The notes under the pieces: model-generated
What the model was told of the DNA's origin: nothing
Seen by the model: the letters and a program-made list of their open reading frames with translations, nothing else
The model's database searches: none
Part shown: positions 1 through 64,000 of the stretch, in pieces
Numbering within the stretch: the stretch's first letter is position 1
How the letters are laid out: each line of letters starts with the position of its first letter
Translations under genes and position numbers: made by a program
NCBI RefSeq assembly: GCF_021730615.1
Contig: NZ_JAJLMN010000001.1
Coordinates: 4,785,501-4,849,500 of the forward strand
DNA: 64,000 bases
Source: Lichenibacterium dinghuense
Lineage (GTDB): Bacteria; Pseudomonadota; Alphaproteobacteria; Rhizobiales; Beijerinckiaceae
Direction: 5' to 3'

Positions 1-654
1 ACGCATGCCGCGATGCCTACGTCAAACTCCGTCGCGGGGAGGGCGTGCGCGGCCTCCCAGACGGAAGGCTCCGCGACTCCGCCACCTGCGACGATGTCGG
101 CACCGACCACGCCGGCGACATGAAGCGGCTCTTTCCGAGCGGAACCGGGCTTGGCCCGCCATCTGCGAATCCCATGCAGATGCTGCCGCCGTGCGTGGCG
201 GGCTGGGCCGGGACGGAGGAGATCTCCTTCCACGACTGATGGGATCGGGCGCGAACCCCTCTCCCACGGCACCGTGTTCGGCCGCGACCCGCCGGCGGAT
301 CCGCGCCCCATCCACGCCGTCGTGGCCGCGCTGTCGGGGCTGATGCACGACGGCGTCGCCGCCGCCAGCGCGCATTTCGAGGATCGGATATGCACGCCCG
401 TACCCTGCCGGAGATCCGACCGTCTCCCGCATGCCCGGGCCCACAAAGGTCGTGGCGGTGAGTGACTGGAGGCGGCGGTGGCCGAGTGCGAGCGCGCGCA
501 CCTTCGCCAGCCGGGCCGAGGCCGGGCGCTTCGGCCGCGCCATGCTGCCCGCGGTGTTCCACGCCGTCGCGGCGTGACCGGCTGCGGCATCGCCCCCCGG
601 AGCCGCGTCCGCATCCCGCGCGTTGAGGGCTGCCCGTCACGCGAGACCGCGCCC
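1..654. other. No recognisable gene
   Basis: Very GC-rich sequence open in several frames on both strands. None of the translations shows a domain, a plausible start with ribosome binding site, or non-repetitive composition; they are dominated by Arg, Pro, Gly and Ala, as expected of noncoding or decayed high-GC DNA. I see no RNA gene or repeat here. A gene running in from the left edge cannot be excluded. Confidence 0.5.
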
Positions 655-936
655 ATGCCCTGGACCGCCATCACCGATCACGACGCCGTCGACAGCGGCA
701 CCATCCTCCGGATCGACAGCGGCTACAGCGACACCCCGCCGCAGAACGGCCACGTCGTCGAGCTCGCGCACGGCGCCACCGGCCGCGTGACGAGCCTCAC
801 GGTGGTGTCGGCCGCCGCCGACCGGCTGGAGCTGACCGACGGGCGGCGGAACTACGAACTCAAGCCCCACGCCGCGACCAAGCCCAACATCCTCGACCCC
901 GACGGCCGCTACCGCGACGCCTGGATCGTGAACTGA
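655..936 (+). CDS. Small hypothetical protein (93 aa)
   Basis: Unrecognised. It encodes a 93-residue acidic, polar protein without signal peptide or membrane segment. The chosen ATG begins at [10 protein letters not shown]; the reading frame stays open upstream but that part is Arg/Pro-rich and looks noncoding. The C-terminal half has alternating polar and hydrophobic residues suggesting a small beta-rich fold. It precedes the acyl-CoA dehydrogenase gene by about 90 bases on the same strand, but nothing links them functionally. Confidence 0.55.
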
Positions 937-1024
937 CACGACAGCCGGCGGCCTTGCATCCTGCGCGGGCCGCCATAGGCTCGGACGCGAGCGAGCGGAG
1001 CCTCGCGGCGGGCGGGGGATCACC

Positions 1025-2203
1025 ATGGTTCAGGGCTCGAACGGCGGCGGGGCGCTCGACTTCGACCTCGGCGAGGACGCCGACCTGATCCGCGACCAGG
1101 TGCGGAGCTTCGCCGAGCACGAGATCGCGCCTCGCGCCGCCGCGGTCGACCGCGACAACGCCTTCCCGGCCGACCTGTGGGCCAAGATGGGCGACCTCGG
1201 GGTGCTCGGCATCACCGTGTCCGAGGACTACGGCGGGACCGGCCTCGGCTACCTCGAACACGTCGTCGCGATGGAGGAGATCTCCCGCGCTTCTGCGTCG
1301 GTGGGGCTGAGCTACGGCGCGCATTCGAACCTCTGCGTCAACCAGATCCACCGCAACGGCTCGGCCGAGCAGAAGGGCCGCTTCCTCGGCCGGCTCGTGT
1401 CGGGCGAGCACGTCGGCGCCCTCGCCATGAGCGAGGCCGGCGCGGGCTCGGACGTCGTCGGCATGACGACCCGCGCCGAGCGGCGCGGCGACCGATTTCG
1501 GCTCAACGGCTCCAAGATGTGGATCACCAACGGGCCGGACGCCCACGTGGTGGTGGTCTATGCCAAGACGGACCCGGAGGCCGGCCCGCGCGGCATCACA
1601 GCCTTCATCGTCGAGCGGGGATGCCCCGGCTTCTCCTCCTCCCCGAAGCTCGACAAGCTCGGCATGCGGGGTTCGAACACCTGCGAGCTCGTCTTCGCCG
1701 ACTGCGAGGTGCCGGCCGAGAACGTGCTCGGCGAGGTCGGGCGCGGCGTCAACGTGCTGATGAGCGGGCTCGACTACGAGCGCGCCGTGCTGGCGGCGGG
1801 GCCGCTCGGCATCATGCAGGCCTGCCTCGACGCCGTGCTGCCCTACGTGCACGAGCGCCGGCAGTTCGGCCGCGCGGTGGGCGAGTTCCAGCTCATGCAG
1901 GGCAAGCTCGCCGACATGTACACGACCCTGAGCGCCGCCAAGGCCTACGTCTACGCCGTGGCCAAGGCCTGCGACCGCGGCCGCACGACCCGCAAGGACG
2001 CGGCCGGCGCCATCCTCTACGCGGCCGAGCGGGCGACCTGGATGGCGCTGGAGGCGATCCAGTGCCTCGGGGGCAACGGCTACACGTCGGACTACCCGAC
2101 GGGGCGCCTTCTGCGCGACGCCAAGCTCTACGAGATCGGCGCCGGCACGAGCGAGATCCGTCGCATGCTCATCGGCCGCGAGCTGTTCGCCGAGACGGCG
2201 TGA
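1025..2203 (+). CDS. ivd: Isovaleryl-CoA dehydrogenase
   Basis: Full-length (392 aa) acyl-CoA dehydrogenase predicted to oxidise isovaleryl-CoA to 3-methylcrotonyl-CoA in leucine degradation, passing electrons from FAD to ETF. The order is the usual N-terminal helical domain, middle beta domain ([12 protein letters not shown], then [10 protein letters not shown]) and C-terminal helical domain ([21 protein letters not shown], ending in an [11 protein letters not shown]-type motif). The assignment to isovaleryl rather than another acyl-CoA rests on [15 protein letters not shown] and on the glutamate in [12 protein letters not shown], at the place where IVD carries its catalytic base. The leucine-pathway partners (mccA/mccB) are not next to it; the tRNA-Leu and the island follow directly. 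Start ATG follows a purine-rich GGGGGAT. Confidence 0.9.
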
Positions 2204-2289
2204 CCCGGCCACCGGCGGCTCGATACCGTCGACGGGAGCCAGGATATCCGAATCGAGATGGGAAGCGCGAGCGGGGCGAAACATCGAAG

Positions 2290-2331
2290 GGGCCGAGCCC
2301 GATCCAAGGCCCTGGCGATCCGGCTCGGCCC
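2290..2331 (+). terminator. Hairpin between ivd and tRNA-Leu
   Basis: A perfect 10-base inverted repeat (GGGCCGAGCC at 2290-2299 and GGCTCGGCCC at 2322-2331) encloses a 22-base loop. It lies about 90 bases after the ivd stop and could end that transcript. No T-run follows, so it is not a standard intrinsic terminator and the role is inferred. Confidence 0.35.
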
Positions 2332-2464
2332 TGCGGAGGCGATGCGTGGACCGCCGTCGGAGCGCGGCGGGGAAGACCTGAGCCGGTGCGGTTTCGAGCG
2401 GCCCCGAAACGGCCCGCGCTGCCGATTGACAGTCCTCCGGCTGCTCCCTAGAAGGTCGGGCAAG

Positions 2465-2549
2465 GCCCTGGTGGCGGAATTGGTAGACGCGCTGGTTTCA
2501 GGTACCAGTGGGTAACACCGTGGAGGTTCGAGTCCTCTCCAGGGCACCA
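2465..2549 (+). tRNA. tRNA-Leu (anticodon CAG), CCA encoded
   Basis: Acceptor stem GCCCTGG (2465-2471) pairs with CCAGGGC (2539-2545), followed by A and the encoded CCA. The anticodon stem CTGGT/ACCAG encloses TTCAGGT with anticodon CAG at 2499-2501. The long variable arm and the length of 85 with CCA fit a leucine tRNA. Its 3' end is the integration site of the island that follows. Confidence 0.96.
2533..2549 (+). repeat. attL: 3' end of tRNA-Leu
   Basis: The 17 bases TCCTCTCCAGGGCACCA closing the tRNA recur exactly at 51867-51883. The tRNA stays intact on this side, as is usual for islands inserted by tyrosine recombinases into tRNA 3' ends, and the integrase starts 86 bases further on. 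Confidence 0.85.
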
Positions 2550-2613
2550 CTCACTTCGCAAGTCATTGTTTTGCGAGGTGAATGAGCAAAATCAGCGACA
2601 TAGGCCAGCCCGA

Positions 2614-2636
2614 GTGATACAATCGGGTGATACAAA
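2614..2636 (+). promoter_or_regulatory. Repeated GTGATACAA, possible integrase arm sites
   Basis: GTGATACAA occurs at 2614-2622 and 2627-2635, between attL and the integrase ATG. The longer form GGTGATACAAA recurs exactly at 51794-51804, about 65 bases inside attR. Repeats of this kind at both ends of a tyrosine-recombinase element could be arm-type binding sites. This is inference; they also overlap the integrase translation start region. Confidence 0.4.
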
Positions 2637-4261
2637 TGGCCCTGCGCATGGCGAGCCCGTTCGAACATCCCAAGACCGGCGTTTTTTGGTTCCGGCGTGG
2701 CGTGCCGAAGGACCTTCAGGCCCTGCTCGGCAAGAAGGAAGAGCTGCTCTCCCTTCGGACCAAAGATCCTGCAGAAGCAAGGGTGCGCTTCGCCGAGGTC
2801 TCAGCCAAGGTGGAAGCGCGATGGGCCAGCCTGCGTCTCGGGCCAAGCTCCCTGACGGAGCGCGAAGCTCACGAGCTGGCAGTTGCCATCCATGACCGAT
2901 GGCTCACGCATCACCTCGACAATCCCAGCGAACCGAGCGGCTGGCGTGCCGATCTGTTTGACCAGCTATGGGCCGAGCCGACCCGCTGGGATCTCAATCG
3001 CCTCATGGCCGATCGAATCCAGGACCTCGCAGTCTCCGTCAGTTCGCCCGCCCGCTCTCAGGAGAACTGGTGCCAGGGCCAAGCTGACGAGCGCTTGGCC
3101 GATCTCGGCCGGGTGGTCGATGCGGCAAGCCGCCTCAAGCTCGCCAAAGCGGTAGCTGCTGCGGTCCAGCGTGCAAGCCAGACGCTCTCGCGCGCGGCAC
3201 TGGGAACCTATCCTGGGCTGCACAGCCCTACTGCAAGCGTATTGTCAGCTCCGCTGGTCTGTCAACCACCCGTTGATTCACGAGCTGTAGCCAGAGAGGC
3301 TCAAGCAAATTTAGCTCTCACTGAATTGTTGAGTGGCTGGTGGGCGGAGGCCAAAGCCACCGGACGGAAAGTGAGCACCTACGACAACTATCGGAATACG
3401 ATTAATAACTTCGTGTCTTTTCTGAAGTTCGACGATGCTACGAAGGTGTCCACCGACGACGTCATAGCGTTCAAGGATTTCCGGCTCAGCACGCCGTCGG
3501 AGCGCACCAACCGGGTCCCGAGCGCGAAAACCGTCAAGGACACCGATCTTGCCGCCCTGAAAACAATCTTCGGCTGGGCAGTCGTGAACAGGAAGTTGGC
3601 AGTCAATCCCGCTGCGAGCGTGACAGTCAGAGTGGGAAAAGCACCGAAGCTTCGATCAAAGGGTTTCACGGAAGGGGAAGCGAAGAAATTGCTCTCCGCT
3701 GCCCTCGCCTACAAGCCGGGGGCTGAACGTGCATGCACGGCCGCTGCGAAGCGCTGGGTTCCCTGGCTCTGCGCCTTCACCGGCGCCCGCGTCGGCGAGA
3801 TTGGCCAGCTACGGAAGCAGGATGTGCGTCGCGAGGGGGACTGGTGGGTGATTCGGATCACGCCCGAGGCAGGCACGGTCAAAACCGATGAGGCGCGAGA
3901 GGTGGTCATCCATTCTCAGGTCGTGAAACTTGGTTTTCCACAGTTCGTATCGCAGAGCGCGGAAGGCCCCTTGTTCCTCCTCCCTGGAAAGCAAGGCGAT
4001 GTGCTCGGGCCACTGCAAGGGCTCAAAAACCGACTCGCGGAGTTCGCTCGTGAGATCGTGACCGATCCGAACGTCGCACCAAACCACGGTTGGAGACACC
4101 GGTTCAAAACCATCGGCATTGAGGCCGGGATAGAAACCCGCGTCCTCGACGCGATTCAGGGTCATGCCGGTCAGTCGGTCTCCGATCGTTATGGCGAGGT
4201 CACTCTTCGAGCGCGAGCGACAGCCATAGAGAAGCTTCCCTGGGTCGATCAGTCAGAGTGA
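2636..4261 (+). CDS. Tyrosine site-specific integrase
   Basis: A 541-residue integrase predicted to move the island in and out of tRNA-Leu. The N-terminal ~90 residues form the small integrase-associated domain beginning MALRMASPFEHP; a SAM-like core-binding domain follows around 220-330 and the catalytic domain around 340-530. Catalytic residues visible in ATG numbering are Arg385 (TGARVGEI), His484 with Arg487 (NHGWRH), His510 (QGHAG) and the nucleophile Tyr519 (SDRYG). The ATG at 2636 is preferred to the in-frame GTG at 2627, which lies in a repeat. The gene is complete and directly follows attL. The stop overlaps an alternative upstream start of the helicase gene. Confidence 0.93.
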   Translation: MALRMASPFEHPKTGVFWFRRGVPKDLQALLGKKEELLSLRTKDPAEARVRFAEVSAKVEARWASLRLGPSSLTEREAHELAVAIHDRWLTHHLDNPSEPSGWRADLFDQLWAEPTRWDLNRLMADRIQDLAVSVSSPARSQENWCQGQADERLADLGRVVDAASRLKLAKAVAAAVQRASQTLSRAALGTYPGLHSPTASVLSAPLVCQPPVDSRAVAREAQANLALTELLSGWWAEAKATGRKVSTYDNYRNTINNFVSFLKFDDATKVSTDDVIAFKDFRLSTPSERTNRVPSAKTVKDTDLAALKTIFGWAVVNRKLAVNPAASVTVRVGKAPKLRSKGFTEGEAKKLLSAALAYKPGAERACTAAAKRWVPWLCAFTGARVGEIGQLRKQDVRREGDWWVIRITPEAGTVKTDEAREVVIHSQVVKLGFPQFVSQSAEGPLFLLPGKQGDVLGPLQGLKNRLAEFAREIVTDPNVAPNHGWRHRFKTIGIEAGIETRVLDAIQGHAGQSVSDRYGEVTLRARATAIEKLPWVDQSE

Positions 4262-4323
4262 TCCCTAGCGCCAGCCAGCTCGTGACCTTTTCCGCCCCCG
4301 ACTCCCATGCGAGGCTGGGTGGC

Positions 4324-6522
4324 ATGACCTCGGTTCCGCTTCAGGCGAGCTCTGCCCCGATCGAGAACCTCGCCGGGCTCGTCGAGCGCGTGACCTTCCA
4401 CAATGAGGAAAACGGCTTCTGCGTGCTGCGGCTCAAAGCCCGCGGGCAGCGCGACCTCGTCACTGTCATCGGGCACGCCGCCATGATCTCGGCCGGCGAG
4501 TGGGTCCAGGCGGCGGGGACCTGGACGAACGACCGCACCCACGGCCTCCAGTTCCGGGCCAACTTCCTGAAGGCAACCGCGCCGACGACGCTCGACGGCA
4601 TCGAAAAGTACCTCGGCTCGGGGATGATCCGGGGTATCGGCCCGGCCTACGCGAAGCGGCTCGTCCGCGCTTTCGGCGAGGCCGTCTTCGATGTCATTGA
4701 GGCCGACCCGAGCCGCCTGCGCGAGGTCGAGGGCATCGGCCCCGTCCGGGCGCAGCGTATCGCCGCGGGCTGGGCCGAGCAGAAAGTCGTACGCGAGATC
4801 ATGCTGTTCCTGCACGCCCACGGGGTGGGGACGAGCCGGGCAGTGCGGATCTACAAGACCTACGGCGCCGAGGCCGTCGCGACCATCACGGAAAACCCCT
4901 ATCGGCTCGCGCGCGACATCCGCGGCATCGGCTTCAAGACAGCGGACCAAGTGGCGGTGCGGCTCGGCATCGCCAAGGATGCCATGGTGCGGGTGCGGGC
5001 GGGGGTGAGTTACGCGCTCGCCGAGGCGATGGATGAGGGCCACTGCGGCCTGCCCGAGGACGACCTCTTGCGCACCGGCGCCGAGCTGCTGGAGGTCATG
5101 GGCGAGCGCCTCACCGCCGCCCTGGCGCTGGAGCTTGCGGACGGCGCCGTGGTGGCTGACGCGGTCGGGGAGCGCCGGTGCGTGTTCCTCGCCGGCCTGT
5201 ACCATGCCGAGCGGGACATCGCCGAACGACTCCGGGCGCTCGCGGCCGGCGAAACGCCCTGGCCTGCCATCGACGTCGAGCGGGCCGTGCCGTGGCTGGA
5301 GGGTCGCGCCGGGATCACCCTCGCCCCGAGCCAGCGCGAGGCCCTCCGCCTCGCTGCGGCGAGCAAAGCCCTCGTCATCACCGGCGGGCCAGGGGTCGGC
5401 AAGACGACCCTCGTCAACTCGATTCTGAAGATGCTCGTGGCGAAGGGCGTCGCGGTCGCGCTCTGCGCCCCGACGGGCCGTGCCGCGAAGCGGCTGACGG
5501 AGAGCACGGGCGTCGAGGCCAAGACGATCCACCGCCTGCTGGAGACCGACCCAAAGAACGGCGGCTTCAAGCGCGACGAGGCGAACCCGCTCGCCTGCGA
5601 CCTGCTCGTGGTCGACGAGACGTCGATGGTGGACGTGCTGCTGATGCGGGCGCTCCTGCGCGCCCTGCCGTCACGGGCCGGGCTGCTGCTCGTCGGCGAC
5701 GTGGATCAACTCCCCTCGGTCGGGCCAGGGCAGGTCCTCGCCGACGTGATCGGCTCCGGCGCCGTGCCGGTGGTGCGGCTGACGGAGGTGTTCCGGCAGG
5801 CCGCGACGAGCCGCGTCATCGTCAACGCTCACCGCATCAACGCTGGGCAGATGCCCGAGGTGACGCCGGCCGGGGCCGAACGGAGCGACTTCTATGTCGT
5901 CGACGCGGCCGAGCCGGAGGTGGCCGTGGCCAAGGTGCTCGCCGTCGTCCGCGAGCGCATCCCGCGCGCTTTCGGCCTCGATCCCGTGCGAGACGTGCAG
6001 GTGCTCTGCCCGATGAACCGCGGCGGCGTCGGCGCCCGCTCGCTCAACGTCGAACTCCAGCGCGCCCTGAACCCGCCGGGCGAGGTCCGAGTCGAGCGCT
6101 TCGGCTGGACCTACGGGCCGGGCGACAAGATTATGCAGATCGAGAACGACTACGACAAGGAGGTGTACAACGGCGACCTCGGCCTCGTGGCCCGGATCGA
6201 CGCGGAGGCGGGCGAGCTGGTCGCGACCTTCGATGGGCGCGAGGTGGTCTACGGCTTTGGCGAGCTGGACGCTCTGGTCCTGGCGTACGCCACAACGGTC
6301 CACAAAGCCCAGGGGTCGGAGTACCCGGCGGTGGTCATCCCAGTCATGACCCAGCACTACGCCATGCTGGCCCGCAACCTCCTCTACACGGGCGTGACCC
6401 GGGGCAAGCGGCTTGTCGTGTTGGTGGGCCAGCGCAAGGCCATCGCGATGGCGGTCCGAAACGGTGGGCAGCGCCGGCGGTGGTCGAAGCTAGGCGAGTG
6501 GCTCGCGCCAGTGCACGCCTAG
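4324..6522 (+). CDS. RecD-like ATP-dependent DNA helicase (RecD2 type)
   Basis: A 732-residue superfamily 1B helicase, expected to unwind DNA 5' to 3' without RecB or RecC. The N-terminus carries an OB-like region, then helix-hairpin-helix segments (MIRGIGPAYAKRL and IGPVRAQRIAAG). Walker A GGPGVGKTT lies near residue 356 and a Walker B-type VVDETSMVD near 430. QLPSVGPGQVLADV and, near the C-terminus, YATTVHKAQGSEYP are helicase motifs. The ATG at 4324 gives the usual family start (LAGLVERVTFHNEENGFCVL); a GTG at 4258 overlapping the integrase stop would add 22 residues. It sits directly behind the integrase, which suggests a role in element maintenance or repair, but RecD2 genes also occur on chromosomes. 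Confidence 0.9.
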   Translation: MTSVPLQASSAPIENLAGLVERVTFHNEENGFCVLRLKARGQRDLVTVIGHAAMISAGEWVQAAGTWTNDRTHGLQFRANFLKATAPTTLDGIEKYLGSGMIRGIGPAYAKRLVRAFGEAVFDVIEADPSRLREVEGIGPVRAQRIAAGWAEQKVVREIMLFLHAHGVGTSRAVRIYKTYGAEAVATITENPYRLARDIRGIGFKTADQVAVRLGIAKDAMVRVRAGVSYALAEAMDEGHCGLPEDDLLRTGAELLEVMGERLTAALALELADGAVVADAVGERRCVFLAGLYHAERDIAERLRALAAGETPWPAIDVERAVPWLEGRAGITLAPSQREALRLAAASKALVITGGPGVGKTTLVNSILKMLVAKGVAVALCAPTGRAAKRLTESTGVEAKTIHRLLETDPKNGGFKRDEANPLACDLLVVDETSMVDVLLMRALLRALPSRAGLLLVGDVDQLPSVGPGQVLADVIGSGAVPVVRLTEVFRQAATSRVIVNAHRINAGQMPEVTPAGAERSDFYVVDAAEPEVAVAKVLAVVRERIPRAFGLDPVRDVQVLCPMNRGGVGARSLNVELQRALNPPGEVRVERFGWTYGPGDKIMQIENDYDKEVYNGDLGLVARIDAEAGELVATFDGREVVYGFGELDALVLAYATTVHKAQGSEYPAVVIPVMTQHYAMLARNLLYTGVTRGKRLVVLVGQRKAIAMAVRNGGQRRRWSKLGEWLAPVHA

Positions 6523-6534
6523 AGTTGCTGCTAT

Positions 6535-6798
6535 TCAAGCTCGGCCGTATGCGTCGCAGCCGGCGAATGCAAAGTAGTTGCGGCACTCGTCGGGTTCAAA
6601 TCGGGTGTTTGCATTCCGGATTAGCCGCTCGCGCATGTCTAGCGACAAGGCTCCCATCATCATGCTCTCCGTGGTCACGACACCATGGAAACATAACCAC
6701 GATCTTCCCACTACCTCACCCGCCTCAGCTACAAAGGCAGCGGCTCTAGCGGGGGCGCTGTGGTGCTCGTGGTAAATTAAGCTGCTGACGCACCTCAC
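6535..6798 (-). CDS. Possible small protein behind the HEPN gene (87 aa)
   Basis: Unrecognised reading frame of 87 codons starting inside the last 53 bases of the HEPN-like gene and ending 12 bases from the helicase stop. Its composition is less Arg/Pro-skewed than antisense frames nearby, with a mixed sequence (for example SWLCFHGVVTTES and FEPDECRNYFAFAG) that looks protein-like, and the region is lower in GC than its surroundings. The long overlap and lack of a clear ribosome binding site count against it. If real, it would be translated together with the HEPN protein. Confidence 0.35.
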   Translation of the reverse strand: MRCVSSLIYHEHHSAPARAAAFVAEAGEVVGRSWLCFHGVVTTESMMMGALSLDMRERLIRNANTRFEPDECRNYFAFAGCDAYGRA

Positions 6799-7627
6799 CA
6801 GACATATGAATGTTTTCGGCAGCCCATTCCCTGAGCTGCTCCACTATTTGCAAATTTAAAGGCGACCTGTCGATCTGAGCCAAGCGGACAAGGTGATTGT
6901 GAAGGGGAGATCCATGTAGGTGCTCCCCGCCGAAGCTGCTTTCGCCCTCGGTGCGCGTCTCGAAAAAGGCGAAATTCATGCTGGTGAATGCGTCGCGAAG
7001 CGCACGGCTCTGGCCGACTTGATAGCGCTCGACGAATAGCCGCTCCAGCAATCGTGAGGGATCGATCATCCAATCTTGGATATCGGCCATTTGATCATGG
7101 AACATAAGGCCGGCGCTTTGATGGGCGAAGAGGTCGCCTCCGGTCAGATTTACTGCCCGCATAAGGCGGCGAAAGGCGCAGCACAAGATGTCGAGCGCGT
7201 GCAGCACCGGCCCATTCACGAAAGTGCCTTCGAATGCATATCGATTGTCGGGCGATCCATATCTCGCAAGGTATTCGATATAAAGAGCGGTCGTCTGGCC
7301 TTGCCAGCGTTCGCGACCTCTCGCTGTTGTTTCTGGAAGATCGAGCGAGTCAGGGATAATATTCTGCGGATCGTTCTGACGCACATCACGAAATAAGCGC
7401 ATAAGATCGTGACCGTAATTCTGCGCATGCCAGTCCTGGAGAAGCAACAGCGCCTTCAAATACTTCTCGCATGCTTGCCCTGCGCACCAGTAGAATACAT
7501 GAAACAAGCCATTGGCATAGGCAGACCGAGCCGTGACATAGTCCTCATCGGCCGGATCAATGTGCAGTCGCAGTGTCAGATCGATCTTCCGATCAGAGAG
7601 GCTCATCTCTAGTGGGGACCTCGACAT
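6746..7627 (-). CDS. HEPN-like domain protein
   Basis: A 293-residue soluble protein. Residues about 30-85 (ARSAYANGLFHVFYWCAGQA, then CEKYLKALLLL and YGHDLMRLF) match the HEPN pattern of a helix ending in QA-x-EKxLKA followed by a short HDL motif. HEPN proteins are often ribonucleases or adaptors in toxin-antitoxin and antiphage systems. I do not see the canonical R-x4-6-H active site, so a binding or regulatory role is as likely as RNA cleavage. The C-terminal 190 residues are unrecognised. The start has GGAG 11-14 bases upstream. It is co-directional with the glycine-rich gene (75-base gap), and the DNA is clearly lower in GC than the flanks, which suggests separate acquisition. Confidence 0.65.
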   Translation of the reverse strand: MSRSPLEMSLSDRKIDLTLRLHIDPADEDYVTARSAYANGLFHVFYWCAGQACEKYLKALLLLQDWHAQNYGHDLMRLFRDVRQNDPQNIIPDSLDLPETTARGRERWQGQTTALYIEYLARYGSPDNRYAFEGTFVNGPVLHALDILCCAFRRLMRAVNLTGGDLFAHQSAGLMFHDQMADIQDWMIDPSRLLERLFVERYQVGQSRALRDAFTSMNFAFFETRTEGESSFGGEHLHGSPLHNHLVRLAQIDRSPLNLQIVEQLREWAAENIHMSGEVRQQLNLPRAPQRPR

Positions 7628-7702
7628 CTCAATATATCTCCAGAGTCATCGCAAAAATTAATTGCACAGATTGTGATTGGAGCGACACTCTACGATTGAA
7701 TA

Positions 7703-8476
7703 CTAGTCATCAATGAATTCATACTCGTCATCAAGTACACTGGCGCGCCACCGGTGCCCTCCTACTTCAAGCTGCTCGTTGATCCATGCGAGTGAAACCA
7801 CCTCGCGATCCCACCAGACCTCATAAAGGGGTAAACCCCGATTCGCAAAGTAGCGTTTCTTCAATTCCTCGACGATCAGCCTCCGTGCCTTATACTGAGG
7901 AGTATCTGGCGCGTCCCCGCCACGCCCCGGCTCCGTCACCGCTTCATAGTAGGGCCAACGCATATGCGCACGCCGCCGAGAGCCGAGGAGACCCGCGAGA
8001 TCATCCGGCATGTGTGCGCGACCTCCACGTCCCCCGCGACCTCCTGGCTGTGAGGATTCTCCGCCCTGACCACCGGCCGAAAACGAATTGTCACCAACGG
8101 CAAAGCCGTCCCCACCTTTTCCACTCTCGCCACCATTCTGACCGCCACGCGCCAGCAGAATAATTTTGCCATCAATCGAGATATGGGTGTCACCCGGCCC
8201 AATCGGCGGGTCGAGTTTGTCACTGTTTGCATGCTCATCCAAGCAAGTACCCACGGGAAGGACGTGACCATCACCGCCTCTTCCTCCCGGACCGATGCCA
8301 CCACGCCCACCCCGTCCACCAAGAGCGAGACTTCGGTCAGCGGCGACGGTCGCTTGACCACCATCGCCGCCCTTGCCGAAAACGGCATCACCGCCGGAGC
8401 CGCCTTCCGCAGAGCTATCATCTCCGGTTACGCTAGCATCACCGCCACGCCCACCGGAAGCCTTCTGCCTGACCAT
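7703..8476 (-). CDS. Glycine-rich repeat protein with conserved C-terminal domain
   Basis: A 257-residue protein. Residues 8-59 form a glycine-rich module of GGxGG units, followed by further GGRGG and GGQGG blocks to about residue 155. The C-terminal ~90 residues change to an ordinary globular composition (YKARRLIVEELKKRYFANRG, then YEVWWDREVVSLAWI). No signal peptide or membrane segment is visible. The first module aligns without gaps with the C-terminus of the membrane protein at 8799-9155 (32 of 52 identical by eye). The ATG at 8476 with an upstream purine stretch is preferred to a GTG at 8500. It diverges from the small gene at 8506. Function unknown; the module could form polyglycine-II-like helices for assembly. 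Confidence 0.7.
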   Translation of the reverse strand: MVRQKASGGRGGDASVTGDDSSAEGGSGGDAVFGKGGDGGQATVAADRSLALGGRGGRGGIGPGGRGGDGHVLPVGTCLDEHANSDKLDPPIGPGDTHISIDGKIILLARGGQNGGESGKGGDGFAVGDNSFSAGGQGGESSQPGGRGGRGGRAHMPDDLAGLLGSRRRAHMRWPYYEAVTEPGRGGDAPDTPQYKARRLIVEELKKRYFANRGLPLYEVWWDREVVSLAWINEQLEVGGHRWRASVLDDEYEFIDD

Positions 8477-8505
8477 AAGCTTACTCTTTAAGGAGATCAC
8501 GTTCG

Positions 8506-8802
8506 ATGGATGAAAACCAGATCGTGGATGGCCTGTCGCTCCGAGTATGGCAAGCGGTCTTTCGGCCCGGCATGGCTGAGTTTGCGGCTACAACGTTTGT
8601 CTTCACGCGCGAGTCGAATGATTTCGTTCGCATCGCCTTCGGGAATGCTGGGCCAAGGATCGATGCCGCAGGGGGAAGAGAACCTGTATACACTCATGCT
8701 GTGACACTCACGCCAGAAATGGCCGTGGACTTAGCCGGCCTGTTGCTGAAGCACTTTGCGGAGCCAACTAGCCAGCGTAGCTCTTCCAGCGCGGAGCTTT
8801 AG
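8506..8802 (+). CDS. Small protein, DUF3467-like shape (98 aa)
   Basis: A 98-residue soluble protein with a good ribosome binding site (AAGGAGATCACGTTCG before ATG). The pattern FVFTRESNDFVRIAFGNAGP followed by HAVTLTPEMAVDLAGLLLKH resembles the DUF3467 family, small proteins in which a beta hairpin is followed by a helix; the match is by eye and weak. It is transcribed divergently from the soluble glycine-rich gene, with 29 bases between the starts, and its stop overlaps the stop of the membrane glycine-rich gene by four bases. This tight packing suggests that the genes belong to one cassette. Confidence 0.6.
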   Translation: MDENQIVDGLSLRVWQAVFRPGMAEFAATTFVFTRESNDFVRIAFGNAGPRIDAAGGREPVYTHAVTLTPEMAVDLAGLLLKHFAEPTSQRSSSSAEL

Positions 8803-9155
8803 CCCCGTCCACCATCTCCTCCGCGAGCGATAGATCGCTTGCCTTTGGCAATCGCTGAACCTCCGGCACCTCCATCGCCCCACCCTGCGTCTCCACCGCT
8901 TCCGCCCGTTGCTTCACTATCCACTCCGAACGCCGAGGCGCGGCCACCTGCACCGCCTTGGAGACGGTCTTCCTGCTTTCTTTGGTAGGCGAGGTATATG
9001 GCCCATGCGACAAGTAGGATCGCGACGATCACCCCGACTACGGACGCCCATTCAGGAAGGGTGGCCCAAAATTTTGCAAGTGCGAGACCTAAAAGCACAC
9101 CGGCTGCGCCGAGTGCCAATGGTATCCAGATCGTTGAATTTTTCCCAGAGTTCAT
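8799..9155 (-). CDS. Two-helix membrane protein with glycine-rich tail
   Basis: A 118-residue protein with two hydrophobic segments (about residues 9-30 and 36-56) and a C-terminal glycine-rich module, residues 67-118. With two membrane helices and a basic Lys/Arg patch after the second (AYQRKQEDR), the tail is predicted to face the cytoplasm. The tail matches residues 8-59 of the neighbouring soluble glycine-rich protein position by position with no gap. Such a shared module could let the soluble partner assemble at the membrane. No family recognised. The upstream ribosome binding site is modest (GGGTCAGTGG). Confidence 0.68.
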   Translation of the reverse strand: MNSGKNSTIWIPLALGAAGVLLGLALAKFWATLPEWASVVGVIVAILLVAWAIYLAYQRKQEDRLQGGAGGRASAFGVDSEATGGSGGDAGWGDGGAGGSAIAKGKRSIARGGDGGRG

Positions 9156-9340
9156 TCCACTGACCCTTTCACAGCGAACGAGGTGAGGAACGGCGCACTC
9201 CGATTGAGCACCTCAGGGTATACCCCAGCGTGACGTCACGCCGAGCGCTGGAGCTGGCGTCACTCCTGGGTGGCTGATGCGAGTCACGTGACGCGGCCCG
9301 CGTCGGGCCTAAACCCCGATGTGACGCCCGGCGCCGTCGC

Positions 9341-10054
9341 TCAGGCCCGGGCCACCCACCCCCGCCATGTGAAGGCGGCGTAGAACAGCTCAACGTCGTG
9401 GAAGCCGGCATGGGCTAGGATTGCCGCATCGTCCTCGGGCGTGAGGGCGGGCAAGTGCGCGTCGACCGCAGCACGGGCCTTTCCAGGCTGCTCGGGATCG
9501 GCCCCCGACGCGACGGCAAAAGCCTCGTAGCGGGCGAGCCAGCGCGAGCGCGCCCCGTCGCCCTGGGGGAAGCTGCCGTGCGCCGCGACGAACGGCGCGC
9601 CCGACCGCAGCCGGCGGTGGATGGCCTGCACGGTCGTCTCGCGTTCGGCGGCCTCCAGGAAGTGCAGGGTCAGCAGGCAGGTCGCGGCATCGAAGAGGCC
9701 GGCCGGCGCGGCCTCGATGTACCCCTCGACCAGCGTCACCCGCTCCATGGCGGGGCCGAGCACCCGTTCTGCCTCCCGCAGCATCTCCCGCGCCGGGTCG
9801 ACGCCGACGAAGGTCTAACCGGGGTGCGCCTCGGCCAACACGTCGAGTTCCAGGCCGCCGCCGGCGCCGAGCACGAGGACCCGGGCGTCCTCTGGCGTGC
9901 CTTCGGCCAACAGCAGGCTCGTCATCCGGTGGAGGGCGTCGAAGCCCGGCACGTAACGGCGCGGCCCCTCCGCGTACTTCGCGACGGCCACGGGATCGTT
10001 GAAGGCGGCGACGAAATCCAGGGCGCCCGTTGCATCCTCAGGCGGCATCGGCAT
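9341..10054 (-). pseudogene. SAM-dependent methyltransferase interrupted by an amber codon
   Basis: The reading frame begins at 10054 with a strong ribosome binding site (GAGGAGA) and encodes a class I methyltransferase: YAEGPRRYVPGFDALHRM, then the SAM-binding motif VLVLGAGGGLELDVL. At 9815-9817 a TAG interrupts the frame between HPG and TFVGVDPAREML, where the second half of the Rossmann motif continues in the same frame to 9341 (DAATCLLTLHFL and onward). Many homologues have an aromatic residue there, so a single TGG-to-TAG change is the simplest explanation. An internal ATG at 9784 could give only the C-terminal part, without the SAM glycine loop. Functional only if the amber codon is read through. 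Confidence 0.75.
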
Positions 10055-10218
10055 GTCTCTCCTCGTGGCTGACCCTACGCCCGTCTGGCGGGGCATGGAA
10101 GCCGGCGCTGAGCCGGCGGGCCGTGACGTCAGCCGACCGGGTCGACGATCTGTTCGACGAGGCCCGTTCGCGGCTCGCTCCGGGGTGTCATCACGCGCAG
10201 GCCGAGAGATTTCCCGCC

Positions 10219-10953
10219 TCACCGCAGCTCGCGCTCGAAGAACGCCAGCATCTCCCGCCACCCACGCTCTGCGGCGGCCTCGTCGTAGACGGGGAAGTCG
10301 GGGTTCATCCAGCCATGGGGGGCCGGGTAGGTTTCGGCCTGGAACGGGACGCCGGCCTCGCGCAGCGCCGTCTCCAGCCGCTCGGCCATCGCGGGCGGGT
10401 AGCTGGCATCGTTCGTCGCGGCCGCGATGTACAGGCTCGCGGCGAGCTGCGGCGCGTAGGTGTGCGGGCTGTCCGGCGCGTCGGTGGCGAGGTTGCCGCC
10501 GTGGAGGCTCGCGACGGCAGCGAACCGCTCCGGATGCGTCCCGGCGGCGGCGATGGCCATGCCGCCGCCCATGCAGAAGCCGACGGCGCCCACCTTCGAT
10601 CCCTCCACGTCGCGGCGCGTGTCGAGGTAGGTGAGGACGGCACCGGCGTCCTGCGCGGCCTTCGCATTGCCGGTGGTCGCCATCAGGGGGCCGAGCACCG
10701 CGCGGAAGTCGCCCCGCAGCACCTCGACCGGGTCGAAGGGGCCGTAAGCGCCGTAGCGGTAGAAGAGGTCCGGCACGAGCACGAGATAGCCGGCGTCGGC
10801 CAGCCGCTGCGCCATGGCGAACACGGCCGGACGGATGCCGCCCGCGTCCATGAAGAAGATGATGGCGGGTGCGGTCTCATGCGCCTCGGCGGTGAACACG
10901 GAGGTCGGACAGCGACCGTCCGGGGTGGTGAGCACGACATCTTCACGCGGCAT
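10219..10953 (-). CDS. Dienelactone hydrolase family protein
   Basis: A 244-residue alpha/beta hydrolase of the dienelactone hydrolase family. The nucleophile is Cys in VGFCMGGGMA (about residue 127), as in true dienelactone hydrolases rather than serine esterases. The acid is probably in ATNDASYP and the histidine in APHGWMNPDFPVYD near residue 205. DLH enzymes open dienelactones in chloroaromatic degradation, but many members act on other esters, so the substrate is open. It is transcribed divergently from the MarR-family gene at 11085, a common arrangement for a stress- or aromatic-induced hydrolase under MarR control. Confidence 0.85.
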   Translation of the reverse strand: MPREDVVLTTPDGRCPTSVFTAEAHETAPAIIFFMDAGGIRPAVFAMAQRLADAGYLVLVPDLFYRYGAYGPFDPVEVLRGDFRAVLGPLMATTGNAKAAQDAGAVLTYLDTRRDVEGSKVGAVGFCMGGGMAIAAAGTHPERFAAVASLHGGNLATDAPDSPHTYAPQLAASLYIAAATNDASYPPAMAERLETALREAGVPFQAETYPAPHGWMNPDFPVYDEAAAERGWREMLAFFERELR

Positions 10954-11033
10954 CGGGGCAGCCTCTAGAGCGAGCGGGTGCGGGGAGAGTGGCTGGCGGC
11001 GTCGTGGTCAAAGGAGCGACGGCCTTCATTTAT

Positions 11034-11048
11034 ATATGTAGATATGTA
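11034..11048. promoter_or_regulatory. Direct repeat ATATGTA-G-ATATGTA, possible MarR operator
   Basis: In the 131-base gap between the divergent hydrolase and MarR genes, an AT-rich stretch in otherwise GC-rich DNA holds two copies of ATATGTA separated by one base, with a further TATAT just before. Its place 36 bases before the MarR start makes it a candidate operator and promoter element for both genes. It is not a clear palindrome, so the assignment is tentative. Confidence 0.35.
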
Positions 11049-11084
11049 TCCGTTAGCTGATGGCCGGGATGAGAGCAAGGACAC

Positions 11085-11537
11085 ATGGGCGAGGGTGAGA
11101 ACGTCTTGAGGACGCCGGGGCACCTCGTTAGCCTCGCAGCCCGTGGGTTCGCGCGCCTGAGCGAGGCGAGGTTGAAGCCTCTCGGCTTCGGTGTCGGCCA
11201 CCTGCCGGTCCTAGTCGCCCTGCGGGATGGAGACGCCAGCACGCAACGCGACTTGGCCCGCTTCGCGCGGATTGAGCAGCCGCCCATGGCGCAGATGCTC
11301 GGCCGAATGGAGCGGGACGGCCTCATCCGCCGGACACCGCATCCGAAGGACGGCCGCAGCCAGCGCGTGGCGCTGACGGCGGCGGCGCTCGCACGCCTGC
11401 CGGAGGCGATCGCCGTCCTGGTCCAGGGCAGCAGCGATGCACTAACCGGGTTCACCGAAGCCGAGGTCCAGGAGTTCATTGACCTACTCACGCGGCTCCT
11501 CGCCAACCTCGACCGCCTGACGGCGGCTCGCCCCTGA
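11085..11537 (+). CDS. MarR-family transcriptional regulator
   Basis: A 150-residue winged-helix regulator. The DNA-binding region lies around residues 50-95: LARFARIEQPPMAQMLGRME (helix-turn-helix) and LIRRTPHPKDGRSQRVALT (the wing, with the conserved D-x-R-S pattern). Helices at both ends would form the dimer interface. Members usually repress a neighbouring gene and release DNA when they bind an aromatic compound or oxidant. Divergent placement suggests control of the dienelactone hydrolase family gene at 10219-10953 and of itself. Confidence 0.88.
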   Translation: MGEGENVLRTPGHLVSLAARGFARLSEARLKPLGFGVGHLPVLVALRDGDASTQRDLARFARIEQPPMAQMLGRMERDGLIRRTPHPKDGRSQRVALTAAALARLPEAIAVLVQGSSDALTGFTEAEVQEFIDLLTRLLANLDRLTAARP

Positions 11538-11627
11538 CCGACGACGTGATGGCCGGCCGGAGCGGGTTGACGCCGCCTATTGCCGGTGTGGTTTGTGTGG
11601 TGGGCCTATACCCTGAGGTGACAAACC

Positions 11628-12173
11628 ATGGCCCGCATCGGTTACGCCCGCGTCAGCACGCTCGACCAGGACCTCGACGGCCAGCTCGCCAAGCTCAAAG
11701 CCGAAGGTTGCGGGGTGATCCGCTCGGAGAAGGTGTCGGGTGGCAGCCGTGACGGCCGCACCGAGTTGGCGACCGTGCTGGAGTTTCTGCGCCCTGGCGA
11801 TGAGCTGGTGGTGACCCGCCTCGACCGGCTCGGGCGCGACACCCGCGACGTCCTCAATTTGATCCATGAAGCCGAGCAGCGCGGCGCCTTCGTCACCGTG
11901 CTCGACCCGCACGTCTCGACGCGCGGCGAGATGGGCCACCTCGTCCTTACCGTCCTCGGCATGGTCGCCCAGATGGAGCGCCGCTTCATCCGGGAACGGC
12001 AGCGCGAGGGCATCGCGCGGGCAAAGAGCGAGGGCGCTTACGCCGGCGGCAAGCGGCGCCTCGACCGCGAGCGCATCAGGGCGCTGCACGCGGCTGGCAG
12101 CGGCCCCGCTGTCATCGCCCGGGAAGTCGGCTGCTCGCGCATGCAAGTTTATCGCGTGCTGCAAGAACGGTGA
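11628..12173 (+). CDS. Serine recombinase (resolvase/invertase family)
   Basis: A 181-residue small serine recombinase. The N-terminal catalytic domain has the nucleophile Ser in YARVSTLDQD (about residue 10) and the conserved arginines in VTRLDRLGRDTRDV; the long E helix follows (MGHLVLTVLGMVAQMERRFIRERQ). The C-terminal ~45 residues are a Hin/resolvase-type HTH (ALHAAGSGPAVIAREVGCSRMQVYRVL). It may be a resolvase from a lost transposon or a DNA invertase. It lies 24 bases from the stop of convergent hsdS, but I saw no inverted repeats inside hsdS that would support phase variation. Confidence 0.9.
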   Translation: MARIGYARVSTLDQDLDGQLAKLKAEGCGVIRSEKVSGGSRDGRTELATVLEFLRPGDELVVTRLDRLGRDTRDVLNLIHEAEQRGAFVTVLDPHVSTRGEMGHLVLTVLGMVAQMERRFIRERQREGIARAKSEGAYAGGKRRLDRERIRALHAAGSGPAVIAREVGCSRMQVYRVLQER

Positions 12174-12197
12174 AGTTCTGAGGGTTGAGGAAGACCA

Positions 12198-13499
12198 TCA
12201 GAGCAGGGCCGACTGAGGAGGGCGACTGCGACGCCTTCCCGCTGGGGCTTTGTCCCTCGTGCCTGTGATCCGTTTTAGTAGAGCACTCGCAGGTTCGTCA
12301 GCCGAGTCTTGCGGCACAAGCTCGCCCCGGAATGCCTGCGCGAGAACGGCCCGATCTAAGTGAGCGATGAGCTTGCGGGCGCTGGTGGCCTCGGCGGCGA
12401 GGCGGTCGATCCAAGCCAAAGCGGTCTCGATGCGGCTCAAAACCTTCGCCTGCTCGCGAAGCTGCGGCAAGGGAACTTTGATACGGTTTAACGCCGCCTG
12501 AGTTAGCTTCGGCTGTGCGGAGCCCGTGACATATGGCGAGAGATCTATCGAGTTGAGGAACCAAGCCAACCATGCATTCGAGCATGATACGTGAGCACGA
12601 AGAACATGCGCATGGTTGTTCACCCAAAACCGATCCTTGGCAAGGAAGGCTATGGGCGTACTTCTGGACAGAAGATTAGCTCCATCCTCTCCAATCAATA
12701 CATACTCGCCATCAAACAAAAAATCATCTATACTATCAATTATTCCGGAAGCTCCATAATAAGGGTATGTGCCCCTCCGAGTTGCGCGCTCTGATGCGCG
12801 GATCGGAATCCTGCGACCATCCAAATTTTCAGCCGCTTCGGCAATCGTGACTATAGACCATGTTGGCTGCGGATTGTTGAATCGCCAATTTTCGGTCAGG
12901 TCGCCATTGAAAGCAGCTTTCAAGATTGCTTTCTTATACTTCTCGACCAGCCTCGCCACGTGGTCGAGCTGGTCGCGAGCTCGCTTCGATCTAGCCGATA
13001 AACTGTCAATCTTGGCGCCGATCCGGCGCTGTTCTCCGCTCGGCGGCAGGGGAAGGGATATGTTCTGGAGAGCCTCACGCGGCAGATGCTTAATCGTCGT
13101 GCCAGTGAAATGGTCCTGCAGCGTGCCGTCCCGAGCCATGAGCCAGAGATACCGAGCGAGCCAGTCCGGGCTAATGCCCTCTTCCGTACGTACACGCAGA
13201 ATGGCTTTCTGGAACTTAAGATCGGTCGGGCCTGACCGCCACACCGCCGCTCGGCCCGGCTCGCCCCCCTCGCAAACAAGCACATCGCCATCGCGGATGG
13301 AGAACTTCGCCCGCTCCTCAAACGACATTGGCATAGTTAGAACGTGCGAGGTATCCATCTCGCCCCATCTTACGTTGATGTTGCGCAGATAGGGTGTAGG
13401 ATCGCCCGAGTTCTTGGCTTTGTCGAGCATCTTTCCGAGTTGTATATCGGCGACAGCTTCAAACCGGGTGGTGGTCCAGCCTAGAGGTAGGTCACTCAT
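12198..13499 (-). CDS. hsdS: Type I restriction-modification specificity subunit
   Basis: A 433-residue HsdS that determines the DNA target of the type I complex. Two target-recognition domains occupy about 1-150 (starting LPLGWTTTRFEAVADIQLG) and 215-370 (PQPTWSIVTIAEAAENL). Each is followed by a conserved coiled-coil spacer: LPLPPSGEQRRIGAKIDSL and VPLPQLREQAKVLSRIETAL. The repeated TRD/spacer layout is intact, so a bipartite recognition site is expected. Its start overlaps the hsdM stop by four bases (ATGA). The first TRD region is visibly lower in GC than hsdM and hsdR, as commonly seen when TRDs are exchanged. Confidence 0.92.
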   Translation of the reverse strand: MSDLPLGWTTTRFEAVADIQLGKMLDKAKNSGDPTPYLRNINVRWGEMDTSHVLTMPMSFEERAKFSIRDGDVLVCEGGEPGRAAVWRSGPTDLKFQKAILRVRTEEGISPDWLARYLWLMARDGTLQDHFTGTTIKHLPREALQNISLPLPPSGEQRRIGAKIDSLSARSKRARDQLDHVARLVEKYKKAILKAAFNGDLTENWRFNNPQPTWSIVTIAEAAENLDGRRIPIRASERATRRGTYPYYGASGIIDSIDDFLFDGEYVLIGEDGANLLSRSTPIAFLAKDRFWVNNHAHVLRAHVSCSNAWLAWFLNSIDLSPYVTGSAQPKLTQAALNRIKVPLPQLREQAKVLSRIETALAWIDRLAAEATSARKLIAHLDRAVLAQAFRGELVPQDSADEPASALLKRITGTRDKAPAGRRRSRPPQSALL

Positions 13500-15001
13500 T
13501 CCGCTGCCTCCGGCAGCATCGCAACCGGCTGCTCGTCGCTCTCCACCTCATCCGACAGCGCCTCGATGTCGGCGAGCGCGGCGCGCAGGTGCCCAATGAT
13601 CGCCGCCGCGATGTCCTCAGGCTCAGTCAGCCCCTCCTCGGCGTCAGCCTCCGTGTCGCGCAGCCACGCAATGTCGAGGTTGTCGTTGCGCGCCGCGACC
13701 TGCTCGCGCGTGAAGCAGCGGAATCGACCAGCCTCGCCCTCGTCCCGGCGCACCGCCCCACCGTTCGGGTCATCGCCGTAGACGGCCTCGAAGGCTGCGA
13801 AGTCCGTCACGGTCAGCGGGCGTGTCTTGCCGTAGGCAGGCTGATCGGCGCGCAGGTCGTAGACCCACACAGCCTTCGTGCTGCCCCGGTCCGTCGTGCC
13901 GCGTCGCAAAAACAAGACGTTGGTTTTCACGCCCTGCGCGTAAAAGATGCCGGTCGGTAGGCGCAGGATCGTGTGCAGGTCGCATAGCTCCATGAGCCAC
14001 GTCCGCAGTCGGCGGCCCGTGTTGTCCTCGAACAGCACATTATCGGGAACCACGACGGCTGCTCGGCCGCCGGGCTTCAACGCCCGCACGATGTGCTCGA
14101 CGAAAGCTAGCTGCTTGTTCGAGGTGTCGGCTGTAACCGAGAAGTCCGTGCGCGTTGGCCGCCCGCCGCCCTTCTTCGTGCCGAAGGGCGGGTTTGACAG
14201 AATCAGGTCCGCGCTCTTCAGCCCTTCGCCGTCAGGCGAGAGCGTGTCGGCGCTCATCACCCCGCCCTCGATGCCGTGCAGCATCAGGTTCATGAGGCAG
14301 AGCCGATGCGTGTCGGGCACCAGCTCTGCGCCGTGGAACGCACCGTGGCGCTGGAAAAACTGCCGAGCTTCCGGCAACGTGTATAGATCGTCGGTAGCCG
14401 CCTTCACGTACTGGTCGGCCGCGACCAGGAAACCACCCGTGCCGGCGGCCGGGTCTTGCACTACTTCGCCCGCGCGGGGTCTCATGAGCCGGACGATGCA
14501 GTCGATGAGCGGACGCGGGGTGAAGTACTGCCCCGCTCCAGATTTCTTCTCGGCCGCATTCTTCTCAAGCAGACCCTCGTAGAGGTTACCGAGGCCCTCC
14601 TCGCGCGCCGAGTACCAGTCCAACCGGTCGATGGCGGACGTGAGCGCCTTCAAGTTCGTGGGCTTCCTCAGCCGGGTCTGAGCGTCAGCGAAGATCGCCC
14701 GCACGAGATCGTCGGCTGCCCGCGTCGGATCGCCGAGTTCGACCAACATCCTGCGGTAGGAAGTCAGTTGCTCTTCACCCTCGCGCCGGGCAAGATCGCC
14801 CCAGCGGCAGCCCTCGGGAAGCCGAGCCTCGCGCAGAGCTCCGTCTCCACCGCGCACCTCGGCCATCATCTTGAGGAAAAGCAGATAGGTCAGCTCCGTG
14901 ACGTATTCGTTGTAGGTGATCCCGTCGTCGCGCAGCACGTGGCAGAGCGACCAGAGCTTGGCGACGATGTCGGTGGTGGTGGGGCTTTGTGGGCTGATCA
15001 T
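13496..15001 (-). CDS. hsdM: Type I restriction-modification DNA methyltransferase subunit
   Basis: A 501-residue N6-adenine methyltransferase. After an N-terminal helical domain (AKLWSLCHVLRDDGITYNEY), the SAM-binding motif I DPAAGTGGFL lies near residue 183 and the catalytic NPPFGT (motif IV) near 268. YFTPRPLIDCIV just before motif I is typical for HsdM. With HsdS it methylates the host target. Start and stop overlap its neighbours by four bases each, so R, M and S are translated as a coupled set. Length is normal for the family and no key residue is missing. Confidence 0.95.
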   Translation of the reverse strand: MISPQSPTTTDIVAKLWSLCHVLRDDGITYNEYVTELTYLLFLKMMAEVRGGDGALREARLPEGCRWGDLARREGEEQLTSYRRMLVELGDPTRAADDLVRAIFADAQTRLRKPTNLKALTSAIDRLDWYSAREEGLGNLYEGLLEKNAAEKKSGAGQYFTPRPLIDCIVRLMRPRAGEVVQDPAAGTGGFLVAADQYVKAATDDLYTLPEARQFFQRHGAFHGAELVPDTHRLCLMNLMLHGIEGGVMSADTLSPDGEGLKSADLILSNPPFGTKKGGGRPTRTDFSVTADTSNKQLAFVEHIVRALKPGGRAAVVVPDNVLFEDNTGRRLRTWLMELCDLHTILRLPTGIFYAQGVKTNVLFLRRGTTDRGSTKAVWVYDLRADQPAYGKTRPLTVTDFAAFEAVYGDDPNGGAVRRDEGEAGRFRCFTREQVAARNDNLDIAWLRDTEADAEEGLTEPEDIAAAIIGHLRAALADIEALSDEVESDEQPVAMLPEAAE

Positions 15002-18000
15002 CCGGCCTGCTTCCAGAGTTCCTCGTTGACGTCGGCGAGCACGCGCTCAAGCTCGCCGGAAAACACGCGGTTCAAGCGTGCGAACCCGCCGCCATCGGCT
15101 TGGAACTGACCCGAGTCGAGCGCGTCACGATCTACCACGATCTCGGCCGCGACCTGCTCACCGATGCGGCGCAGCCACTTGCGCTGCGGCTCCGTCCACG
15201 GCCGGCTCGCGAGGATGCGGTTCATGGCGGTCCGCACCCGGTCAGCATAGGGCACGAGCGGGTCTCCGAGGGCGGCCTGCCGCACAAAGCCGATAATCGA
15301 TGCAGCGATTTCCTCGTTCTTGGCGTCAGTCCACGCCCGCTTGAGGCTGGCTTCCGAGAAGCCGCGTCCGTCGAGTTCGGCCCTCAGTTCCCGGAGCTGC
15401 GCGCGGGTCAGGTCACGCGGGCGCTGGACCACGACGGTGAGCGCCGCGATGGTGTTGACGTTGCCGCGCACGAAGGCGATGAACCCGTCCAGAAAGTCCT
15501 CGGGCCGTTGCTGGCCAGGTCCGTAACCGCGCGAGACCGCGACCACCGCGTCCGGGTGAGTCGAGATCGGCACCAGCACCGGCAGCCCGCCCTCGCCCTC
15601 ACCATCGAGGACCGGGCCGAGCGCGGCGCTCTGGCGTGCCCAAGTCACTAAATCCTCGCCCGAAGCCCCGTGCAGGCGCGCCAACAGCGCCTCAGAGGCC
15701 TCGCCGGCCAGCGCCGCCACACGCTCGCGCGCGGCTTCGGGCAGGTGCTTGAGCCGGCGGCGCAGCTTGACGACCAGTTGACCCCGAATCGCATCGCGCT
15801 GCTCTTGTGTCTCAGCACGACCGAGTTCGGCGAGAAGCTGTTCGAAGGAAATCGCTGGGTTAACCACCACCGGCTTCATGTCGGTGAGGTCCTGAAGGTG
15901 GCGATAGAGGTCTACCGCGTCGAAAACGCGGAACGCCTCCTTGCCGATTTCGGGGCACAGCCGCGTCGCCCGCCCGATCATCTGGTCGTAGAGGATGCGC
16001 GAGTTCACCCGGCGCAGAAAAACGAGGTTGGTGATCGCCGGCACATCGACGCCGGTGGTGAGCAGGTCAACGGTGACGGCGATCTTCGGGCTGGCGTCGT
16101 TGCGGAAGGAACGGATAAGTTTCCTGACCTCGCGCGGGTTGTCGCTCGTCTTGGCCGTGATCTTCTTCACCGCTCCATCGTCGATCTCACCGTAGGCGTC
16201 GCGCATCGCGTCCTTGATGCAGGTGACGACGAGGTCGGCGTGCAGGTCGCTAGCGGCGAAGATCAGGGTCTTACCGGGCAGCGCCGGGTCGATGTGCCGG
16301 GTCAGTTCTTCGGCCACCGCCCGGTTGAACGGCTCGGTCACCACCGCGCGGTTAAACTGCTCCACCTCGAAGCGCAGCTCGTCCGGAGCGTGCGCGAGAT
16401 CGATCTCCCCTGTCGTCGTGTTCAGAAGTTCGTACTGGTCGGCCTTGCCGAAATGGATGCCGGCGCGCGCGAGCGCGGTCTCGATCCTGATCGGCGGCTC
16501 GTGATCATTGAGGTAGCCATCGATCACCGCCGCCCGGTAGCCGTAGCGGAAGATTGGCTCGCCAAAGATCTCGGTCGTGTGCAACGCCGGCGTGGCGGTC
16601 AGGCCGATCTTGACCGCGTCGAAATGGTCGAGCACGCGCCGGTACTTCGAGACGTAGTCCTCCTGTCCCCGGAAGGTCAGCTCCGCCTCGGAGAGTTCGC
16701 GGTCAAGCAGGTAGCCGCGGTGGCACTCGTCCACGACGAGGAGGTCATACTGATCGACGGGCGGTATATCGGCCGGGTCGGTGGCCAGCAGGACGCGGCG
16801 CACGAGGCCCTGGATGGTGCAGATGTGCACCCGTGTGGAGTCATCAGGCTGGACGTCGCCGAGGCCCTTGAGTCCGAAAGTATCGGCGAAGGTCTTGGCT
16901 CCGACAACCTTGGTGGTCGAGAACTCGCCCTCGGTTTGGTCACCCAGCGCCGAGCGGTCCACCACGAAACAGACCCGCCGAAAGCGCTTGGCGGCGAGCA
17001 GACGATAAAGCAGCGCGATGGCGAGCTTGGTCTTGCCCGTACCCGTCGCCATAGCAACCAGCATCGCCCGCCGACCCTCGACGAGCGCCGCCTCGACGGC
17101 GTGAATGGCCGCGCGCTGGTAAGGGCGGAGCGCAAAGCCGAACTCCATCGGCTGATGGGCGAGCGCAGTGCTCGCAGCATCCTCGTCAACCTCAAGGCGG
17201 GAGACAAGCCCATCGGGAGTCGGCCAGTCGGTGAGCGCCCGGCGAAGATTGGTCGGCCGGCGCGTGTCGCGAAACCAGATGCCCGAGGCGGTCTCGAGTT
17301 GGCGCAGGTACGGTCGACCGTTGGCGGCGAAGACGAACGGGACGGCGAGCCCGTCACCCCACGGAGCGCCCGGCACGAGCGAGCTACCCTCGATGCCAGT
17401 GAGGCCCCGCGCATAGCCTTCCGCCTGATCGATGGCGGCAGAGACGGAACGACGCCGCCGTTTGGCTTCGACGAGGCTGACAAGGGTGGTCCCGACAAAG
17501 AAGGCGTAGTCGGCCGGCCCGTTGGCGGTCGGCCACTCCGCGATGGCAAGGTTGCGCCCCTTAACGGGCCGGGTGCCGGCACTATGACGCAGACTGCGGG
17601 TGTCGGCCTCCCAGCCCCGGTTGCGAAGCTGGGCGTCGATGAGCGTCCGAGTATCGGCCTCGTCTAGATCGATGTGCTGAGCGGCCGCCTCGGAGCGGGT
17701 GACAAGATCGAGGACCTCGGCGCGCGGGGCCTGCTCGGCCTGCGTCTGAAGCGACGCGAGACGAGCAGCGATTTCGACCTTGGCCGCCTCACTCTCCTGC
17801 GCCAACTGTTCCCAGAGCGCCCGCTCGACCGCCTCGCGGGCTAAACGCTCGGATAACGACTCGCGCTCGCGGGCTTCGGCGTTGGCGCGCTGCTGGGCGA
17901 GAGCTACCTCGCCCTCACTGTCGGTGAGACGTTGTTGCAGGGCCGCGATCTCGGCCCTCAGCGTGGCAGTTGCGTCTACCGGCTCGGGTGGGGGCACGAA

Positions 18001-18420
18001 AACGCCGGCGCGGAAGTTCGGCTCTTTGGCGTAGGCACGATGAAACCAGATGCCGAGTTCGCGGGCAAATTTCAGGGCTGAGAGCGCCTCGGCATGGCCA
18101 CCCTTCGCCTCGTGCGCGGCGGCGTTGCCGACCTTGCGCAGGACATGGAAGACGCTGGCGACCTCGCGAGGGATGATCCGCTCGTAAGCGAGGCGCCGCA
18201 GTAGATCGTCGAGGCCCTCGCGCTCGCCGAGGTAGACCGCGTGATGGGCGGCGATCAGCTTGGCAAGAATTTCCGCGAACTGGCGCAACTTGAAGAGCGC
18301 CGTCGAGGGATCATCGCGGAAGTAGCGCTCGGCCAACCCGCCGAGGCGCACGAGGTTGAGGTCGTGCGGGCGCAGGAAATCGAAGTTCGCCGTCGCAACC
18401 GCTTCCACGCTCGCTCCCAT
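14998..18420 (-). CDS. hsdR: Type I restriction endonuclease/translocase subunit
   Basis: A 1140-residue HsdR. Residues about 10-130 look like a DUF4145/HEPN-like helical domain (YFRDDPSTALFKLRQFAEIL and VLRKVGNAAAHE), followed by a coiled coil near 150-250. The PD-(D/E)xK nuclease contains Glu318-x-Lys320 in VSLVEAKRRRR. A superfamily 2 motor follows: Walker A ATGTGKT near 457, DECH box near 562, RIHICTIQ-type and QMIGRATRL motifs. This domain order matches the EcoEI/DEAD-box class of HsdR. The ATG at 18420 (MGASVEAVATANFDF) is preferred to 18531 because the upstream part is Arg-rich and lacks a ribosome binding site. First gene of the hsdRMS operon. Confidence 0.93.
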   Translation of the reverse strand: MGASVEAVATANFDFLRPHDLNLVRLGGLAERYFRDDPSTALFKLRQFAEILAKLIAAHHAVYLGEREGLDDLLRRLAYERIIPREVASVFHVLRKVGNAAAHEAKGGHAEALSALKFARELGIWFHRAYAKEPNFRAGVFVPPPEPVDATATLRAEIAALQQRLTDSEGEVALAQQRANAEARERESLSERLAREAVERALWEQLAQESEAAKVEIAARLASLQTQAEQAPRAEVLDLVTRSEAAAQHIDLDEADTRTLIDAQLRNRGWEADTRSLRHSAGTRPVKGRNLAIAEWPTANGPADYAFFVGTTLVSLVEAKRRRRSVSAAIDQAEGYARGLTGIEGSSLVPGAPWGDGLAVPFVFAANGRPYLRQLETASGIWFRDTRRPTNLRRALTDWPTPDGLVSRLEVDEDAASTALAHQPMEFGFALRPYQRAAIHAVEAALVEGRRAMLVAMATGTGKTKLAIALLYRLLAAKRFRRVCFVVDRSALGDQTEGEFSTTKVVGAKTFADTFGLKGLGDVQPDDSTRVHICTIQGLVRRVLLATDPADIPPVDQYDLLVVDECHRGYLLDRELSEAELTFRGQEDYVSKYRRVLDHFDAVKIGLTATPALHTTEIFGEPIFRYGYRAAVIDGYLNDHEPPIRIETALARAGIHFGKADQYELLNTTTGEIDLAHAPDELRFEVEQFNRAVVTEPFNRAVAEELTRHIDPALPGKTLIFAASDLHADLVVTCIKDAMRDAYGEIDDGAVKKITAKTSDNPREVRKLIRSFRNDASPKIAVTVDLLTTGVDVPAITNLVFLRRVNSRILYDQMIGRATRLCPEIGKEAFRVFDAVDLYRHLQDLTDMKPVVVNPAISFEQLLAELGRAETQEQRDAIRGQLVVKLRRRLKHLPEAARERVAALAGEASEALLARLHGASGEDLVTWARQSAALGPVLDGEGEGGLPVLVPISTHPDAVVAVSRGYGPGQQRPEDFLDGFIAFVRGNVNTIAALTVVVQRPRDLTRAQLRELRAELDGRGFSEASLKRAWTDAKNEEIAASIIGFVRQAALGDPLVPYADRVRTAMNRILASRPWTEPQRKWLRRIGEQVAAEIVVDRDALDSGQFQADGGGFARLNRVFSGELERVLADVNEELWKQAG

Positions 18421-18446
18421 CAGCGGACCGCCCCTTGAGCTTGACG

Positions 18447-18644
18447 TTAAAGCCGAGCGACGCGATCCGCAACGCGAACGGGTGTACCCCCTGTCGCGCC
18501 GAGCAGCAGGTTGAGGCCGAAAACGGCCCAACGCTGCAAGTGGCGGCGCTGGAAGGCGACGAGCGACGGAAGCAGGAACAGCGACCAGAGTGCAGCGACT
18601 CCGGTTGCCAGACAGATAAGGAAGGCGATCTTGGTCGTTAGCAC
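18447..18644 (-). CDS. Small membrane protein, possibly truncated superinfection-immunity type
   Basis: A 65-codon frame with two hydrophobic stretches, about residues 5-28 and 42-52. The spacing FLLPSLVAFQRRHLQRWAVF followed by GLNLLLGATG resembles superinfection-immunity family membrane proteins, in which a second helix with a GW motif should follow. Here the frame turns polar after GATG and stops, so the gene may be truncated or shifted. The start is a GTG without a clear ribosome binding site. It lies just before hsdR on the same strand. Recognition is by eye and uncertain. Confidence 0.35.
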   Translation of the reverse strand: MLTTKIAFLICLATGVAALWSLFLLPSLVAFQRRHLQRWAVFGLNLLLGATGGTPVRVADRVARL

Positions 18645-18685
18645 GCCGCGCCCGACTGCGCTGCTGTCGATTCCCTACGACTATC

Positions 18686-20509
18686 TTACCGGCACCGGAC
18701 CCACTTCGAGGCTGCTCCCTCCCGCGTCAGCGTGAGCTCATCGCGGGTCAGCATGTAAGTCGCCGTGCTGAGGATCTCGGGCGGGTCGAGCCCGTCGACG
18801 GTGTGCGAGCTGTCGATCTGCCACGAGCCGGGGCCAACCCGGCGCACGGCGTTGGCCCGCTCCGGAAACTCGAACTCGCGATTGCCCGTCCGCCCCGCGG
18901 GCGCGATCACCATGACGGCGTGCTCATCGTAGTCCTCGCCGTTCCGCCCCGGATCACGGCAGGCCCGGCGGTCGTCGAACCAGCGCCCGGCCAACTCGCG
19001 CGGGAACGCGGCCTGCGGATCGCGATAGGCGAGGCTGGACGACACCTCGGGGTCCGCTCCGGGGCAGAGCGCGTTGAAGGCGCTCTCTAGCGGCTCGAAG
19101 ATCGGGGCGGTCGCGGTCAGGTCGGAGCCGTAACCGAGGTCGCGGAAGGCCCAGTGGTGATCCGGGTCGAGATCCTGGTCGGGCGGGCCTTGGTCCACCT
19201 TCTCGACGAGCTGGTAGCGACCGCCGCCGAAGCTGAGCAGCCGTCGCCCGCAGTCGGCGGCGAACCGCCGCGTCGTGGCCGGCGCCTGCGCCGCACAAAT
19301 CTCAAGGTCGACCCGAGTGCCCGCATCCTGCAACCGCTGACAGAAGGCGATCTGCTCCTGCCGGGTCACCTGGAAGTCGCCGACGGCCTCGCGCGTGCCC
19401 TGGCCCGCCAGCCGCACTGCGGCGAGATTCGGCCCCTTCAGGTTGAGGACCGTCAGGTCGGCGAGGCGCCGGGTGTAGCGCAGGGGCGGCGCGAGCGCGA
19501 CCGCGCCGAAGGCGTCGGCGCTGACCCAGCCCTTCTTCAGGACCGGGTGGGTGACGGGCACGAGCCGGGCCGGACCGCCCGCGGCGGGCAGCTCGGCTGG
19601 CGTGAGCGGGTTGCCCCGCAGCAGGCGGCGACAGCCCGCCTCCATCAACACCTCCGTCCGGCTCGCTTCACCCGCCGGCAGGGCCAGCAGGCGCTCCTCC
19701 GTGGCTCGATCCGGGCAGAACAGGGCCGGCGCACTCGTCACACAGGTGTCGCCCGGCTTGCACCAGCCCCGGTCGAAGGGCGTCGGCCGGGAGGGGATAG
19801 CGACGGCAGAGAGATCCGCACGGGCGACGAAATAGCTCGGCCGATAGTCTGTGCCGCTGCCGAACAGGATCCCGATCGGCTCCACGTCCGATGCCCCCTG
19901 GACGACTTCACCGGTGTTGCCCGCCTCGACCGTGATACAGCCTGCGCCGCCTTTCGCCTCGGTGGTCGGCAACGTCAGGGCTCCCGGCTTGGGGCAGGCC
20001 CAAGCCGGCGCGCCCGAGCGCACGGCGCAGAAGGCGACATCCTGACAGCTCGTCAGGGTCGCGCTGCCCGCGGGCGCGAAGACATCAACCGGCAGGTAGC
20101 CGAGGTGCTTCCCCGCGTTCGTCAGGTAGAGCACCCGCGCGGACTGCGTCGCCTCGGCTTTGACCGGCAGCCCAGCGGGTGCGATCTGACAGCTCCTTGC
20201 GTGCACGAGAGTGAGGCCCAGGTCGCGCCCGGCGGCCGGCCCGGCCGCGGCGATGCGTTCGGCCGAGGCATAATCACAGGCGAAGATCGGGTCCGGGTAG
20301 GTGCAGGTCTGACCGGCCGTGCAGGGCGAACCGGCCGAGCCGGACGGTGCGGTGCTGGTCACCACCTGGGCCGCCGCCGGAGCGCTGAGCGACGCGAGCG
20401 TGAGGCTAGCGCCGCCCAGCACGGCTACGAGAAAGAGCGGCCCACAGCGCCCCCGGCGGCCGGGCGCGCGATCGGGCTGAGGCGGGCGATCGATGCGTGT
20501 GGCCCGCAT
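18686..20509 (-). CDS. Predicted secreted Cys-containing protein (607 aa)
   Basis: Unrecognised 607-residue protein. A basic N-terminus and hydrophobic segment ending in SAPAAAQ at about residue 48 form a likely Sec signal peptide, so the mature protein is periplasmic or envelope-bound. Several Cys pairs (GSPCTAGQTC and KPGDTC) point to disulfides, and repeated segments around PGDTCVTSAPALFCPD and AGQTCTYPDPIFACD suggest an internal duplication. The C-terminal third includes LTREGAASKW, possibly a lipocalin-like region. The start overlaps the previous stop as TGATG, placing it last in a three-gene operon with the coiled-coil secreted protein and the DUF805/SHOCT protein. Confidence 0.65.
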   Translation of the reverse strand: MRATRIDRPPQPDRAPGRRGRCGPLFLVAVLGGASLTLASLSAPAAAQVVTSTAPSGSAGSPCTAGQTCTYPDPIFACDYASAERIAAAGPAAGRDLGLTLVHARSCQIAPAGLPVKAEATQSARVLYLTNAGKHLGYLPVDVFAPAGSATLTSCQDVAFCAVRSGAPAWACPKPGALTLPTTEAKGGAGCITVEAGNTGEVVQGASDVEPIGILFGSGTDYRPSYFVARADLSAVAIPSRPTPFDRGWCKPGDTCVTSAPALFCPDRATEERLLALPAGEASRTEVLMEAGCRRLLRGNPLTPAELPAAGGPARLVPVTHPVLKKGWVSADAFGAVALAPPLRYTRRLADLTVLNLKGPNLAAVRLAGQGTREAVGDFQVTRQEQIAFCQRLQDAGTRVDLEICAAQAPATTRRFAADCGRRLLSFGGGRYQLVEKVDQGPPDQDLDPDHHWAFRDLGYGSDLTATAPIFEPLESAFNALCPGADPEVSSSLAYRDPQAAFPRELAGRWFDDRRACRDPGRNGEDYDEHAVMVIAPAGRTGNREFEFPERANAVRRVGPGSWQIDSSHTVDGLDPPEILSTATYMLTRDELTLTREGAASKWVRCR

Positions 20510-21702
20510 CAGAAATCCTTTCGCAGATTTTTCGCGGTGGGGTCGATCTTCTCGTAGTCGTCGCGCAGCCCCGTCACCGCCGACCGGCAGATCGCCCGCC
20601 CCTCTGCCGTGTACTCGCCCCGCGCCACAGCCTGCTGGCCGGGGTCCATCCGGACGATGAGATTGCGCTGCACCTCCCCGTTCAGGCGGTTGGCGGTCGC
20701 CCAGCGTTCGTCCTTGTCGAGGCCGGGAGTCTGCTTCAGCAGCTCGTCCTCGATTGCCTTCACCTGCGCCTTCGCGGCGTCGAGCTCCGCCGGCGTCACG
20801 TAGACGGCGGCGAAACTGCTGCGGCTGTCGAAGCAGCGGCGCACCGCGATGTAGTCCCGATAGGCGCCGACGAGCCGTCCCCCGGGCTGGTCCGCGTCGG
20901 GCGGCGGCGTCATGAGCTGTTTCAGGGCCTCCGCCCACGGATTCGGCTCTCCAGTTTGACTGGCGCCGGGAACGGGCGGGGTCGGCACGCTGTGGGCAAA
21001 GAAGTTGGCCCGCGCCTTCGCTTCCTCGTCCCCCGCCGGGTGGAGCAAGGCGTCTCGCGCTCGGCGCGCCTCCTCGAAAGCGGCGTTCCTATCGGGCAAC
21101 GGATGCGGCACCTCGACCGGGGCGGCACGCCGTCGACCTTCTTCCTCCGCCTCCTGCCGCTCGGCAGCCGCGACTTGCGCGGCGACTCGCGCATCCTCTC
21201 TTCGCTGGCGGTCCTGCTCCGCTTGCCGGTCCCGCTCGGCCGCGGCCTCGATATCCTGCTGACGTCGGAGCGTGGCTGCCTGCTGTGCCGCGGCGTAGCG
21301 AGAGCTGTCCGTGCCTTGCCGGTCCATCTCGGCGATAAGGGCACCGAGGCGCGGGAAGCAGAGCGCGATCGTGCTCCTGTCCACCGCGCCGATCGCGCGC
21401 TGGTTGGCGAGGTAGTCGCCCGAGGGCAGCTCCCGTCGCAAGGCGCTCCCGAGTTCGCGCCCGACGACGGTGACAGCCGAGGCCGCGCCGAGCGTGGCGA
21501 CCTGCGGTTCGAGCCGCCTCACCAACCCGACGGCAGCTCTCTGGGCCGGCCCGCTCTGAAAGACGGGTGGGCACGTCATCGACGCCGAAGGACCATCGGA
21601 TGGGACCGGCTGCGCGCGCCCGGTCACGGCGACCATGCCGGCGAGTGCCGAACCGATCAGGGAAGTAGTGCAGAGATGCCGCGCTCTGGTGGACGCGCTC
21701 AT
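20509..21702 (-). CDS. Predicted secreted coiled-coil protein (397 aa)
   Basis: Unrecognised. The N-terminus (TSLIGSALAGMVAVTGRAQP) is a likely signal peptide. Residues about 135-210 are rich in Ala, Glu, Arg and Gln (AAERDRQAEQDRQRREDARV) and predict a long coiled coil. A C-terminal region of ~130 residues contains conserved-looking RCFDSRSSF and EGRAICRSAV with two cysteines. It overlaps the upstream DUF805/SHOCT gene (ATGA) and the downstream secreted gene (TGATG), so the three products are probably made in fixed proportion and work together in the envelope. Function unknown. Confidence 0.65.
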   Translation of the reverse strand: MSASTRARHLCTTSLIGSALAGMVAVTGRAQPVPSDGPSASMTCPPVFQSGPAQRAAVGLVRRLEPQVATLGAASAVTVVGRELGSALRRELPSGDYLANQRAIGAVDRSTIALCFPRLGALIAEMDRQGTDSSRYAAAQQAATLRRQQDIEAAAERDRQAEQDRQRREDARVAAQVAAAERQEAEEEGRRRAAPVEVPHPLPDRNAAFEEARRARDALLHPAGDEEAKARANFFAHSVPTPPVPGASQTGEPNPWAEALKQLMTPPPDADQPGGRLVGAYRDYIAVRRCFDSRSSFAAVYVTPAELDAAKAQVKAIEDELLKQTPGLDKDERWATANRLNGEVQRNLIVRMDPGQQAVARGEYTAEGRAICRSAVTGLRDDYEKIDPTAKNLRKDF

Positions 21703-22235
21703 GCGCCCGCTCCGTCGGCCAGCACCCGCGCCTTCATGGCGGCGAACTCGGCCTCGGTCAGGCTGCCGCTCGCCCGCAACTGTGCCAGTCGCTCGATCTC
21801 GGCCAGCACGTCGCGCCGGGCGGGCGGGGCCACGGCGCCGACACCAGGGGCACCGAGGGGCGGAGCCGGCACCAAGCTCGGCACGACGGCCGCCCCGTAC
21901 TGGTTCGGGCCGGGCGTACCGGCTTGGCAGGCCCAGATCAGCAGCACGACGAGGCCGACGAGCGGGATGATGTTGAGGAGCAGGAACCAGCCCGCGTGGT
22001 CGGTGTCGTGGAGGCGCCGCACCGCGACTGCGAGGCTGGGCAGCACGTGGGCGAGCACGACCAGCCCGGCGAACAGGTGCGAGCGGCTCTCTGGCCCGCT
22101 GACGAAGGCGGCGTCGACGACGAGGGCAACGAACACCACAACCACCATAAAGACCGTGAACTGCCAGAACTCCGCCCGCGAGGCTCGCCCGCGGAAGGTG
22201 GCGTAGCTCCTCATCGCACTCAGGTAGCCGTTCAT
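21699..22235 (-). CDS. DUF805 membrane protein with C-terminal SHOCT domain
   Basis: A 178-residue inner-membrane protein. YATFRGRASRAEFWQFTVF is the DUF805 signature, followed by hydrophobic helices around 24-45, 54-70 and 85-105, with the family motif VRRLHDTDHAGWF. A Pro/Ala-rich linker leads to a SHOCT domain (IERLAQLRASGSLTEAEFAAMKARVL), a short two-helix module common at C-termini of oligomerising membrane proteins. The ATG at 22235 has AAGGA eight bases upstream and is preferred to 22271. First gene of the operon with two predicted secreted proteins. The role of DUF805 proteins is not established. Confidence 0.85.
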   Translation of the reverse strand: MNGYLSAMRSYATFRGRASRAEFWQFTVFMVVVVFVALVVDAAFVSGPESRSHLFAGLVVLAHVLPSLAVAVRRLHDTDHAGWFLLLNIIPLVGLVVLLIWACQAGTPGPNQYGAAVVPSLVPAPPLGAPGVGAVAPPARRDVLAEIERLAQLRASGSLTEAEFAAMKARVLADGAGA

Positions 22236-22354
22236 CGCTGGGTCCTTCTGGCTAGACGTGCTCACGGGCAAATTTCCTGACGCGAGGACGCCAGGAGGTA
22301 ATACCTAGCGTATGCGCGATGGTTTTGGCGAGCCAGCACACGTGCCTGAGAGGC

Positions 22355-22636
22355 ATGAACGGAAGGGTGCGTCTCGCTTGGAATGTCCGCCACCTGCGCG
22401 TCGCGCGAGGTTTGTCTCAGGAGGCTCTTGCGGTCGATGCAGGAGTTGCGGCCCCCTACCTGTCGAATATTGAGCAGGCCAGAGTAAACCCAACCATAGA
22501 TGTCTTGGACCGGTTGGCAGGTGCGCTCGGTGTCGAAGTAGACACTCTTCTTCGCGCGCACGATCAGAGTGATGATCCACCTCGCCCCCTGCGAGCCGGC
22601 CGCAAGTCTGGTCGGCCGGCGCCGCGTGTCGACTAG
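22355..22636 (+). CDS. XRE-family HTH regulator
   Basis: A 93-residue protein whose first ~65 residues form a lambda-repressor-like helix-turn-helix: NVRHLRVARGLSQEALAVDA, then VAAPYLSNIEQARVNPTIDV and LDRLAGALGVEVDTLL. The tail is short, basic and unstructured. The ATG at 22355 is preceded by GAGAGG. It diverges from the DUF805 operon with 119 bases between starts, so it may regulate that operon. A MITE and an IS lie immediately downstream. Confidence 0.85.
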   Translation: MNGRVRLAWNVRHLRVARGLSQEALAVDAGVAAPYLSNIEQARVNPTIDVLDRLAGALGVEVDTLLRAHDQSDDPPRPLRAGRKSGRPAPRVD

Positions 22637-22709
22637 CGGTGAGACTTGCCCAGTCATGTTCCGGACTGACCGCGATCTCTGGCTAAATCGGATCGGGGCG
22701 CTCACCTAG

Positions 22710-22974
22710 AGGCTGTTATGAACCATGGACGATGGCTCTACTGGAGCCATTTTCGGATGATCGGCAGGAGACTTGCGATGAGCGTGGCTCAGCCACGGTC
22801 GAGCAAGTCGACGCACCGAGGGCCGAAAATGGCCCAGCCCCTACGGGGTTGCGGTGTGACGGCCGCCTGGTGCGTCGAAGCTTTTGCCAGTACGGACGTA
22901 CTGGCTGCAAGCTCCTCCTGCCATCCGGCTCGTCACGCCGCAATAGAGCCGTCGTCCATGGTTCATAACAGCCT
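22710..22974. mobile_element. MITE-like element (265 bp) flanked by CTAG
   Basis: Ends are inverted repeats of about 30 bases beginning AGGCTGTTATGAACC, with one mismatch. CTAG lies directly outside each end (22706-22709 and 22975-22978), as in a 4-base target duplication. No transposase fits inside, so this is a non-autonomous derivative, probably of an IS5-type element because YTAR targets are typical there. The right-hand CTAG is shared with the neighbouring IS701-family copy. Confidence 0.7.
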
Positions 22975-22978
22975 CTAG

Positions 22979-24414
22979 CACTACTTTGGTATTTCGCGGA
23001 ACGCGATAGGGCCTTTGCGGATTCCACGCCGGGATGTGCCGGTGCGGGGTGGGCGTCATGGGCGATGGAGGAAACTGGCGGGCGGATCTGGATTGCTGGC
23101 TGGAGCCGTTCCTGGCGGAACTGAACCACGCGGCGCGGCGGACAATGTGCCCGCATTACATCGCCGGGCTGATCGGGCTGGGCGAGCGCAAAAGCATGCA
23201 GCCTATGGCGGCGCGCCAGGACGGGCTCAGCTACGACCGGCTGCAGCACTTCATCTCGGTCGGGCGCTGGGACGATGCTCCGCTCGCCCGCACGCTTCTG
23301 GCCGAGGCGGACCGCATGGTGGGCGGGCGCGACGCCGTGCTGGTGATCGACGATACGTCGCTGCCCAAGAAGGGACGGCACTCGGTCGGTGTAGCGCCGC
23401 AGTACCTGTCGACGCAGGGCAAAACCGGCAACTGCCAAGCGATGGTGTCGCTCACCTTGGCGCGGCGCGAGGTGCCGGTGCTGCTCGGGCTGCGGCTGTT
23501 TCTGCCCACGACATGGACCGACGACGCGACCCGCATGGCCCGGGCGGGCGTGCCCGAGGCGGCGCGGGCGCCGCGCACCAAGCCTGAGATCGCGCTGGGC
23601 GAGGTGGACCGCGTCAGGGCCGCAGGGGTGCGCTTCGGCCTTGTGCTGGCCGACGCGGGCTACGGCTGCAGCGCGACGTTCCGGGCGGGACTGAGCGCGC
23701 GAGGGCTCGCCTGGGCAGTCGGCGTGCCGTCCAACGTCAAAGTCTATCCGGCCGACGTGAAACTGCTGCCGGCCGAGCCGAAGCCGGGGCGCCCGTCTGA
23801 CTTCCTGCTCCCGACACGGCGTCGGAACCGGCCGAAGCCGTGCTGGGGCGGGCCAGGTGGTGTTCGGTGACATGGCGCTCGGGCACCAAGGGACGGCTGA
23901 AGGCGCGCTTTGCCGCCGCGCGGGTGCGCGTCGCGGACGGCCCCACGCGGCGCATCGGCGGCAAGGCGAACCAGCACCTGCCCGGCGACGAGGAGGTGTG
24001 GTTGGTAGGCGAGCATCGCGCCTCGGGCGAGCGGAAGTTCTACCTGTCGAACCTGCCGCCGAAGGCCAGCCTGCGTCGCCTGGCGAGTGCCATCAAGGCG
24101 CGCTGGGTGTGCGAACAGGCGCACCAGCAGGTGAAGGAGGAACTGGGCCTCGACCATTTTGAAGGCCGGTCCTGGACGGGGCTGCACCGACACGCGCTGA
24201 TGACCATGCTGGCCTACGCGTTCCTGCAGCACCGACGGCTCGCCCGAGCGGGGCGGGGAAAAAAAGCTGAAGGCGGGCCTGCCACCGCCTCAGCCGACCC
24301 TTCCGGCCGTACGCCGGGCCATGCTGGACAGCCTGGGCCGGCACCTCACGCGATGCCCGCATTGCGATCGGCTCCTCAACCGCGCATCATCGAGTTGAAC
24401 GTGCCAAAGTAGTG
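22979..24414 (+). mobile_element. IS701-family insertion sequence (about 1436 bp)
   Basis: Terminal inverted repeats begin with the 11 bases CACTACTTTGG at both ends and are flanked by CTAG (22975-22978 and 24415-24418), fitting the 4-base YTAR duplication known for IS701. The single transposase gene inside is disrupted by two frameshifts. The insertion lies beside the MITE and in the last codons of the minus-strand gene that ends at 24387. Confidence 0.85.
23058..24398 (+). pseudogene. IS701-family transposase with two compensating frameshifts
   Basis: DDE transposase of IS701 type. The first part reads in one frame to about 23845 and contains VLVIDDTSLPKKG (catalytic Asp) and LVLADAGYG (second Asp). 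The middle part, FYLSNLPPKASLRRLASAIK then WVCEQAHQQVKEELGLDHFEG with the catalytic Glu region, is in another frame from about 23845 to 24255. At an A7 run near 24257-24263 the frame returns to the first one and ends LPPPQPTLPAVRRAM then LTRCPHCDRLL with a stop at 24396-24398. Two compensating indels thus separate the DDE residues. Either the gene is dead or the sequence has two errors. Confidence 0.8.
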
Positions 24415-24824
24415 CTAGGATCTCCGCTTCCAAGATGCGGCGTAACCCGCACGAGCACCTCCCACGCGCTCATCACCACCGCCACGGTGCGCAGGTCGAA
24501 GCCGTGTTTCGTCAACGCGGACGAGGTGAGCAGCCGCAGGAGCGCAGCGGCGAGGTCGGGCGCCGCTGCCATGAGGCGCGCATCGGCAAGGCGCTGGATG
24601 CCGGTCGCGAGGTGCAGCGGGCAGTCGCCCGCCGCCATCAACCGGTTCTGGCGAATGAGGTAGGGCCAACCGCCGGGCCGGTCCTCGGTCGCCGGCTCGA
24701 CCCCGAGCATCGCTTCGCCAGCCGAAGCACCCTCGCCTGCCTCGCCCCGGACGAGCCAAGGACCGGCGGTCGGGATGTCGGCCGCCCGCAGTCGCGGCGC
24801 GGCCACCTCAGTACTCCTCGGCAA
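24387..24824 (-). CDS. Phage/plasmid-type hypothetical protein, 3' end altered by IS701
   Basis: Unrecognised 145-residue protein. The segment LADARLMAAAPDLAAALLRLL matches a short pattern (NARLIAAAPELL-type) common in phage and plasmid accessory proteins. The last nine codons lie in the target duplication and IS701 end. If MITE, IS and extra CTAG copies are removed, the frame reads GSGDPR and stops at once, so the insertion changed only the C-terminal tail. The start overlaps the DUF3768 gene by 17 bases on the same strand, suggesting one operon. Confidence 0.55.
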   Translation of the reverse strand: MPRSTEVAAPRLRAADIPTAGPWLVRGEAGEGASAGEAMLGVEPATEDRPGGWPYLIRQNRLMAAGDCPLHLATGIQRLADARLMAAAPDLAAALLRLLTSSALTKHGFDLRTVAVVMSAWEVLVRVTPHLGSGDPSTTLARSTR

Positions 24825-25176
24825 GCATGAGGGTCAGCACGCGCACCGTAACGGCCGGGTCGGCCGCATCGGGCGAGTGCAGGCGTAGCGAGCGGTCGTA
24901 GGGGTCGATCTTCCAGAACGCGCGCACCTCGCCAATGTCGACGACGCCGAAATCGTGCTCGCCGTAGGGATCATTGTCAGCGTCAAACCGATCGAAGGTC
25001 CGCACCGCCGCGATGACCTCGGCCCGCACGCGGTCGGGCAGCGCACCGACCCCGGCCGTCAGGGTGACGCGCCCGCCGGTGAAGCTCTGGCGGAAGGCAT
25101 CGTTCAGGCGCCGGATCGCGACCGTGTGCTCGGATTCCATGCTGCTCTCGGCCGCCTCAAGCTGAAGATTGTTCAT
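24808..25176 (-). CDS. DUF3768 family protein
   Basis: A 122-residue protein matching DUF3768: IRRLNDAFRQSFTGGRVTLT near the start, then FDRFDADNDPYGEHDFGVVD, FWKIDPYDRSL and a closing VRVLTLMLAEEY. Genes of this family are frequent on alphaproteobacterial plasmids and islands; their biochemical role is not known. It lies between two hypothetical genes on the same strand, nine bases after the stop of the 218-residue gene, and is probably cotranscribed. Confidence 0.85.
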   Translation of the reverse strand: MNNLQLEAAESSMESEHTVAIRRLNDAFRQSFTGGRVTLTAGVGALPDRVRAEVIAAVRTFDRFDADNDPYGEHDFGVVDIGEVRAFWKIDPYDRSLRLHSPDAADPAVTVRVLTLMLAEEY

Positions 25177-25185
25177 GTTTTGTTC

Positions 25186-25842
25186 TCACTTCAGGGTGGC
25201 GGCGATGGCGGGCGGCAGCAGGGCGAGGTGCTCGCGGTGCCGGACGATGGGCGGCTCGCCGGCATAGCCCTCCCCCACCCAGCGCAGTTGCAGCAGCGCC
25301 GGCCCTTTCAGGGCCGTGACCTCGGCGAGGTACCAGACCTCGGGTTGGTTTTCCTCGGCCGCGAGGCACCGGTGCCCGACGGTCAGCGCATCGCGGTCGG
25401 CGGGCGGCGTCGCTGGGCCGGGGGCGGCCTTCTCAACAGCCGGCTTGCCGTCACTCGCCTTTTGCGTCGGACGGCCGCCCCCGGCCTTGCGCGGGCCCGT
25501 GGCGGGCGCCTCGGCTTCGGACGGCCGAGCCGGCGTGAAGGCGCCGGGTGTCGCGGCGAGTTGGTCGAAGAGCGCGCCCTTGACGAACGGCACGAAGGCC
25601 CGCCCGCTCTCGAACACCCGCCCGGCCGCCAACTTGGCGCCGAGCTCCCGATGCTCGCTCGTTTCGAGCCGCAGCACCTGCATGCCCATCAGCCCGGCCG
25701 CCAGCTCGGCCAGGGTGGCGTCCTTCGCTTCGAAGCGCGAAGCGTGCGGCTTGCCGCCCTCGTCGCGGCCGAAGACGGCGAGGGCGCAGGCCGGAGGCGC
25801 GGCGCCGGGCTCGGGGTTGGCACTGGCTATGTTGTCGTTCAT
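25186..25842 (-). CDS. Hypothetical protein (218 aa) of the DUF3768 group
   Basis: Unrecognised. It has two ordered regions, about 15-95 (FGRDEGGKPHASRFEAKDAT, then VLRLETSEHRELGAKL) and 145-215 (HRCLAAEENQPEVWYLAEV and LQLRWVGEGYAGEPPIVRHR), joined by a Pro/Ala/Lys-rich linker. The C-terminal region looks like a small beta barrel, possibly chromo/Tudor-like. No signal or membrane segment. The ATG at 25842 was chosen because the upstream in-frame part is low-complexity. A strong sigma-70-like promoter lies about 165 bases upstream. Confidence 0.55.
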   Translation of the reverse strand: MNDNIASANPEPGAAPPACALAVFGRDEGGKPHASRFEAKDATLAELAAGLMGMQVLRLETSEHRELGAKLAAGRVFESGRAFVPFVKGALFDQLAATPGAFTPARPSEAEAPATGPRKAGGGRPTQKASDGKPAVEKAAPGPATPPADRDALTVGHRCLAAEENQPEVWYLAEVTALKGPALLQLRWVGEGYAGEPPIVRHREHLALLPPAIAATLK

Positions 25843-26006
25843 GGCTGACATCCAGATGTGCGAAAGGCCCCGGGTGGGGCCTTGAGGGTGGGCGGACGGA
25901 GCGATCGGTCGGCGGCGCGAGCCGGGGTTGACGGGTGGTGGCTGGCTCATGCTCGGCACTCGACCGCGGGGGTGAAAGTCGCAGGTCAACGCCTGCAACC
26001 ATTGTC

Positions 26007-26035
26007 GGTATATACTATCTTTAGTTGCATGTCAA
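26007..26035 (-). promoter_or_regulatory. Sigma-70-like promoter for the DUF3768 group
   Basis: On the minus strand a perfect -35 TTGACA (26030-26035) is followed after 17 bases by TATACC (26007-26012), in a locally AT-rich stretch within GC-rich DNA. It points toward the gene starting at 25842 and, through it, the DUF3768 group, leaving a leader of about 160 bases. It overlaps the last codons of the endonuclease III-like gene. Confidence 0.6.
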
Positions 26036-27075
26036 GCCAGGGTTGCAGAGCGCAGCGCAACCCGGTCGCAATCTGGGCCAGTCGGGCAGAAGCGCAGGCG
26101 GCAGGGGTGACAGTCGTCGACCCGGTTGCCGTTGCACACATCCAGGCCCCCCGTGGCACAGAAAGCCCAGATCGAATGCTGGATCCAGCGCGGGAATGAG
26201 CGGGGCCACGCCGGATTGAAGTGCCGAGCGTCGACCGCATCGGCGAGGGCGCGCAGGAGGTCGGCGCACCCGCCCGGAGCATAGCAGGCCGGTCCGTAGG
26301 CGTGCTTGGCGCCGCAGCGATGGAGCGTGCCCGTCCGATGTAGGAAGTTGTGGACGAGGCTGTCGACCGCCACCATCCCGGCTCCAGCCGCGACCCACCG
26401 CTCGCGGTCAGGGTCGCCGGCGAGCAGCAATTCGGCCAGGGCCATGCTGGCGAGCTTGCGCCCGATGCCCGTCACGGCCGCCAGGGGCTCGCTGACGGCG
26501 ATCCCGAGCGCGGTACTGCGGTCGGGCGCCCCCCGCCCAAGATCGGCCTCGGCGAGCCGCGCATCGAGCCAGCCGACGAGGTCGCCACCGCACACGTCGC
26601 GAAAGAACAGCGCGAGGTGGAAGGCGCTCTGGTTCAATCCGCCTTTTCGTAGTGGAGGGCGTGGCAGCGGGCAGCGTAGCAGGTGTCCAGGTTCGGCGCA
26701 GGTGCCGAGGCCCTTGCGATAGCCGCAGCCGCGATCGGCGGCGAAGTCCCAGTAGCTGCGCAGGCGCGGGCATGAGGGCCGGGTGCGGAGGGCGCCGTCG
26801 ACCTCGGCCCAGCGTGCCCCACCATGGCGCTCGTCCCAGCCAAAGGCGACATCATCGCTGATACCCTGTAGAGCAACGAGGCCGATCAGCCAGTCGTAGA
26901 TCGGCCCCGGGTCGTGCCGGGCCACCGCGTCTTGCACCCCGGCCTCGGCGAGCCGCGCCGCGATCTCCTCGACGAAGTTGGTGGGCGCGAGGTGCAGGGC
27001 GGGGGCGACGACGCGGGCCAGATGCGCGAGGCCGCTGGAGTTCACACGGGCGAGGGTAGGTGCGGGGCGGGGCAT
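26032..27075 (-). CDS. Endonuclease III-like HhH-GPD protein with Cys cluster
   Basis: A 347-residue protein not obviously named but with the signature of HhH-GPD DNA glycosylases. VTGIGRKLASMALAEL is a helix-hairpin-helix in which Lys207 occupies the place of the EndoIII catalytic lysine (GVGRKTA). MVAVDSLVHNFLHRTG places Asp238 where EndoIII has its catalytic aspartate (VDTH). A C-terminal Cys cluster (C314-x7-C322-x2-C325-x4-C330) is close to the iron-sulfur spacing of EndoIII. Unusual are a second Cys patch before the HhH (Cys102, 117, 126, 135) and a longer stretch between Asp238 and the cluster. Probably a base-excision enzyme for damaged or modified bases; substrate unknown. The ATG at 27075 is chosen as the upstream frame is low-complexity. 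Confidence 0.6.
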   Translation of the reverse strand: MPRPAPTLARVNSSGLAHLARVVAPALHLAPTNFVEEIAARLAEAGVQDAVARHDPGPIYDWLIGLVALQGISDDVAFGWDERHGGARWAEVDGALRTRPSCPRLRSYWDFAADRGCGYRKGLGTCAEPGHLLRCPLPRPPLRKGGLNQSAFHLALFFRDVCGGDLVGWLDARLAEADLGRGAPDRSTALGIAVSEPLAAVTGIGRKLASMALAELLLAGDPDRERWVAAGAGMVAVDSLVHNFLHRTGTLHRCGAKHAYGPACYAPGGCADLLRALADAVDARHFNPAWPRSFPRWIQHSIWAFCATGGLDVCNGNRVDDCHPCRLRFCPTGPDCDRVALRSATLA

Positions 27076-27424
27076 CGCTGGCCCCGTAGCACCCCGGCGT
27101 TTAGGCGCGTCAAGACCGCAAGCGGCGGTGGCCGCTGTCGACCCAGGCTGGTCGTTCAGAGGCGATGCGCTCGCTCTCGAAAGCGGACATCGCATTCGAG
27201 TCCCCCAACCGAGTCCGATCGAGGGCGCCCCCAGTTGGCTGTGGCTCGAGTCGAGGCCCCCTGTAACCGCAGAGTCCTCGCGCTGTTGCGGGCCATCCAC
27301 CCAGGATCGACGTTCAGGGATGGTCTTTCAACGACAGCCTTTGATGCGCCATCATTCGTTTCGAGGCTTGCGCAGTCGCTGACGCCTGTTTTAAGCGGAA
27401 TCGGGTGATCGGCGCAGGACGAGG
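27076..27424. other. Gap with decayed repeat-like sequence
   Basis: No gene recognised in about 350 bases. Two stretches resemble each other: GTCGACCCAGGCTGGTCGTTC near 27137-27157 and CACCCAGGATCGACGTTCAG near 27299-27318. These look like old intergenic repeat remnants. Similar text (CTGTCGACCCAGCACCGCCG) occurs near 44062. Confidence 0.35.
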
Positions 27425-28468
27425 TCATGTGGTCCGCCGCGCCGCCATCTCGGTCGCAAGCAGCACGGCGTTGAGGGAAGCGCCGACATCCGCGACACCT
27501 CGGCCAGCGATCTCGTAGGCTGTGCCGTGCGCCGGTGTCGTGATGGGGAAAGCGAAGCCACCGAGCAGAGTCACGCCACGGTCGAAACCCATCAGCTTCA
27601 TCGCGATCTGTCCTTGATCGTGGTACATCGTGAGCACAGCGTCGAACAGCCCGGCCCGGGCGCGCAGGAAGACCGTGTCGGAGGGAAAAGGTCCTTCGAC
27701 TGCGATTCCGTCGGCCCGCCGCGCCCGCTCGACCGCCGGCGCGATGACGTCGATCTCCTCACGGCCGAAGTTGCCGCCGTCACCGGCATGAGGATTGAGC
27801 GCCGCGACGGCGATACGTGGGGCCGAGAAGCCTGCGGCGCGCATCGACGATGCCGTGAGGCGAATGCCCCGCAGGACGGACCCCTCCGTGACCTGCGCCG
27901 CCACCTCGGACAGTGGGAGGTGGGACGTGACCCGCGCGTTCCACAAACGTCCGAGCACGTTGAACTCGCTCACGGGCCCCGCGTGCCCGAGCACCGCCGC
28001 CGTGTGCACGGCATCGTCGCCATAGGACGGCTCCGCGAGCTTCATCGCCGCTTTGTTGAAGGGCGTGTAGCAGACGGCATCGACGTGTCCGGCCGCGGCG
28101 AGGCCGAGGGCGAGCCGATAGTTCGCCAGCGCGAAGGCACCGCCCTCGCGCGCCGCCGTCCCGCGGCGGATCGCGGCCGGATCCAGCCGCCCGCCCCCGA
28201 GCAGGGCAGAATGTCCGGGGGCAGTCGGCGCTGCCGGGTTCTCCACCTCCTCGATGTCGAGGACGAGGCCGGCGACTGCCGCGCCGTCCTCGAGTACGCG
28301 GCGGTCGCCGATCACCACGATCCGGGCGGCCTCCCGCAGATCGTCCCGCGCCAGGAGCCTGGCGGTCAGCTCGGGGCTGATCCCCGCCGGGTCGCCCATC
28401 GCCAGGGCGACGACGGGACGTTGCGACGATCGCGTCACGGCACCCTCTGCAGGTGAGCCGCCGCTCAT
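27425..28468 (-). CDS. PdxA-type 4-phospho-hydroxyacid dehydrogenase
   Basis: A 347-residue protein of the PdxA family, metal- and NAD-dependent dehydrogenases that oxidise and decarboxylate 4-phosphohydroxy-threonine-like substrates. Visible family motifs are ALAMGDPAGISPEL at the N-terminus, CYTPFNKAAMKLA, VTSHLPLSEV with metal-binding His, AALNPHAGDGGNFG and MYHDQGQIAMKLMGF. Because it sits at the end of a sugar operon, it more likely belongs to the PdxA2-like group acting on 4-phospho-threonate or erythronate than to vitamin B6 synthesis. No DUF1537 kinase is nearby, so its phosphorylated substrate must come from another enzyme. Its start overlaps the TIM-barrel stop by four bases. Confidence 0.85.
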   Translation of the reverse strand: MSGGSPAEGAVTRSSQRPVVALAMGDPAGISPELTARLLARDDLREAARIVVIGDRRVLEDGAAVAGLVLDIEEVENPAAPTAPGHSALLGGGRLDPAAIRRGTAAREGGAFALANYRLALGLAAAGHVDAVCYTPFNKAAMKLAEPSYGDDAVHTAAVLGHAGPVSEFNVLGRLWNARVTSHLPLSEVAAQVTEGSVLRGIRLTASSMRAAGFSAPRIAVAALNPHAGDGGNFGREEIDVIAPAVERARRADGIAVEGPFPSDTVFLRARAGLFDAVLTMYHDQGQIAMKLMGFDRGVTLLGGFAFPITTPAHGTAYEIAGRGVADVGASLNAVLLATEMAARRTT

Positions 28469-29307
28469 GCGTTGGGAATCCAGCGGCGCACGAAGGCGAG
28501 GCTGTCCCGCACGGCGGCCTCGATGACCCCGAGCGGCACCGGCTCGGAAGCGCGGATCGGCTTGGCATCCGGCCCGCGATGGAGGCGCAGCGGCAGTTCC
28601 ACCGCGAAAGGCAGGTCGGGACGCTCCGCCAGGGCCGGCATGATGGCGCCGCAGTCGATGTCCCCCTGTCCGGGTACGGCGAAGTGCCAGCCATCGGCCT
28701 CGCGGCGCACGTCCTTCAGATGGAAATGTGCGCAGCCCGGCAGCGCCGCAACGGCATCCGCCGCCGCGTCGATCCGGCCCGGGCGGTGGGAGGCGGTGTT
28801 GCCTAGGTCGTAGTTGAGGCGCACCGACGGAAGGTCGAGCTCGCGCAGCAGCGCGAGGCCCTCGGCGGCATCGTTCATCAGGTTGTCCTCGCCGTTGCCG
28901 GGGTTCTCGAGGCCGATGACGAGGCCGAGCGCCGCCGCATATTCGGCGAGCGGACCGATGTTGGCGCGGAACCGGGATGCCCGGCTGCGATGGGCCGCGT
29001 TGGTGTTGATCACGCGGGCGCCGAGCGCCACGGCGAAGTCCATGCGGCCCTTGAACACCGCCACGGCGTCGTCGCGCCCGAGGTCGATGTGGGACGAGAC
29101 GGCATGGCACCCGAGGCCGCTCGCGTCGATGGCGGCACGGGCGGAGCGCGCCTGCGCGGCGCCGAAGCTCGCCTCGTCGAAAGGCTCCGTATAGCCGACG
29201 ATGTAGGCCGGCTCCACATGGCGCGCCCCGCAGGCCGCGAGGCTGTCGCAGACCTGCGCGAAGGGATAGCCATCGTAGGGCGCGGCCGAGATCGAGACCG
29301 GCCTCAT
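28465..29307 (-). CDS. Sugar phosphate isomerase/epimerase-like TIM barrel
   Basis: A 280-residue AP-endonuclease-2-type TIM barrel. Likely metal ligands are in VIGLENPGNGEDN (Glu), RLNYDLGNTASHRPG (Asp, His), FHLKDVRRE (His) and PFAVELPLRLHRG (Glu), the usual Glu-Asp-His-Glu arrangement. The family includes xylose isomerase-like epimerases and decarboxylases such as 3-oxo-isoapionate decarboxylase. Next to DhaK/DhaL it may supply a ketose (for example erythrulose or dihydroxyacetone) to the kinase. ATGA overlaps at both ends show translational coupling with dhaL and the PdxA-type gene. Confidence 0.8.
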   Translation of the reverse strand: MRPVSISAAPYDGYPFAQVCDSLAACGARHVEPAYIVGYTEPFDEASFGAAQARSARAAIDASGLGCHAVSSHIDLGRDDAVAVFKGRMDFAVALGARVINTNAAHRSRASRFRANIGPLAEYAAALGLVIGLENPGNGEDNLMNDAAEGLALLRELDLPSVRLNYDLGNTASHRPGRIDAAADAVAALPGCAHFHLKDVRREADGWHFAVPGQGDIDCGAIMPALAERPDLPFAVELPLRLHRGPDAKPIRASEPVPLGVIEAAVRDSLAFVRRWIPNA

Positions 29308-29957
29308 GGGGCGTCCTCCAGACGCGCCCTCAGCCCGTCGGCGAGGGTGCGGAGCAGGAGTTCGGCCGAGGCCGCCCCCGCGTCGAGGTGGCCGCGCGAG
29401 CGCTCGCCGAGCCGGGCCGCGCGCCCGAGCCGGGCCACCATGCCGCGCGTGGCTTCGAGGCCCTCGGCCGCGGCCGCCTTCAGGGCGTCGAGGCAGGCCG
29501 CGAAGCTCTCGCCCCGCCCGGCCGCCGCGTCGAAAGCCTCCGAGGCCGGCTGCAGCACGTCGACCAGCGTCTTGTCGCCGGGCTTCGCGTCGCCGAGCCC
29601 CTGCACGGCGTCGAGCCCCGCCCGCAGCATGGCGCCGCAGCGCGGGCGATTGAGGCGCTCCGCACCGGCGAGGCTCTCCGCCATGTCGGTGAAGAAGGTT
29701 CCGTAGAGCGGCCCCATCGAGCCGCCGATGTCGCCGAGCAGCGTGTCGCCGAGCGTCGACAGGCCGGCCGCGAGGTCGAAGGCGCCGAGCGCCTCCAGCT
29801 TCGCGGCCGCCAGCCGGAAGCCCTTGGCCATATTGACGCCGTGGTCGCCATCGCCCGTGGCGCCGTCGATCGCGCTCAACCGCTCCTTGTCGCGGATGAT
29901 CGCCGCGGCGAGGTCGAGCACGACCGGCCCGGCCGACTCGAGGTTCACCGTCCCCAT
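29304..29957 (-). CDS. dhaL: Dihydroxyacetone kinase-type subunit DhaL
   Basis: A 217-residue DhaL domain that binds ATP/ADP with Mg and phosphorylates the ketose held by DhaK. AIDGATGDGDHGVNMAKGF carries the conserved Asp ligands; LLGDIGGSMGPLYGTFF and GMVARLGRAARLGERSRGH are the other nucleotide-loop signatures. No DhaM phosphoryl carrier is nearby, so direct use of ATP is likely, as in erythrulose and apulose-pathway kinases of the DhaK-DhaL type. Its start overlaps the dhaK stop (TGATG) and its stop overlaps the TIM-barrel start. Confidence 0.88.
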   Translation of the reverse strand: MGTVNLESAGPVVLDLAAAIIRDKERLSAIDGATGDGDHGVNMAKGFRLAAAKLEALGAFDLAAGLSTLGDTLLGDIGGSMGPLYGTFFTDMAESLAGAERLNRPRCGAMLRAGLDAVQGLGDAKPGDKTLVDVLQPASEAFDAAAGRGESFAACLDALKAAAAEGLEATRGMVARLGRAARLGERSRGHLDAGAASAELLLRTLADGLRARLEDAP

Positions 29958-30961
29958 CACCAGCCCTCCGGCAGCGTGAGGCCGATCGACGTGCAGGGTG
30001 TCTCCATCAGGCGCTCCAGTTCCGCGTCCATCCGCATCAGCGTGAGTGAGACGCCGCTCATCTCGAGCGAGGTGAAGTAGTTGCCGACCAGCCGGCGCAC
30101 CGGCGTGATGCCGCGCCCCCTGAGCAGGGCGTCGACGCGGCCGTAGAGCAGGTACAGCTCCATCAGGGGCGTGGCGCCGAGGCCCGAGATCAGCACCGTC
30201 ACGGCGTCGCCGGCGCGGAACGGCAGGTCGGCGACGATGCGGTCCACCATCAGCTCGGCCATCTCGGACGCGCGGGCCATGGGCAGCACGGCGACACCCG
30301 GCTCGCCGTGGTGGCCGATGCCGACCTCCATGGAGCCGTCGGGGATTGAGAAGTTCGGCTTGCCAGCGGCCGGGATCGTGCAGGCCGACAGGCCGATGCC
30401 GATCGACCGCGTGTTGTCCAGCGCGTGCTGAGCCGCGGCCACCACCTCGTCGAGCGTGCCGCCCTCGGCGGCCCGGGCCCCGCCGACCTTCCACATCAGG
30501 ATCTCGCCCGCGACGCCGCGGCGTTTGTCCCGGTTCTCCGAGGACGCCGAGGCGACGTCGTCATCGGCCACGGCGGTCTTGACCGTGATTCCGTCCTTGG
30601 CGGCGAGCTTCACCGCCATCTTCACGTTCATGTTGTCGCCGGCGTAGTTGCCGTAGAGGCAGGCGACGCCGTGGCCCCGGTCGGCCGCCCGGAAGGCGGC
30701 GTGGAAGCTCTTGGCCGTGGGCGAGGCGAAGATCTCACCGATCGCCGCGGCGTCGACGAGCCCCGGCCCGACATAGCCCACGAAGGCGGGTTCGTGGCCC
30801 GAGCCGCCGCCCGTCACCACGCCGACGCGCGGCTCGGCCTCGCCGGAGCGGCGCACCACGCGCGGATGGTCCGTCGCGGCGAGGAGGTCGGGCCGGGCCA
30901 GCAGAGCGCCGCGGAGGAAGTCCTCCGCCACCTCCTCGGGATCGTCGATCACGCGGTTCAT
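29957..30961 (-). CDS. dhaK: Dihydroxyacetone kinase-type subunit DhaK
   Basis: A 334-residue substrate-binding subunit. VVTGGGSGHEPAFVGYVGPG is the N-terminal signature. The His in MEVGIGHHGEPGV is expected to bind the ketose carbonyl covalently as a hemiaminal. YGNYAGDNMNVKMAVKLA and LISGLGATPLMELYLLY are conserved surface regions. Full length for the family. Substrate may be dihydroxyacetone or a short ketose such as L-erythrulose; the neighbouring isomerase, transketolase and dehydrogenases favour the latter kind, as inference. It follows the TRAP permease gene by 60 bases and is coupled to dhaL. Confidence 0.9.
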   Translation of the reverse strand: MNRVIDDPEEVAEDFLRGALLARPDLLAATDHPRVVRRSGEAEPRVGVVTGGGSGHEPAFVGYVGPGLVDAAAIGEIFASPTAKSFHAAFRAADRGHGVACLYGNYAGDNMNVKMAVKLAAKDGITVKTAVADDDVASASSENRDKRRGVAGEILMWKVGGARAAEGGTLDEVVAAAQHALDNTRSIGIGLSACTIPAAGKPNFSIPDGSMEVGIGHHGEPGVAVLPMARASEMAELMVDRIVADLPFRAGDAVTVLISGLGATPLMELYLLYGRVDALLRGRGITPVRRLVGNYFTSLEMSGVSLTLMRMDAELERLMETPCTSIGLTLPEGW

Positions 30962-31021
30962 GGGATCTCTCCTCGAGAAGGGTCGATGGAAAGCGGCCCG
31001 CCGAAGCCGGCCGCCGCCGGG

Positions 31022-32878
31022 TCAGGGGAGGAAGCCGGTGGAGAACCACGGCACGGCGGCGAGCAGAAGCAGCGTGACCGTGAGCACGCCGAGGTAGGGC
31101 CAGATCTTCTTGAGCGCCACGTCCGGGTGCACCCGGCCGATGGTGCAGGCCGTATAGTAGCCGAGCCCGAAGGGCGGCGCGAAGAGGCCGATGCCCATCG
31201 CGAGGATGACAACCACGGCGTAGTGCACCTCGTTGACGCCGATCTGCCGCGCGATGGGGAACAGCAGCGGGCCGAACAGCACCATGGCGGGGATGCCCTC
31301 CAGCACGGAGCCCAGCACGATGAAGGCCGCGACCGAGATGGCGAGAAACCCCCACTGCCCGCCCGGCACGGAGCCCATGGCGCGGGCCAGCGCGTCCGAG
31401 AAGCCCGACTGCGTCAGCGCCCAGGCCATGGAGGTCGCGGCGCCGATGATGAACAGGATCGCGCCCGACAGCGTCGCGGTCTCGACCAGCATGGGGTAGA
31501 GCCGCCGCCAGTCGAGCTGCCGGTAGACCAGGACGCCGACGACGAGGCAGTAGGCGATGCCGATCGTCGACACCTCGGTCGCGGTGGCGACGCCCTCGAC
31601 CACGGCGGTGCGGATCAGCACGGGCAGCACCAGGGCCGGCAGGCCGGCCAGGAAGGCGCGGCCCACAACGGACAGGGGGGCCTGCTCGGTCGGGGCCTCC
31701 CGGGTCCGCCCCCGCGCGAGCACCGCCAGGGCCAGGGCCAGCACGATGCCGGGAAGCAGCCCGCCGGTGAACAGGGCCGAGATGGACACCCCCGTGACCG
31801 ACGCGATGGCGATGAGCACCAGCGAGGGCGGGATCGTCTCCGCCATGGCGCCGGAAGCGGCGAGCAGCGACACCATCTCGCCCTCGTCGAGGCCGCGGCG
31901 CTTCATCTCGGGGAACAGCACGGGCGCCACCGCGGCCATGTCGGCCGCCTTGGAGCCCGAGATGCCGGATACGAGCAGCATGCCGCCGAGCAGCACATAG
32001 GAGAGGCCGCCGCGCACGTGGCCGATCAGCGCCGCCAGGAAGGCCACCATGGCGCGGGCCATGCCGGTGGCCTCGACGAGCAGGCCGAGCAGCACGAAGA
32101 GCGGCACGGCGAGCAGGATCAGCGAGCTCATGCCCTCGTCGAGCCGCCCCACCACCACGGCGAGCGGCGTGGAGGTGGTGGTGAGCAGGTAGGCCACGGT
32201 GCTGAGGCCGAACGCGAAGGCGATCGGCACGCCGAGCAGCACGCCGGCACCCACCAGCGCCACGAAGAACACGAGGAGGTTCCAGTTGCCGAGCCCGGCG
32301 AGGGCCGGGGCGGCGGCCCAGAGCCCGCCGGCCAGGCACGCGAGCACCAGGGCGGCCAGGGCCACCTCGCGCCAGCCCTGGCGCAGCAGCCTCAGCGCCG
32401 CGAGGAGCAGCATCAGCCCGATCCCGGCCAGCATCGCATAGGCGCGGATCGAGCCCGGCCAACTCAGGGCCGGCGTCTCGATGAAGCTCTGGTCCTCGAC
32501 GTAGTCCCGGGCGGGGCCCACCAGCAGGGCGAGGAAGACGAGCGGCACGCCGACCGAGAGGGCTTCGAGCCGACGCTGCCAGGTGACCGTCATCATCGCC
32601 GTCACGGTGGACAGGCGCATATGGCTGCCGCGACTGAGCGCGATGGCGGCACCGATCATGGCGAGCCACAGGAACAGCAGCGAGGCGAGCTCGTCGCTCC
32701 ACACGAGAGGGCGGTCGAAGACGAAGCGCGACGCGACCCCGACCAGCAGGATGAACACCTCGGCCACGACCAGCAGGGCCGCGAAGCCTTCGAGGCCGAA
32801 GGCGATCAGGCGCTCGACGAAGAGCACCGGCGAGCGGCCTCCGCCCGAAGCCGTCACGTCGCTCGCGAGGGCGGCCAT
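31022..32878 (-). CDS. TRAP transporter fused small and large membrane subunits (DctQM)
   Basis: A 618-residue inner-membrane protein. The first ~170 residues are a DctQ-like four-helix subunit (LLFLWLAMIGAAIALSRGSH is its signature). A linking helix then leads to the DctM domain with about twelve helices, including LLAASGAMAETIPPSLVL and IPFVILGSVLEGIPA-type regions. DctQM fusions are common in TRAP systems. With the DctP protein encoded just upstream (TGATG overlap) it forms a sodium-coupled secondary importer, typically for sugar acids or other carboxylates. Its presence beside an ABC sugar importer suggests two related substrates or two uptake modes. Confidence 0.9.
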   Translation of the reverse strand: MAALASDVTASGGGRSPVLFVERLIAFGLEGFAALLVVAEVFILLVGVASRFVFDRPLVWSDELASLLFLWLAMIGAAIALSRGSHMRLSTVTAMMTVTWQRRLEALSVGVPLVFLALLVGPARDYVEDQSFIETPALSWPGSIRAYAMLAGIGLMLLLAALRLLRQGWREVALAALVLACLAGGLWAAAPALAGLGNWNLLVFFVALVGAGVLLGVPIAFAFGLSTVAYLLTTTSTPLAVVVGRLDEGMSSLILLAVPLFVLLGLLVEATGMARAMVAFLAALIGHVRGGLSYVLLGGMLLVSGISGSKAADMAAVAPVLFPEMKRRGLDEGEMVSLLAASGAMAETIPPSLVLIAIASVTGVSISALFTGGLLPGIVLALALAVLARGRTREAPTEQAPLSVVGRAFLAGLPALVLPVLIRTAVVEGVATATEVSTIGIAYCLVVGVLVYRQLDWRRLYPMLVETATLSGAILFIIGAATSMAWALTQSGFSDALARAMGSVPGGQWGFLAISVAAFIVLGSVLEGIPAMVLFGPLLFPIARQIGVNEVHYAVVVILAMGIGLFAPPFGLGYYTACTIGRVHPDVALKKIWPYLGVLTVTLLLLAAVPWFSTGFLP

Positions 32879-33906
32879 CAGGTGAGCTTGCCCGTGGTGC
32901 CTTCCAGCACCTTCCAGGCCTCGTCGCCGAACTTGGCCAGCCAGTCCTTGTAGTAGCTCGAGCCCTTGAGGACGTCGCGGAAAGCCCCGCTGTCGACGTC
33001 GTGGATGGCGAGGCCTTTGGCGGCGAGATCCTGGCGCAGGCTGTCGCTGAGCCTGACGACGTCCTGGCGCTCCTGCTGGCCCGAGGCGGCGAGCTCGCGC
33101 TGAACGATCTCCTTGAGATCAGCCGGCAGCCGCTCCCAGGCGCGGCGATTGCCGAGGATCTGGTAACCGTCCCAGACGTGGCTCGTCATGCTCAGCGACT
33201 TCTGCACCTCGTAGAGCTTCGTCGTGGCGATGATGGCGAGCGGGTTCTCCTGTCCGTCCACGATCTTGGTCTGCAGCGCGGAATAGAGCTCGTTAAAGTT
33301 GATCGGCGTCGGCGAGGCGCCGAGCCCTTGGAACAGCGATGTCAGGATGGGGGCCGGGGGCACCCGAATCTTGAAGCCCTTGAGGTCGGCCGGCGCGAGG
33401 ATGTCCCGCGTCGAGGAGGTGATCTGGCGGAAGCCGTTGTTCCACAGCGGCGTGACCGACACGAGGCCGACCTTGGCGATCTGTCCGGCGATGTACTGGC
33501 CCAGCGGGCCGTCGACAGCCTTCCAGACGTCGTCATAGTTCTTGAAGGCGAAGCCGACGTTGACGAGGCCCGCCGCCGGCACGAGCGTGTTGAGGATGGA
33601 GGTGGCGAGGTTGAAGAATTCGACGCCGCCCGAACGCACCTGGCTCAGGAGGTCGGTATCCGAGCCGAGCTGGTTCGCCGGGAACAGCCTCATGTCGAGC
33701 CGGCCGCCGGACGCCTCGCGGATGCGGTTCAGAGCCTCGCCGGCCCGCTGGTTCACGGGGTGGCTCGGGTCCTGGCCTGTCGCGAACTTGTAACTGAATT
33801 CGGCCGCCGAACCCCGGCGCGATATCAGCGTGATCATCGGCAGCGAAGCGGCGCCCGCCAGCAGCGTGCGGCGGGTCAGCAAAGGCAGCGTTTCACGAGT
33901 CGTCAT
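32878..33906 (-). CDS. TRAP transporter substrate-binding protein (DctP family)
   Basis: A 342-residue periplasmic binding protein. The N-terminus TRRTLLAGAASLPMITLI with twin arginines looks like a Tat-type signal. The mature part shows the DctP pattern: KFATGQDPSHPVNQRAGEAL, FPANQLGSDTDLLSQVRSG and LKGFKIRVPPAPILTSLFQG with the conserved Arg that binds a carboxylate. This favours an acid ligand. It is coupled to dctQM. A 57-base gap separates it from the upstream dehydrogenase gene. Confidence 0.9.
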   Translation of the reverse strand: MTTRETLPLLTRRTLLAGAASLPMITLISRRGSAAEFSYKFATGQDPSHPVNQRAGEALNRIREASGGRLDMRLFPANQLGSDTDLLSQVRSGGVEFFNLATSILNTLVPAAGLVNVGFAFKNYDDVWKAVDGPLGQYIAGQIAKVGLVSVTPLWNNGFRQITSSTRDILAPADLKGFKIRVPPAPILTSLFQGLGASPTPINFNELYSALQTKIVDGQENPLAIIATTKLYEVQKSLSMTSHVWDGYQILGNRRAWERLPADLKEIVQRELAASGQQERQDVVRLSDSLRQDLAAKGLAIHDVDSGAFRDVLKGSSYYKDWLAKFGDEAWKVLEGTTGKLT

Positions 33907-33963
33907 GGTGTGTGTCCTCCCCCGTTTCGATCCATGGCCTCGGCCGTATCGGCCCCGGCGCTC

Positions 33964-34857
33964 TCAGGCGCCGTTCAGGCCGTCGTAGGTTCGTATGATC
34001 TGGCTGTCGTCGGCCTTGCCGTTTCCCTGGCCGGACGTCGACAGGAAGAGCTGGTGGGCCAGGGCCGCGAGCGGCAGCGCCGCCTTGGCGTCCCGGCCCG
34101 CTTCGAGCACGATGCCGAGGTCCTTCACGAAGATGTCTACCGTGCTCGTGACGACGGGCGCCGCCTCCAGCATGCGCGGGCCGCGGTCCTTCAGCATCCA
34201 GCTCGACCCCGCCGAGCCCGACACGATGTCGAGCATCACGGCTTTGTCGACGCCGACCTTGGCGGCGAGCGCCAGGGCCTCGGCGGCGGCCGCGATATGG
34301 ACGCCGCAGAGGAGCTGGTTCACGGCCTTCACCACCGAGCCCTGTCCGGGCCGGGTGCCGACGTGGACCACCTTGGAGCCGAGCGCGTCGAGCACCGGCG
34401 CGACCGCGGCGACGTGTTCGGCCGGCGCCGCCGCCATGATGGTGAGGGAGGCCGCCGTCGCCCCCGCGACGCCGCCCGACACCGGCGCGTCGACCAGCAC
34501 GCGGCCCGCGTCGGCGACGCGGCCTGCGAGCTCCTCGACGACGCCCGGCGGGCAGGTCGCCATCAGGATCACGGCCGCGCCGGGGGGCAGGGCGTCGAGC
34601 GCGCCCGCCTCGAACAGCACCGCACGGGCCTGACCGGCATCGACGACCATCAGCACGAGAGCCTCGGCGCCCGACGCCGCTTCAGCGGCCGACGTGACGG
34701 GCTCGCCGCCCGCCGCCGCAAGAGCGTCGCGGGCCGCCTGAGCGACGTCGAAGCCCCGCACCCGGAAGCCGCGCTTCACGAGGTTCGCCGCCATGGGCCG
34801 ACCCATGGCGCCGAGCCCGACGAAGCCGATCTTTCCGAAGCGTGGGCGGTCAGCCAT
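33964..34857 (-). CDS. NAD-dependent 3-hydroxyisobutyrate/L-threonate-type dehydrogenase
   Basis: A 297-residue 3-hydroxyacid dehydrogenase. IGFVGLGAMGRPMAANLVKR is the N-terminal NAD-binding motif; VDAPVSGGVAGATAASLTIM is the substrate-binding motif; the catalytic Lys lies in GSVVKAVNQLLCGVHIAAAA. The last pattern and the SSWMLKDRGPRM segment are closest to L-threonate dehydrogenase (LtnD) among members I know, so a C4 sugar acid is a reasonable guess. Start and SDR stop overlap by eight bases, so the two oxidoreductases are probably produced together. Confidence 0.83.
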   Translation of the reverse strand: MADRPRFGKIGFVGLGAMGRPMAANLVKRGFRVRGFDVAQAARDALAAAGGEPVTSAAEAASGAEALVLMVVDAGQARAVLFEAGALDALPPGAAVILMATCPPGVVEELAGRVADAGRVLVDAPVSGGVAGATAASLTIMAAAPAEHVAAVAPVLDALGSKVVHVGTRPGQGSVVKAVNQLLCGVHIAAAAEALALAAKVGVDKAVMLDIVSGSAGSSWMLKDRGPRMLEAAPVVTSTVDIFVKDLGIVLEAGRDAKAALPLAALAHQLFLSTSGQGNGKADDSQIIRTYDGLNGA

Positions 34858-35605
34858 GGATCAGCATGCCCCCGTTCACGTCGATGGCGGTCCCGGTGAG
34901 GTAGGAGGACAGGTCGGAGGCGAGGAACAGGCAGGCGCCGGCCACGTCCGCGGCGTCGCCGAGCCGGTTCAGGGGGATGCCCTTGAGAATCTCGGTCCGC
35001 ATCGCGTCGGTGAGCTTGCCGGCGGTGATGTCCGTCTGGATCAGACCGGGCGTGATCGAGTTGACGCGGATATTGTCGGGGCCGAACTCCCGCGCCATGG
35101 CCTTGGCGAGGCCGAGCACGCCCGCCTTGGCGGCGGAATAATGTGGGCCGCCGAAGATGCCCCCGCCGCGCTGCGCCGAGACCGACGACATGCAGATGAT
35201 CGAGCCGGAATGCCGCTCCCTCATGAAGGGGATCACGGCCTGGCTGAGATAGAGCGTGCCGCGCAGGCTGACGTCCGTCACGGCCTCGTAGTTCTCGGGC
35301 GTGATGTCGAGGAAGCGGATCGGCTGCGTGATGCCGGCATTGTTGACCAGCACGTCGATGGCGCCAAGGGCCTCCGCCGCGGCCTCGGCGGCGGCGAGGC
35401 AGGCGCCCCGGTCGGTGACGTCGCAGCGGAGCCCGACGTGGCCCGATCCCGGCAGCGACGCCGCGGCTTCGCGCGACGCCCCCTGGTCGAGATCGAGGAT
35501 GGCCACGCGGGCGCCGTGCTCGGCGAAGAGGCGCGCCGTGCAGCGCCCGATGCCCCGCGCGCTCGCGGCACCCGAGATGACGGCGGTTTTATCTGAAAGA
35601 AGCAC
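34850..35605 (-). CDS. Short-chain dehydrogenase/reductase
   Basis: A 251-residue classical SDR. NAD(P) binding is in VISGAASARGIGRCTARLFA, the NNAG structural motif in DVLVNNAGITQP, and the catalytic Ser-Tyr-Lys in CMSSVSAQRGGGIFGGPHYS followed by AAKAG. Asp in ILDLD after the second strand favours NAD over NADP. It is likely to oxidise a sugar, polyol or acid in this pathway. The start is GTG with AAGGGA upstream. It follows the ABC binding-protein gene by 29 bases. Confidence 0.85.
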   Translation of the reverse strand: MLLSDKTAVISGAASARGIGRCTARLFAEHGARVAILDLDQGASREAAASLPGSGHVGLRCDVTDRGACLAAAEAAAEALGAIDVLVNNAGITQPIRFLDITPENYEAVTDVSLRGTLYLSQAVIPFMRERHSGSIICMSSVSAQRGGGIFGGPHYSAAKAGVLGLAKAMAREFGPDNIRVNSITPGLIQTDITAGKLTDAMRTEILKGIPLNRLGDAADVAGACLFLASDLSSYLTGTAIDVNGGMLIHG

Positions 35606-35634
35606 GTTGGATTTCCCTTGAAGCCCTGTGCGGA

Positions 35635-36621
35635 TCAGTAGGCGCCGGCGCTCGGCGGGTAGACGCGCTTCAGCTTGGCGAGCGATTCCGGGCTGTCGAC
35701 GTCCTTGGCCGTGACGAGCGGCTCCGCGAGGGCGAGGTCCTTGGTGACGGGCTTGCCCGTCAGCGCGTTGTAGACCTGCTGCACGGCCTCGATGCCCTGG
35801 CCGCCCGCCTCCTGGAGGAACAGGCCCTGGATGGTGCCCTCCTTGAGGAGCTTCACCGTGGTGGGGCTGCCGTCCGCCGTCGCGACCCCGACCTTGCCGA
35901 CGAGGCCACGTGTCTGGAGCACCTTGGCGGCGCCCGTCCCGGCCTCGTCGTACATGCCGTAGATGGCCTTGACGTCCGGATGCGCGGTCATCAGGTCGTT
36001 GGCCTGGTCGACGGCCTCCTTCACGGTCAACCCGTGGGTCTGCAGGACCTGCACGAGGTCGCAGCCGCCGGCCTTGAAGGATTCCGTCGCGCCCTTGAGG
36101 TATTTCTGGGCGTTCTCCCGGTCCTGCGGCAGGGACAGCATGCCGACCTGCTTGCCGCCCCGCTCCGTCGCGAGATCGCAGACGAACTTGCCCTCCTGGC
36201 GTCCGGCCTCCTCGTTGTTGGCCGTGACCGACGAGGTGAAGTCGGTTTCGCCCGGCTGGGGGCCGATGCCCGTGAAGGCGACGGGCACCTTCTTGTCCTT
36301 CAGCACCCGGAGGACCGGCGGCGTCGAGGTGGAGGACACGGGCCCCATCACGATCGCATCGACGCCCTTGGTCAGCGCCGTGCGGACGTTGGCCATCTGC
36401 TCGGCGGGCGAGTTGTGGGAGTCCATCTCCATGTAGGTGATGCCGAGCTCCGCCGCCCTGGTCTTGGCGCCGTAGGCCACCCACTGCCAGTAGGAGATGT
36501 CGAGCGAGGGAGCGATGTAGGCGACCGTCCAGGTCTTTTCGGCCGCCCCGGAGGGCGCCGCGCAGGCCGCCGACAGCGCGCCGCCGAGCAAGAGAGCCGT
36601 GATCCGTTTCGTCTCGACCAT
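35635..36621 (-). CDS. Sugar ABC transporter substrate-binding protein
   Basis: A 328-residue periplasmic protein of the ribose-binding (peripla_BP_4) type. The signal peptide ([21 protein letters not shown]) contains a Cys but no clean lipobox. [21 protein letters not shown] opens the first lobe; [20 protein letters not shown] and [11 protein letters not shown] are typical. The ligand is a small sugar or polyol; identity cannot be read off. It leads the downstream oxidoreductase genes and follows the permease gene by 32 bases. Confidence 0.87.
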
Positions 36622-36653
36622 GATGTCCTCCCTGGGAGTGCTGCCCGGTGCCG

Positions 36654-37688
36654 TCACGCCCGGGCCTTGGTGACGCGGTCGATGAGCACCGCGACGAGGA
36701 TGACGAGGCCCGTGACCGAGCCCTGCCAGAAGCTGTTGACGCCGATGAGGTTCACGCCGTTCTGGATGACGGAGATCATCATGGCGCCCAGCATGGCGCC
36801 GACCGCCGATCCCGTGCCGCCGAACAGCGAGGCGCCGCCGATCACGCAGGCCGCGATGGCCTGCAGCATCATATTGCCGCCCGACGTCGCCTCGGCATTG
36901 GAGATGTAGCTGAGGCTCAGCATGCTGCTGAAGGCGGCGAGCAGCCCCGAGAGGACGTAGACGCCGCAGCGCGCGCCCCGCACCGGGATGCCGAGCAGGC
37001 GCGCCGCCCGGTCGTTGCTGCCCACCGCATAGATCCAACGACCTAGGACGAGCTTGCGCAGGGCCCATTCGAGGCCGACGACGCCGACGAGACAGAACAG
37101 CAGGTAGTTGACGACCCCCGGCACGAGGGCGCCCCCGTTCAGGGTCCAGAAGTCCGGGTCGAGGATGGCGATCGAGTGGCCGTCCGTGATCACGAAGGCG
37201 AGGCTGCCCGCGACCGCGTAGGTGATCAGCGTGACCACGAAGGGCGCGAGGCCGACAAAGGTGACGAGGAGGCCGTTGACGAGGCCCACCGCCGCGCCGA
37301 GCGCGAGGCCGGCCAGCGTGGCGGAGGGCCAGGACCAGCCGGCCCCGAGCGCGAGGCCCGCCACCATGCCGGACAGCGAGAAGGTGGAGCCGACCGACAG
37401 GTCGATGCCGCCCGTGATGACGACGAGGAGTTCGCCGAGCGCCATGATCACGAGGGGCGCCGCGGCCTGGGCCACGTTGGCGGTGTTGCCGGCCGAGAAG
37501 ACCTGGGGCGACCAGAAGCTCACCACCACGTCGATCAGGAGGATCGCCGCCGCGATGGCGAGCTCGGACCGGTATTGGCGGAAGGCGCGCACGGCCTGCG
37601 GGGCCCGGCTCGGTCCGGGCGCCGCGGCGGCCGGAGAGGTCACGCCGGCGCGGGGCAGATCGGTCATGCTGGGGTCTCGCTGGGTCAT
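36654..37688 (-). CDS. Sugar ABC transporter permease (RbsC-type)
   Basis: A 344-residue inner-membrane permease with about eight to ten hydrophobic segments. The signatures [19 protein letters not shown] and [19 protein letters not shown] define the ribose/xylose/galactose permease family. The ATG at 37688 follows the ATPase stop by a few bases; an ATG at 37667 is also possible. It would form a homodimeric channel with the ATPase encoded immediately upstream and take sugar from the binding protein encoded downstream. Confidence 0.9.
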
Positions 37689-37690
37689 GA

Positions 37691-39160
37691 TCAGGCCGCC
37701 ATGCCGGTGGCCCGGGCGAGCGCCACATCGGACAGATCGTCGAGCAGGGCGCTCGGCTCGCCCGTGAGATCGAAGGCGATGGCGCGGGTCGCGACGGCAG
37801 CCAGTTCTGAGAATTCCGTCGACCACCAGACCACGATGGTGCCCGCCTCGGCGAGCCCGCGCACGATCTCGTAGATGTCCCGTTTGGTGCCGACATCGAC
37901 GCCGCGGGTGGGCTCCTCCAGCACCAGCACGGCGGGGGGCGTGTCGAGCCAGCGGGCCAGCAGCAGCTTCTGCTGCGTGCCGCCGCTCAAGGTGCGCGGC
38001 AGCACGTCGACCGACGTCGCCTTGATCGACAGGAGCCGGAGGGCGGCCTCGGCGCGTTGGACCTCGCGGCCGAGCGCCAGCCTGGCCCGCCGCGCCACGC
38101 GGGTGCCCGCCACGATGTTGTCGGTGAGGGGCAGGGTCGCGAGCAGCCCCTTCTCGGCCCGGTCCCCCGACACGTAGCCGATGCCGCGGCGCACCGCCTC
38201 GGCTGGGCTGCGGAAGCGAAGGGGCCGCCCCCCGAAGGCGATGTCCCAGCGCCGGGACGGGGCGGCCCCGATCAGCGCCCCGATGAGGTCGCCCGGTCCC
38301 TCGGGTGAGCCGGCGAGGCCGAGGACGTCTCCGGCCGCGAGAGCCATGGCCAGTGCCCCGCAGCGCAATTCCAGGCGAGGCTCGCCGGACTGCGCCTCGC
38401 CGCGCCGGACAGGCGGCGCCACGGCGGCCCGGGCCTGCCCCATCGCGGCCACGATGGCATCGTCGTCGATCTCGCCGAGCGGCGCAGCATCCACGGCGGT
38501 GCGCCCGTCACGGATCACCGTGCAGGCGTCCGCCACCGCGCGGATCTCGTTCATGCGGTGAGACACGAGGACCGCGCTGATGCCTTCGTCGCGGGCGAGC
38601 CGGCGCAGGATGGCGAACAGGCGCTCGCTTTCCCCGAAGGTGAGGTTGGCGGTGGGCTCGTCGAGCAGCAGGAGCCGCGCTCCCGAATGCAGCGCGCGGG
38701 CGATCTCGACGAGCTGGCGCTGGTGGAGGTCGAGCGCGCCCGCCGGCCGGTGCAGCACCGCAGCCGGCAGGCGGGGGTCGAGGAGCGCCAGGGCGCGGGC
38801 CGCGGCCTCGTCGCCCCGGCCCGAACGGTAGAGGCGGAGAGCGCCGCGCTCGGCCGGCAAGCGGATGTTCTCGGCGACGGACAGATGCGGCAAGAGGGCG
38901 AGCTCCTGGTGCACCACGGCGACGGCGCCGCGCGGCGCCCCCTCGGCCCCATCGACGCGGACCGTGCCGGCGTCGGCCTCGAGATCGCCCGCCACGATGC
39001 GGATCAAGGTGGACTTGCCGGCGCCGTTGCCGCCCATCAAAGCGTGGATCTCGCCCGAGCGCACCCGCAGGCTCGCGCCCTTGAGCACGAACGTGGCGCC
39101 GAAGCGCTTGCCGATCCCTCGGGCTTCGAGCGCGAAGGGCCGCGCCGCCTCCTCCACCAT
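37691..39160 (-). CDS. Sugar ABC transporter ATPase (RbsA-type, two domains)
   Basis: A 489-residue protein with two nucleotide-binding domains, as in RbsA/XylG. The first has Walker [13 protein letters not shown] and Walker [13 protein letters not shown]; its LSGGQ-type signature is degenerate ([20 protein letters not shown]). The second lacks a canonical Walker A ([14 protein letters not shown]) but has a clear signature [15 protein letters not shown] and [14 protein letters not shown]. The asymmetry is normal for this family. The ATG at 39160 starts [20 protein letters not shown]; 106 bases separate it from the LysR gene. Confidence 0.9.
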
Positions 39161-39266
39161 GGGTATCCTCGCCTGCCGGGGCGGTCTTCCGCGCCCTTTC
39201 CGACATGATGGCCGGGCGCCCTCGGCGGCGGCAAACGAATAAATCGGAACGACAGTTGAGCTGATT

Positions 39267-40187
39267 TCATCCGGGGAGCGGCGGCTCGCCGAGCTCGGCG
39301 AGGAGCCATTGAGCGAAGACGCGCAGGGTCCGGCGCCCGGCGCCCCGTTTCGGGTAGACGAGGCTGTGGCCGACGTAGCGGACGTCCTGCGCGATGCCGG
39401 CGAGCGGCGCCACGAGGCGGCCCGAGGCGAGCTCGCGCTCGGCGAGGCGCGTCGATTCCAGCGCGACCCCAAGCCCGTCGGCCGCGGCCGCGATGGCGAG
39501 GAAGCTGCGGTCGAAGCGCATGCCGCTGCCGCCCGGGGGTGCGGGCAGGCCGTTGGCGGCGAACCAGTCGGGCCATCGCACCTGCTTGCGGTCGCTCTGG
39601 ATCAGCACGAGGCCGAGCAGCGACTCGGCGCTGGTGATGCTCGGCGCCAGGGAGGGTGCGCAGAGCGGCGTCACCACCTCCTCGCCGAGCGGCACCGCGA
39701 CGACCCCCTCGCCCCGCACGGGGCCGTAGACGATGTCAGCGTCGAACTCATCGGCGGCGAGGTGGGGATAATCCGTGCTGGCGGCGAGCCGCACGACGAC
39801 GTCCGGGTGAGCTGCGAGGAAGGCCGCGAGGCGCGGCGTCAGGCACTGGGCCGCGAAGCTCGGCGCCGAATGGAGGCGCAGAAGCTGGGGGCCGCGGTTC
39901 GTCACCGTTTCGATGCCGATGCGCAGCTCCTCGAAGGCTGCACCCACATGCTTGATTAGCCGCTCGCCGTCGGGGCTCAGCCGCACCACGCGCCCGGAGC
40001 GCTCGAACAGCACGATGCCGAGCGCCTGTTCGAGGTTCATCACCGCATGGCTGACGGCGCTCGGCGATAGGTTGAGCTCGGCCGCGGCCGCCCGGAACGA
40101 GCCATGCCGCGCCGCGGCCTCGAAGGCGCGGACGGCCGACAGCGAAATGGTGTTCAGCACCGGCGGTCGCCGACGAGGTCGACGCAT
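39267..40187 (-). CDS. LysR-family transcriptional regulator
   Basis: A 306-residue regulator. The N-terminal HTH is ISLSAVRAFEAAARHGSFRA followed by AAELNLSPSAVSHAVMNLEQ, very like the GcvA/AmpR branch. The effector-binding domain covers about 100-300. It sits between the lactonase/transketolase genes and the ABC operon, all on the same strand, so it may regulate either or both in response to a pathway intermediate. I did not find a convincing T-N11-A palindrome that would fix its operator. Confidence 0.9.
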   Translation of the reverse strand: MRRPRRRPPVLNTISLSAVRAFEAAARHGSFRAAAAELNLSPSAVSHAVMNLEQALGIVLFERSGRVVRLSPDGERLIKHVGAAFEELRIGIETVTNRGPQLLRLHSAPSFAAQCLTPRLAAFLAAHPDVVVRLAASTDYPHLAADEFDADIVYGPVRGEGVVAVPLGEEVVTPLCAPSLAPSITSAESLLGLVLIQSDRKQVRWPDWFAANGLPAPPGGSGMRFDRSFLAIAAAADGLGVALESTRLAERELASGRLVAPLAGIAQDVRYVGHSLVYPKRGAGRRTLRVFAQWLLAELGEPPLPG

Positions 40188-40373
40188 TCCCCGACCATGC
40201 GCCCTTCCCTCCCGTCGGCCGCCGTTCAGCGCTCCCCCGGCCCTCGTCCGGGATGGTCACGAGCGGCTGCGTCGGGGAGATGCGTGTCGAACGTCATACC
40301 GCGTCTCGACCCGCTGTCGACCACTTCGAACGTTTCGTGTCACGCGACTGGGCCGAGGCGGGCGCGCGTGCCG

Positions 40374-41270
40374 TCAGGCGCGCCCGAGCTTCGGCCGGTG
40401 CAGGGGCAGGCCGTCGCAGGGCACCGCGAGGCTCTCGACGTGGCCGATGCCGACTTCGGTCACGTAGAGGGTGCGACCCGCGGGCGCGAAGGCGCAGTTG
40501 GTCGGATTGGGGCCGTGGAGGGCGAGGCGCTCCGCCACCCTGCCGGAGCCGTCGACGACCGACACGTTCCCCTGGCCGTAGACCGTGCAGTAGATCCGCC
40601 CGTCCGCGCCGAACTTCATGCCGTCCGGTCCCTTGAAGCCTGGATTGTCGTCCGGTTGGAGCACGTTGGCGAAGAGCTCGCGCCGGGCTTCGCCGGCGCC
40701 GAACACGTCGTAACGGTAGATGTCGCCGGGGAAAGAGGCGTTGGCGTAGAGCGCGCCCGCGGCGTCGAAGGCGATGCCGTTGGTGAAGCGGATGCCGCGA
40801 TCGATGCAGCGCAGGACCACCCCGGCCCGGGGGTCGATCTCGTAGACGCGGCCGTCCCAGGCGAGGTCTAGGTAGTCGGCTCGAAAATTCTGCCCGTCGA
40901 GGAAGTCCGTCAGCGCGAGCCCCGAATCGGTTAGGTAGAGGTGGCCGTCCGGCCCGAAGGCGAGGTCGTTGGGGAAGCGGAACCGCCCTTCGTCGCCGCC
41001 CTCGATCCGCAGCACCTCGCGCCCGTCGGGGGCGATGCAGACGACGGCGCGGTGGCCCGCTTCCGCGATCCACAGGAGGCCGTCGCCGTCCACCGCGAGC
41101 CCGTTTGGACGCCCGCCCGTCGTTTTGACGACGCGGCGCGTCCCCTCGTCATCGATGTGCGAAACGCAGAGCCGGTCGCCCGACATCTCGGTGACGTAGA
41201 GCCCTCCCTCGGCCAGCGTCACCGGCCCCTCGGGCGCGCCGACCCCCGCCGCGAAGATCGCGTGATCCAT
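40374..41270 (-). CDS. SMP-30/gluconolactonase-like protein
   Basis: A 298-residue six-bladed beta-propeller. The metal-binding Glu is in GAPEGPVTLAEG; further ligands are expected in RPNGLAVDGDGLLWIAEAG, RFTNGIAFDAAGALYA and the Asp of GPDGMKFGADGRIY. The family hydrolyses sugar lactones such as gluconolactone or xylonolactone. Together with an SDR it could oxidise a sugar to its lactone and open the ring, feeding the acid-processing enzymes of the block. It follows the transketolase genes with a gap of 74 bases. Confidence 0.85.
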   Translation of the reverse strand: MDHAIFAAGVGAPEGPVTLAEGGLYVTEMSGDRLCVSHIDDEGTRRVVKTTGGRPNGLAVDGDGLLWIAEAGHRAVVCIAPDGREVLRIEGGDEGRFRFPNDLAFGPDGHLYLTDSGLALTDFLDGQNFRADYLDLAWDGRVYEIDPRAGVVLRCIDRGIRFTNGIAFDAAGALYANASFPGDIYRYDVFGAGEARRELFANVLQPDDNPGFKGPDGMKFGADGRIYCTVYGQGNVSVVDGSGRVAERLALHGPNPTNCAFAPAGRTLYVTEVGIGHVESLAVPCDGLPLHRPKLGRA

Positions 41271-41344
41271 CGTGTTTCCCTCCCCCTGTCGGCCGCGCCT
41301 GTCCCGGCGCGGTTCCGCAATTTCAGCTCAGCACGGTCGGCGGC

Positions 41345-42364
41345 TCAGAGCCATCCCTTCACGGCCGCCACCATGGCCGAGGTCGAGATGCCGTAGCGGT
41401 CGTGCAGCGTCGGCAGCGCGCCCGCGTCGAGGAAGGCGTCCGGCAGGCCGATCTGCTTGAACGGCACGGACACGCCCTCGCGCATCAGCACGCCCGCCAC
41501 GGCCTCGCCGAGGCCGCCCACCACCGTGTGGTTCTCCGCCACCACGACGAGGCGTCCGCCCCGGCGCGCTTCGGCGAGGATCGTTTCCACGTCGAGCGGC
41601 TTGATGGTCGGCACGTGCAGCACGGCCGCCTTCACGTTGTCGGTCGCGAGCCGTTCGGCGGCTTCCAGCGCCCGCATGGTCATCAGGCCGCTCGACACGA
41701 ACAGCACGTCCGAGCCGTCCACGATGCGCTTCGCCCGGCCGAGCTCGAAGGAGTAGTCGTACCTGTCGAGCACGATGGGAACATTGCCCCGCAGGAGGCG
41801 CATGTAGACCGGCCCCTTGTGGGCCGCGATGGCCGGCACCGCCCCCTCGATGTCGAGCGCGTCGCAGGGGTCTACGATGGTGAGGTTGGGCAGGCCCCGG
41901 AAGATCGCGAGGTCTTCCGTCGCCTGGTGGCTCGGCCCGTATCCGGTGGTCAGGCCGGGCAGCGCGCAGCAGATCTTGACGTCGAGGTTCTCCTCCGCGA
42001 TCGCCATGCAGATGAAGTCGTAGGCTCGCCGCGACGCGAAGACCGCATAGGTGGTGGCGAAGGGCGTGAAGCCTTCCCGCGCGAGGCCGGCCGCGGCGCC
42101 CATTAGCAGCTGTTCGGCCATGCCCATCTGGTAGAAGCGGTCCGGATAGGCCTGCGCGAAGATGTGCAGGTCGGTGTATTTGGCGAGGTCGGCGCTGAGG
42201 CCGACGATCTCGGGGCGCGTCCGGGCCAGCTCCACCAGCGCGCGGCCGAAGGGCGCGGGCCGCGTCGGCTGGTCGGCCCCGGCGATCGAGGCGATCATGG
42301 CCGAGGTCTTCAGCCGCTCCCCGGCGGGGCGGGGCGCCGGCCTGCGATACTTGTCGCGCATCAT
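41345..42364 (-). CDS. Transketolase C-terminal subunit
   Basis: A 339-residue protein with the transketolase pyrimidine-binding domain (PTRPAPFGRALVELARTRPE, FYQMGMAEQLLMGAAAGLAR containing the Glu that activates thiamine, and TTYAVFASRRAYDFI) and the C-terminal domain (VLHVPTIKPLDVETI and VVAENHTVVGGLGEAV). It pairs with the N-terminal subunit, whose stop it overlaps as ATGATG. This split transketolase resembles the apulose-4-phosphate transketolase type (AptA/AptB) of apiose use by general similarity that I recall, not by a search; sugar-alcohol pathways have similar pairs. Confidence 0.85.
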   Translation of the reverse strand: MMRDKYRRPAPRPAGERLKTSAMIASIAGADQPTRPAPFGRALVELARTRPEIVGLSADLAKYTDLHIFAQAYPDRFYQMGMAEQLLMGAAAGLAREGFTPFATTYAVFASRRAYDFICMAIAEENLDVKICCALPGLTTGYGPSHQATEDLAIFRGLPNLTIVDPCDALDIEGAVPAIAAHKGPVYMRLLRGNVPIVLDRYDYSFELGRAKRIVDGSDVLFVSSGLMTMRALEAAERLATDNVKAAVLHVPTIKPLDVETILAEARRGGRLVVVAENHTVVGGLGEAVAGVLMREGVSVPFKQIGLPDAFLDAGALPTLHDRYGISTSAMVAAVKGWL

Positions 42365-43221
42365 GCGGGCCTCCCGGCGTCGAGGATGTCCAGGGCGCGG
42401 CTCCACTCGTCGGGTTCGACGCGCAGGAAGTGGTTGCGCTCGCGCTCCTCCAGGAAGGGCACGCCCTTCCCCATGCGGGTGTCGCAGATCACGACGCGCG
42501 GCTTGTCCACGTCGCTGTGGCGCGCGCGGTCGAAGGCCGCGACGACGGCGTCGAGGTCGTTGCCCTCGACGCGCTGGGCGAACCAGCCGAAGGCCTCGAA
42601 CTTGGGGAGGAGCGGCTCGAAGTCGAGCACGCCCGTCGAGGGCCCGTCGGCCTGCATCTGGTTGACGTCGACGATGCCGATCAGGTTGCGGAGCTTGTAG
42701 GAGCCGGCCGACATGGCGGCCTCCCAGGTCGATCCCTCATCGAGCTCGCCATCCGAGAACAGGTTGTAGACGAAGCTCTTCGAGTCCTTGCGCCTGAGAC
42801 CGAGCGCCACACCGACCGCGATCGGCAGCCCGTGGCCGAGCGAGCCGCCGGTGATCTCCATGCCGGGCGTATAGGCCGCCATGCCGGACATGGGCAGGCG
42901 GCTGTCGTCCGACCCGTAGGTCTCGATCTCGTCCTCGGGGATGATCCCGGCCTCGATCAGGGCGGCGTAGAGGGCGATCGCATAATGGCCGATGGAGAGG
43001 AGGAAGCGGTCGCGGCCTTCCCACTCGGGATCCGCCGGCCGGTAGGTCATCGCGTGGAAATACGAGACGGCCAGCACGTCGGCGATGCCGAGCGCCTGGG
43101 CGATGTAGCCCTGGCCCTGCACCTCGCCCATGCGGAGCGCGTTGCGGCGGATCCGGTAGGCGCGCTGGGCGAGGCTGACGTTGGAGAGATGGTTCGGCGG
43201 CGGCGCGCCCGGTGCGTCCAT
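42361..43221 (-). CDS. Transketolase N-terminal (thiamine diphosphate-binding) subunit
   Basis: A 286-residue subunit binding thiamine diphosphate and metal. FLLSIGHYAIALYAALIEAG has the conserved His; EITGGSLGHGLPIAVGVALG and FSDGELDEGSTWEAAMSAGS hold the Gly-Asp-Gly motif; LIGIVDVNQMQADGPSTGVL completes the cofactor site. The ATG at 43221 has GGAGGCAGGA upstream and removes a low-complexity N-terminal extension starting at 43479. First gene of the minus-strand catabolic block; the ~880 bases upstream hold no other gene of the block except a tartrate dehydratase remnant on the opposite strand. Confidence 0.87.
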   Translation of the reverse strand: MDAPGAPPPNHLSNVSLAQRAYRIRRNALRMGEVQGQGYIAQALGIADVLAVSYFHAMTYRPADPEWEGRDRFLLSIGHYAIALYAALIEAGIIPEDEIETYGSDDSRLPMSGMAAYTPGMEITGGSLGHGLPIAVGVALGLRRKDSKSFVYNLFSDGELDEGSTWEAAMSAGSYKLRNLIGIVDVNQMQADGPSTGVLDFEPLLPKFEAFGWFAQRVEGNDLDAVVAAFDRARHSDVDKPRVVICDTRMGKGVPFLEERERNHFLRVEPDEWSRALDILDAGRPA

Positions 43222-43606
43222 CGGTATCCTGCCTCCCTGGATGGAGGCCATGATCGCCGCCATGTCTGGTGAGCGACGCCGAGGCCTTCCGTTTCGGGAA
43301 CCATCTTGGTGAACTGCAGTCCAGCCGGCAAACGTGGATTTCTCAAGCGTGGATGAGCCCGCCTCACCTTTCGCCGGGCCGATCCGGGGCGGCCTGCCGG
43401 TCCTGTTATCAGGCAGGGCAGCACCGCCAACGACCGGGACGAGAGGCGCACACGCCGCTCCCTGAAAGAAGGTCTCCATCTCTTTAATTCATGCCCACGC
43501 TGGTCGGCGCCCTGCCATGCGGCTCCATGAGAGCTGGCGCACTCGATGCTGCGCCACAAAAACATTATGCTGCGTTGCGGCACGACATCAGAGAGGTGGT
43601 TTCCGA

Positions 43607-43792
43607 ATGACTCAGCAGAGCGGTGTGGCGGACGCGCGATCGACAATCGAGATCCTGGCGGAAGCTCGCGAGCTCCAGTCGCGATATGCACCCCGCCTGA
43701 TCGGCGTGATCGCTTCCTGCCTCGGTGCGTCTTTGATAGGCCTGAGCTGGAGGCTTCGCGCGCATTCGGGCCCTCAGATCGTCTCCCGCTGA
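43607..43792 (+). CDS. Possible small protein (61 aa)
   Basis: A 61-codon frame beginning MTQQSGVADARSTIEILAEA with an amphipathic helix (EARELQSRYAPRLIGVIASC) and a weak hydrophobic stretch near residues 36-48. The shape resembles small alphaproteobacterial proteins with an A-R-x-L-R helix, but I cannot assign a family. GAGAGG lies about 14 bases before the ATG. It stands alone in an otherwise empty stretch. Confidence 0.3.
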   Translation: MTQQSGVADARSTIEILAEARELQSRYAPRLIGVIASCLGASLIGLSWRLRAHSGPQIVSR

Positions 43793-44114
43793 AAGCGGAA
43801 CATCCATGAGCGACCCGCTCCATCGGCAGGGCGTCGATCGGGTCAGCGCAAAGGCGCCCCACTCTGAGTTCGAAGCGCTGGACATCTGTCTCGGTCGTGG
43901 CTCGACGTCGTCCGATCACCCTCAATGACGGCACGGTCGCGCCGTTCACGTCCGATCGACCCATGGAGCCGAGCCGATGGCCGTATCGGCCCGGGCGAGA
44001 ACAGGACGAGCGCAGTGTGCTGAGGAGCGAAGACGCGTTTCCTGCCAAAGCTACGCGCGCTGCTGTCGACCCAGCACCGCCGCTCGTTGGAGAAGGGACT
44101 TGTCTCCGAACCGG
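43793..44114. other. Empty stretch before the tartrate dehydratase remnant
   Basis: I see no gene, RNA or clear repeat. The open frames are short and of biased composition. The junction where the dehydratase homology begins (near 44133) lies at its right end and marks an old deletion or recombination point. Confidence 0.4.
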
Positions 44115-44825
44115 ATGACGAGATCGGCCGATCCCGGCAAGGGCGTTGAGCAGCTCCGCGCTGAGATGCGCTCCTATCTCGACCGCGGCTACACGGTCGT
44201 GAAGATGAAGATCGGCAACGGCATCGCCGAGGACCGTCCCCGCATCGAGGGCGCGCTCGCCGAGATCGGGGGCCGGGCGCGGCTCGCCGTCGACGCCAAC
44301 GGCCGCCTCGGGCTGAGGGAGGCCATCGCCTATGCCGAGATGCTCAACGACTATCCGCTGTTCTGGTACGAGGAGGCGGGCGACCCGCTCGACTACGCGC
44401 TGCAGGCGGCGCTGGCCGAGGTCTACCCCGGCCCGATGGCGACGGGCGAGAACCTGTTCTCACACCAGGACGCGCGCAACCTGCTGCGCCACGGCGGGAT
44501 GCGGCCCGACCGCGACTGGCTGCAGTTCGACTGCGCCCTGTCCTACGGGCTGTGCGAGTACCGCCGCACGCTGGACTGCGTGACGGCGGCGGGCTGGTCG
44601 CCCGCGCGCTGCATCCCGCACGGCGGCCACCAAATGTCGCTCGCCATCGCGGCCGGCCTCGGGCTCGGCGGTAACGAGAGCTACCCCGACCTGTTCCAGC
44701 CCTTCGGCGGCTTCCCGGACGGGGTGCGCGTGGAGGACGGCCACGTCGTTCTGTCGGACCTGCCCGGCATCGGCTTCGAGGGCAAGGCCGAGCTGATCCG
44801 GGTCATGCGCGAGCTCGCCGACTGA
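44115..44825 (+). pseudogene. 5'-truncated D(-)-tartrate dehydratase (enolase superfamily)
   Basis: About 235 codons of the C-terminal barrel of an enolase-superfamily acid-sugar dehydratase. VVKMKIGNG holds the catalytic Lys pair, RLAVDANGRL and FWYEEAGDPLDY the metal-binding Asp and Glu, MATGENLFSHQDARNLL the next Glu, and CIPHGGHQMSLAIAAGLGLG the catalytic His. The closing FPDGVRVEDGHVVLSDLPGI matches D(-)-tartrate dehydratase of bradyrhizobia as I recall it. Homology starts abruptly near 44133 (DPGKGVEQLRAEM). The N-terminal capping domain, roughly 150 residues, is absent and not found upstream, so the gene is a remnant. It is opposite in strand to the catabolic block. Confidence 0.75.
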
Positions 44826-45122
44826 TCGGGGTGCGGTGGATCCCTGGTCAGCGCCGGCATGCCGCATGCTCGCGCGCCCTTGCCTCGCTTGACGGGACCG
44901 ATGGCGTGCAACGGGCCGCGGCTCGACCGAGCGAGGGTCGGCTCTGGTCGATCTCGCACGCGGAAGCAGCCGTTCCGCTGTCCACCCGACCTCGCCGTTG
45001 TCGGGCCGTGCGGCCGAGGTCGCCCAGGGCCGGTCGCGGAGCCCTGCCCCATAAGTTTGGCACGGCCCCGCACACCTTGAGCGACAAGCAAGATGGGACT
45101 TCGCTAGCCTCTCCGACCGTCG

Positions 45123-45731
45123 TCAGCGGCAGGGCCCGGCCGGCAGGCAGACGCTCCCGCTCCAGCCGAGGTGGCCACGGCCGAAGAGCGAGGGGCTGAT
45201 ACGGTTCACCTCCGCACCGCGGTCGAGATCGAGGACCGACGGCTCGGGGAGGAAGTCCATCATCACCTGGAGCAGGCCGACGAGGTGCGGCGGGTTCGCC
45301 GGGTCGCCGTAGCGATCCAGCAGGGCGCCGAGGTACTGCACGAGCCGGAGGCTGTACCGGCCCCCGCTCTCCTCCGCCGGGGGCTCGATCCAGGACAGGA
45401 CGTCGCAGGCCGTGCCGCAGAGTTCACCCGGCTCGGGGCCGAGGGCGGCGTCGGCGACGTCATCGAGCACCGCCTCGACGAGGTCGTCCATGGCGACGTA
45501 GGGCGCGGCCGTCGCGAGCAGGTCGAGCAAACTGACGAAGGCCAGCCGCTGGGCGAGCCCGTGGTCGAGGTCGGTCAGGTCCGGTCGCTCCTGAAGGCGG
45601 CGACGGTGCTCGTTCAACAGGCGGTGGTCGGGAAGGAGGGGGGCGAGGTCGGCGATCATGGTCCAGGTCCGGTCGACGGATTGGGGGAGCGCAGGACCGC
45701 GCCGAAGGCCAATGGCGGGCAGCGCGGCCAT
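45123..45731 (-). CDS. Hypothetical protein (202 aa)
   Basis: Unrecognised, largely helical acidic protein. The chosen ATG (MAALPAIGLRRGPALPQSVD) has AAAGGG upstream; the longer frame to 46007 is Arg/Ser/Pro-rich and looks noncoding. Segments such as RTWTMIADLAPLLPDHRLLN and LRLVQYLGALLDRYGDPANP suggest an all-alpha repeat-like fold. No signal or membrane segment. It faces the tartrate dehydratase remnant tail to tail across about 300 bases in which I see nothing (44826-45122). Confidence 0.55.
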   Translation of the reverse strand: MAALPAIGLRRGPALPQSVDRTWTMIADLAPLLPDHRLLNEHRRRLQERPDLTDLDHGLAQRLAFVSLLDLLATAAPYVAMDDLVEAVLDDVADAALGPEPGELCGTACDVLSWIEPPAEESGGRYSLRLVQYLGALLDRYGDPANPPHLVGLLQVMMDFLPEPSVLDLDRGAEVNRISPSLFGRGHLGWSGSVCLPAGPCR

Positions 45732-46141
45732 GCCCGACCCTTTACGAGACAGTCCCCGAGCGCCGCGGGGCGAGGCCGGCTCCATTGTCGGCGATGATCG
45801 GCGCAACAACATCGCCGTGGATCTCAGAGCCGCGCGGGCGGCCTCGTCCGCTTCTCCGCACCCCGTGCCAAAGCCCGCCGCTGAGCCGCGGCCAGCCGGG
45901 ATGCTGCCGTGCCTCCAAATAGGCGAACTTGAAGGAGGCGGCGTGGTCCACCTCGCGGAGCACCGGTCGCCCATCGACATACGATGCGCTATCATAGGGT
46001 GCAGCACGGTGACGCTCGCGGGGCCGAGGGGCCGTCCCTGAGACCGTCAGACAGGCGAGCGAGCCGACGGTGGTCGGCCGTCAGTGGAGACGCACTCTGT
46101 CGGAAGCTCCAGAGCCTGATGAGCGGGACGACGGCCCGTGG

Positions 46142-46999
46142 ATGAAAAACCATCCAACACGTCGCGTTCGTTTGCGATTTCCAGATCTGATCGAGAGCGA
46201 GCCGCCTGTTGGCACGATGTTTCTTGATGCGGCGCTGGATCTGCTCGGTCGCGAGCGCTTCCCGAAAGATTGGGGGATGACGGCCATTTGGAAGCAGCAG
46301 CCCTTCCGCGCGGCGACCAGTGACGGGCCGTTCTATCGCTACCGCCCATCGCGAGATGAAGGTGGCCGATGGACGATACAGCGCGCAAAAACCGTTGGGG
46401 GTTACAATCCTGATCATCTTAAGCAGGCGGAAGATATTTACCGGCAGGTGGCCACGCAGTTTCGCCTTGGAGCAGAACAAGGCTTGTTCCGAGCGCAGTA
46501 TGCCCGATCAGATGACACGTTCAAGGTGGTAAATCCAGCAAGGTGGTCACTCGGCCTGATCGGAATATTCTACACAGGCTTTGTCTATCGCGGGCGGCCA
46601 AGTGATTGTCGGTCTCGAGCACCGGTCTTGATAGACGCGAACAGCTATGAAGCTTGGCTCAGGCATCCCGATAGCCCAAGCAAAGAGATGTCACCCGCGG
46701 CGCTGGAGAGGCTTCTAACTACCCTGATTGAGTGCTCTAACCGTAACGATATTAAATTCACGAAAAAACGGCTCTGGAGGTTGGTGAGCCAGATCGCTCA
46801 GGAACAGCAGGTCACATTGGCAGAACACCGCTTCAATCGCTCGATCTGGGACGCATCTGGGATGAAGCCACACCATGCCCGGGCAGGAAAGCCGACCCGG
46901 GAACAAAAGCAGGCACTCGACAGGGCTGAGGCAGAGGTCAGGACATCCATCGCACAGGCAATCCAGACCCGACAGCAACCTCCAGCCATCCATACCTAA
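46142..46999 (+). CDS. Hypothetical protein of the attR-side module (285 aa)
   Basis: Unrecognised. A 285-residue basic protein with mixed composition, no membrane segments and lower GC than the sugar block. Ordered segments include GTMFLDAALDLLGRERFPKD, RQVATQFRLGAEQGLF and FTKKRLWRLVSQIAQEQQVT; the C-terminal tail is Gln/Ala-rich and probably helical. It lies upstream of the replication-type gene and the DUF927 gene on the same strand, so it may be part of an old plasmid-like replication or maintenance module. Confidence 0.6.
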   Translation: MKNHPTRRVRLRFPDLIESEPPVGTMFLDAALDLLGRERFPKDWGMTAIWKQQPFRAATSDGPFYRYRPSRDEGGRWTIQRAKTVGGYNPDHLKQAEDIYRQVATQFRLGAEQGLFRAQYARSDDTFKVVNPARWSLGLIGIFYTGFVYRGRPSDCRSRAPVLIDANSYEAWLRHPDSPSKEMSPAALERLLTTLIECSNRNDIKFTKKRLWRLVSQIAQEQQVTLAEHRFNRSIWDASGMKPHHARAGKPTREQKQALDRAEAEVRTSIAQAIQTRQQPPAIHT

Positions 47000-47105
47000 T
47001 CCACAAGCTAAACGAATAGCCATCTGCGTCGTTCGCCTTTTTGGGCCGAGAGAATCGATCGATGTGAAGGACCGTCTCGAGCAAGAGGACGGTCACGATG
47101 ACTAG

Positions 47106-47944
47106 GGCCTGTTAGGGCTTGATCCATTGCACGACGGCGGCGAGGCAGAGCACACCCATGAAGGATGCGGCAGTCTTTTCGTAGCGGGCCGCGACGGCCC
47201 GCCATTCCTTGAGGCGCGCCCAGGCGTTCTCGATCTGGTGACGGTTGTTGTAGATCCAGGCCGGACAGCGGACGGGCGCCTCGTTGCTCTTGGTCGGGAC
47301 GGCGGGTCTGGAGCCCATGTCCCAGATCGCGTCGCGGAAGCTGTGGGCCGCATAGCCTTTGTCGGCCACCACCCATTGCGGCGCCCGCGGCAGACCCGCC
47401 AGCAAGGGGCCGGCCTGCGGCAACTCGTGCGCCTGCCCGGGCACGAGGCGGAACGCCACGGGCCGGCCGCGGCCGTCGCAGATCATGCAGGCCTTGGTGC
47501 CGTAGCCGCCACGAGAGCGGCCCAGCGCTTCACGCTCGTCTCGCTCCGGCCCCGAGACCCCCTTTTTTCCGCGCCCGCCGCCTTGTGGTGAGCCCGGATC
47601 ACGGTGCCGTCCAGAAACACGAGGCCCAGCGACAGGTTGCCCTCCTGGCACAGTTCCAGAAGGCGCTGCCACACGCCGAGCTTGGACCAGCGGATCGACA
47701 GTTGCGCAGCCCGCCACCACGGGCCCAGGTGAGGCGGCACGCTCCGCCACTTGGCGCCGTTGTCGTGGCGCCACACGATGGCCGACAGGGTGCGCCGCAG
47801 GTCCTGGGGCAGAGTCTTGCCCTTGGGCCGGACTGCTTCAATCAGCGGCGCCCACAGCGCCCACACCTCGTCGTTGGAAAAGTCGATCGCTTCAGACTGG
47901 GTCATACACCCCAGATAGGGACTGCAGCCAAGCCCTAACAGACC
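47106..47944 (-). mobile_element. IS5-family element, IS427-like (839 bp)
   Basis: Ends are 16-base inverted repeats GGCCTGTTAGGGCTTG and GGTCTGTTAGGGCTTG (one mismatch), flanked by CTAG at 47102-47105 and 47945-47948. It carries a two-frame transposase on the minus strand with an A6G stretch for frameshifting, as in the IS427 group. Both frames are open, so this copy may still be active. Confidence 0.85.
47112..47905 (-). CDS. IS5-family transposase made by -1 frameshifting
   Basis: The first frame (47905 down to about 47563) encodes the N-terminal DUF4096-like region: DEVWALWAPLIEAVRPKGKT, IVWRHDNGAKWRSVP and the first catalytic Asp in GLVFLDGTVIRAHHKAAG. The second frame, one base back, continues from the A6G5 tract (minus-strand 47563-47568) through GRSRGGYGTKACMICDGRG, the second Asp in WVVADKGYAA and the Glu in RHQIENAWARLKEWR to the stop at 47112. 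Two frames overlapping at an A-run are the normal layout for this IS group, so no damage is inferred. Confidence 0.82.
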
Positions 47945-50355
47945 CTAGTAGGTTGAACCCAAGCTCTACCGCCAGCAATGCGAGGAGGGAGGAAGCGCGG
48001 GCGGTGCGCGTCATTCTCGCGAACGAGCCGCTCTACGGCGACGGTCCGCCGCAATGGTTTGAGGGGCGGCGACAGCGGCCGTGTCAAACGGCCGCACAGG
48101 CGCAAGCCGAACGGCGGCGGCGGGTGAAGCGCCTCCGTCGTTTTGGCAAGAAGCAGCCTGCCGCCCTGCGTGTGGCTGACAGGCTCGAAGCTTGTCAGCC
48201 AGAAGCTCGATGCCACAGCGGCGCCTGTCCCGAGTGCGCCCGCGCGTGGCAACGCTGGTTCGTTACGGCGACAACGGGCTTCCTCAGCGCGCAGGCGGGC
48301 GGCGTCGCCGGCAGCACGATCTTGTCGCCGATCCACGCGGCCGGCCTCGTGGCACCTGGAGAGTTGCGGCCGTGAGCGCACTCCAAGCGCTCGCCGCCGT
48401 GCTCCGAAGCGCCCTGCAAGATGCCGACGTCCGCCATGCGGTCATCGGCATCGATATCTCCTACAACGAGCACCTGGAGCAGTCGCTTGCGCCGCACTGG
48501 ATGCTCCACGCGCGCGCCCACATCCCTGATCCCATCGATTTGGTCACCGTGGCGAGGCTGCGGACACATTTCCCGCGATCACGCCGCATCCCGCGGCCAT
48601 GCCGAATCACGCGACTGGACGGCAATCCCGCCGGCATCGCCTATGGGATGAAGCCGGATTTCGAGCGACGGCAGAGCTACGAGCAGGAAAAGCGCACCGC
48701 GGCGAATCCTCGCCGCTGCCGCAATACACGAGGGCGGCCGCTCCGCGGCATCGACGTGGTCGAACTGCTCGCCTACCTCGACCACATCGGGCTCCGACAG
48801 CGCCTCATCCTGCATGGGACGGCGCTCGTACTCCGAAGTGATGGCACGGTCGTCATCCGACCGGTTCATCGACCTCGCAATGTGCGTCCAGGTTCAACCC
48901 CGTAAATCAGGTGTGGGCGCCCCTCTGCATGGGAAGTGTGTGAACTGCACAGGGGCCCCTACCCATGACCGCGACATGACATGCACCTCGGTGAGCAGTG
49001 AGCACTTGGCCTCATCTGCTCACCGCTCACCCAAAACGGAGAATAGCTATGGTGACGATGCCCATTAGCGAGGCGATGCTTCGCAGAATTGATCGTCGGG
49101 CGGCCAGATCGGTTCGGGAAGCGAGGACGGCGACCTTACCTCGTGTTGACGTGAGCGCCCTCATCCACGACCTCGATCTGGATGTCTATGCGCTTGAACT
49201 TCGCTTCGCGAAACTGGACGGTGACATCGGCACGATCACGTTTCCGCGGTCGCTGAGCGCCACGCCCCACGAGATCGTCCGGCAGCTTCTCGACGCCGGT
49301 GCGTTGCTGCCGAACGATCGCAAAACGGCGACCGAGCTGGTGCAGGCGAGCCTCACGACGGAAGCTCCTGATACGCGGGAGACTACACGACGCGGGGGTT
49401 GGCATGGGCCATCCTTTGTCACCCCGAGCCGGACCTATGGACCGGCATCGGGGCGCTTGCAGTTTGTCGGCACGCCGGCCGCCGACCCGGGTATCGGCCT
49501 GCGATCGGGCTCCTTTGAGGGATGGCGAGAGGGGATGCGCGAGCCATGCAGTGCATCCAGCTTCCTGACGTTCGGTCTCGGCATCGGTTTCGCTGGCCCG
49601 CTGCTCGATCCGCTCGGGGAGGACGAAGGCGCGGTGTTCAACTTCTTCGGGTACTCCAGCGGCGGCAAGACGCTCGTTGCGCGCTGCTTGCACTCCCAAG
49701 CTGGCCGTGCCCGTTCATCTGATCTCGCGACCTACGGCATCACCCTGCGCGGCGCTGAAGAACTTTGCTTCGCGCGCAACGACGGAGCCGTCGTCTTCGA
49801 CGAGGAGAGCCGCGCCAACGGGTCGGTCGAGAAAAGGCGCGAGAGCATCCGTACCCTCGCCTTCATGGTCCCAAGTGGTCGAGGGACGATTCGTTCGGAA
49901 CGGGTCGGCCGCAAGCACGACCTGCCGAACTTGACGTGGCGCGTTTTCGGTCTGTCGTCCGGCGAAAAGCCGCTCGAAGAGCCGGGCGCGCGTCGCGTCG
50001 CGGGCGAGCAGGTCCGGCACGTCGACATCAAGATCCCCGATACCAGCCGCGGGGGAATTTTTGACTTGATCGAGGGGGAAAACGAGGAGCGCGGTCGCGA
50101 AGGAGCACGGCTGGCGGGGCTCGTGGAAGCGACGCTCGCAGCGCACTACGGCCTCGCCCGCGGGCGCTACCTTCGTCGGTTGACGGCCGAGCGGGCTTCG
50201 CTTGGGCCGGAGATCACCCAAATCGTCGAGGAGTTCATCGCGGCAGTAGGGGCGGATACGCAGGCGTGGGAACGTCGCTTGGCCCGCAAGTTCGGCATCG
50301 TCATGGCCGGTGCGACTCTGGCTGCGCAGTGGCAGGTGGCGCCATTCACGCCTGA

Positions 50356-51269
50356 GTGTCCGTCCGATAAGGGCACGTGGGGTTGAGTGGCCGGGGCTGA
50401 GATGATTCCAGGAGGGTGCTGAAACCTGATCTGGAACCGCCATGTGGACCCCGGCCACCCGCGAGCAGCATAGCCGCTCCGAACTCCGCTACTCAACCGA
50501 TCTGACCGACGCCGAATGGGCCGTCATCGAACCGCTGTTGCCGCCCGGCAACCCGCTCGGACGGCCCCGGCTGTGGTCGTTGCGGGAGATTGTGAACGGC
50601 ATTTTCTATGTGCTGCGGGGCGGCGTTCCCTGGCGCCTGTTGCCGAAGGACCTGCCCCCGAAGAGCACGGTGTACGGCTACTTCAGCGCGTGGCGCGATG
50701 AGGGCCTGTTCGCCGGCATCAACCACCATCTCGTCATGCTGGATCGCGAGCGGGCCGGGCGAGAGGCTTCGCCCACCGCGGCCGTGCTCGACAGCCAGAG
50801 CGTGAAGACCACGGAGAGCGGCGGTCCGCGGGGCTACGACGCGGGCAAGAAGGTGAAGGGTCGCAAGCGCCGGCCCTGGTCGACACGGACGGCCGCGCCC
50901 TGGTGCTCGACCCGCAGCCGGCCGACGTGCAGGACCGCGACGGGGCCGTGCCGGTGCTCAAGCAGTCACGCCGTTCATATCCTTTCATCGCCAAGGCCTT
51001 CGCCGACGCGGGCTACGCCGGCGACAAGCCGGACAGCGCCACGCTCATCGCCGTCGAGATCGTCCGCAAACCACCCGGGCAGGTCGGCTTCGTGGTTCAC
51101 CCCCGGCGATGGGTGGTTGAGCGCTTCTTCGCCTGGATCAGCCGCAATCGACGCCTCTGGAAGGATCCGGAGGCCACAATCGCATCCGCAAAGGCCTTCC
51201 TCTACGCTGCGTCCGTCATGATGCTGCTACGTCGCATAGGTTGCGCAGCCTGACTTCCCGGACGGACTC
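50356..51269 (+). mobile_element. IS5-family element, IS1031-like (914 bp)
   Basis: Ends are inverted repeats GTGTCCGTCCG (left) and GAGTCCGTCCG (right, complement), one mismatch. The 3-base sequence TGA flanks both ends (50353-50355 and 51270-51272), fitting the TNA duplication of the IS1031 group. It is inserted in the DUF927 gene in the same direction. Its transposase has one frameshift. Confidence 0.85.
50442..51253 (+). pseudogene. Frameshifted IS5-family transposase (IS1031-like)
   Basis: The first part shows the N-terminal domain (YSTDLTDAEWAVIEPLLPPG) and DDE start AAVLDSQSVKTTESGG with GYDAGKKVKGRKR. Near 50875 one base is missing relative to the expected GRKRHALVDTDG, and the frame moves: the rest continues from 50903 as LVLDPQPADVQDRDGAVPVL, FADAGYAGDKPDS (second Asp) and VVERFFAWISRNRRLWKD (Glu region). 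The intact frames on each side and good inverted repeats indicate recent inactivation. Confidence 0.82.
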
Positions 51270-51793
51270 TGAGCACGCCCACCGCTGTGTCCACAACGTG
51301 TACCGGGCCGCCCGCCGATCCATCTTTTCGGTTCAGGAACAGACGGATGACCTCGTGCGTGAGTTGCACGAAGCGGTCAGTTCCGGTCGCTTCCCGGCTC
51401 TGGCCAAGGGCGAAGCTCTGCCGGCCGACCTGACCGACTTCGCCTGGGGCTTCCGACGTGAGCAGGATGGGCATTGGATCGTGGCCGTGCTCCCGGACCG
51501 CTTTGAGGCGCTCGCCCCCTCGAAGCCGAGCGCCGGCGCGATCCTCGATGTCTTGGTTGAGAAAGGCACGGCCCTTCCGGGGCTAGACGGGAAGCGACAT
51601 CGTCAGATGGCGGCTCTTGGCTTTCCCCGGGCCGGGCGGGGCCGGTGGGTGTGCCTGCTCGCATCTAAGCTCTGAGGCTCGGGGCGGTCGACCGAATCAG
51701 CTTCGATCTGCTCGCGGCGCAACAGCGCTGCTTGCACGTCGACCGCCTCACCTCCCCGACGCCCCTACAGCGGGGGTGACGCTGCTACAGCAA

Positions 51794-51804
51794 GGTGATA
51801 CAAA
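51794..51804 (+). repeat. GGTGATACAAA near attR
   Basis: Exact match to 2626-2636 next to attL, where a second partial copy also lies. It sits 63 bases inside attR and is in the same orientation. The 190 bases from the DUF927 stop to attR hold no gene. Possible arm-type recombinase site (inferred). Confidence 0.4.
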
Positions 51805-51866
51805 CCACCTGTCAGGTGCTGGCCTAAGTGTCTGTTTTTGCTTGCTGCGAGGAACGAAGTGCCCGT

Positions 51867-51883
51867 TCCTCTCCAGGGCACCA
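51867..51883 (+). repeat. attR: copy of the tRNA-Leu 3' end
   Basis: TCCTCTCCAGGGCACCA, identical to 2533-2549. The bases before it (GAACGAAGTGCCCGT) do not continue the tRNA, so this is only the crossover segment. It marks the right end of the island. Confidence 0.85.
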
Positions 51884-51954
51884 AATGGCGCCAAGCCGTT
51901 GAAGTGCTGAGTTTGTTGGATTTGCGACCGCCGGCTGGTACTTAAACTCGTCAC

Positions 51955-52380
51955 ATGGGCTCTCCGATGAGCCTTCGAATGGCGAGCCCCGTCCGCCGCG
52001 ACGACTCGGCCTTTGTTCAACTCCGAAAGTGCATTCCTGCCGACGTGCTGGCGAAGGCCAAAGGCCGCGCCTTCGTCATAGAACTGCCGGCCGTTGGCTC
52101 AAAGCCGGTCATCACTCTCACAGCCAAACTCGCGGCAGAGGTGAAGCTGTCGCTTCGCACCGCCGACCCTACGGAAGCCAAGGTGCGGATGGCGAGCGGC
52201 ACCGCCGCGCTCGTGGACGGCATCCGCAAGGGTCCCCTTCCTCTCACTCACGAGAAGATTGTGGCCCTCTCCGGCGACGTTTACCGGAGGACCGCGCGCC
52301 GCGAAGCTGAGCACGTCGGGCACGCGCTGCCGCACGATCGATCGATTGTGTGGCTTGTATCAGGATCGACCGAGCGCTGA
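51955..52380 (+). pseudogene. N-terminal fragment of a second tRNA-Leu-type integrase
   Basis: About 141 codons. MSLRMASPVRRDDSAFVQLR and SLRTADPTEAKVRMASGTAA parallel MALRMASPFEHPKTGVFWFR and SLRTKDPAEARVRFAEVSAK of the complete integrase at 2636. The catalytic domain is missing; after DVYRRTARREAEH the frame runs into unrelated sequence and stops 79 bases before tRNA-Pro. The ATG at 51967 lies 83 bases after attR, against 86 for the complete integrase after attL. This is best read as the left end of a second element once integrated in tandem at the same site. Confidence 0.72.
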
Positions 52381-52458
52381 GGCTGGCCTTGCACGACCGT
52401 TTCGGTGCGGATAGCTGTGCGGCTGCTTGAAAGCGACACTGGTAAATCGCTGATTTGT

Positions 52459-52535
52459 TGGTCGGAGTGATAGGATTCGAACCTACGACCCCCTCGTCCC
52501 GAACGAGGTGCGCTACCAGGCTGCGCTACACTCCG
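52459..52535 (-). tRNA. tRNA-Pro (anticodon CGG), CCA encoded
   Basis: On the minus strand the acceptor CGGAGTG (52529-52535) pairs with CACTCCG (52463-52469), followed by A and encoded CCA (52459-52461). The anticodon arm CCTCGTTCGGGACGAGG gives CGG. D and T arms are standard (TAGCGCAGCCTGGTAGC and GTTCGAATC). Its 3' end faces the island, so two tRNA 3' ends point at each other across the mobile region. Confidence 0.95.
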
Positions 52536-53225
52536 ACCCGGCCGATCCGGCAGCGCCGTTCGGTGAGCACGGTATAGCGGCATGGAATCTCCACCGCAAG
52601 CCCGGGAGACGGATTTATCCGGATCGGGCTCCTGCTCGACGACGACGCCTGATCTCCTCGCAACGAGACCCCCGTTTGCGTTCCGACCGTCAAAGGCCGG
52701 GCGTGCATGGCCGTTGACGACGGACGGTTCAGCACCCCGCATGCGGTGAGGGAGGGCATCCGCAAGCGGATCGAGGAGGGTCTCGATCAAGCCCGTGCGT
52801 CTGGGCGGCTGGACCGCATCCAAGTGCGGGATTGCGCGCACGTCGACACGGCCTCGCCTTTCCGGCTGCATCCTGCCGACTCACGCGGCGACCCGGGTTA
52901 CTCTGACAGCCCAAAATCGCGTGGGCGTGCCGCTCGGGGCAGCGGTCTCCCACCCAGCCCAAACGAGGTCGCCCAGCCACCGCGAGCGGCAGGGCGCGCA
53001 ATCTGCACCCCGGCAGCGAGTGGGTGATTCGACGACAGAACGTAGAAATTCCTAGCAGCTTTATTCCATTGCAGAACCCTCTCCAGCGGACGGTGGCGGC
53101 GCTCCGCGGGACGGCTGAGACGTTAACGCGAATGAACGCGTTTCGCCGGCATCGGCACCACGGCCCGTGAACGCGGCGCGGGCAGGGTGCTTGCACGGCC
53201 GACGGGCGGCCGGCGGGAGAGGACG
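52536..53225. other. Long stretch without a recognised gene
   Basis: About 690 bases between tRNA-Pro and the histidine kinase. A frame at 52707 starts MAVDDGRFSTPHAVREGIRK and could be a decayed antitoxin-like remnant, but it turns into low-complexity sequence. Nothing else is seen. Confidence 0.4.
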
Positions 53226-54962
53226 ATGCTCGACGGGTCATGGCTGTTGGCGGGCGGATCGCTCGCGCTGGCGAGCCTCGCCGTCGCGGACCGCCTGCGC
53301 CTCGGCCGCCGGCTGAACGGGGCGCCCGCGGGCCGAGCCGCTGCGGCCGCCGCCGGACCCGCGGCGAGGGCAAGCATGGAGGAGGCGCTGGAGGCCCGCC
53401 GCCGCGCCGAGGCGGCCAGCGAGGCCAAGTCGCGCTTCCTCGCCACCGTCAGCCACGAGGTGAGGACGCCGCTGAACGGCATCCTCGGCATCGCCGACCT
53501 CCTCGCCGACACGCCGCTCACCCGCGAACAGCTCGCCTACGTGGAGGCGGTGCGGACGTCGGGCTCGGCCCTCGCGACCCTGATCGACGAGATCCTCGAC
53601 TTCTCCCGCATTGAGGCGGGCAAGCTGGAGATCGCCGCCGAGCCCTTCGATCTCGCCACCCTGGTCGAGGGCGTCGTCGAGCTCCTGGCGCCCCGCGCGC
53701 AGGACAGGGGCCTGGAGATCGCGGCCTTCGTGTCGGCGGACCTGCCGCGGGTCGCGGTGGGCGATCCCGTCCGGCTGCGTCAGGTGCTCACCAACCTCGC
53801 CGGCAATGCGGTGAAGTTCACCGCCAAGGGCGGCGTCGGGCTCACGGTGGAGCCCGCGGGCGAGGGCCGCGTGCGCTTCGCCGTGTCGGACACCGGGCCC
53901 GGCGTGCCGGCCGACCGGCGCGAGGCCATCTTCCACGAGTTCGAGCAGGCCGACGGCACCACCACGCGCCGTCACGGCGGCACGGGGCTCGGCCTCGCCA
54001 TCTCGCGGCGCATCGTGGCGCTGATGGGGGGGCACCTCGCGCTCGAGGACCGCAGCGGCGGCGGCTCGGTGTTCGCCTTCGCCGTGGGCCTCGACACCCG
54101 CCCCGCAGTGGGCTCGTCGCCCGCGCCGGACATGCGCGGCCAGACGGTGCTGATCGCCGCCGCGTCGCCGTTCCAGGCGCCCTACCTCGCCGACACGCTC
54201 GACCGCTACGGCGCCAACGTGGCCCTGGCCGACCGCGTCGAGCGCGCCCTCGCCTGGCTGTCCGGCGGCAATGTCCCGGACGTGCTGGTCGTCGACTGCG
54301 GCCTCGGCGAAGCGGCCGCGGAGCGCCTCGCCGAGGCGGCGCGGTCCGCCGGCGTGAAGCGGTCCTTCCTCCTGTTCTCGCCCTACGAGCGGCGCGCCTT
54401 CGGGCAGAAGCTCGTCGCCGGCTACGAGGGGTGGCTCGTCAAGCCCGTTCGCGCCGCCTCGCTGGCGTCCCGCCTCGCCGGCGCTGCCCCGGCCGAGGCG
54501 CGGCGCCCGGCCCGCCCGGCGCCGTCCCCGCGCCCGGGCCGGCGCGGCCTGCGCGTGCTGCTGGCGGAGGACAACGAGATCAACACGCTGGTGGCGATGA
54601 ACTTCCTCGGCCGGCTCGGCGCCCAGGTGGTCCACGCGTCCGACGGCGGCTCGGCCCTGGCGCTCGCCACCGCGGCCATGCGGGACGAGATCCCGTCCTT
54701 CGACGCCATCGTGATGGACGTGTCGATGCCCGTGCTCGACGGGCTGGAGGTGACGCGGCGCATCCGGCAGGCCGAGGCGGCCGAGGACCGCCCGGCCGTC
54801 CGCATCGTGGCGCTCACGGCCCACGCGTTCCGCGAGGACCACGACCGCTGCCTCGCCGCCGGCATGGACGCTGTGACGACGAAGCCGCTCGAACTCGCCC
54901 GGCTCGACGCGGCGCTCCGCCCCGCGGGCGCCGCGCGTCCGGGGCTGCAGGCGGCCGGCTGA
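53226..54962 (+). CDS. Hybrid sensor histidine kinase/response regulator
   Basis: A 578-residue signalling protein. One hydrophobic N-terminal segment (about residues 4-22) may anchor it. The HisKA domain has the phosphorylated His77 in TVSHEVRTPLNGIL. The ATPase has the N box (TNLAGNAVKFTAKG), G1 (VSDTGPGVPADRREAIFHEF) and G2 (RRHGGTGLGLAI). A degenerate receiver follows at about 300-420, then a complete receiver at about 440-560 with the acceptor Asp near 498 in VMDVSMPVLDG and Lys in VTTKPLE. No PAS or other sensor domain is present, so the input is unclear. The ATG has GGAGAGGACG upstream. First chromosomal gene right of the island. Confidence 0.92.
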   Translation: MLDGSWLLAGGSLALASLAVADRLRLGRRLNGAPAGRAAAAAAGPAARASMEEALEARRRAEAASEAKSRFLATVSHEVRTPLNGILGIADLLADTPLTREQLAYVEAVRTSGSALATLIDEILDFSRIEAGKLEIAAEPFDLATLVEGVVELLAPRAQDRGLEIAAFVSADLPRVAVGDPVRLRQVLTNLAGNAVKFTAKGGVGLTVEPAGEGRVRFAVSDTGPGVPADRREAIFHEFEQADGTTTRRHGGTGLGLAISRRIVALMGGHLALEDRSGGGSVFAFAVGLDTRPAVGSSPAPDMRGQTVLIAAASPFQAPYLADTLDRYGANVALADRVERALAWLSGGNVPDVLVVDCGLGEAAAERLAEAARSAGVKRSFLLFSPYERRAFGQKLVAGYEGWLVKPVRAASLASRLAGAAPAEARRPARPAPSPRPGRRGLRVLLAEDNEINTLVAMNFLGRLGAQVVHASDGGSALALATAAMRDEIPSFDAIVMDVSMPVLDGLEVTRRIRQAEAAEDRPAVRIVALTAHAFREDHDRCLAAGMDAVTTKPLELARLDAALRPAGAARPGLQAAG

Positions 54963-55029
54963 AGCGGTCGCGTCCGGCCGCGATTTTGTGCATGGTCGCC
55001 CGCACCCGGCCCGCCCTCACGATGGACGC

Positions 55030-56793
55030 ATGAACGCCCCGACGGCCCTCCACCGCCTGTTCTGGGGCGCGCTGACCGTGGCGGCGCTCGCCTTCGCGGG
55101 ATCCATCGTGGCGGACACGCTGCGCGCGATCGTGCCGCTCTGGTCGCCGCTGCCCTGGTTCGACGAATGGGCCACGGTGGAACTGCTCCGCGCCTGGCAC
55201 GAGGGCGAGATGAGCGCCGCCGAGGTGCTCTTCGCGCAGCACAACGAGCACCGGATCCTGCTGCCGCGCCTCGTCTTCTTCGCCGACGACCTGCTGTTCC
55301 GCGGCGGCGGATACCTCAGCCTCGCGGCCATCTTCGCGGTCCAGCTGCTCCACGCCGGCCTGTTCGCCGCCGTGCTGGGCCGCGCCCGGCGCTCGCCCGC
55401 CACGCCGATGCGCGCCGGCCGCTGGGCCGTGGCGGCCGCCGTCCTGGCGCTGATGTTCAGCCTGCGGCAGGCCGAGAACTTCTCGTCGGGCTTCCAGCTC
55501 CAGTTCGTCGCCGTCTTCGCCGGGGCGACGCTGAGCTTCGTGCTGTTCGCCGCGGCGGTGCGGCGCGAGCGGATGAGCGGGGCCGCCGGGGCCGCGCTGC
55601 CGGCCAGCCTCGCCGCCGTGCTGGCGACGAGCTTCACCATGGCGAACGGGCTCCTGGCCGGCTACGTCGTCGTGGTGCTGGCGCTGGCGGCGCGGATGCG
55701 GCCGCGGGTCGTCCTCGCCTGCGCGGGCTGGGCCCTGCTCGTCACGGCCGTCTACCTCCGCGGCTACGAGCCCGTGGCGCACCACGGCAAGCTGGCAGAC
55801 GGCCTGCGCCAGCCGCTCGAGTTCCTCGCCTACATCGCGACCTACCTCGGCAGCGTCGTCGCCTCGAACATGCAGGGCGGGGCGGGGCCGCTGGGCCTGC
55901 TCGGCCTCGCCGCGACCGGCTTCGCCGCGCTGCGCGTCCTGCGCCAGGGCCGCGCGGCCCACCCCGTATCCTTGGCGATGGTCGGTGTCATGCTGTTCGT
56001 CTGCGCCACGGCGGCCGTCACGGCCTCGGGGCGGCTCATGTTCGGCGTCAGCCAGGCGCTGTCGAGCCGCTACGTCACGGGCAGCGTCGCGTTCTGGGCC
56101 GCCCAGCTCACCTATTGGTGGATTGACCCGCCGGCCTGGCGCCTCCGCCTCGGGCGCGCCGCGGTGCCGGCCGGCCTCGCCGCCCAGGCCGCGGCCGCGC
56201 TCGTCGCCGTCGCGCTCTGCTCCGCCGTGGCGGAGCAGCAGAACCCCGCCAAGGCCCAGCTCGCCGTGCAGAGCTTCAGCCAGAACGAGAGCGCCGACGC
56301 CCTCCTGCTCGGGCTCGACGACCACGACGCGACCTCGCGGGCCGCGTGGTCCGACGAGGACGTGCAGCGCCTGCTGCCGACCCTGAAGGCGGACGGGCTG
56401 TCGATCTACGGCACCGCCGACGCGGCCGGGGTCGGGCGGCCGGTGGCGGAGCGAGGGCGCCCGGGCGAGGCCTGCGCCGGGGCGGTTCTGTCGGCCGTCG
56501 CCGATCCGAGGCTCGGCATCGAGGGTGTGCGGGTGTCCGGGTCGGCGTCGGAGGGCCCGCGGCGGCGGATCGTGCGCCGCGTGCTGCTGGCCGACGCCGC
56601 GGGCCGGCTGGAGGGTCTCGCCTCGGGCGCGGTGCCGGGCGCGGCGCGCGGCGCCTGGCGGGGCTACGCGGTCGCGCCCGTCGGCGCCCGCCTCACCGCA
56701 TACGGGCTCGTCGACGGCGGGCGCCTGTGCCTCATCGGCTCGGCGACCGTCTCGCCTTCCGTTCAGGCCAGCCAGCCCGAGGAGGCGCCGTAG
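55030..56793 (+). CDS. Polytopic membrane protein (587 aa)
   Basis: Unrecognised. About ten hydrophobic segments occupy residues 8-430, with a soluble C-terminal region of ~150 residues. An early loop, PLPWFDEWATVELLRAWHEG and QHNEHRILLPRLVFFADD, is rich in Asp, Glu and His, as in GT-C-fold glycosyltransferases and related membrane proteins; that relation is only suggested by the layout. Its 3' end overlaps the convergent uppP gene by 31 bases. ATG at 55030 chosen; an upstream in-frame ATG at 54988 lies in Arg/Pro-rich text. Confidence 0.7.
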   Translation: MNAPTALHRLFWGALTVAALAFAGSIVADTLRAIVPLWSPLPWFDEWATVELLRAWHEGEMSAAEVLFAQHNEHRILLPRLVFFADDLLFRGGGYLSLAAIFAVQLLHAGLFAAVLGRARRSPATPMRAGRWAVAAAVLALMFSLRQAENFSSGFQLQFVAVFAGATLSFVLFAAAVRRERMSGAAGAALPASLAAVLATSFTMANGLLAGYVVVVLALAARMRPRVVLACAGWALLVTAVYLRGYEPVAHHGKLADGLRQPLEFLAYIATYLGSVVASNMQGGAGPLGLLGLAATGFAALRVLRQGRAAHPVSLAMVGVMLFVCATAAVTASGRLMFGVSQALSSRYVTGSVAFWAAQLTYWWIDPPAWRLRLGRAAVPAGLAAQAAAALVAVALCSAVAEQQNPAKAQLAVQSFSQNESADALLLGLDDHDATSRAAWSDEDVQRLLPTLKADGLSIYGTADAAGVGRPVAERGRPGEACAGAVLSAVADPRLGIEGVRVSGSASEGPRRRIVRRVLLADAAGRLEGLASGAVPGAARGAWRGYAVAPVGARLTAYGLVDGGRLCLIGSATVSPSVQASQPEEAP

Positions 56794-57635
56794 ATGATGA
56801 TGGTGCCGATGGCGGCGCGGTAGACCACGAAGGGCCAGGTCGAGAAGCGCTCCAGGATCTTCAGCAGCAGCGCGATGGCGACGAAGGCCGACACCGAGCC
56901 GACCAGGAGGCCCACGGCCAGCACCGACCAGCCCTGCGCGTCGAGGTGGGCCTTGTGGAGCTCGTAGAGTTCCTTCAGGCCCGCGAGCGCGATGGCGGGG
57001 ATGCCGAGCAGGAAGGAGAAGCGCGCCGCCTCCTCGCGCTTGAGGTCGAGGAACAGCGCGCCCGTCAGCGTCGAGCCCGAGCGCGACACGCCGGGGATCA
57101 GGGCGCCGACCTGCGCGATGCCGACCACCATGGCGTCGAGCAGCGTCATCTCGCCGAGCGCCCGGCGGTGGCGGCAGTAGAGCTCTGCTATGGCGAGCAG
57201 CACCGCCATGACGATGCAGGACACGCCCACGACCTGCAGCCCGCGCAGCGCCGAGCCGCAGGCGTTGAGCCGCGACGACAGGAGCAGGCCGGCGATCGCG
57301 ATCGGCACCGTGGCGAGCGCGACCCAGATCACGAAGCGCACGTCCCAGGCGCCGAAGCGGCCGGACAGGACGGCCCGCACCGCGCCACCGCCGATGCCCG
57401 ACACGTCGCGCCAGAAGTATGAGATCACGGCCGCCAGCGCGGCGAGCTGCATGGCGGCCGAGAAGGCCGAGCCGGGGTCCTGCCAGCCCAGCAGCGCCGG
57501 GACGATCCGCATATGCGCCGTGGACGAGATCGGCATCAGCTCGGTGAGGCCCTGGACCACCCCGAGGAACGCGACCTTGGCGTAGCCCAGCGACACGAAC
57601 CCCGTGTCGATCCCTTCAGTGCAGCCGCCCGCCAT
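56763..57635 (-). CDS. uppP: Undecaprenyl-diphosphatase (UppP/BacA family)
   Basis: A 290-residue integral membrane phosphatase that recycles undecaprenyl diphosphate for cell-wall synthesis. The two family motifs are visible: VVQGLTELMPISSTAHMRI (Glu-rich motif, usually G-x-TE-x-LP-x-SSTGH) and ALIPGVSRSGSTLTGALFL (with the catalytic Arg and Ser). Eight or so membrane helices are predicted. The first residues (MAGGCTEGIDTGF) are unusual; a GTG at 57599 beginning VSLGYAKVAFLG may be the true start. Confidence 0.9.
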   Translation of the reverse strand: MAGGCTEGIDTGFVSLGYAKVAFLGVVQGLTELMPISSTAHMRIVPALLGWQDPGSAFSAAMQLAALAAVISYFWRDVSGIGGGAVRAVLSGRFGAWDVRFVIWVALATVPIAIAGLLLSSRLNACGSALRGLQVVGVSCIVMAVLLAIAELYCRHRRALGEMTLLDAMVVGIAQVGALIPGVSRSGSTLTGALFLDLKREEAARFSFLLGIPAIALAGLKELYELHKAHLDAQGWSVLAVGLLVGSVSAFVAIALLLKILERFSTWPFVVYRAAIGTIIIYGASSGWLA

Positions 57636-57741
57636 GTCCGCCCTCGACGCTTCACGCTCGCGCCGGGCGCGAGCCCGACGATTCGCAGAAGATCATGACA
57701 ATGCTGAGGATGGCTTTAACGGTTCGGAGATCCCGGTGCCG

Positions 57742-58218
57742 TCAGCGGCGCAGCGTGCCGTTGCGGCGCAGGTCCTCGCGCAGCTTCTCGAGCGGCGGCG
57801 CGTAGAGGAAGCCGAACGACACCGTGCCGTCGCGGCCCTCGACGGCGTGGTGCATCTTGTGGGCCTGGTAGAGGCGCTTGAGGTAGCCGCGGCGCGGCAC
57901 GTGGCGGAACGGCCAACGCTGGTGCACCAGCCCGTCGTGCACCATGAAATACAGCACGCCGTAGACGACGAGGCCGATCGAGATCCAGAACAGCGGCGCC
58001 ACCCAGTGGCCGGCGACCATCAGCGCGACCGCGAAGCCGGCGAAGAAGACGGCGTAAAGGTCGTTCTCCTCCAGGAGGTCGTCGTGCGCCTCGTGGTGCG
58101 ACCGGTGCCAGCCCCAGCCGAAGCCGTGCATGACGTAGCGGTGGATCACCACGGCGGCGAACTCGGTGCCCGCCACGGTGGCGAGAACGATGAGCAGCGG
58201 GACGGCGGCGTCGGACAC
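57742..58218 (-). CDS. crtZ: Beta-carotene hydroxylase
   Basis: A 158-residue membrane di-iron hydroxylase of the fatty-acid hydroxylase superfamily, adding 3-hydroxyl groups to beta-ionone rings. His motifs are HRYVMHGFGWGWHRSHHEAH, HDGLVHQRWPFRH and HKMHHAVEGRDG, in the CrtZ spacing. Three to four membrane segments. The start is taken as GTG at 58218, two bases after the crtW stop; the much longer open frame upstream is the shadow of crtW. Last gene of the crtE-crtW-crtZ operon. Confidence 0.9.
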   Translation of the reverse strand: MSDAAVPLLIVLATVAGTEFAAVVIHRYVMHGFGWGWHRSHHEAHDDLLEENDLYAVFFAGFAVALMVAGHWVAPLFWISIGLVVYGVLYFMVHDGLVHQRWPFRHVPRRGYLKRLYQAHKMHHAVEGRDGTVSFGFLYAPPLEKLREDLRRNGTLRR

Positions 58219-58220
58219 GG

Positions 58221-58973
58221 TCAACGCGCGGCTCCGCGCATGGCCGGAAGCCGCCACCACGGGACGGACGGGTTGTCGTGGTGCTCGTGGTGGTAGCCGA
58301 AGTGAAAGCAGGTCAGCAGCGACATGGTCCAGGAGAAGTCGTTCGAGCGGGCGCGGTGCTCGTCGCCGAACTCCTCCGCCTCCTCGGCCCGGTGGGGCAG
58401 GTAGGTTCCGAAGTAGAAGAGCTGGAACGCCGACAGGATCGCGGGCAGGGCCCAGAACAGCAGCAGCCGCTCCATGGGGACCCCGAGCAGGAAGGTGTAG
58501 ACCGCCGAGCCGGCCACGAGCCGCGCCACCTGCCCGACCGACAGGTATTCGGCGAAGAACCGCCCGAACCAGCGCAGGAAGGGCACGTGGCCGTCGCCGG
58601 CGAAGTCCGGGTCCTCGTCGGTGCCCGGCGCGCGGTGGTGGGCGAAATGGCGCGCCACGAGGGCGTCGTACCAGATGCCGGCGTAGAGCATCAGCACGGT
58701 GCGGCCGACGGCGCGGTTCACCTTGGGGCGGAACGGCGCCAGCGAGCCGTGCATGGCGTCGTGGGCGATGATGAACAGCCCCACCGACAGCCAGCATTGC
58801 AGCGCCACCAGCAGGGGCGCGAGCGCGAGCGCGATGTGCCAGGGCAGCACGAAGACGTCGAGCACGTGCAGGGCGAGCCAGCCGCCGGTGACGGCCGCGG
58901 CGAGCGAGAGCCCGACGGCGGCCTGACGGGAAAAGCGGTCCGCGGCGCGGACCGGTGCGGCAGTGGCGGACAT
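58221..58973 (-). CDS. crtW: Beta-carotene ketolase
   Basis: A 250-residue membrane di-iron ketolase that introduces 4-keto groups in beta-carotene or zeaxanthin. The His boxes IIAHDAMHGSL, ARHFAHHRAPGTDEDPDF and FHFGYHHEHHDNP agree with CrtW. With CrtZ it would give canthaxanthin- or astaxanthin-like pigments if a beta-carotene supply exists elsewhere. Fourteen bases separate it from the crtE stop, so transcription from one promoter before crtE is likely. Confidence 0.92.
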   Translation of the reverse strand: MSATAAPVRAADRFSRQAAVGLSLAAAVTGGWLALHVLDVFVLPWHIALALAPLLVALQCWLSVGLFIIAHDAMHGSLAPFRPKVNRAVGRTVLMLYAGIWYDALVARHFAHHRAPGTDEDPDFAGDGHVPFLRWFGRFFAEYLSVGQVARLVAGSAVYTFLLGVPMERLLLFWALPAILSAFQLFYFGTYLPHRAEEAEEFGDEHRARSNDFSWTMSLLTCFHFGYHHEHHDNPSVPWWRLPAMRGAAR

Positions 58974-58987
58974 GGTGGAGATCCTGC

Positions 58988-59881
58988 TCAGCAGAGGCGC
59001 GTCTGGGCGAAGGTGACCACGATGTAGTCCCTCAACGGCGTGCCGCCAGCCCCGCGGGCCGGCAGCAGCTTCAGCGCCTCGGCGAGGTGGTGGCCGAAGC
59101 GCTCGCGCGCGCGCTCGGCGCCCAGCAGCGACACCACCGTGGGCTTGCCGGCGTCCTTGAGCAGGTCCTTCGACTGCGGGCCCGCCGCGACCGACACGTC
59201 GAACAGGTCGTCGGCGATCTGGTAGGCGAGGCCGAGGTGGGCCGCGACCTGCCGCAGCTCGTCGATGGACCGGTCGGCGGCGCCGGCCACGCGGGCGCCG
59301 ATCTCCAGCGCGGCCTCGAACAGCACGCTGGTCTTCTGGTGGTTCAGCGATTCGAGCCGCGCCACGGTGGCGGTGGAGCCCCGGTCCTGCAGGTCGTTCT
59401 CCTGGCCGGTGACGAGGCCGTCGAAGCCGATGGCGGCGGACAGGCGCTCGACCAGCGCCAGACGCGTCTCGCAGGGCAGGCGCCCGGCGCGCGTCACCGT
59501 GGCGAAGGCCTGGTTCAGCAGCGCCACGGCGGCCAGGATCGCGGTGCTCTCGCCGTAGCGCACGTGCACGGTGGGCTGGCCGCGGCGCAGACGGGCATCG
59601 TCCATCGAGGGCAGGTCGTCGAGCACCAGCGAGGCCGTGTGCACCATCTCGGTCGCGCAGGCGACGTCGAGCGCGTCCGCCACGGCGGCGCCGAAGTCGA
59701 CCGCCGCCAGCAGCGTCAGCAGCGGGCGGATGCGCTTGCCGGGCGCCAGCAGCGCGTAGCGCACCGCCTCGTTGACCCGCTGCGGGCCGCGGTGCCCCAC
59801 CGGCACCAGGGCATCGAGCCGCGCGTTGACGGCGGAGCGGAGATCCTCGACCAGGGTCGGTTGTGCATAAAGGACTTGCAT
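58988..59881 (-). CDS. crtE: Geranylgeranyl diphosphate synthase (polyprenyl synthetase)
   Basis: A 297-residue all-helical prenyltransferase. The first Asp-rich motif DDLPSMDDARLRRG begins at residue 88 and the second, YQIADDLFDVS, near 220; GKRIRPLLTLLA and NHQKTSVLFEAALEIGARV are further markers. Ser/Met rather than two bulky residues before the first motif fits C20 product length, as does its place ahead of crtW and crtZ, though a C15 product for hopanoids is also possible. The start at 59881 begins MQVLYAQPTL. Confidence 0.88.
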   Translation of the reverse strand: MQVLYAQPTLVEDLRSAVNARLDALVPVGHRGPQRVNEAVRYALLAPGKRIRPLLTLLAAVDFGAAVADALDVACATEMVHTASLVLDDLPSMDDARLRRGQPTVHVRYGESTAILAAVALLNQAFATVTRAGRLPCETRLALVERLSAAIGFDGLVTGQENDLQDRGSTATVARLESLNHQKTSVLFEAALEIGARVAGAADRSIDELRQVAAHLGLAYQIADDLFDVSVAAGPQSKDLLKDAGKPTVVSLLGAERARERFGHHLAEALKLLPARGAGGTPLRDYIVVTFAQTRLC

Positions 59882-60094
59882 GCGCGGCGCCGAACCTGCC
59901 TTTCCGAGGGAAGACCCCGGGCCTGCGCCGGGCCCCGCCGCCGGAAGCGCTCCCCCTCCGCCCGCCTCGATGTGTCGCGACGCGCGGCCGGGTGAAGCGC
60001 TTTCTTCAGCACGGGCCCTGCAAGCCCAGCGCACCATATTCCGACGCCTCGGAGCGAAAAGATAGCACCGACAGTTCCTTCCCCGCCGCGCTCT

Positions 60095-61540
60095 TTGCGC
60101 GCGGCCGACGCCGCACCCCTGTCCTGGATCGGCGTGGCTCCCGGAGCCCCCTATTTCGTCGAGGAGGGCAGCGCCGACTGGCACCCGGTCGGCCAGAACG
60201 ACGCGATCAGCTGGGTCGAGCTCGACCCGCTGTTCCGCCGGCGCGACGTCGCGGCCGTCGACCGACACCTCGCCATGCTGAAGGCGCACGGCGTCACAGT
60301 GCTGCGGCTGATGATGGAATACGCCCAGGTGCGCCACCGCTACCTGGAGCGCCCGGCCGGCACCTTCGCGCCCAACATGGTGCAGATGTGGGACGACCTC
60401 TTCGCTCTCTGCGAGAACCACGGGCTGCGGATCCTGCTGACGCCCTACGACACGTTCTGGATGTGGCTGCACTTCCGCCACCATCCCTACGCCGGCGCGC
60501 GGGGCGGGCCGCTCCCGCACCCGTCGCAGGCGCTGACCGACCCCGCCATGCGGGCCGCCATCAAGGCGAGGCTGTCCTTCGCCACCGCGCGCTGGGGCGG
60601 CTCGGGCGCGCTCTTCGCCTGGGACGTCTGGAACGAGATCCACCCGGCGCAGGGCGGCGACTCGGCCGACGCCTTCGAGGAGTTCATCGGCGACGTCGGC
60701 GGCCACCTCCGCGCCGAGGAGATGCGGCTGCACGGCCGCGCTCATCCGCAGACGGTGTCGATCTTCGGCCCCGAGTTCGTGTGGCGTCCCCACCTCGCCA
60801 TGGAGGGCGCCATCTTCCGCCACCCTGCGCTCGATGCCGCGACGATCCACGTCTACGAGCAGGGCACGATCGACGATCCCCGCAACACGGTGGACGCCGC
60901 GGCCGGCATGGGCCGCATCGTGCGCGAGGCGACGCTGGAGGTCACGGACCGGCGGCCGTTCTTCGACAGCGAGCACGGCCCGATCCACGCCTTCAAGGAC
61001 AAGCACCGCAAGATCCCGGAGGACTTCGACGACGAGTATTTCCGCCACATGCAGTGGGCGCATCTGGCGGCGGGCGGCGCCGGCGGCGGCATGCGATGGC
61101 CGAACCGCAAGCCGCACGTGCTCACGCCCGGCATGCGGCGCGCGCAGGCCGGACTCTCGGCCTTCCTGCCCCTGATCGCGTGGTCGCGGTTCGACCGGCG
61201 CAGCGTCGGGCCGGAGATCGCCGTGACGCATGCGGATGGCCGCCCGGCCGCGGAGGACGCCGTGGCGCGCTTCGCCTGCGCCTCCGCCGACCAGGCCGTG
61301 GTCTACCTGCTGGCGCGCGACCGCCTCGACGCGCGCGGCATGGTGCGGCGCGACGGGCCGCCGCTCGACCTGTCCGTGTCGGTCCCGGATCTCGCGGCCG
61401 GACGCTATCGCGTGACCGCTTGGGACACGGCGTCCGGACGCGCGACCGGCGCGACGGAACAGCGGCACGACGAGGGCGCCTTCGCGCTTCCCCCCTTCGC
61501 GGCCGACATCGCCGTGGCGATCACGCGGTGCGGGGACTGA
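60095..61540 (+). CDS. Glycoside hydrolase 5-like protein
   Basis: A 481-residue TIM-barrel hydrolase. The acid/base Glu is in LFAWDVWNEIHPAQ and the nucleophile Glu in RPFFDSEHGPIH, the usual clan GH-A pair; WLHFRHHPYAGARGG and IFGPEFVWRPHLAMEG line the expected site. The C-terminal ~90 residues are a beta-sandwich (DQAVVYLLARDRLDARGM, YRVTAWDTASGR). No signal peptide is evident. The start is a TTG with no better codon nearby, so the N-terminus is uncertain. It diverges from crtE with a 213-base gap. Substrate unknown. Confidence 0.75.
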   Translation: MRAADAAPLSWIGVAPGAPYFVEEGSADWHPVGQNDAISWVELDPLFRRRDVAAVDRHLAMLKAHGVTVLRLMMEYAQVRHRYLERPAGTFAPNMVQMWDDLFALCENHGLRILLTPYDTFWMWLHFRHHPYAGARGGPLPHPSQALTDPAMRAAIKARLSFATARWGGSGALFAWDVWNEIHPAQGGDSADAFEEFIGDVGGHLRAEEMRLHGRAHPQTVSIFGPEFVWRPHLAMEGAIFRHPALDAATIHVYEQGTIDDPRNTVDAAAGMGRIVREATLEVTDRRPFFDSEHGPIHAFKDKHRKIPEDFDDEYFRHMQWAHLAAGGAGGGMRWPNRKPHVLTPGMRRAQAGLSAFLPLIAWSRFDRRSVGPEIAVTHADGRPAAEDAVARFACASADQAVVYLLARDRLDARGMVRRDGPPLDLSVSVPDLAAGRYRVTAWDTASGRATGATEQRHDEGAFALPPFAADIAVAITRCGD

Positions 61541-61579
61541 GGCCGGGCCGGAGGCGCGCCCCGCCTCCGGACGGGGGCG

Positions 61580-61756
61580 TCAGTTCGCGGCGTCCTTGCC
61601 GGGCGCGGGCCTTTGGGGCGAGCCGGCCCCGCCGTGCGACGAGCCGTGGGACTGCAGCTTCTCCAGGCGCTTGGCCTCCTGGACGGCTTCGCTGTGGATG
61701 TTGGGCGCGCGCCGAGTGATGTGCCTCGACGCCGTCGTGTCATGAACCTGCGCCAT
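61580..61756 (-). CDS. Small hypothetical protein (58 aa)
   Basis: A 58-residue polar protein starting MAQVHDTTASRHITRRAPNI with an amphipathic helix (HSEAVQEAKRLEKLQ) and a Gly/Ser/Pro tail. GGAGGTTCAC precedes the ATG, a good ribosome binding site. No family recognised. It stands between the GH5-like gene (convergent) and a small plus-strand gene. Confidence 0.55.
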   Translation of the reverse strand: MAQVHDTTASRHITRRAPNIHSEAVQEAKRLEKLQSHGSSHGGAGSPQRPAPGKDAAN

Positions 61757-61925
61757 GTGAACCTCCCGTCCCGCCGTCCTCTCCGGCGGCATACGGGGAG
61801 GCTCGGCCCGCTCCGTGGCGGATGTTGGGCAGCCGCGCTTCCGCGCCGTTCGATCCGCACCGTTGCTTCAGGGGCCGCACGCCTTATCTGCGCCTGCACG
61901 ATCCCGACCACCGCGAGGCTGTCCG

Positions 61926-62138
61926 ATGCTGCTGAAGTTCCAAACCCCGCATGCCACCGACGCCGCGACCTGGATCAACCCGGAGCAGGTCGCCGGCGTC
62001 CACACCCAGACGCCCGACGTGACGACGGTCTACCTCGTGGGCGGCTTCGAGCAGCGCGTCGCCGGCCGGTCCGAGGACGTGGCCCGCGCCATCGACGAGG
62101 CCCAGCGCTCCCTGCGGGCGCCGGCGGACCGGGGCTGA
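61926..62138 (+). CDS. Small hypothetical protein (70 aa)
   Basis: A 70-residue protein with a beta-rich start (MLLKFQTPHATDAATWINPE, then VAGVHTQTPDVTTVYLVGGF) and a closing helix (SEDVARAIDEAQRSL). Balanced composition and a clean ATG support it. It ends four bases before the stop of a convergent small membrane protein gene. Function unknown. Confidence 0.55.
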   Translation: MLLKFQTPHATDAATWINPEQVAGVHTQTPDVTTVYLVGGFEQRVAGRSEDVARAIDEAQRSLRAPADRG

Positions 62139-62142
62139 AGGA

Positions 62143-62310
62143 TCAGCGGCGCCGCGCCGCGATCCTGACGCCCCAGATCGCGGACACGAAGCATCCGACC
62201 GCGAGCGCCAGACCTCCGACCGCCACCTCGGTCCAACTGGTGAGCGGGCCGGTGCCGTAGAAGGTGAGCCAGAACCAGCCGAGCCCTATGAGGGCGGCCA
62301 AGTCTCTCAT
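62143..62310 (-). CDS. Small two-helix membrane protein (55 aa)
   Basis: Found by reading the minus strand: ATG at 62310 with GAGGA eight bases upstream and TGA at 62143-62145. The product has two hydrophobic helices, ALIGLGWFWLTFYGTG and VAVGGLALAVGCFVSAIWGV, and an Arg-rich end (RIAARRR). The positive tail suggests both ends are cytoplasmic. It lies 100 bases downstream of hpnG on the same strand. No family recognised. Confidence 0.6.
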   Translation of the reverse strand: MRDLAALIGLGWFWLTFYGTGPLTSWTEVAVGGLALAVGCFVSAIWGVRIAARRR

Positions 62311-62410
62311 CGACGCGTCCTCGCGATGCCGGGATCAGCCCCGGTCTCCGACAGTGCGGCCGGGGCGGCGCGGAGGCAAGGGGCGGCGGACAGCCGGGCT
62401 CGTCCGCTCT

Positions 62411-63160
62411 TCAGGCGGCGCCGGGCTCCGCGGCCTCGGGGCCCGCCCGCGCGGGATCGGGCCGCTGGACCGCGACGTCCTGGCTCTGCGCGCCGGCTTC
62501 GAAGAGCGGCGCCAGGGCGGCGCGGCTCGCCCGCAGCGCCGCGAAGGCCGCGCGCGCGTCGAGCCCCGTGCGGAGCAGCGCGGGAAGCTGTCGCGGCCGC
62601 CCGGCGAGCGAGCGCAGCACGGCGCCGAGGTCCGCGGTGCCGTCCGGCCGCATGCCCACCAGCGCCGCCGGCGGCAGCGACCGCTCGGCGGGGTCGGCCA
62701 CGACGCGCAGCGCCGCGAAGGGCACGCCGTGCAGCGCGGCGAGGCGCGCGGCGACGTGGGATTCCATGTCGACCGCCGCGGCGCCCGTGCGGCCGCGCAG
62801 CGCGGCCTTGTCGCCGGCACCGGCCGCGGGCACGTCCACGCCGGCGAGGTCCGCGCGCCGGGCGCCCGGCAGCAGGGCCGCCAGCCGGTCGCACCAGTCC
62901 ACGTCCGCCGTCAGGCGCTCCGCCCCGTCGTGGACGCCGCGCGCGATCAGCACGGTGCCGGGCGCGAGGCCGGGCTCGAGGCCGCCCGCGATGCCGAAGG
63001 ACACCACCGCGCGCGCGCCGCGCCGGAGCGCCGCCTCGACCATCGAGGCCAGGCGCGCGGCGTCGCCGCCCCCCGCCAGGGCGACCACGCCCGTGCCGGA
63101 GGCGATGCGCGCCTCGGCGCGCAGCCCCGTGACGAGGATCGCCGGCGGCTGGCCGATCAC
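62411..63160 (-). CDS. hpnG: Hopanoid-associated phosphorylase
   Basis: A 249-residue protein of the nucleoside phosphorylase superfamily, predicted to remove adenine from adenosylhopane during synthesis of side-chain hopanoids. ILVTGLRAEARIASGTGVVA opens the fold; SFGIAGGLEPGLAPGTVLIA is the glycine-rich phosphate/base region; AAAVDMESHVAARLA corresponds to the Met-Glu-Ser ribose-binding motif. The start is the GTG at 63160 overlapping the shc stop, so translation is coupled to the cyclase, as expected in hpn clusters. The C-terminus has a Pro/Ala-rich extension. Confidence 0.88.
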   Translation of the reverse strand: MIGQPPAILVTGLRAEARIASGTGVVALAGGGDAARLASMVEAALRRGARAVVSFGIAGGLEPGLAPGTVLIARGVHDGAERLTADVDWCDRLAALLPGARRADLAGVDVPAAGAGDKAALRGRTGAAAVDMESHVAARLAALHGVPFAALRVVADPAERSLPPAALVGMRPDGTADLGAVLRSLAGRPRQLPALLRTGLDARAAFAALRASRAALAPLFEAGAQSQDVAVQRPDPARAGPEAAEPGAA

Positions 63161-64000
63161 ATGCCCACCATGACGGTGCGCGAGTTCGAGTGCTTGAGAT
63201 TGCGGTAGCGCGCCATCGCCCACAGCGGGAAGAACTTCGGGTAGCCGAGGTAGCGGAGGTAGAAGACGCGCGGGAAGCCGGTGCCGGTGAACAGCTCCTC
63301 GGGCCAGAACCCGTCCGGCATCTGCGTGGCGCGCAGGTAGGCGACGCCGCGCTCGACCGCGGGGTGGTCGACCTCGCCGGCCGCCATCAGGGCGATCACC
63401 GCCCAGGCGGTCTGCGACGCGGTGCTGGGCGCGGGGCTGTAGCCCTTGTAGTCGAGCTCGTAGCCCTTGTCGTCCTCGCCCCAGCCGCCGTCGGTGTTCT
63501 GGATCTTCAGGAGCCACGCCACGGCGCGCCGCACCGGCGCGGCCTCGGCGGGGACGCCGGCGGCGTTCAGCGCGCAGAGCACCGACCAGGTGCCGTAGAC
63601 GTAGTTGAAGCCCCAGCGCCCATACCAGCCACCCTCGGGGTGCTGCTCGGCCAGGAGGAAGTCGATGCCGCGCTTCATCGCCGGGCTGTCCGCCGGCGTC
63701 TCGCCGAGCTGCGCCAGCATGGACACGACGCGCGCCGTCACGTCCGAGGTCGGCGGGTCGAGCAGGGCGCCGTGGTCCGCGAAGGGGATGTAGTTCAGGT
63801 AGGTGGAGGTGTTGTCGGCGTCGAAGGCGGCCCAGCCGCCGTTCTTCGACTGCAGGCCCACGACCCACTCGCGGGCGCGGGCGATCGACTCGTCGAAGCC
63901 GGCCTCGCCCGACTGCGACCGCGCGCGGTCCATCGCCATCACGACGACGGCGGTGTCGTCGAGGTCGGGGTAGTGGTCGTTGCGGTACTGAAAGGCCCAT
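63157..64000 (-). CDS. shc: Squalene-hopene cyclase, C-terminal part (runs off the right edge)
   Basis: About 280 residues of a triterpene cyclase that turns squalene into hopene. The catalytic D-x-D-D motif is present at the edge (YPDLDDTAVV). QW repeats follow: LQSKNGGWAAFDADNTSTYL, QHPEGGWYGRWGFNYVYGTW, IQNTDGGWGED and TQMPDGFWPEELF. The ending FYLRYLGYPKFFPLWAMARY is typical. The start lies outside the window, so only the last ~40 percent is seen. Immediately followed by hpnG with overlapping stop and start. Confidence 0.95.
   Translation of the reverse strand, partial: WAFQYRNDHYPDLDDTAVVVMAMDRARSQSGEAGFDESIARAREWVVGLQSKNGGWAAFDADNTSTYLNYIPFADHGALLDPPTSDVTARVVSMLAQLGETPADSPAMKRGIDFLLAEQHPEGGWYGRWGFNYVYGTWSVLCALNAAGVPAEAAPVRRAVAWLLKIQNTDGGWGEDDKGYELDYKGYSPAPSTASQTAWAVIALMAAGEVDHPAVERGVAYLRATQMPDGFWPEELFTGTGFPRVFYLRYLGYPKFFPLWAMARYRNLKHSNSRTVMVGM

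Follow-up and report, generated by a model that had tools for sequence, protein, structure and literature searches.

A rare three-gene cassette encodes a predicted membrane protein and a soluble protein that share a 28-residue glycine-rich repeat

The window analyzed here is a stretch of 64,000 nucleotides from Lichenibacterium dinghuense (contig NZ_JAJLMN010000001.1, positions 4,785,501 to 4,849,500), in which three small genes, termed B, D, and A, lie side by side. Gene B (8799 to 9155, minus strand), identified by its open reading frame, hydropathy, and homologues, encodes a 118-amino-acid membrane protein. Two hydrophobic segments, with hydropathy peaks near residues 9 to 27 and 38 to 56, precede a C-terminal glycine-rich module of two repeats 28 residues apart (residues 67 to 118; 8802 to 8957, minus strand). 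After the last hydrophobic segment come several basic residues, a feature also of the prophage fusion protein described below. Gene A (7703 to 8476, minus strand), identified by its open reading frame and relatives, encodes a 257-amino-acid soluble protein; the ATG at 8476 was preferred to the GTG at 8500 as the start because relatives begin at about the former. Protein A consists of an N-terminal module, again with two repeats 28 residues apart (residues 8 to 59; 8300 to 8455, minus strand), further GGxGG blocks, an insert of about 50 amino acids that is absent from one homologue (locus L014), and a C-terminal domain (about residues 171 to 257; 7703 to 7966, minus strand). Residues 8 to 59 in this numbering correspond to residues 16 to 67 of the 265-amino-acid reading frame that begins at the GTG. 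Between B and A, on the opposite strand, lies D (8506 to 8802, plus strand), which encodes 98 amino acids. Across all six pairs of loci compared, variation in each of A, B, and D is greatest at third codon positions; D therefore evolves as a true coding gene would.

The C-terminal domain of A carries a conserved motif, W-I-N-x2-L-E-x2-G-x2-W-R, and was modeled with AlphaFold2 on an alignment of four sequences. This model has a mean pLDDT of 74.7, with residues 1 to 15 of the piece below 50, and predicts a long helix, a short helix, a helix, and two strands, in that order. The full-length model of A is poor (pLDDT, 39.9), and its module region, at about 50 to 57, contains short strands that do not amount to a confident fold. 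Foldseek searches with the C-terminal domain matched no solved structure confidently (best E, 0.4; TM-score, 0.20), nor any viral model (best E, 0.13). Some of the weak matches, all at an E value of 0.4 or worse, are to what we take to be winged-helix proteins of the ScpB and ArsR types, and the order of secondary structure is compatible with a winged helix at that level of match. None of A, B, and D matched a Pfam family at the cut-off. The membrane part of B showed likeness to DUF2157 and to holins below the cut-off (E values of 0.0012 and 0.0038; Phage_holin_5_2 scored 17.9 bits, below its cut-off of 29.2) and matched the holin family PHROG 4237 at an E value of 0.0076. Such weak likeness is common for small two-helix proteins and may offer a possible lead to a membrane-active role. 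Searches of PADLOC-DB 2.0.0 gave no match for A or D, and the best for B had an E value of 0.17. No structured RNA was found at gathering scores between 6500 and 9600 of the window. A promoter scan gave no more matches than expected by chance.

According to the earlier note, the modules of A and B align over 52 residues without a gap and with 32 identities, and this was borne out by recounting. The identities comprise 19 glycines and 13 other residues, and this register has the top score across all ungapped offsets of 52 residues. When all residues of the B module were shuffled, the maximum was 23 identities in 5,000 trials. When only the nonglycine residues were shuffled and A was allowed to slide, 32 identities were reached in 1 of 5,000 trials. 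With the glycines held and the register fixed, the observed count was reached in 1 of 20,000 trials for the window, and in 0, 3, and 0 of 20,000 for the homologous loci L004, L005, and L014, respectively. Compared with 73 other glycine-rich frames from the fetched sequences, the B module reached at most 16 of 52 identities. Two glycine-rich phage proteins, labeled tail-fiber-like by eye, reached 21 identities to the B module and 22 to the A module.

Each module is composed of two 28-residue repeats with an approximate consensus of GGxGGxAxxxGxxSxAxGGxGGxAxxGx, so that GGxGG blocks recur at spacings of 17, 11, and 17 residues, beginning at residues 8, 25, 36, and 53 of A and residues 67, 84, 95, and 112 of B. 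This register is identical in nine proteins, namely, the A and B proteins from four loci plus the fused protein. Module identities over the 52 residues are 33 to 40 among A proteins, 32 to 38 among B proteins, 27 to 34 between A and B, and 26 to 30 between the fusion and either. By sequence, the modules tend to group by kind, with L014 not separating cleanly. Since all four cassettes carry both forms, the A form and the B form are probably older than the spread of the cassette. In the window, the DNA identity between the two modules is 55%, and the same codon is used at 10 of the 32 identical residues. Given these differences in codons, the modules are not the product of a recent duplication, and their likeness has probably been kept by selection. 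A DNA motif describing the repeat geometry matched all nine known modules. Among viral contigs it matched only three: the prophage with the fusion and the two that encode the tail-fiber-like proteins.

The order B, antisense D, A is intact in all four confirmed split-A loci: the window, Kaistia adipata (L004), Niveispirillum (L005), and genome G531 (L014). Relative to the window, A is 71% identical in Kaistia adipata and 66% identical in Niveispirillum, and B is 68%, 64%, and 47% identical in L004, L005, and L014, respectively. The cassettes are 1,294 to 1,465 bp long. In every locus, B and D share 4 bp at their stops, and D and A begin 29 bp apart in the window, 31 bp in L004, 32 bp in L005, and 23 bp in L014. 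The cassette has a lower GC content than its flanks in all four loci: GC fractions of 0.590 (window), 0.580 (L004), 0.531 (L005), and 0.541 (L014) compare with 0.655, 0.669, 0.654, and 0.609 in the respective flanks. When positions 1 to 20000 of the window and the other loci were compared by blastn (E ≤ 1e-5), all matches between loci fell inside the cassette to within 2 bp; the match to Kaistia spanned only 7716 to 9157, and the window and L014 gave no match. The flanks share no similarity, and the four sites are unrelated. The flanking genes searched encode an MFS transporter, an epimerase, and Kup in L004; a DUF4175 protein, RadC, and an aminopeptidase in L005; and a transhydrogenase and an AraC regulator in L014, where two more genes had no match. 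Save for those two, these neighbors are ordinary and differ between the loci, and defense-type neighbors are clear in the window only. The earlier note had treated A and B as partners and had held that rare adjacency of their homologues would speak against this; the two are neighbors in four of four split-A loci and are joined in the prophage fusion.

In the window, a RecD-like helicase gene (4258 to 6522) and a HEPN gene lie on one side of the cassette, and a type I restriction system is nearby. A tRNA-Leu gene (2465 to 2549), a DUF6538 tyrosine integrase gene (2627 to 4261), and the RecD-like gene together look like the edge of an island, and the tRNA-Leu 3'-end repeat, searched as a boundary, has no other copy in the window. 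Between 2500 and 4000, the GC fraction falls to about 0.60. The specificity, methyltransferase, and restriction subunits of the type I system are encoded at 12198 to 18531 (minus strand), adjoining a resolvase gene at 11628 to 12173.

Relatives are few. A scan of a genome collection returned two, Kaistia adipata and Niveispirillum. When 397 genomes of the order were searched with a profile, six gave matches at an E value of ≤0.01: the source genome itself, G790, G531, G772, and two weak ones; the G790 locus (L015) was taken to be the same as that of Kaistia, the two contigs being equal in length (66115), and was counted once. Only the source genome was found with the D profile in the class (1 of 289 genomes) and with the C-terminal-domain profile in the class (1 of 385) and the phylum (1 of 398). 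Searches with A in the family (2 of 149) and with the domain profile in the genus (2 of 6) each added one weak match (G042, L003, and G054, L008). Within the family of G531, the D profile found G531 itself only (1 of 8), and within that of G772, the domain profile found G772 itself only (1 of 18). These genome draws overlap and a limited number of candidates were scored at the first pass, so the counts do not denote strict absence. The weak matches in G042, G054, G438 (L011), and G484 (L013) were dropped as relatives; in these four loci, no frame cut at stops matched the profiles of the A C-terminal domain, B, D, or the module at E values up to 10. Of 150 genomes of the order searched with a module profile (E ≤ 1e-4), 2 were matched, the source genome and G531, each exactly twice, once in A and once in B. 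Both were already in the profile, and so this result shows rarity rather than new members. No matches were obtained by tblastn in plasmids with A, D, B, the L014 A, or the fusion; by tblastn in phages with the A C-terminal domain, the fusion, the L014 D, or the L005 A; or in viral scans with A, D, B, the L014 A, or the domain profile. A viral scan with the fusion found its own contig only. Five independent examples are known in all, and none of the literature matches listed, judged by titles and starts of abstracts and mostly outside subscription journals and preprints, describes a B-D-A cassette. B-D-A is apparently a rare mobile cassette that has not been described.

The fifth example joins A and B in one chain. 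A prophage of genome G772 encodes a 204-amino-acid protein (L016, 4330 to 4944, minus strand) with a membrane segment, the module, and an A-type C-terminal domain; in order, it has a single hydrophobic stretch, then basic residues, the two repeats (at residues 47 and 75), and a C-terminal part. It was first detected weakly, at an E value of 0.00139 in one genome of 397, and was accepted despite this because its three parts agree. From the second hydrophobic segment of B through the module, it is 45% identical to B over 80 residues (pairwise E, 0.001). Its C-terminal part is identical to the A domain at 19 of 70 positions (pairwise E, 1e-7), a match that hhalign scores at a probability of 93% and an E value of 2.7e-7. 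The same protein occurs at 100% identity in viral contig L017, and L017 and L030 were counted as the same element as L016. Searches of the fusion found no Pfam family at E values up to 1, with neither DUF4041 nor a nuclease domain detected, and no match in PADLOC-DB 2.0.0. The gene is antisense to its neighbors, which encode the portal on one side and the head protease on the other. That slot is a usual one for genes expressed from a prophage. Among frames of 40 amino acids or more within 49 kb, none encodes D; therefore, D is not essential to the fusion version. As a separate observation, the portal protein of this prophage (L016, 2441 to 4324, plus strand) carries a C-terminal anti-CBASS Acb1 domain (PF23474; E, 1.8e-42; residues 474 to 622), a counterdefense domain fused to a structural protein.

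From the results that were computed directly, namely, the conserved gene set and its geometry, the repeat register, the fusion, and the unrelated genomic sites, we infer a topology for B, an interaction of A with B, mobility of the unit as such, and a function. Because A and B occur together in four of four loci, are fused in the prophage, and keep a common register, the data support the view that they work together at the inner membrane. Basic residues mark the cytoplasmic side of a membrane protein (the positive-inside rule). Since such residues follow the last hydrophobic segment, B would be embedded in the inner membrane, and its C-terminal repeats would lie in the cytoplasm. Soluble A would then pair or coassemble with B through the homologous repeats, which would hold the C-terminal domain of A at the membrane face; in the prophage version, a single polypeptide would do the same. 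D would most likely be a partner or regulator of A and B, and its antisense overlap may give it control over their expression as well. Taken as a whole, the best explanation, to which we assign a probability of about 0.5, is a mobile B-D-A cassette in which the repeats allow B to tether A at the membrane.

As for function, the spread is patchy, the sites are unrelated, one version lies in a prophage, and defense-type genes adjoin one locus. Because of these features, a defense role is plausible, and a phage-related role, that is, exclusion or defense at the membrane, is tentatively put forward as the likeliest biological role. A bolder possibility, which we regard as doubtful, is a membrane-tethered conflict system of a new class: the matched repeats of anchor and soluble protein would act as a zipper that assembles an effector or sensor at the inner membrane, encoded in a 1.4-kb unit with an antisense third gene, and the one-chain version would serve temperate phages in excluding other phages.

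Tethering by repeats may also belong to a housekeeping device for envelope stress, membrane organization, or regulation rather than to defense. The ordinary genes in the searched flanks of three of the four loci and the lack of a PADLOC match below an E value of 0.1 fit this reading, and the helix-helix-helix-hairpin model of the C-terminal domain, with its weak winged-helix matches (E, 0.4 or worse), would allow DNA binding by a protein held at the membrane. However, a conflict-type gene would better explain the rare and patchy spread, the unrelated sites, and the prophage copy, and we judge the housekeeping alternative to have a minority chance. Less likely again is a toxin-antitoxin-like unit, with A and B as a membrane-active toxin and antisense D as a protein or antisense-RNA antidote. 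Such a unit would account for the small size and unrelated sites, for the subthreshold holin likeness of B, and for the geometry of D, whose stop overlaps that of B and whose start lies 23 to 32 bp from that of A in all four loci; yet the prophage fusion has the A and B parts with no D in 49 kb, and no toxin family was matched at the cut-off.

The two remaining alternatives concern the modules and the extent of the unit. Glycine-rich repeats can serve as flexible linkers, and the poor full-length model of A (pLDDT, 39.9) would suit modules that are a mere low-complexity repeat, common to two neighbors that do not interact through it. This is improbable, as the register and the nonglycine positions are kept in nine proteins, the exact motif occurs in only three viral contigs (the fusion and two tail-fiber-like proteins), and the fusion unites the same parts. 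A wider defense cassette, in which a HEPN gene and a DUF3467-like gene would act with A and B, had been suggested in the earlier note and is largely refuted, leaving it with only a very slight chance. The HEPN gene of the window (6746 to 7627, minus strand; 293 amino acids; PF05168 at residues 21 to 88; E, 1.7e-7) does adjoin A on the same strand; the long remainder of its product has no Pfam cover at E values up to 1, and its GC content is below that of the surroundings. However, it lies outside the unit aligned between loci, and tblastn of 16.7 to 18.0 kb around the cassettes of L004, L005, and L014 found no HEPN match in any of the three, whereas the window copy was recovered as a positive control. 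A search of the two whole genomes L004 and L005, run without a positive control, gave no match either. HEPN was dropped from the system as a neighbor found, among the four loci, in the window only. In L014, a 206-amino-acid protein adjoining B (10781 to 11401, minus strand) has a helical look that is HEPN-like by eye only; searches of Pfam (E up to 1) and of PADLOC gave no match for it, and it is not similar to the window HEPN protein (best pairwise E, 3.2). The DUF3467 identity of D was likewise abandoned: none of the four D proteins matched a Pfam family at E values up to 10, hhalign gave a probability of 0.15% against a DUF3467 profile of two proteins only, and PF11950 had no match in the source genome, which holds D.

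Three proteins with no entry at the cut-off in the libraries searched are now linked by a conserved layout and a natural fusion. Whether glycine repeats zip a soluble partner to a membrane anchor is therefore directly testable with three small genes, and the strict 28-residue repeat is a clean target for structural work on glycine-rich folds. If the link to phage is true, the cassette would add a membrane-tethered exclusion or defense system that similarity-based catalogs have missed.

Several known systems resemble parts of this arrangement. The phage adhesin gp38 has a polyglycine sandwich at the phage tail tip in which many short glycine-rich motifs are set apart by short variable segments; glycine exceeds 50% of the residues, and runs such as GGGGGGGG occur (PMC6851490). 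The modules resemble it in this alternation of motifs and segments. They differ in containing 37% (A) and 40% (B) glycine and in their strict 17/11 spacing of GGxGG, and the module profile matched no solved chain in the PDB at E values up to 0.1; polyglycine-II folding of the module is possible. The antisense placement of D between same-strand B and A is reminiscent of the noncontiguous operon menE-menC-MW1733-ytkD-MW1731 of Staphylococcus aureus, where same-strand genes flank an opposite-strand gene (PMC7154746). The geometry fits in four of four loci, although the B-D-A genes are unrelated to those of the S. aureus operon. For the membrane tether, a close layout is that of Kiwa, in which the small membrane protein KwaA brings the soluble DNA-binding protein KwaB to the inner membrane in a repetitive membrane assembly (PMC12904381). 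B and A would share this two-part layout and the repetitive assembly. In contrast to Kiwa, A, B, and D match no PADLOC model at E values below 0.1. We know of no repeat common to KwaA and KwaB, and to our knowledge an antisense third gene such as D is unlike Kiwa. SNIPE is a membrane-bound antiphage nuclease (PMC12904381); the prophage fusion resembles it in joining a membrane segment and a presumably cytoplasmic domain in a single chain. The fusion differs in that no DUF4041 or nuclease domain was detected in it (Pfam, E up to 1). The cassette is not claimed as a member of either system; Kiwa and SNIPE do show that a membrane-tethered defense layout is workable (PMC12904381).
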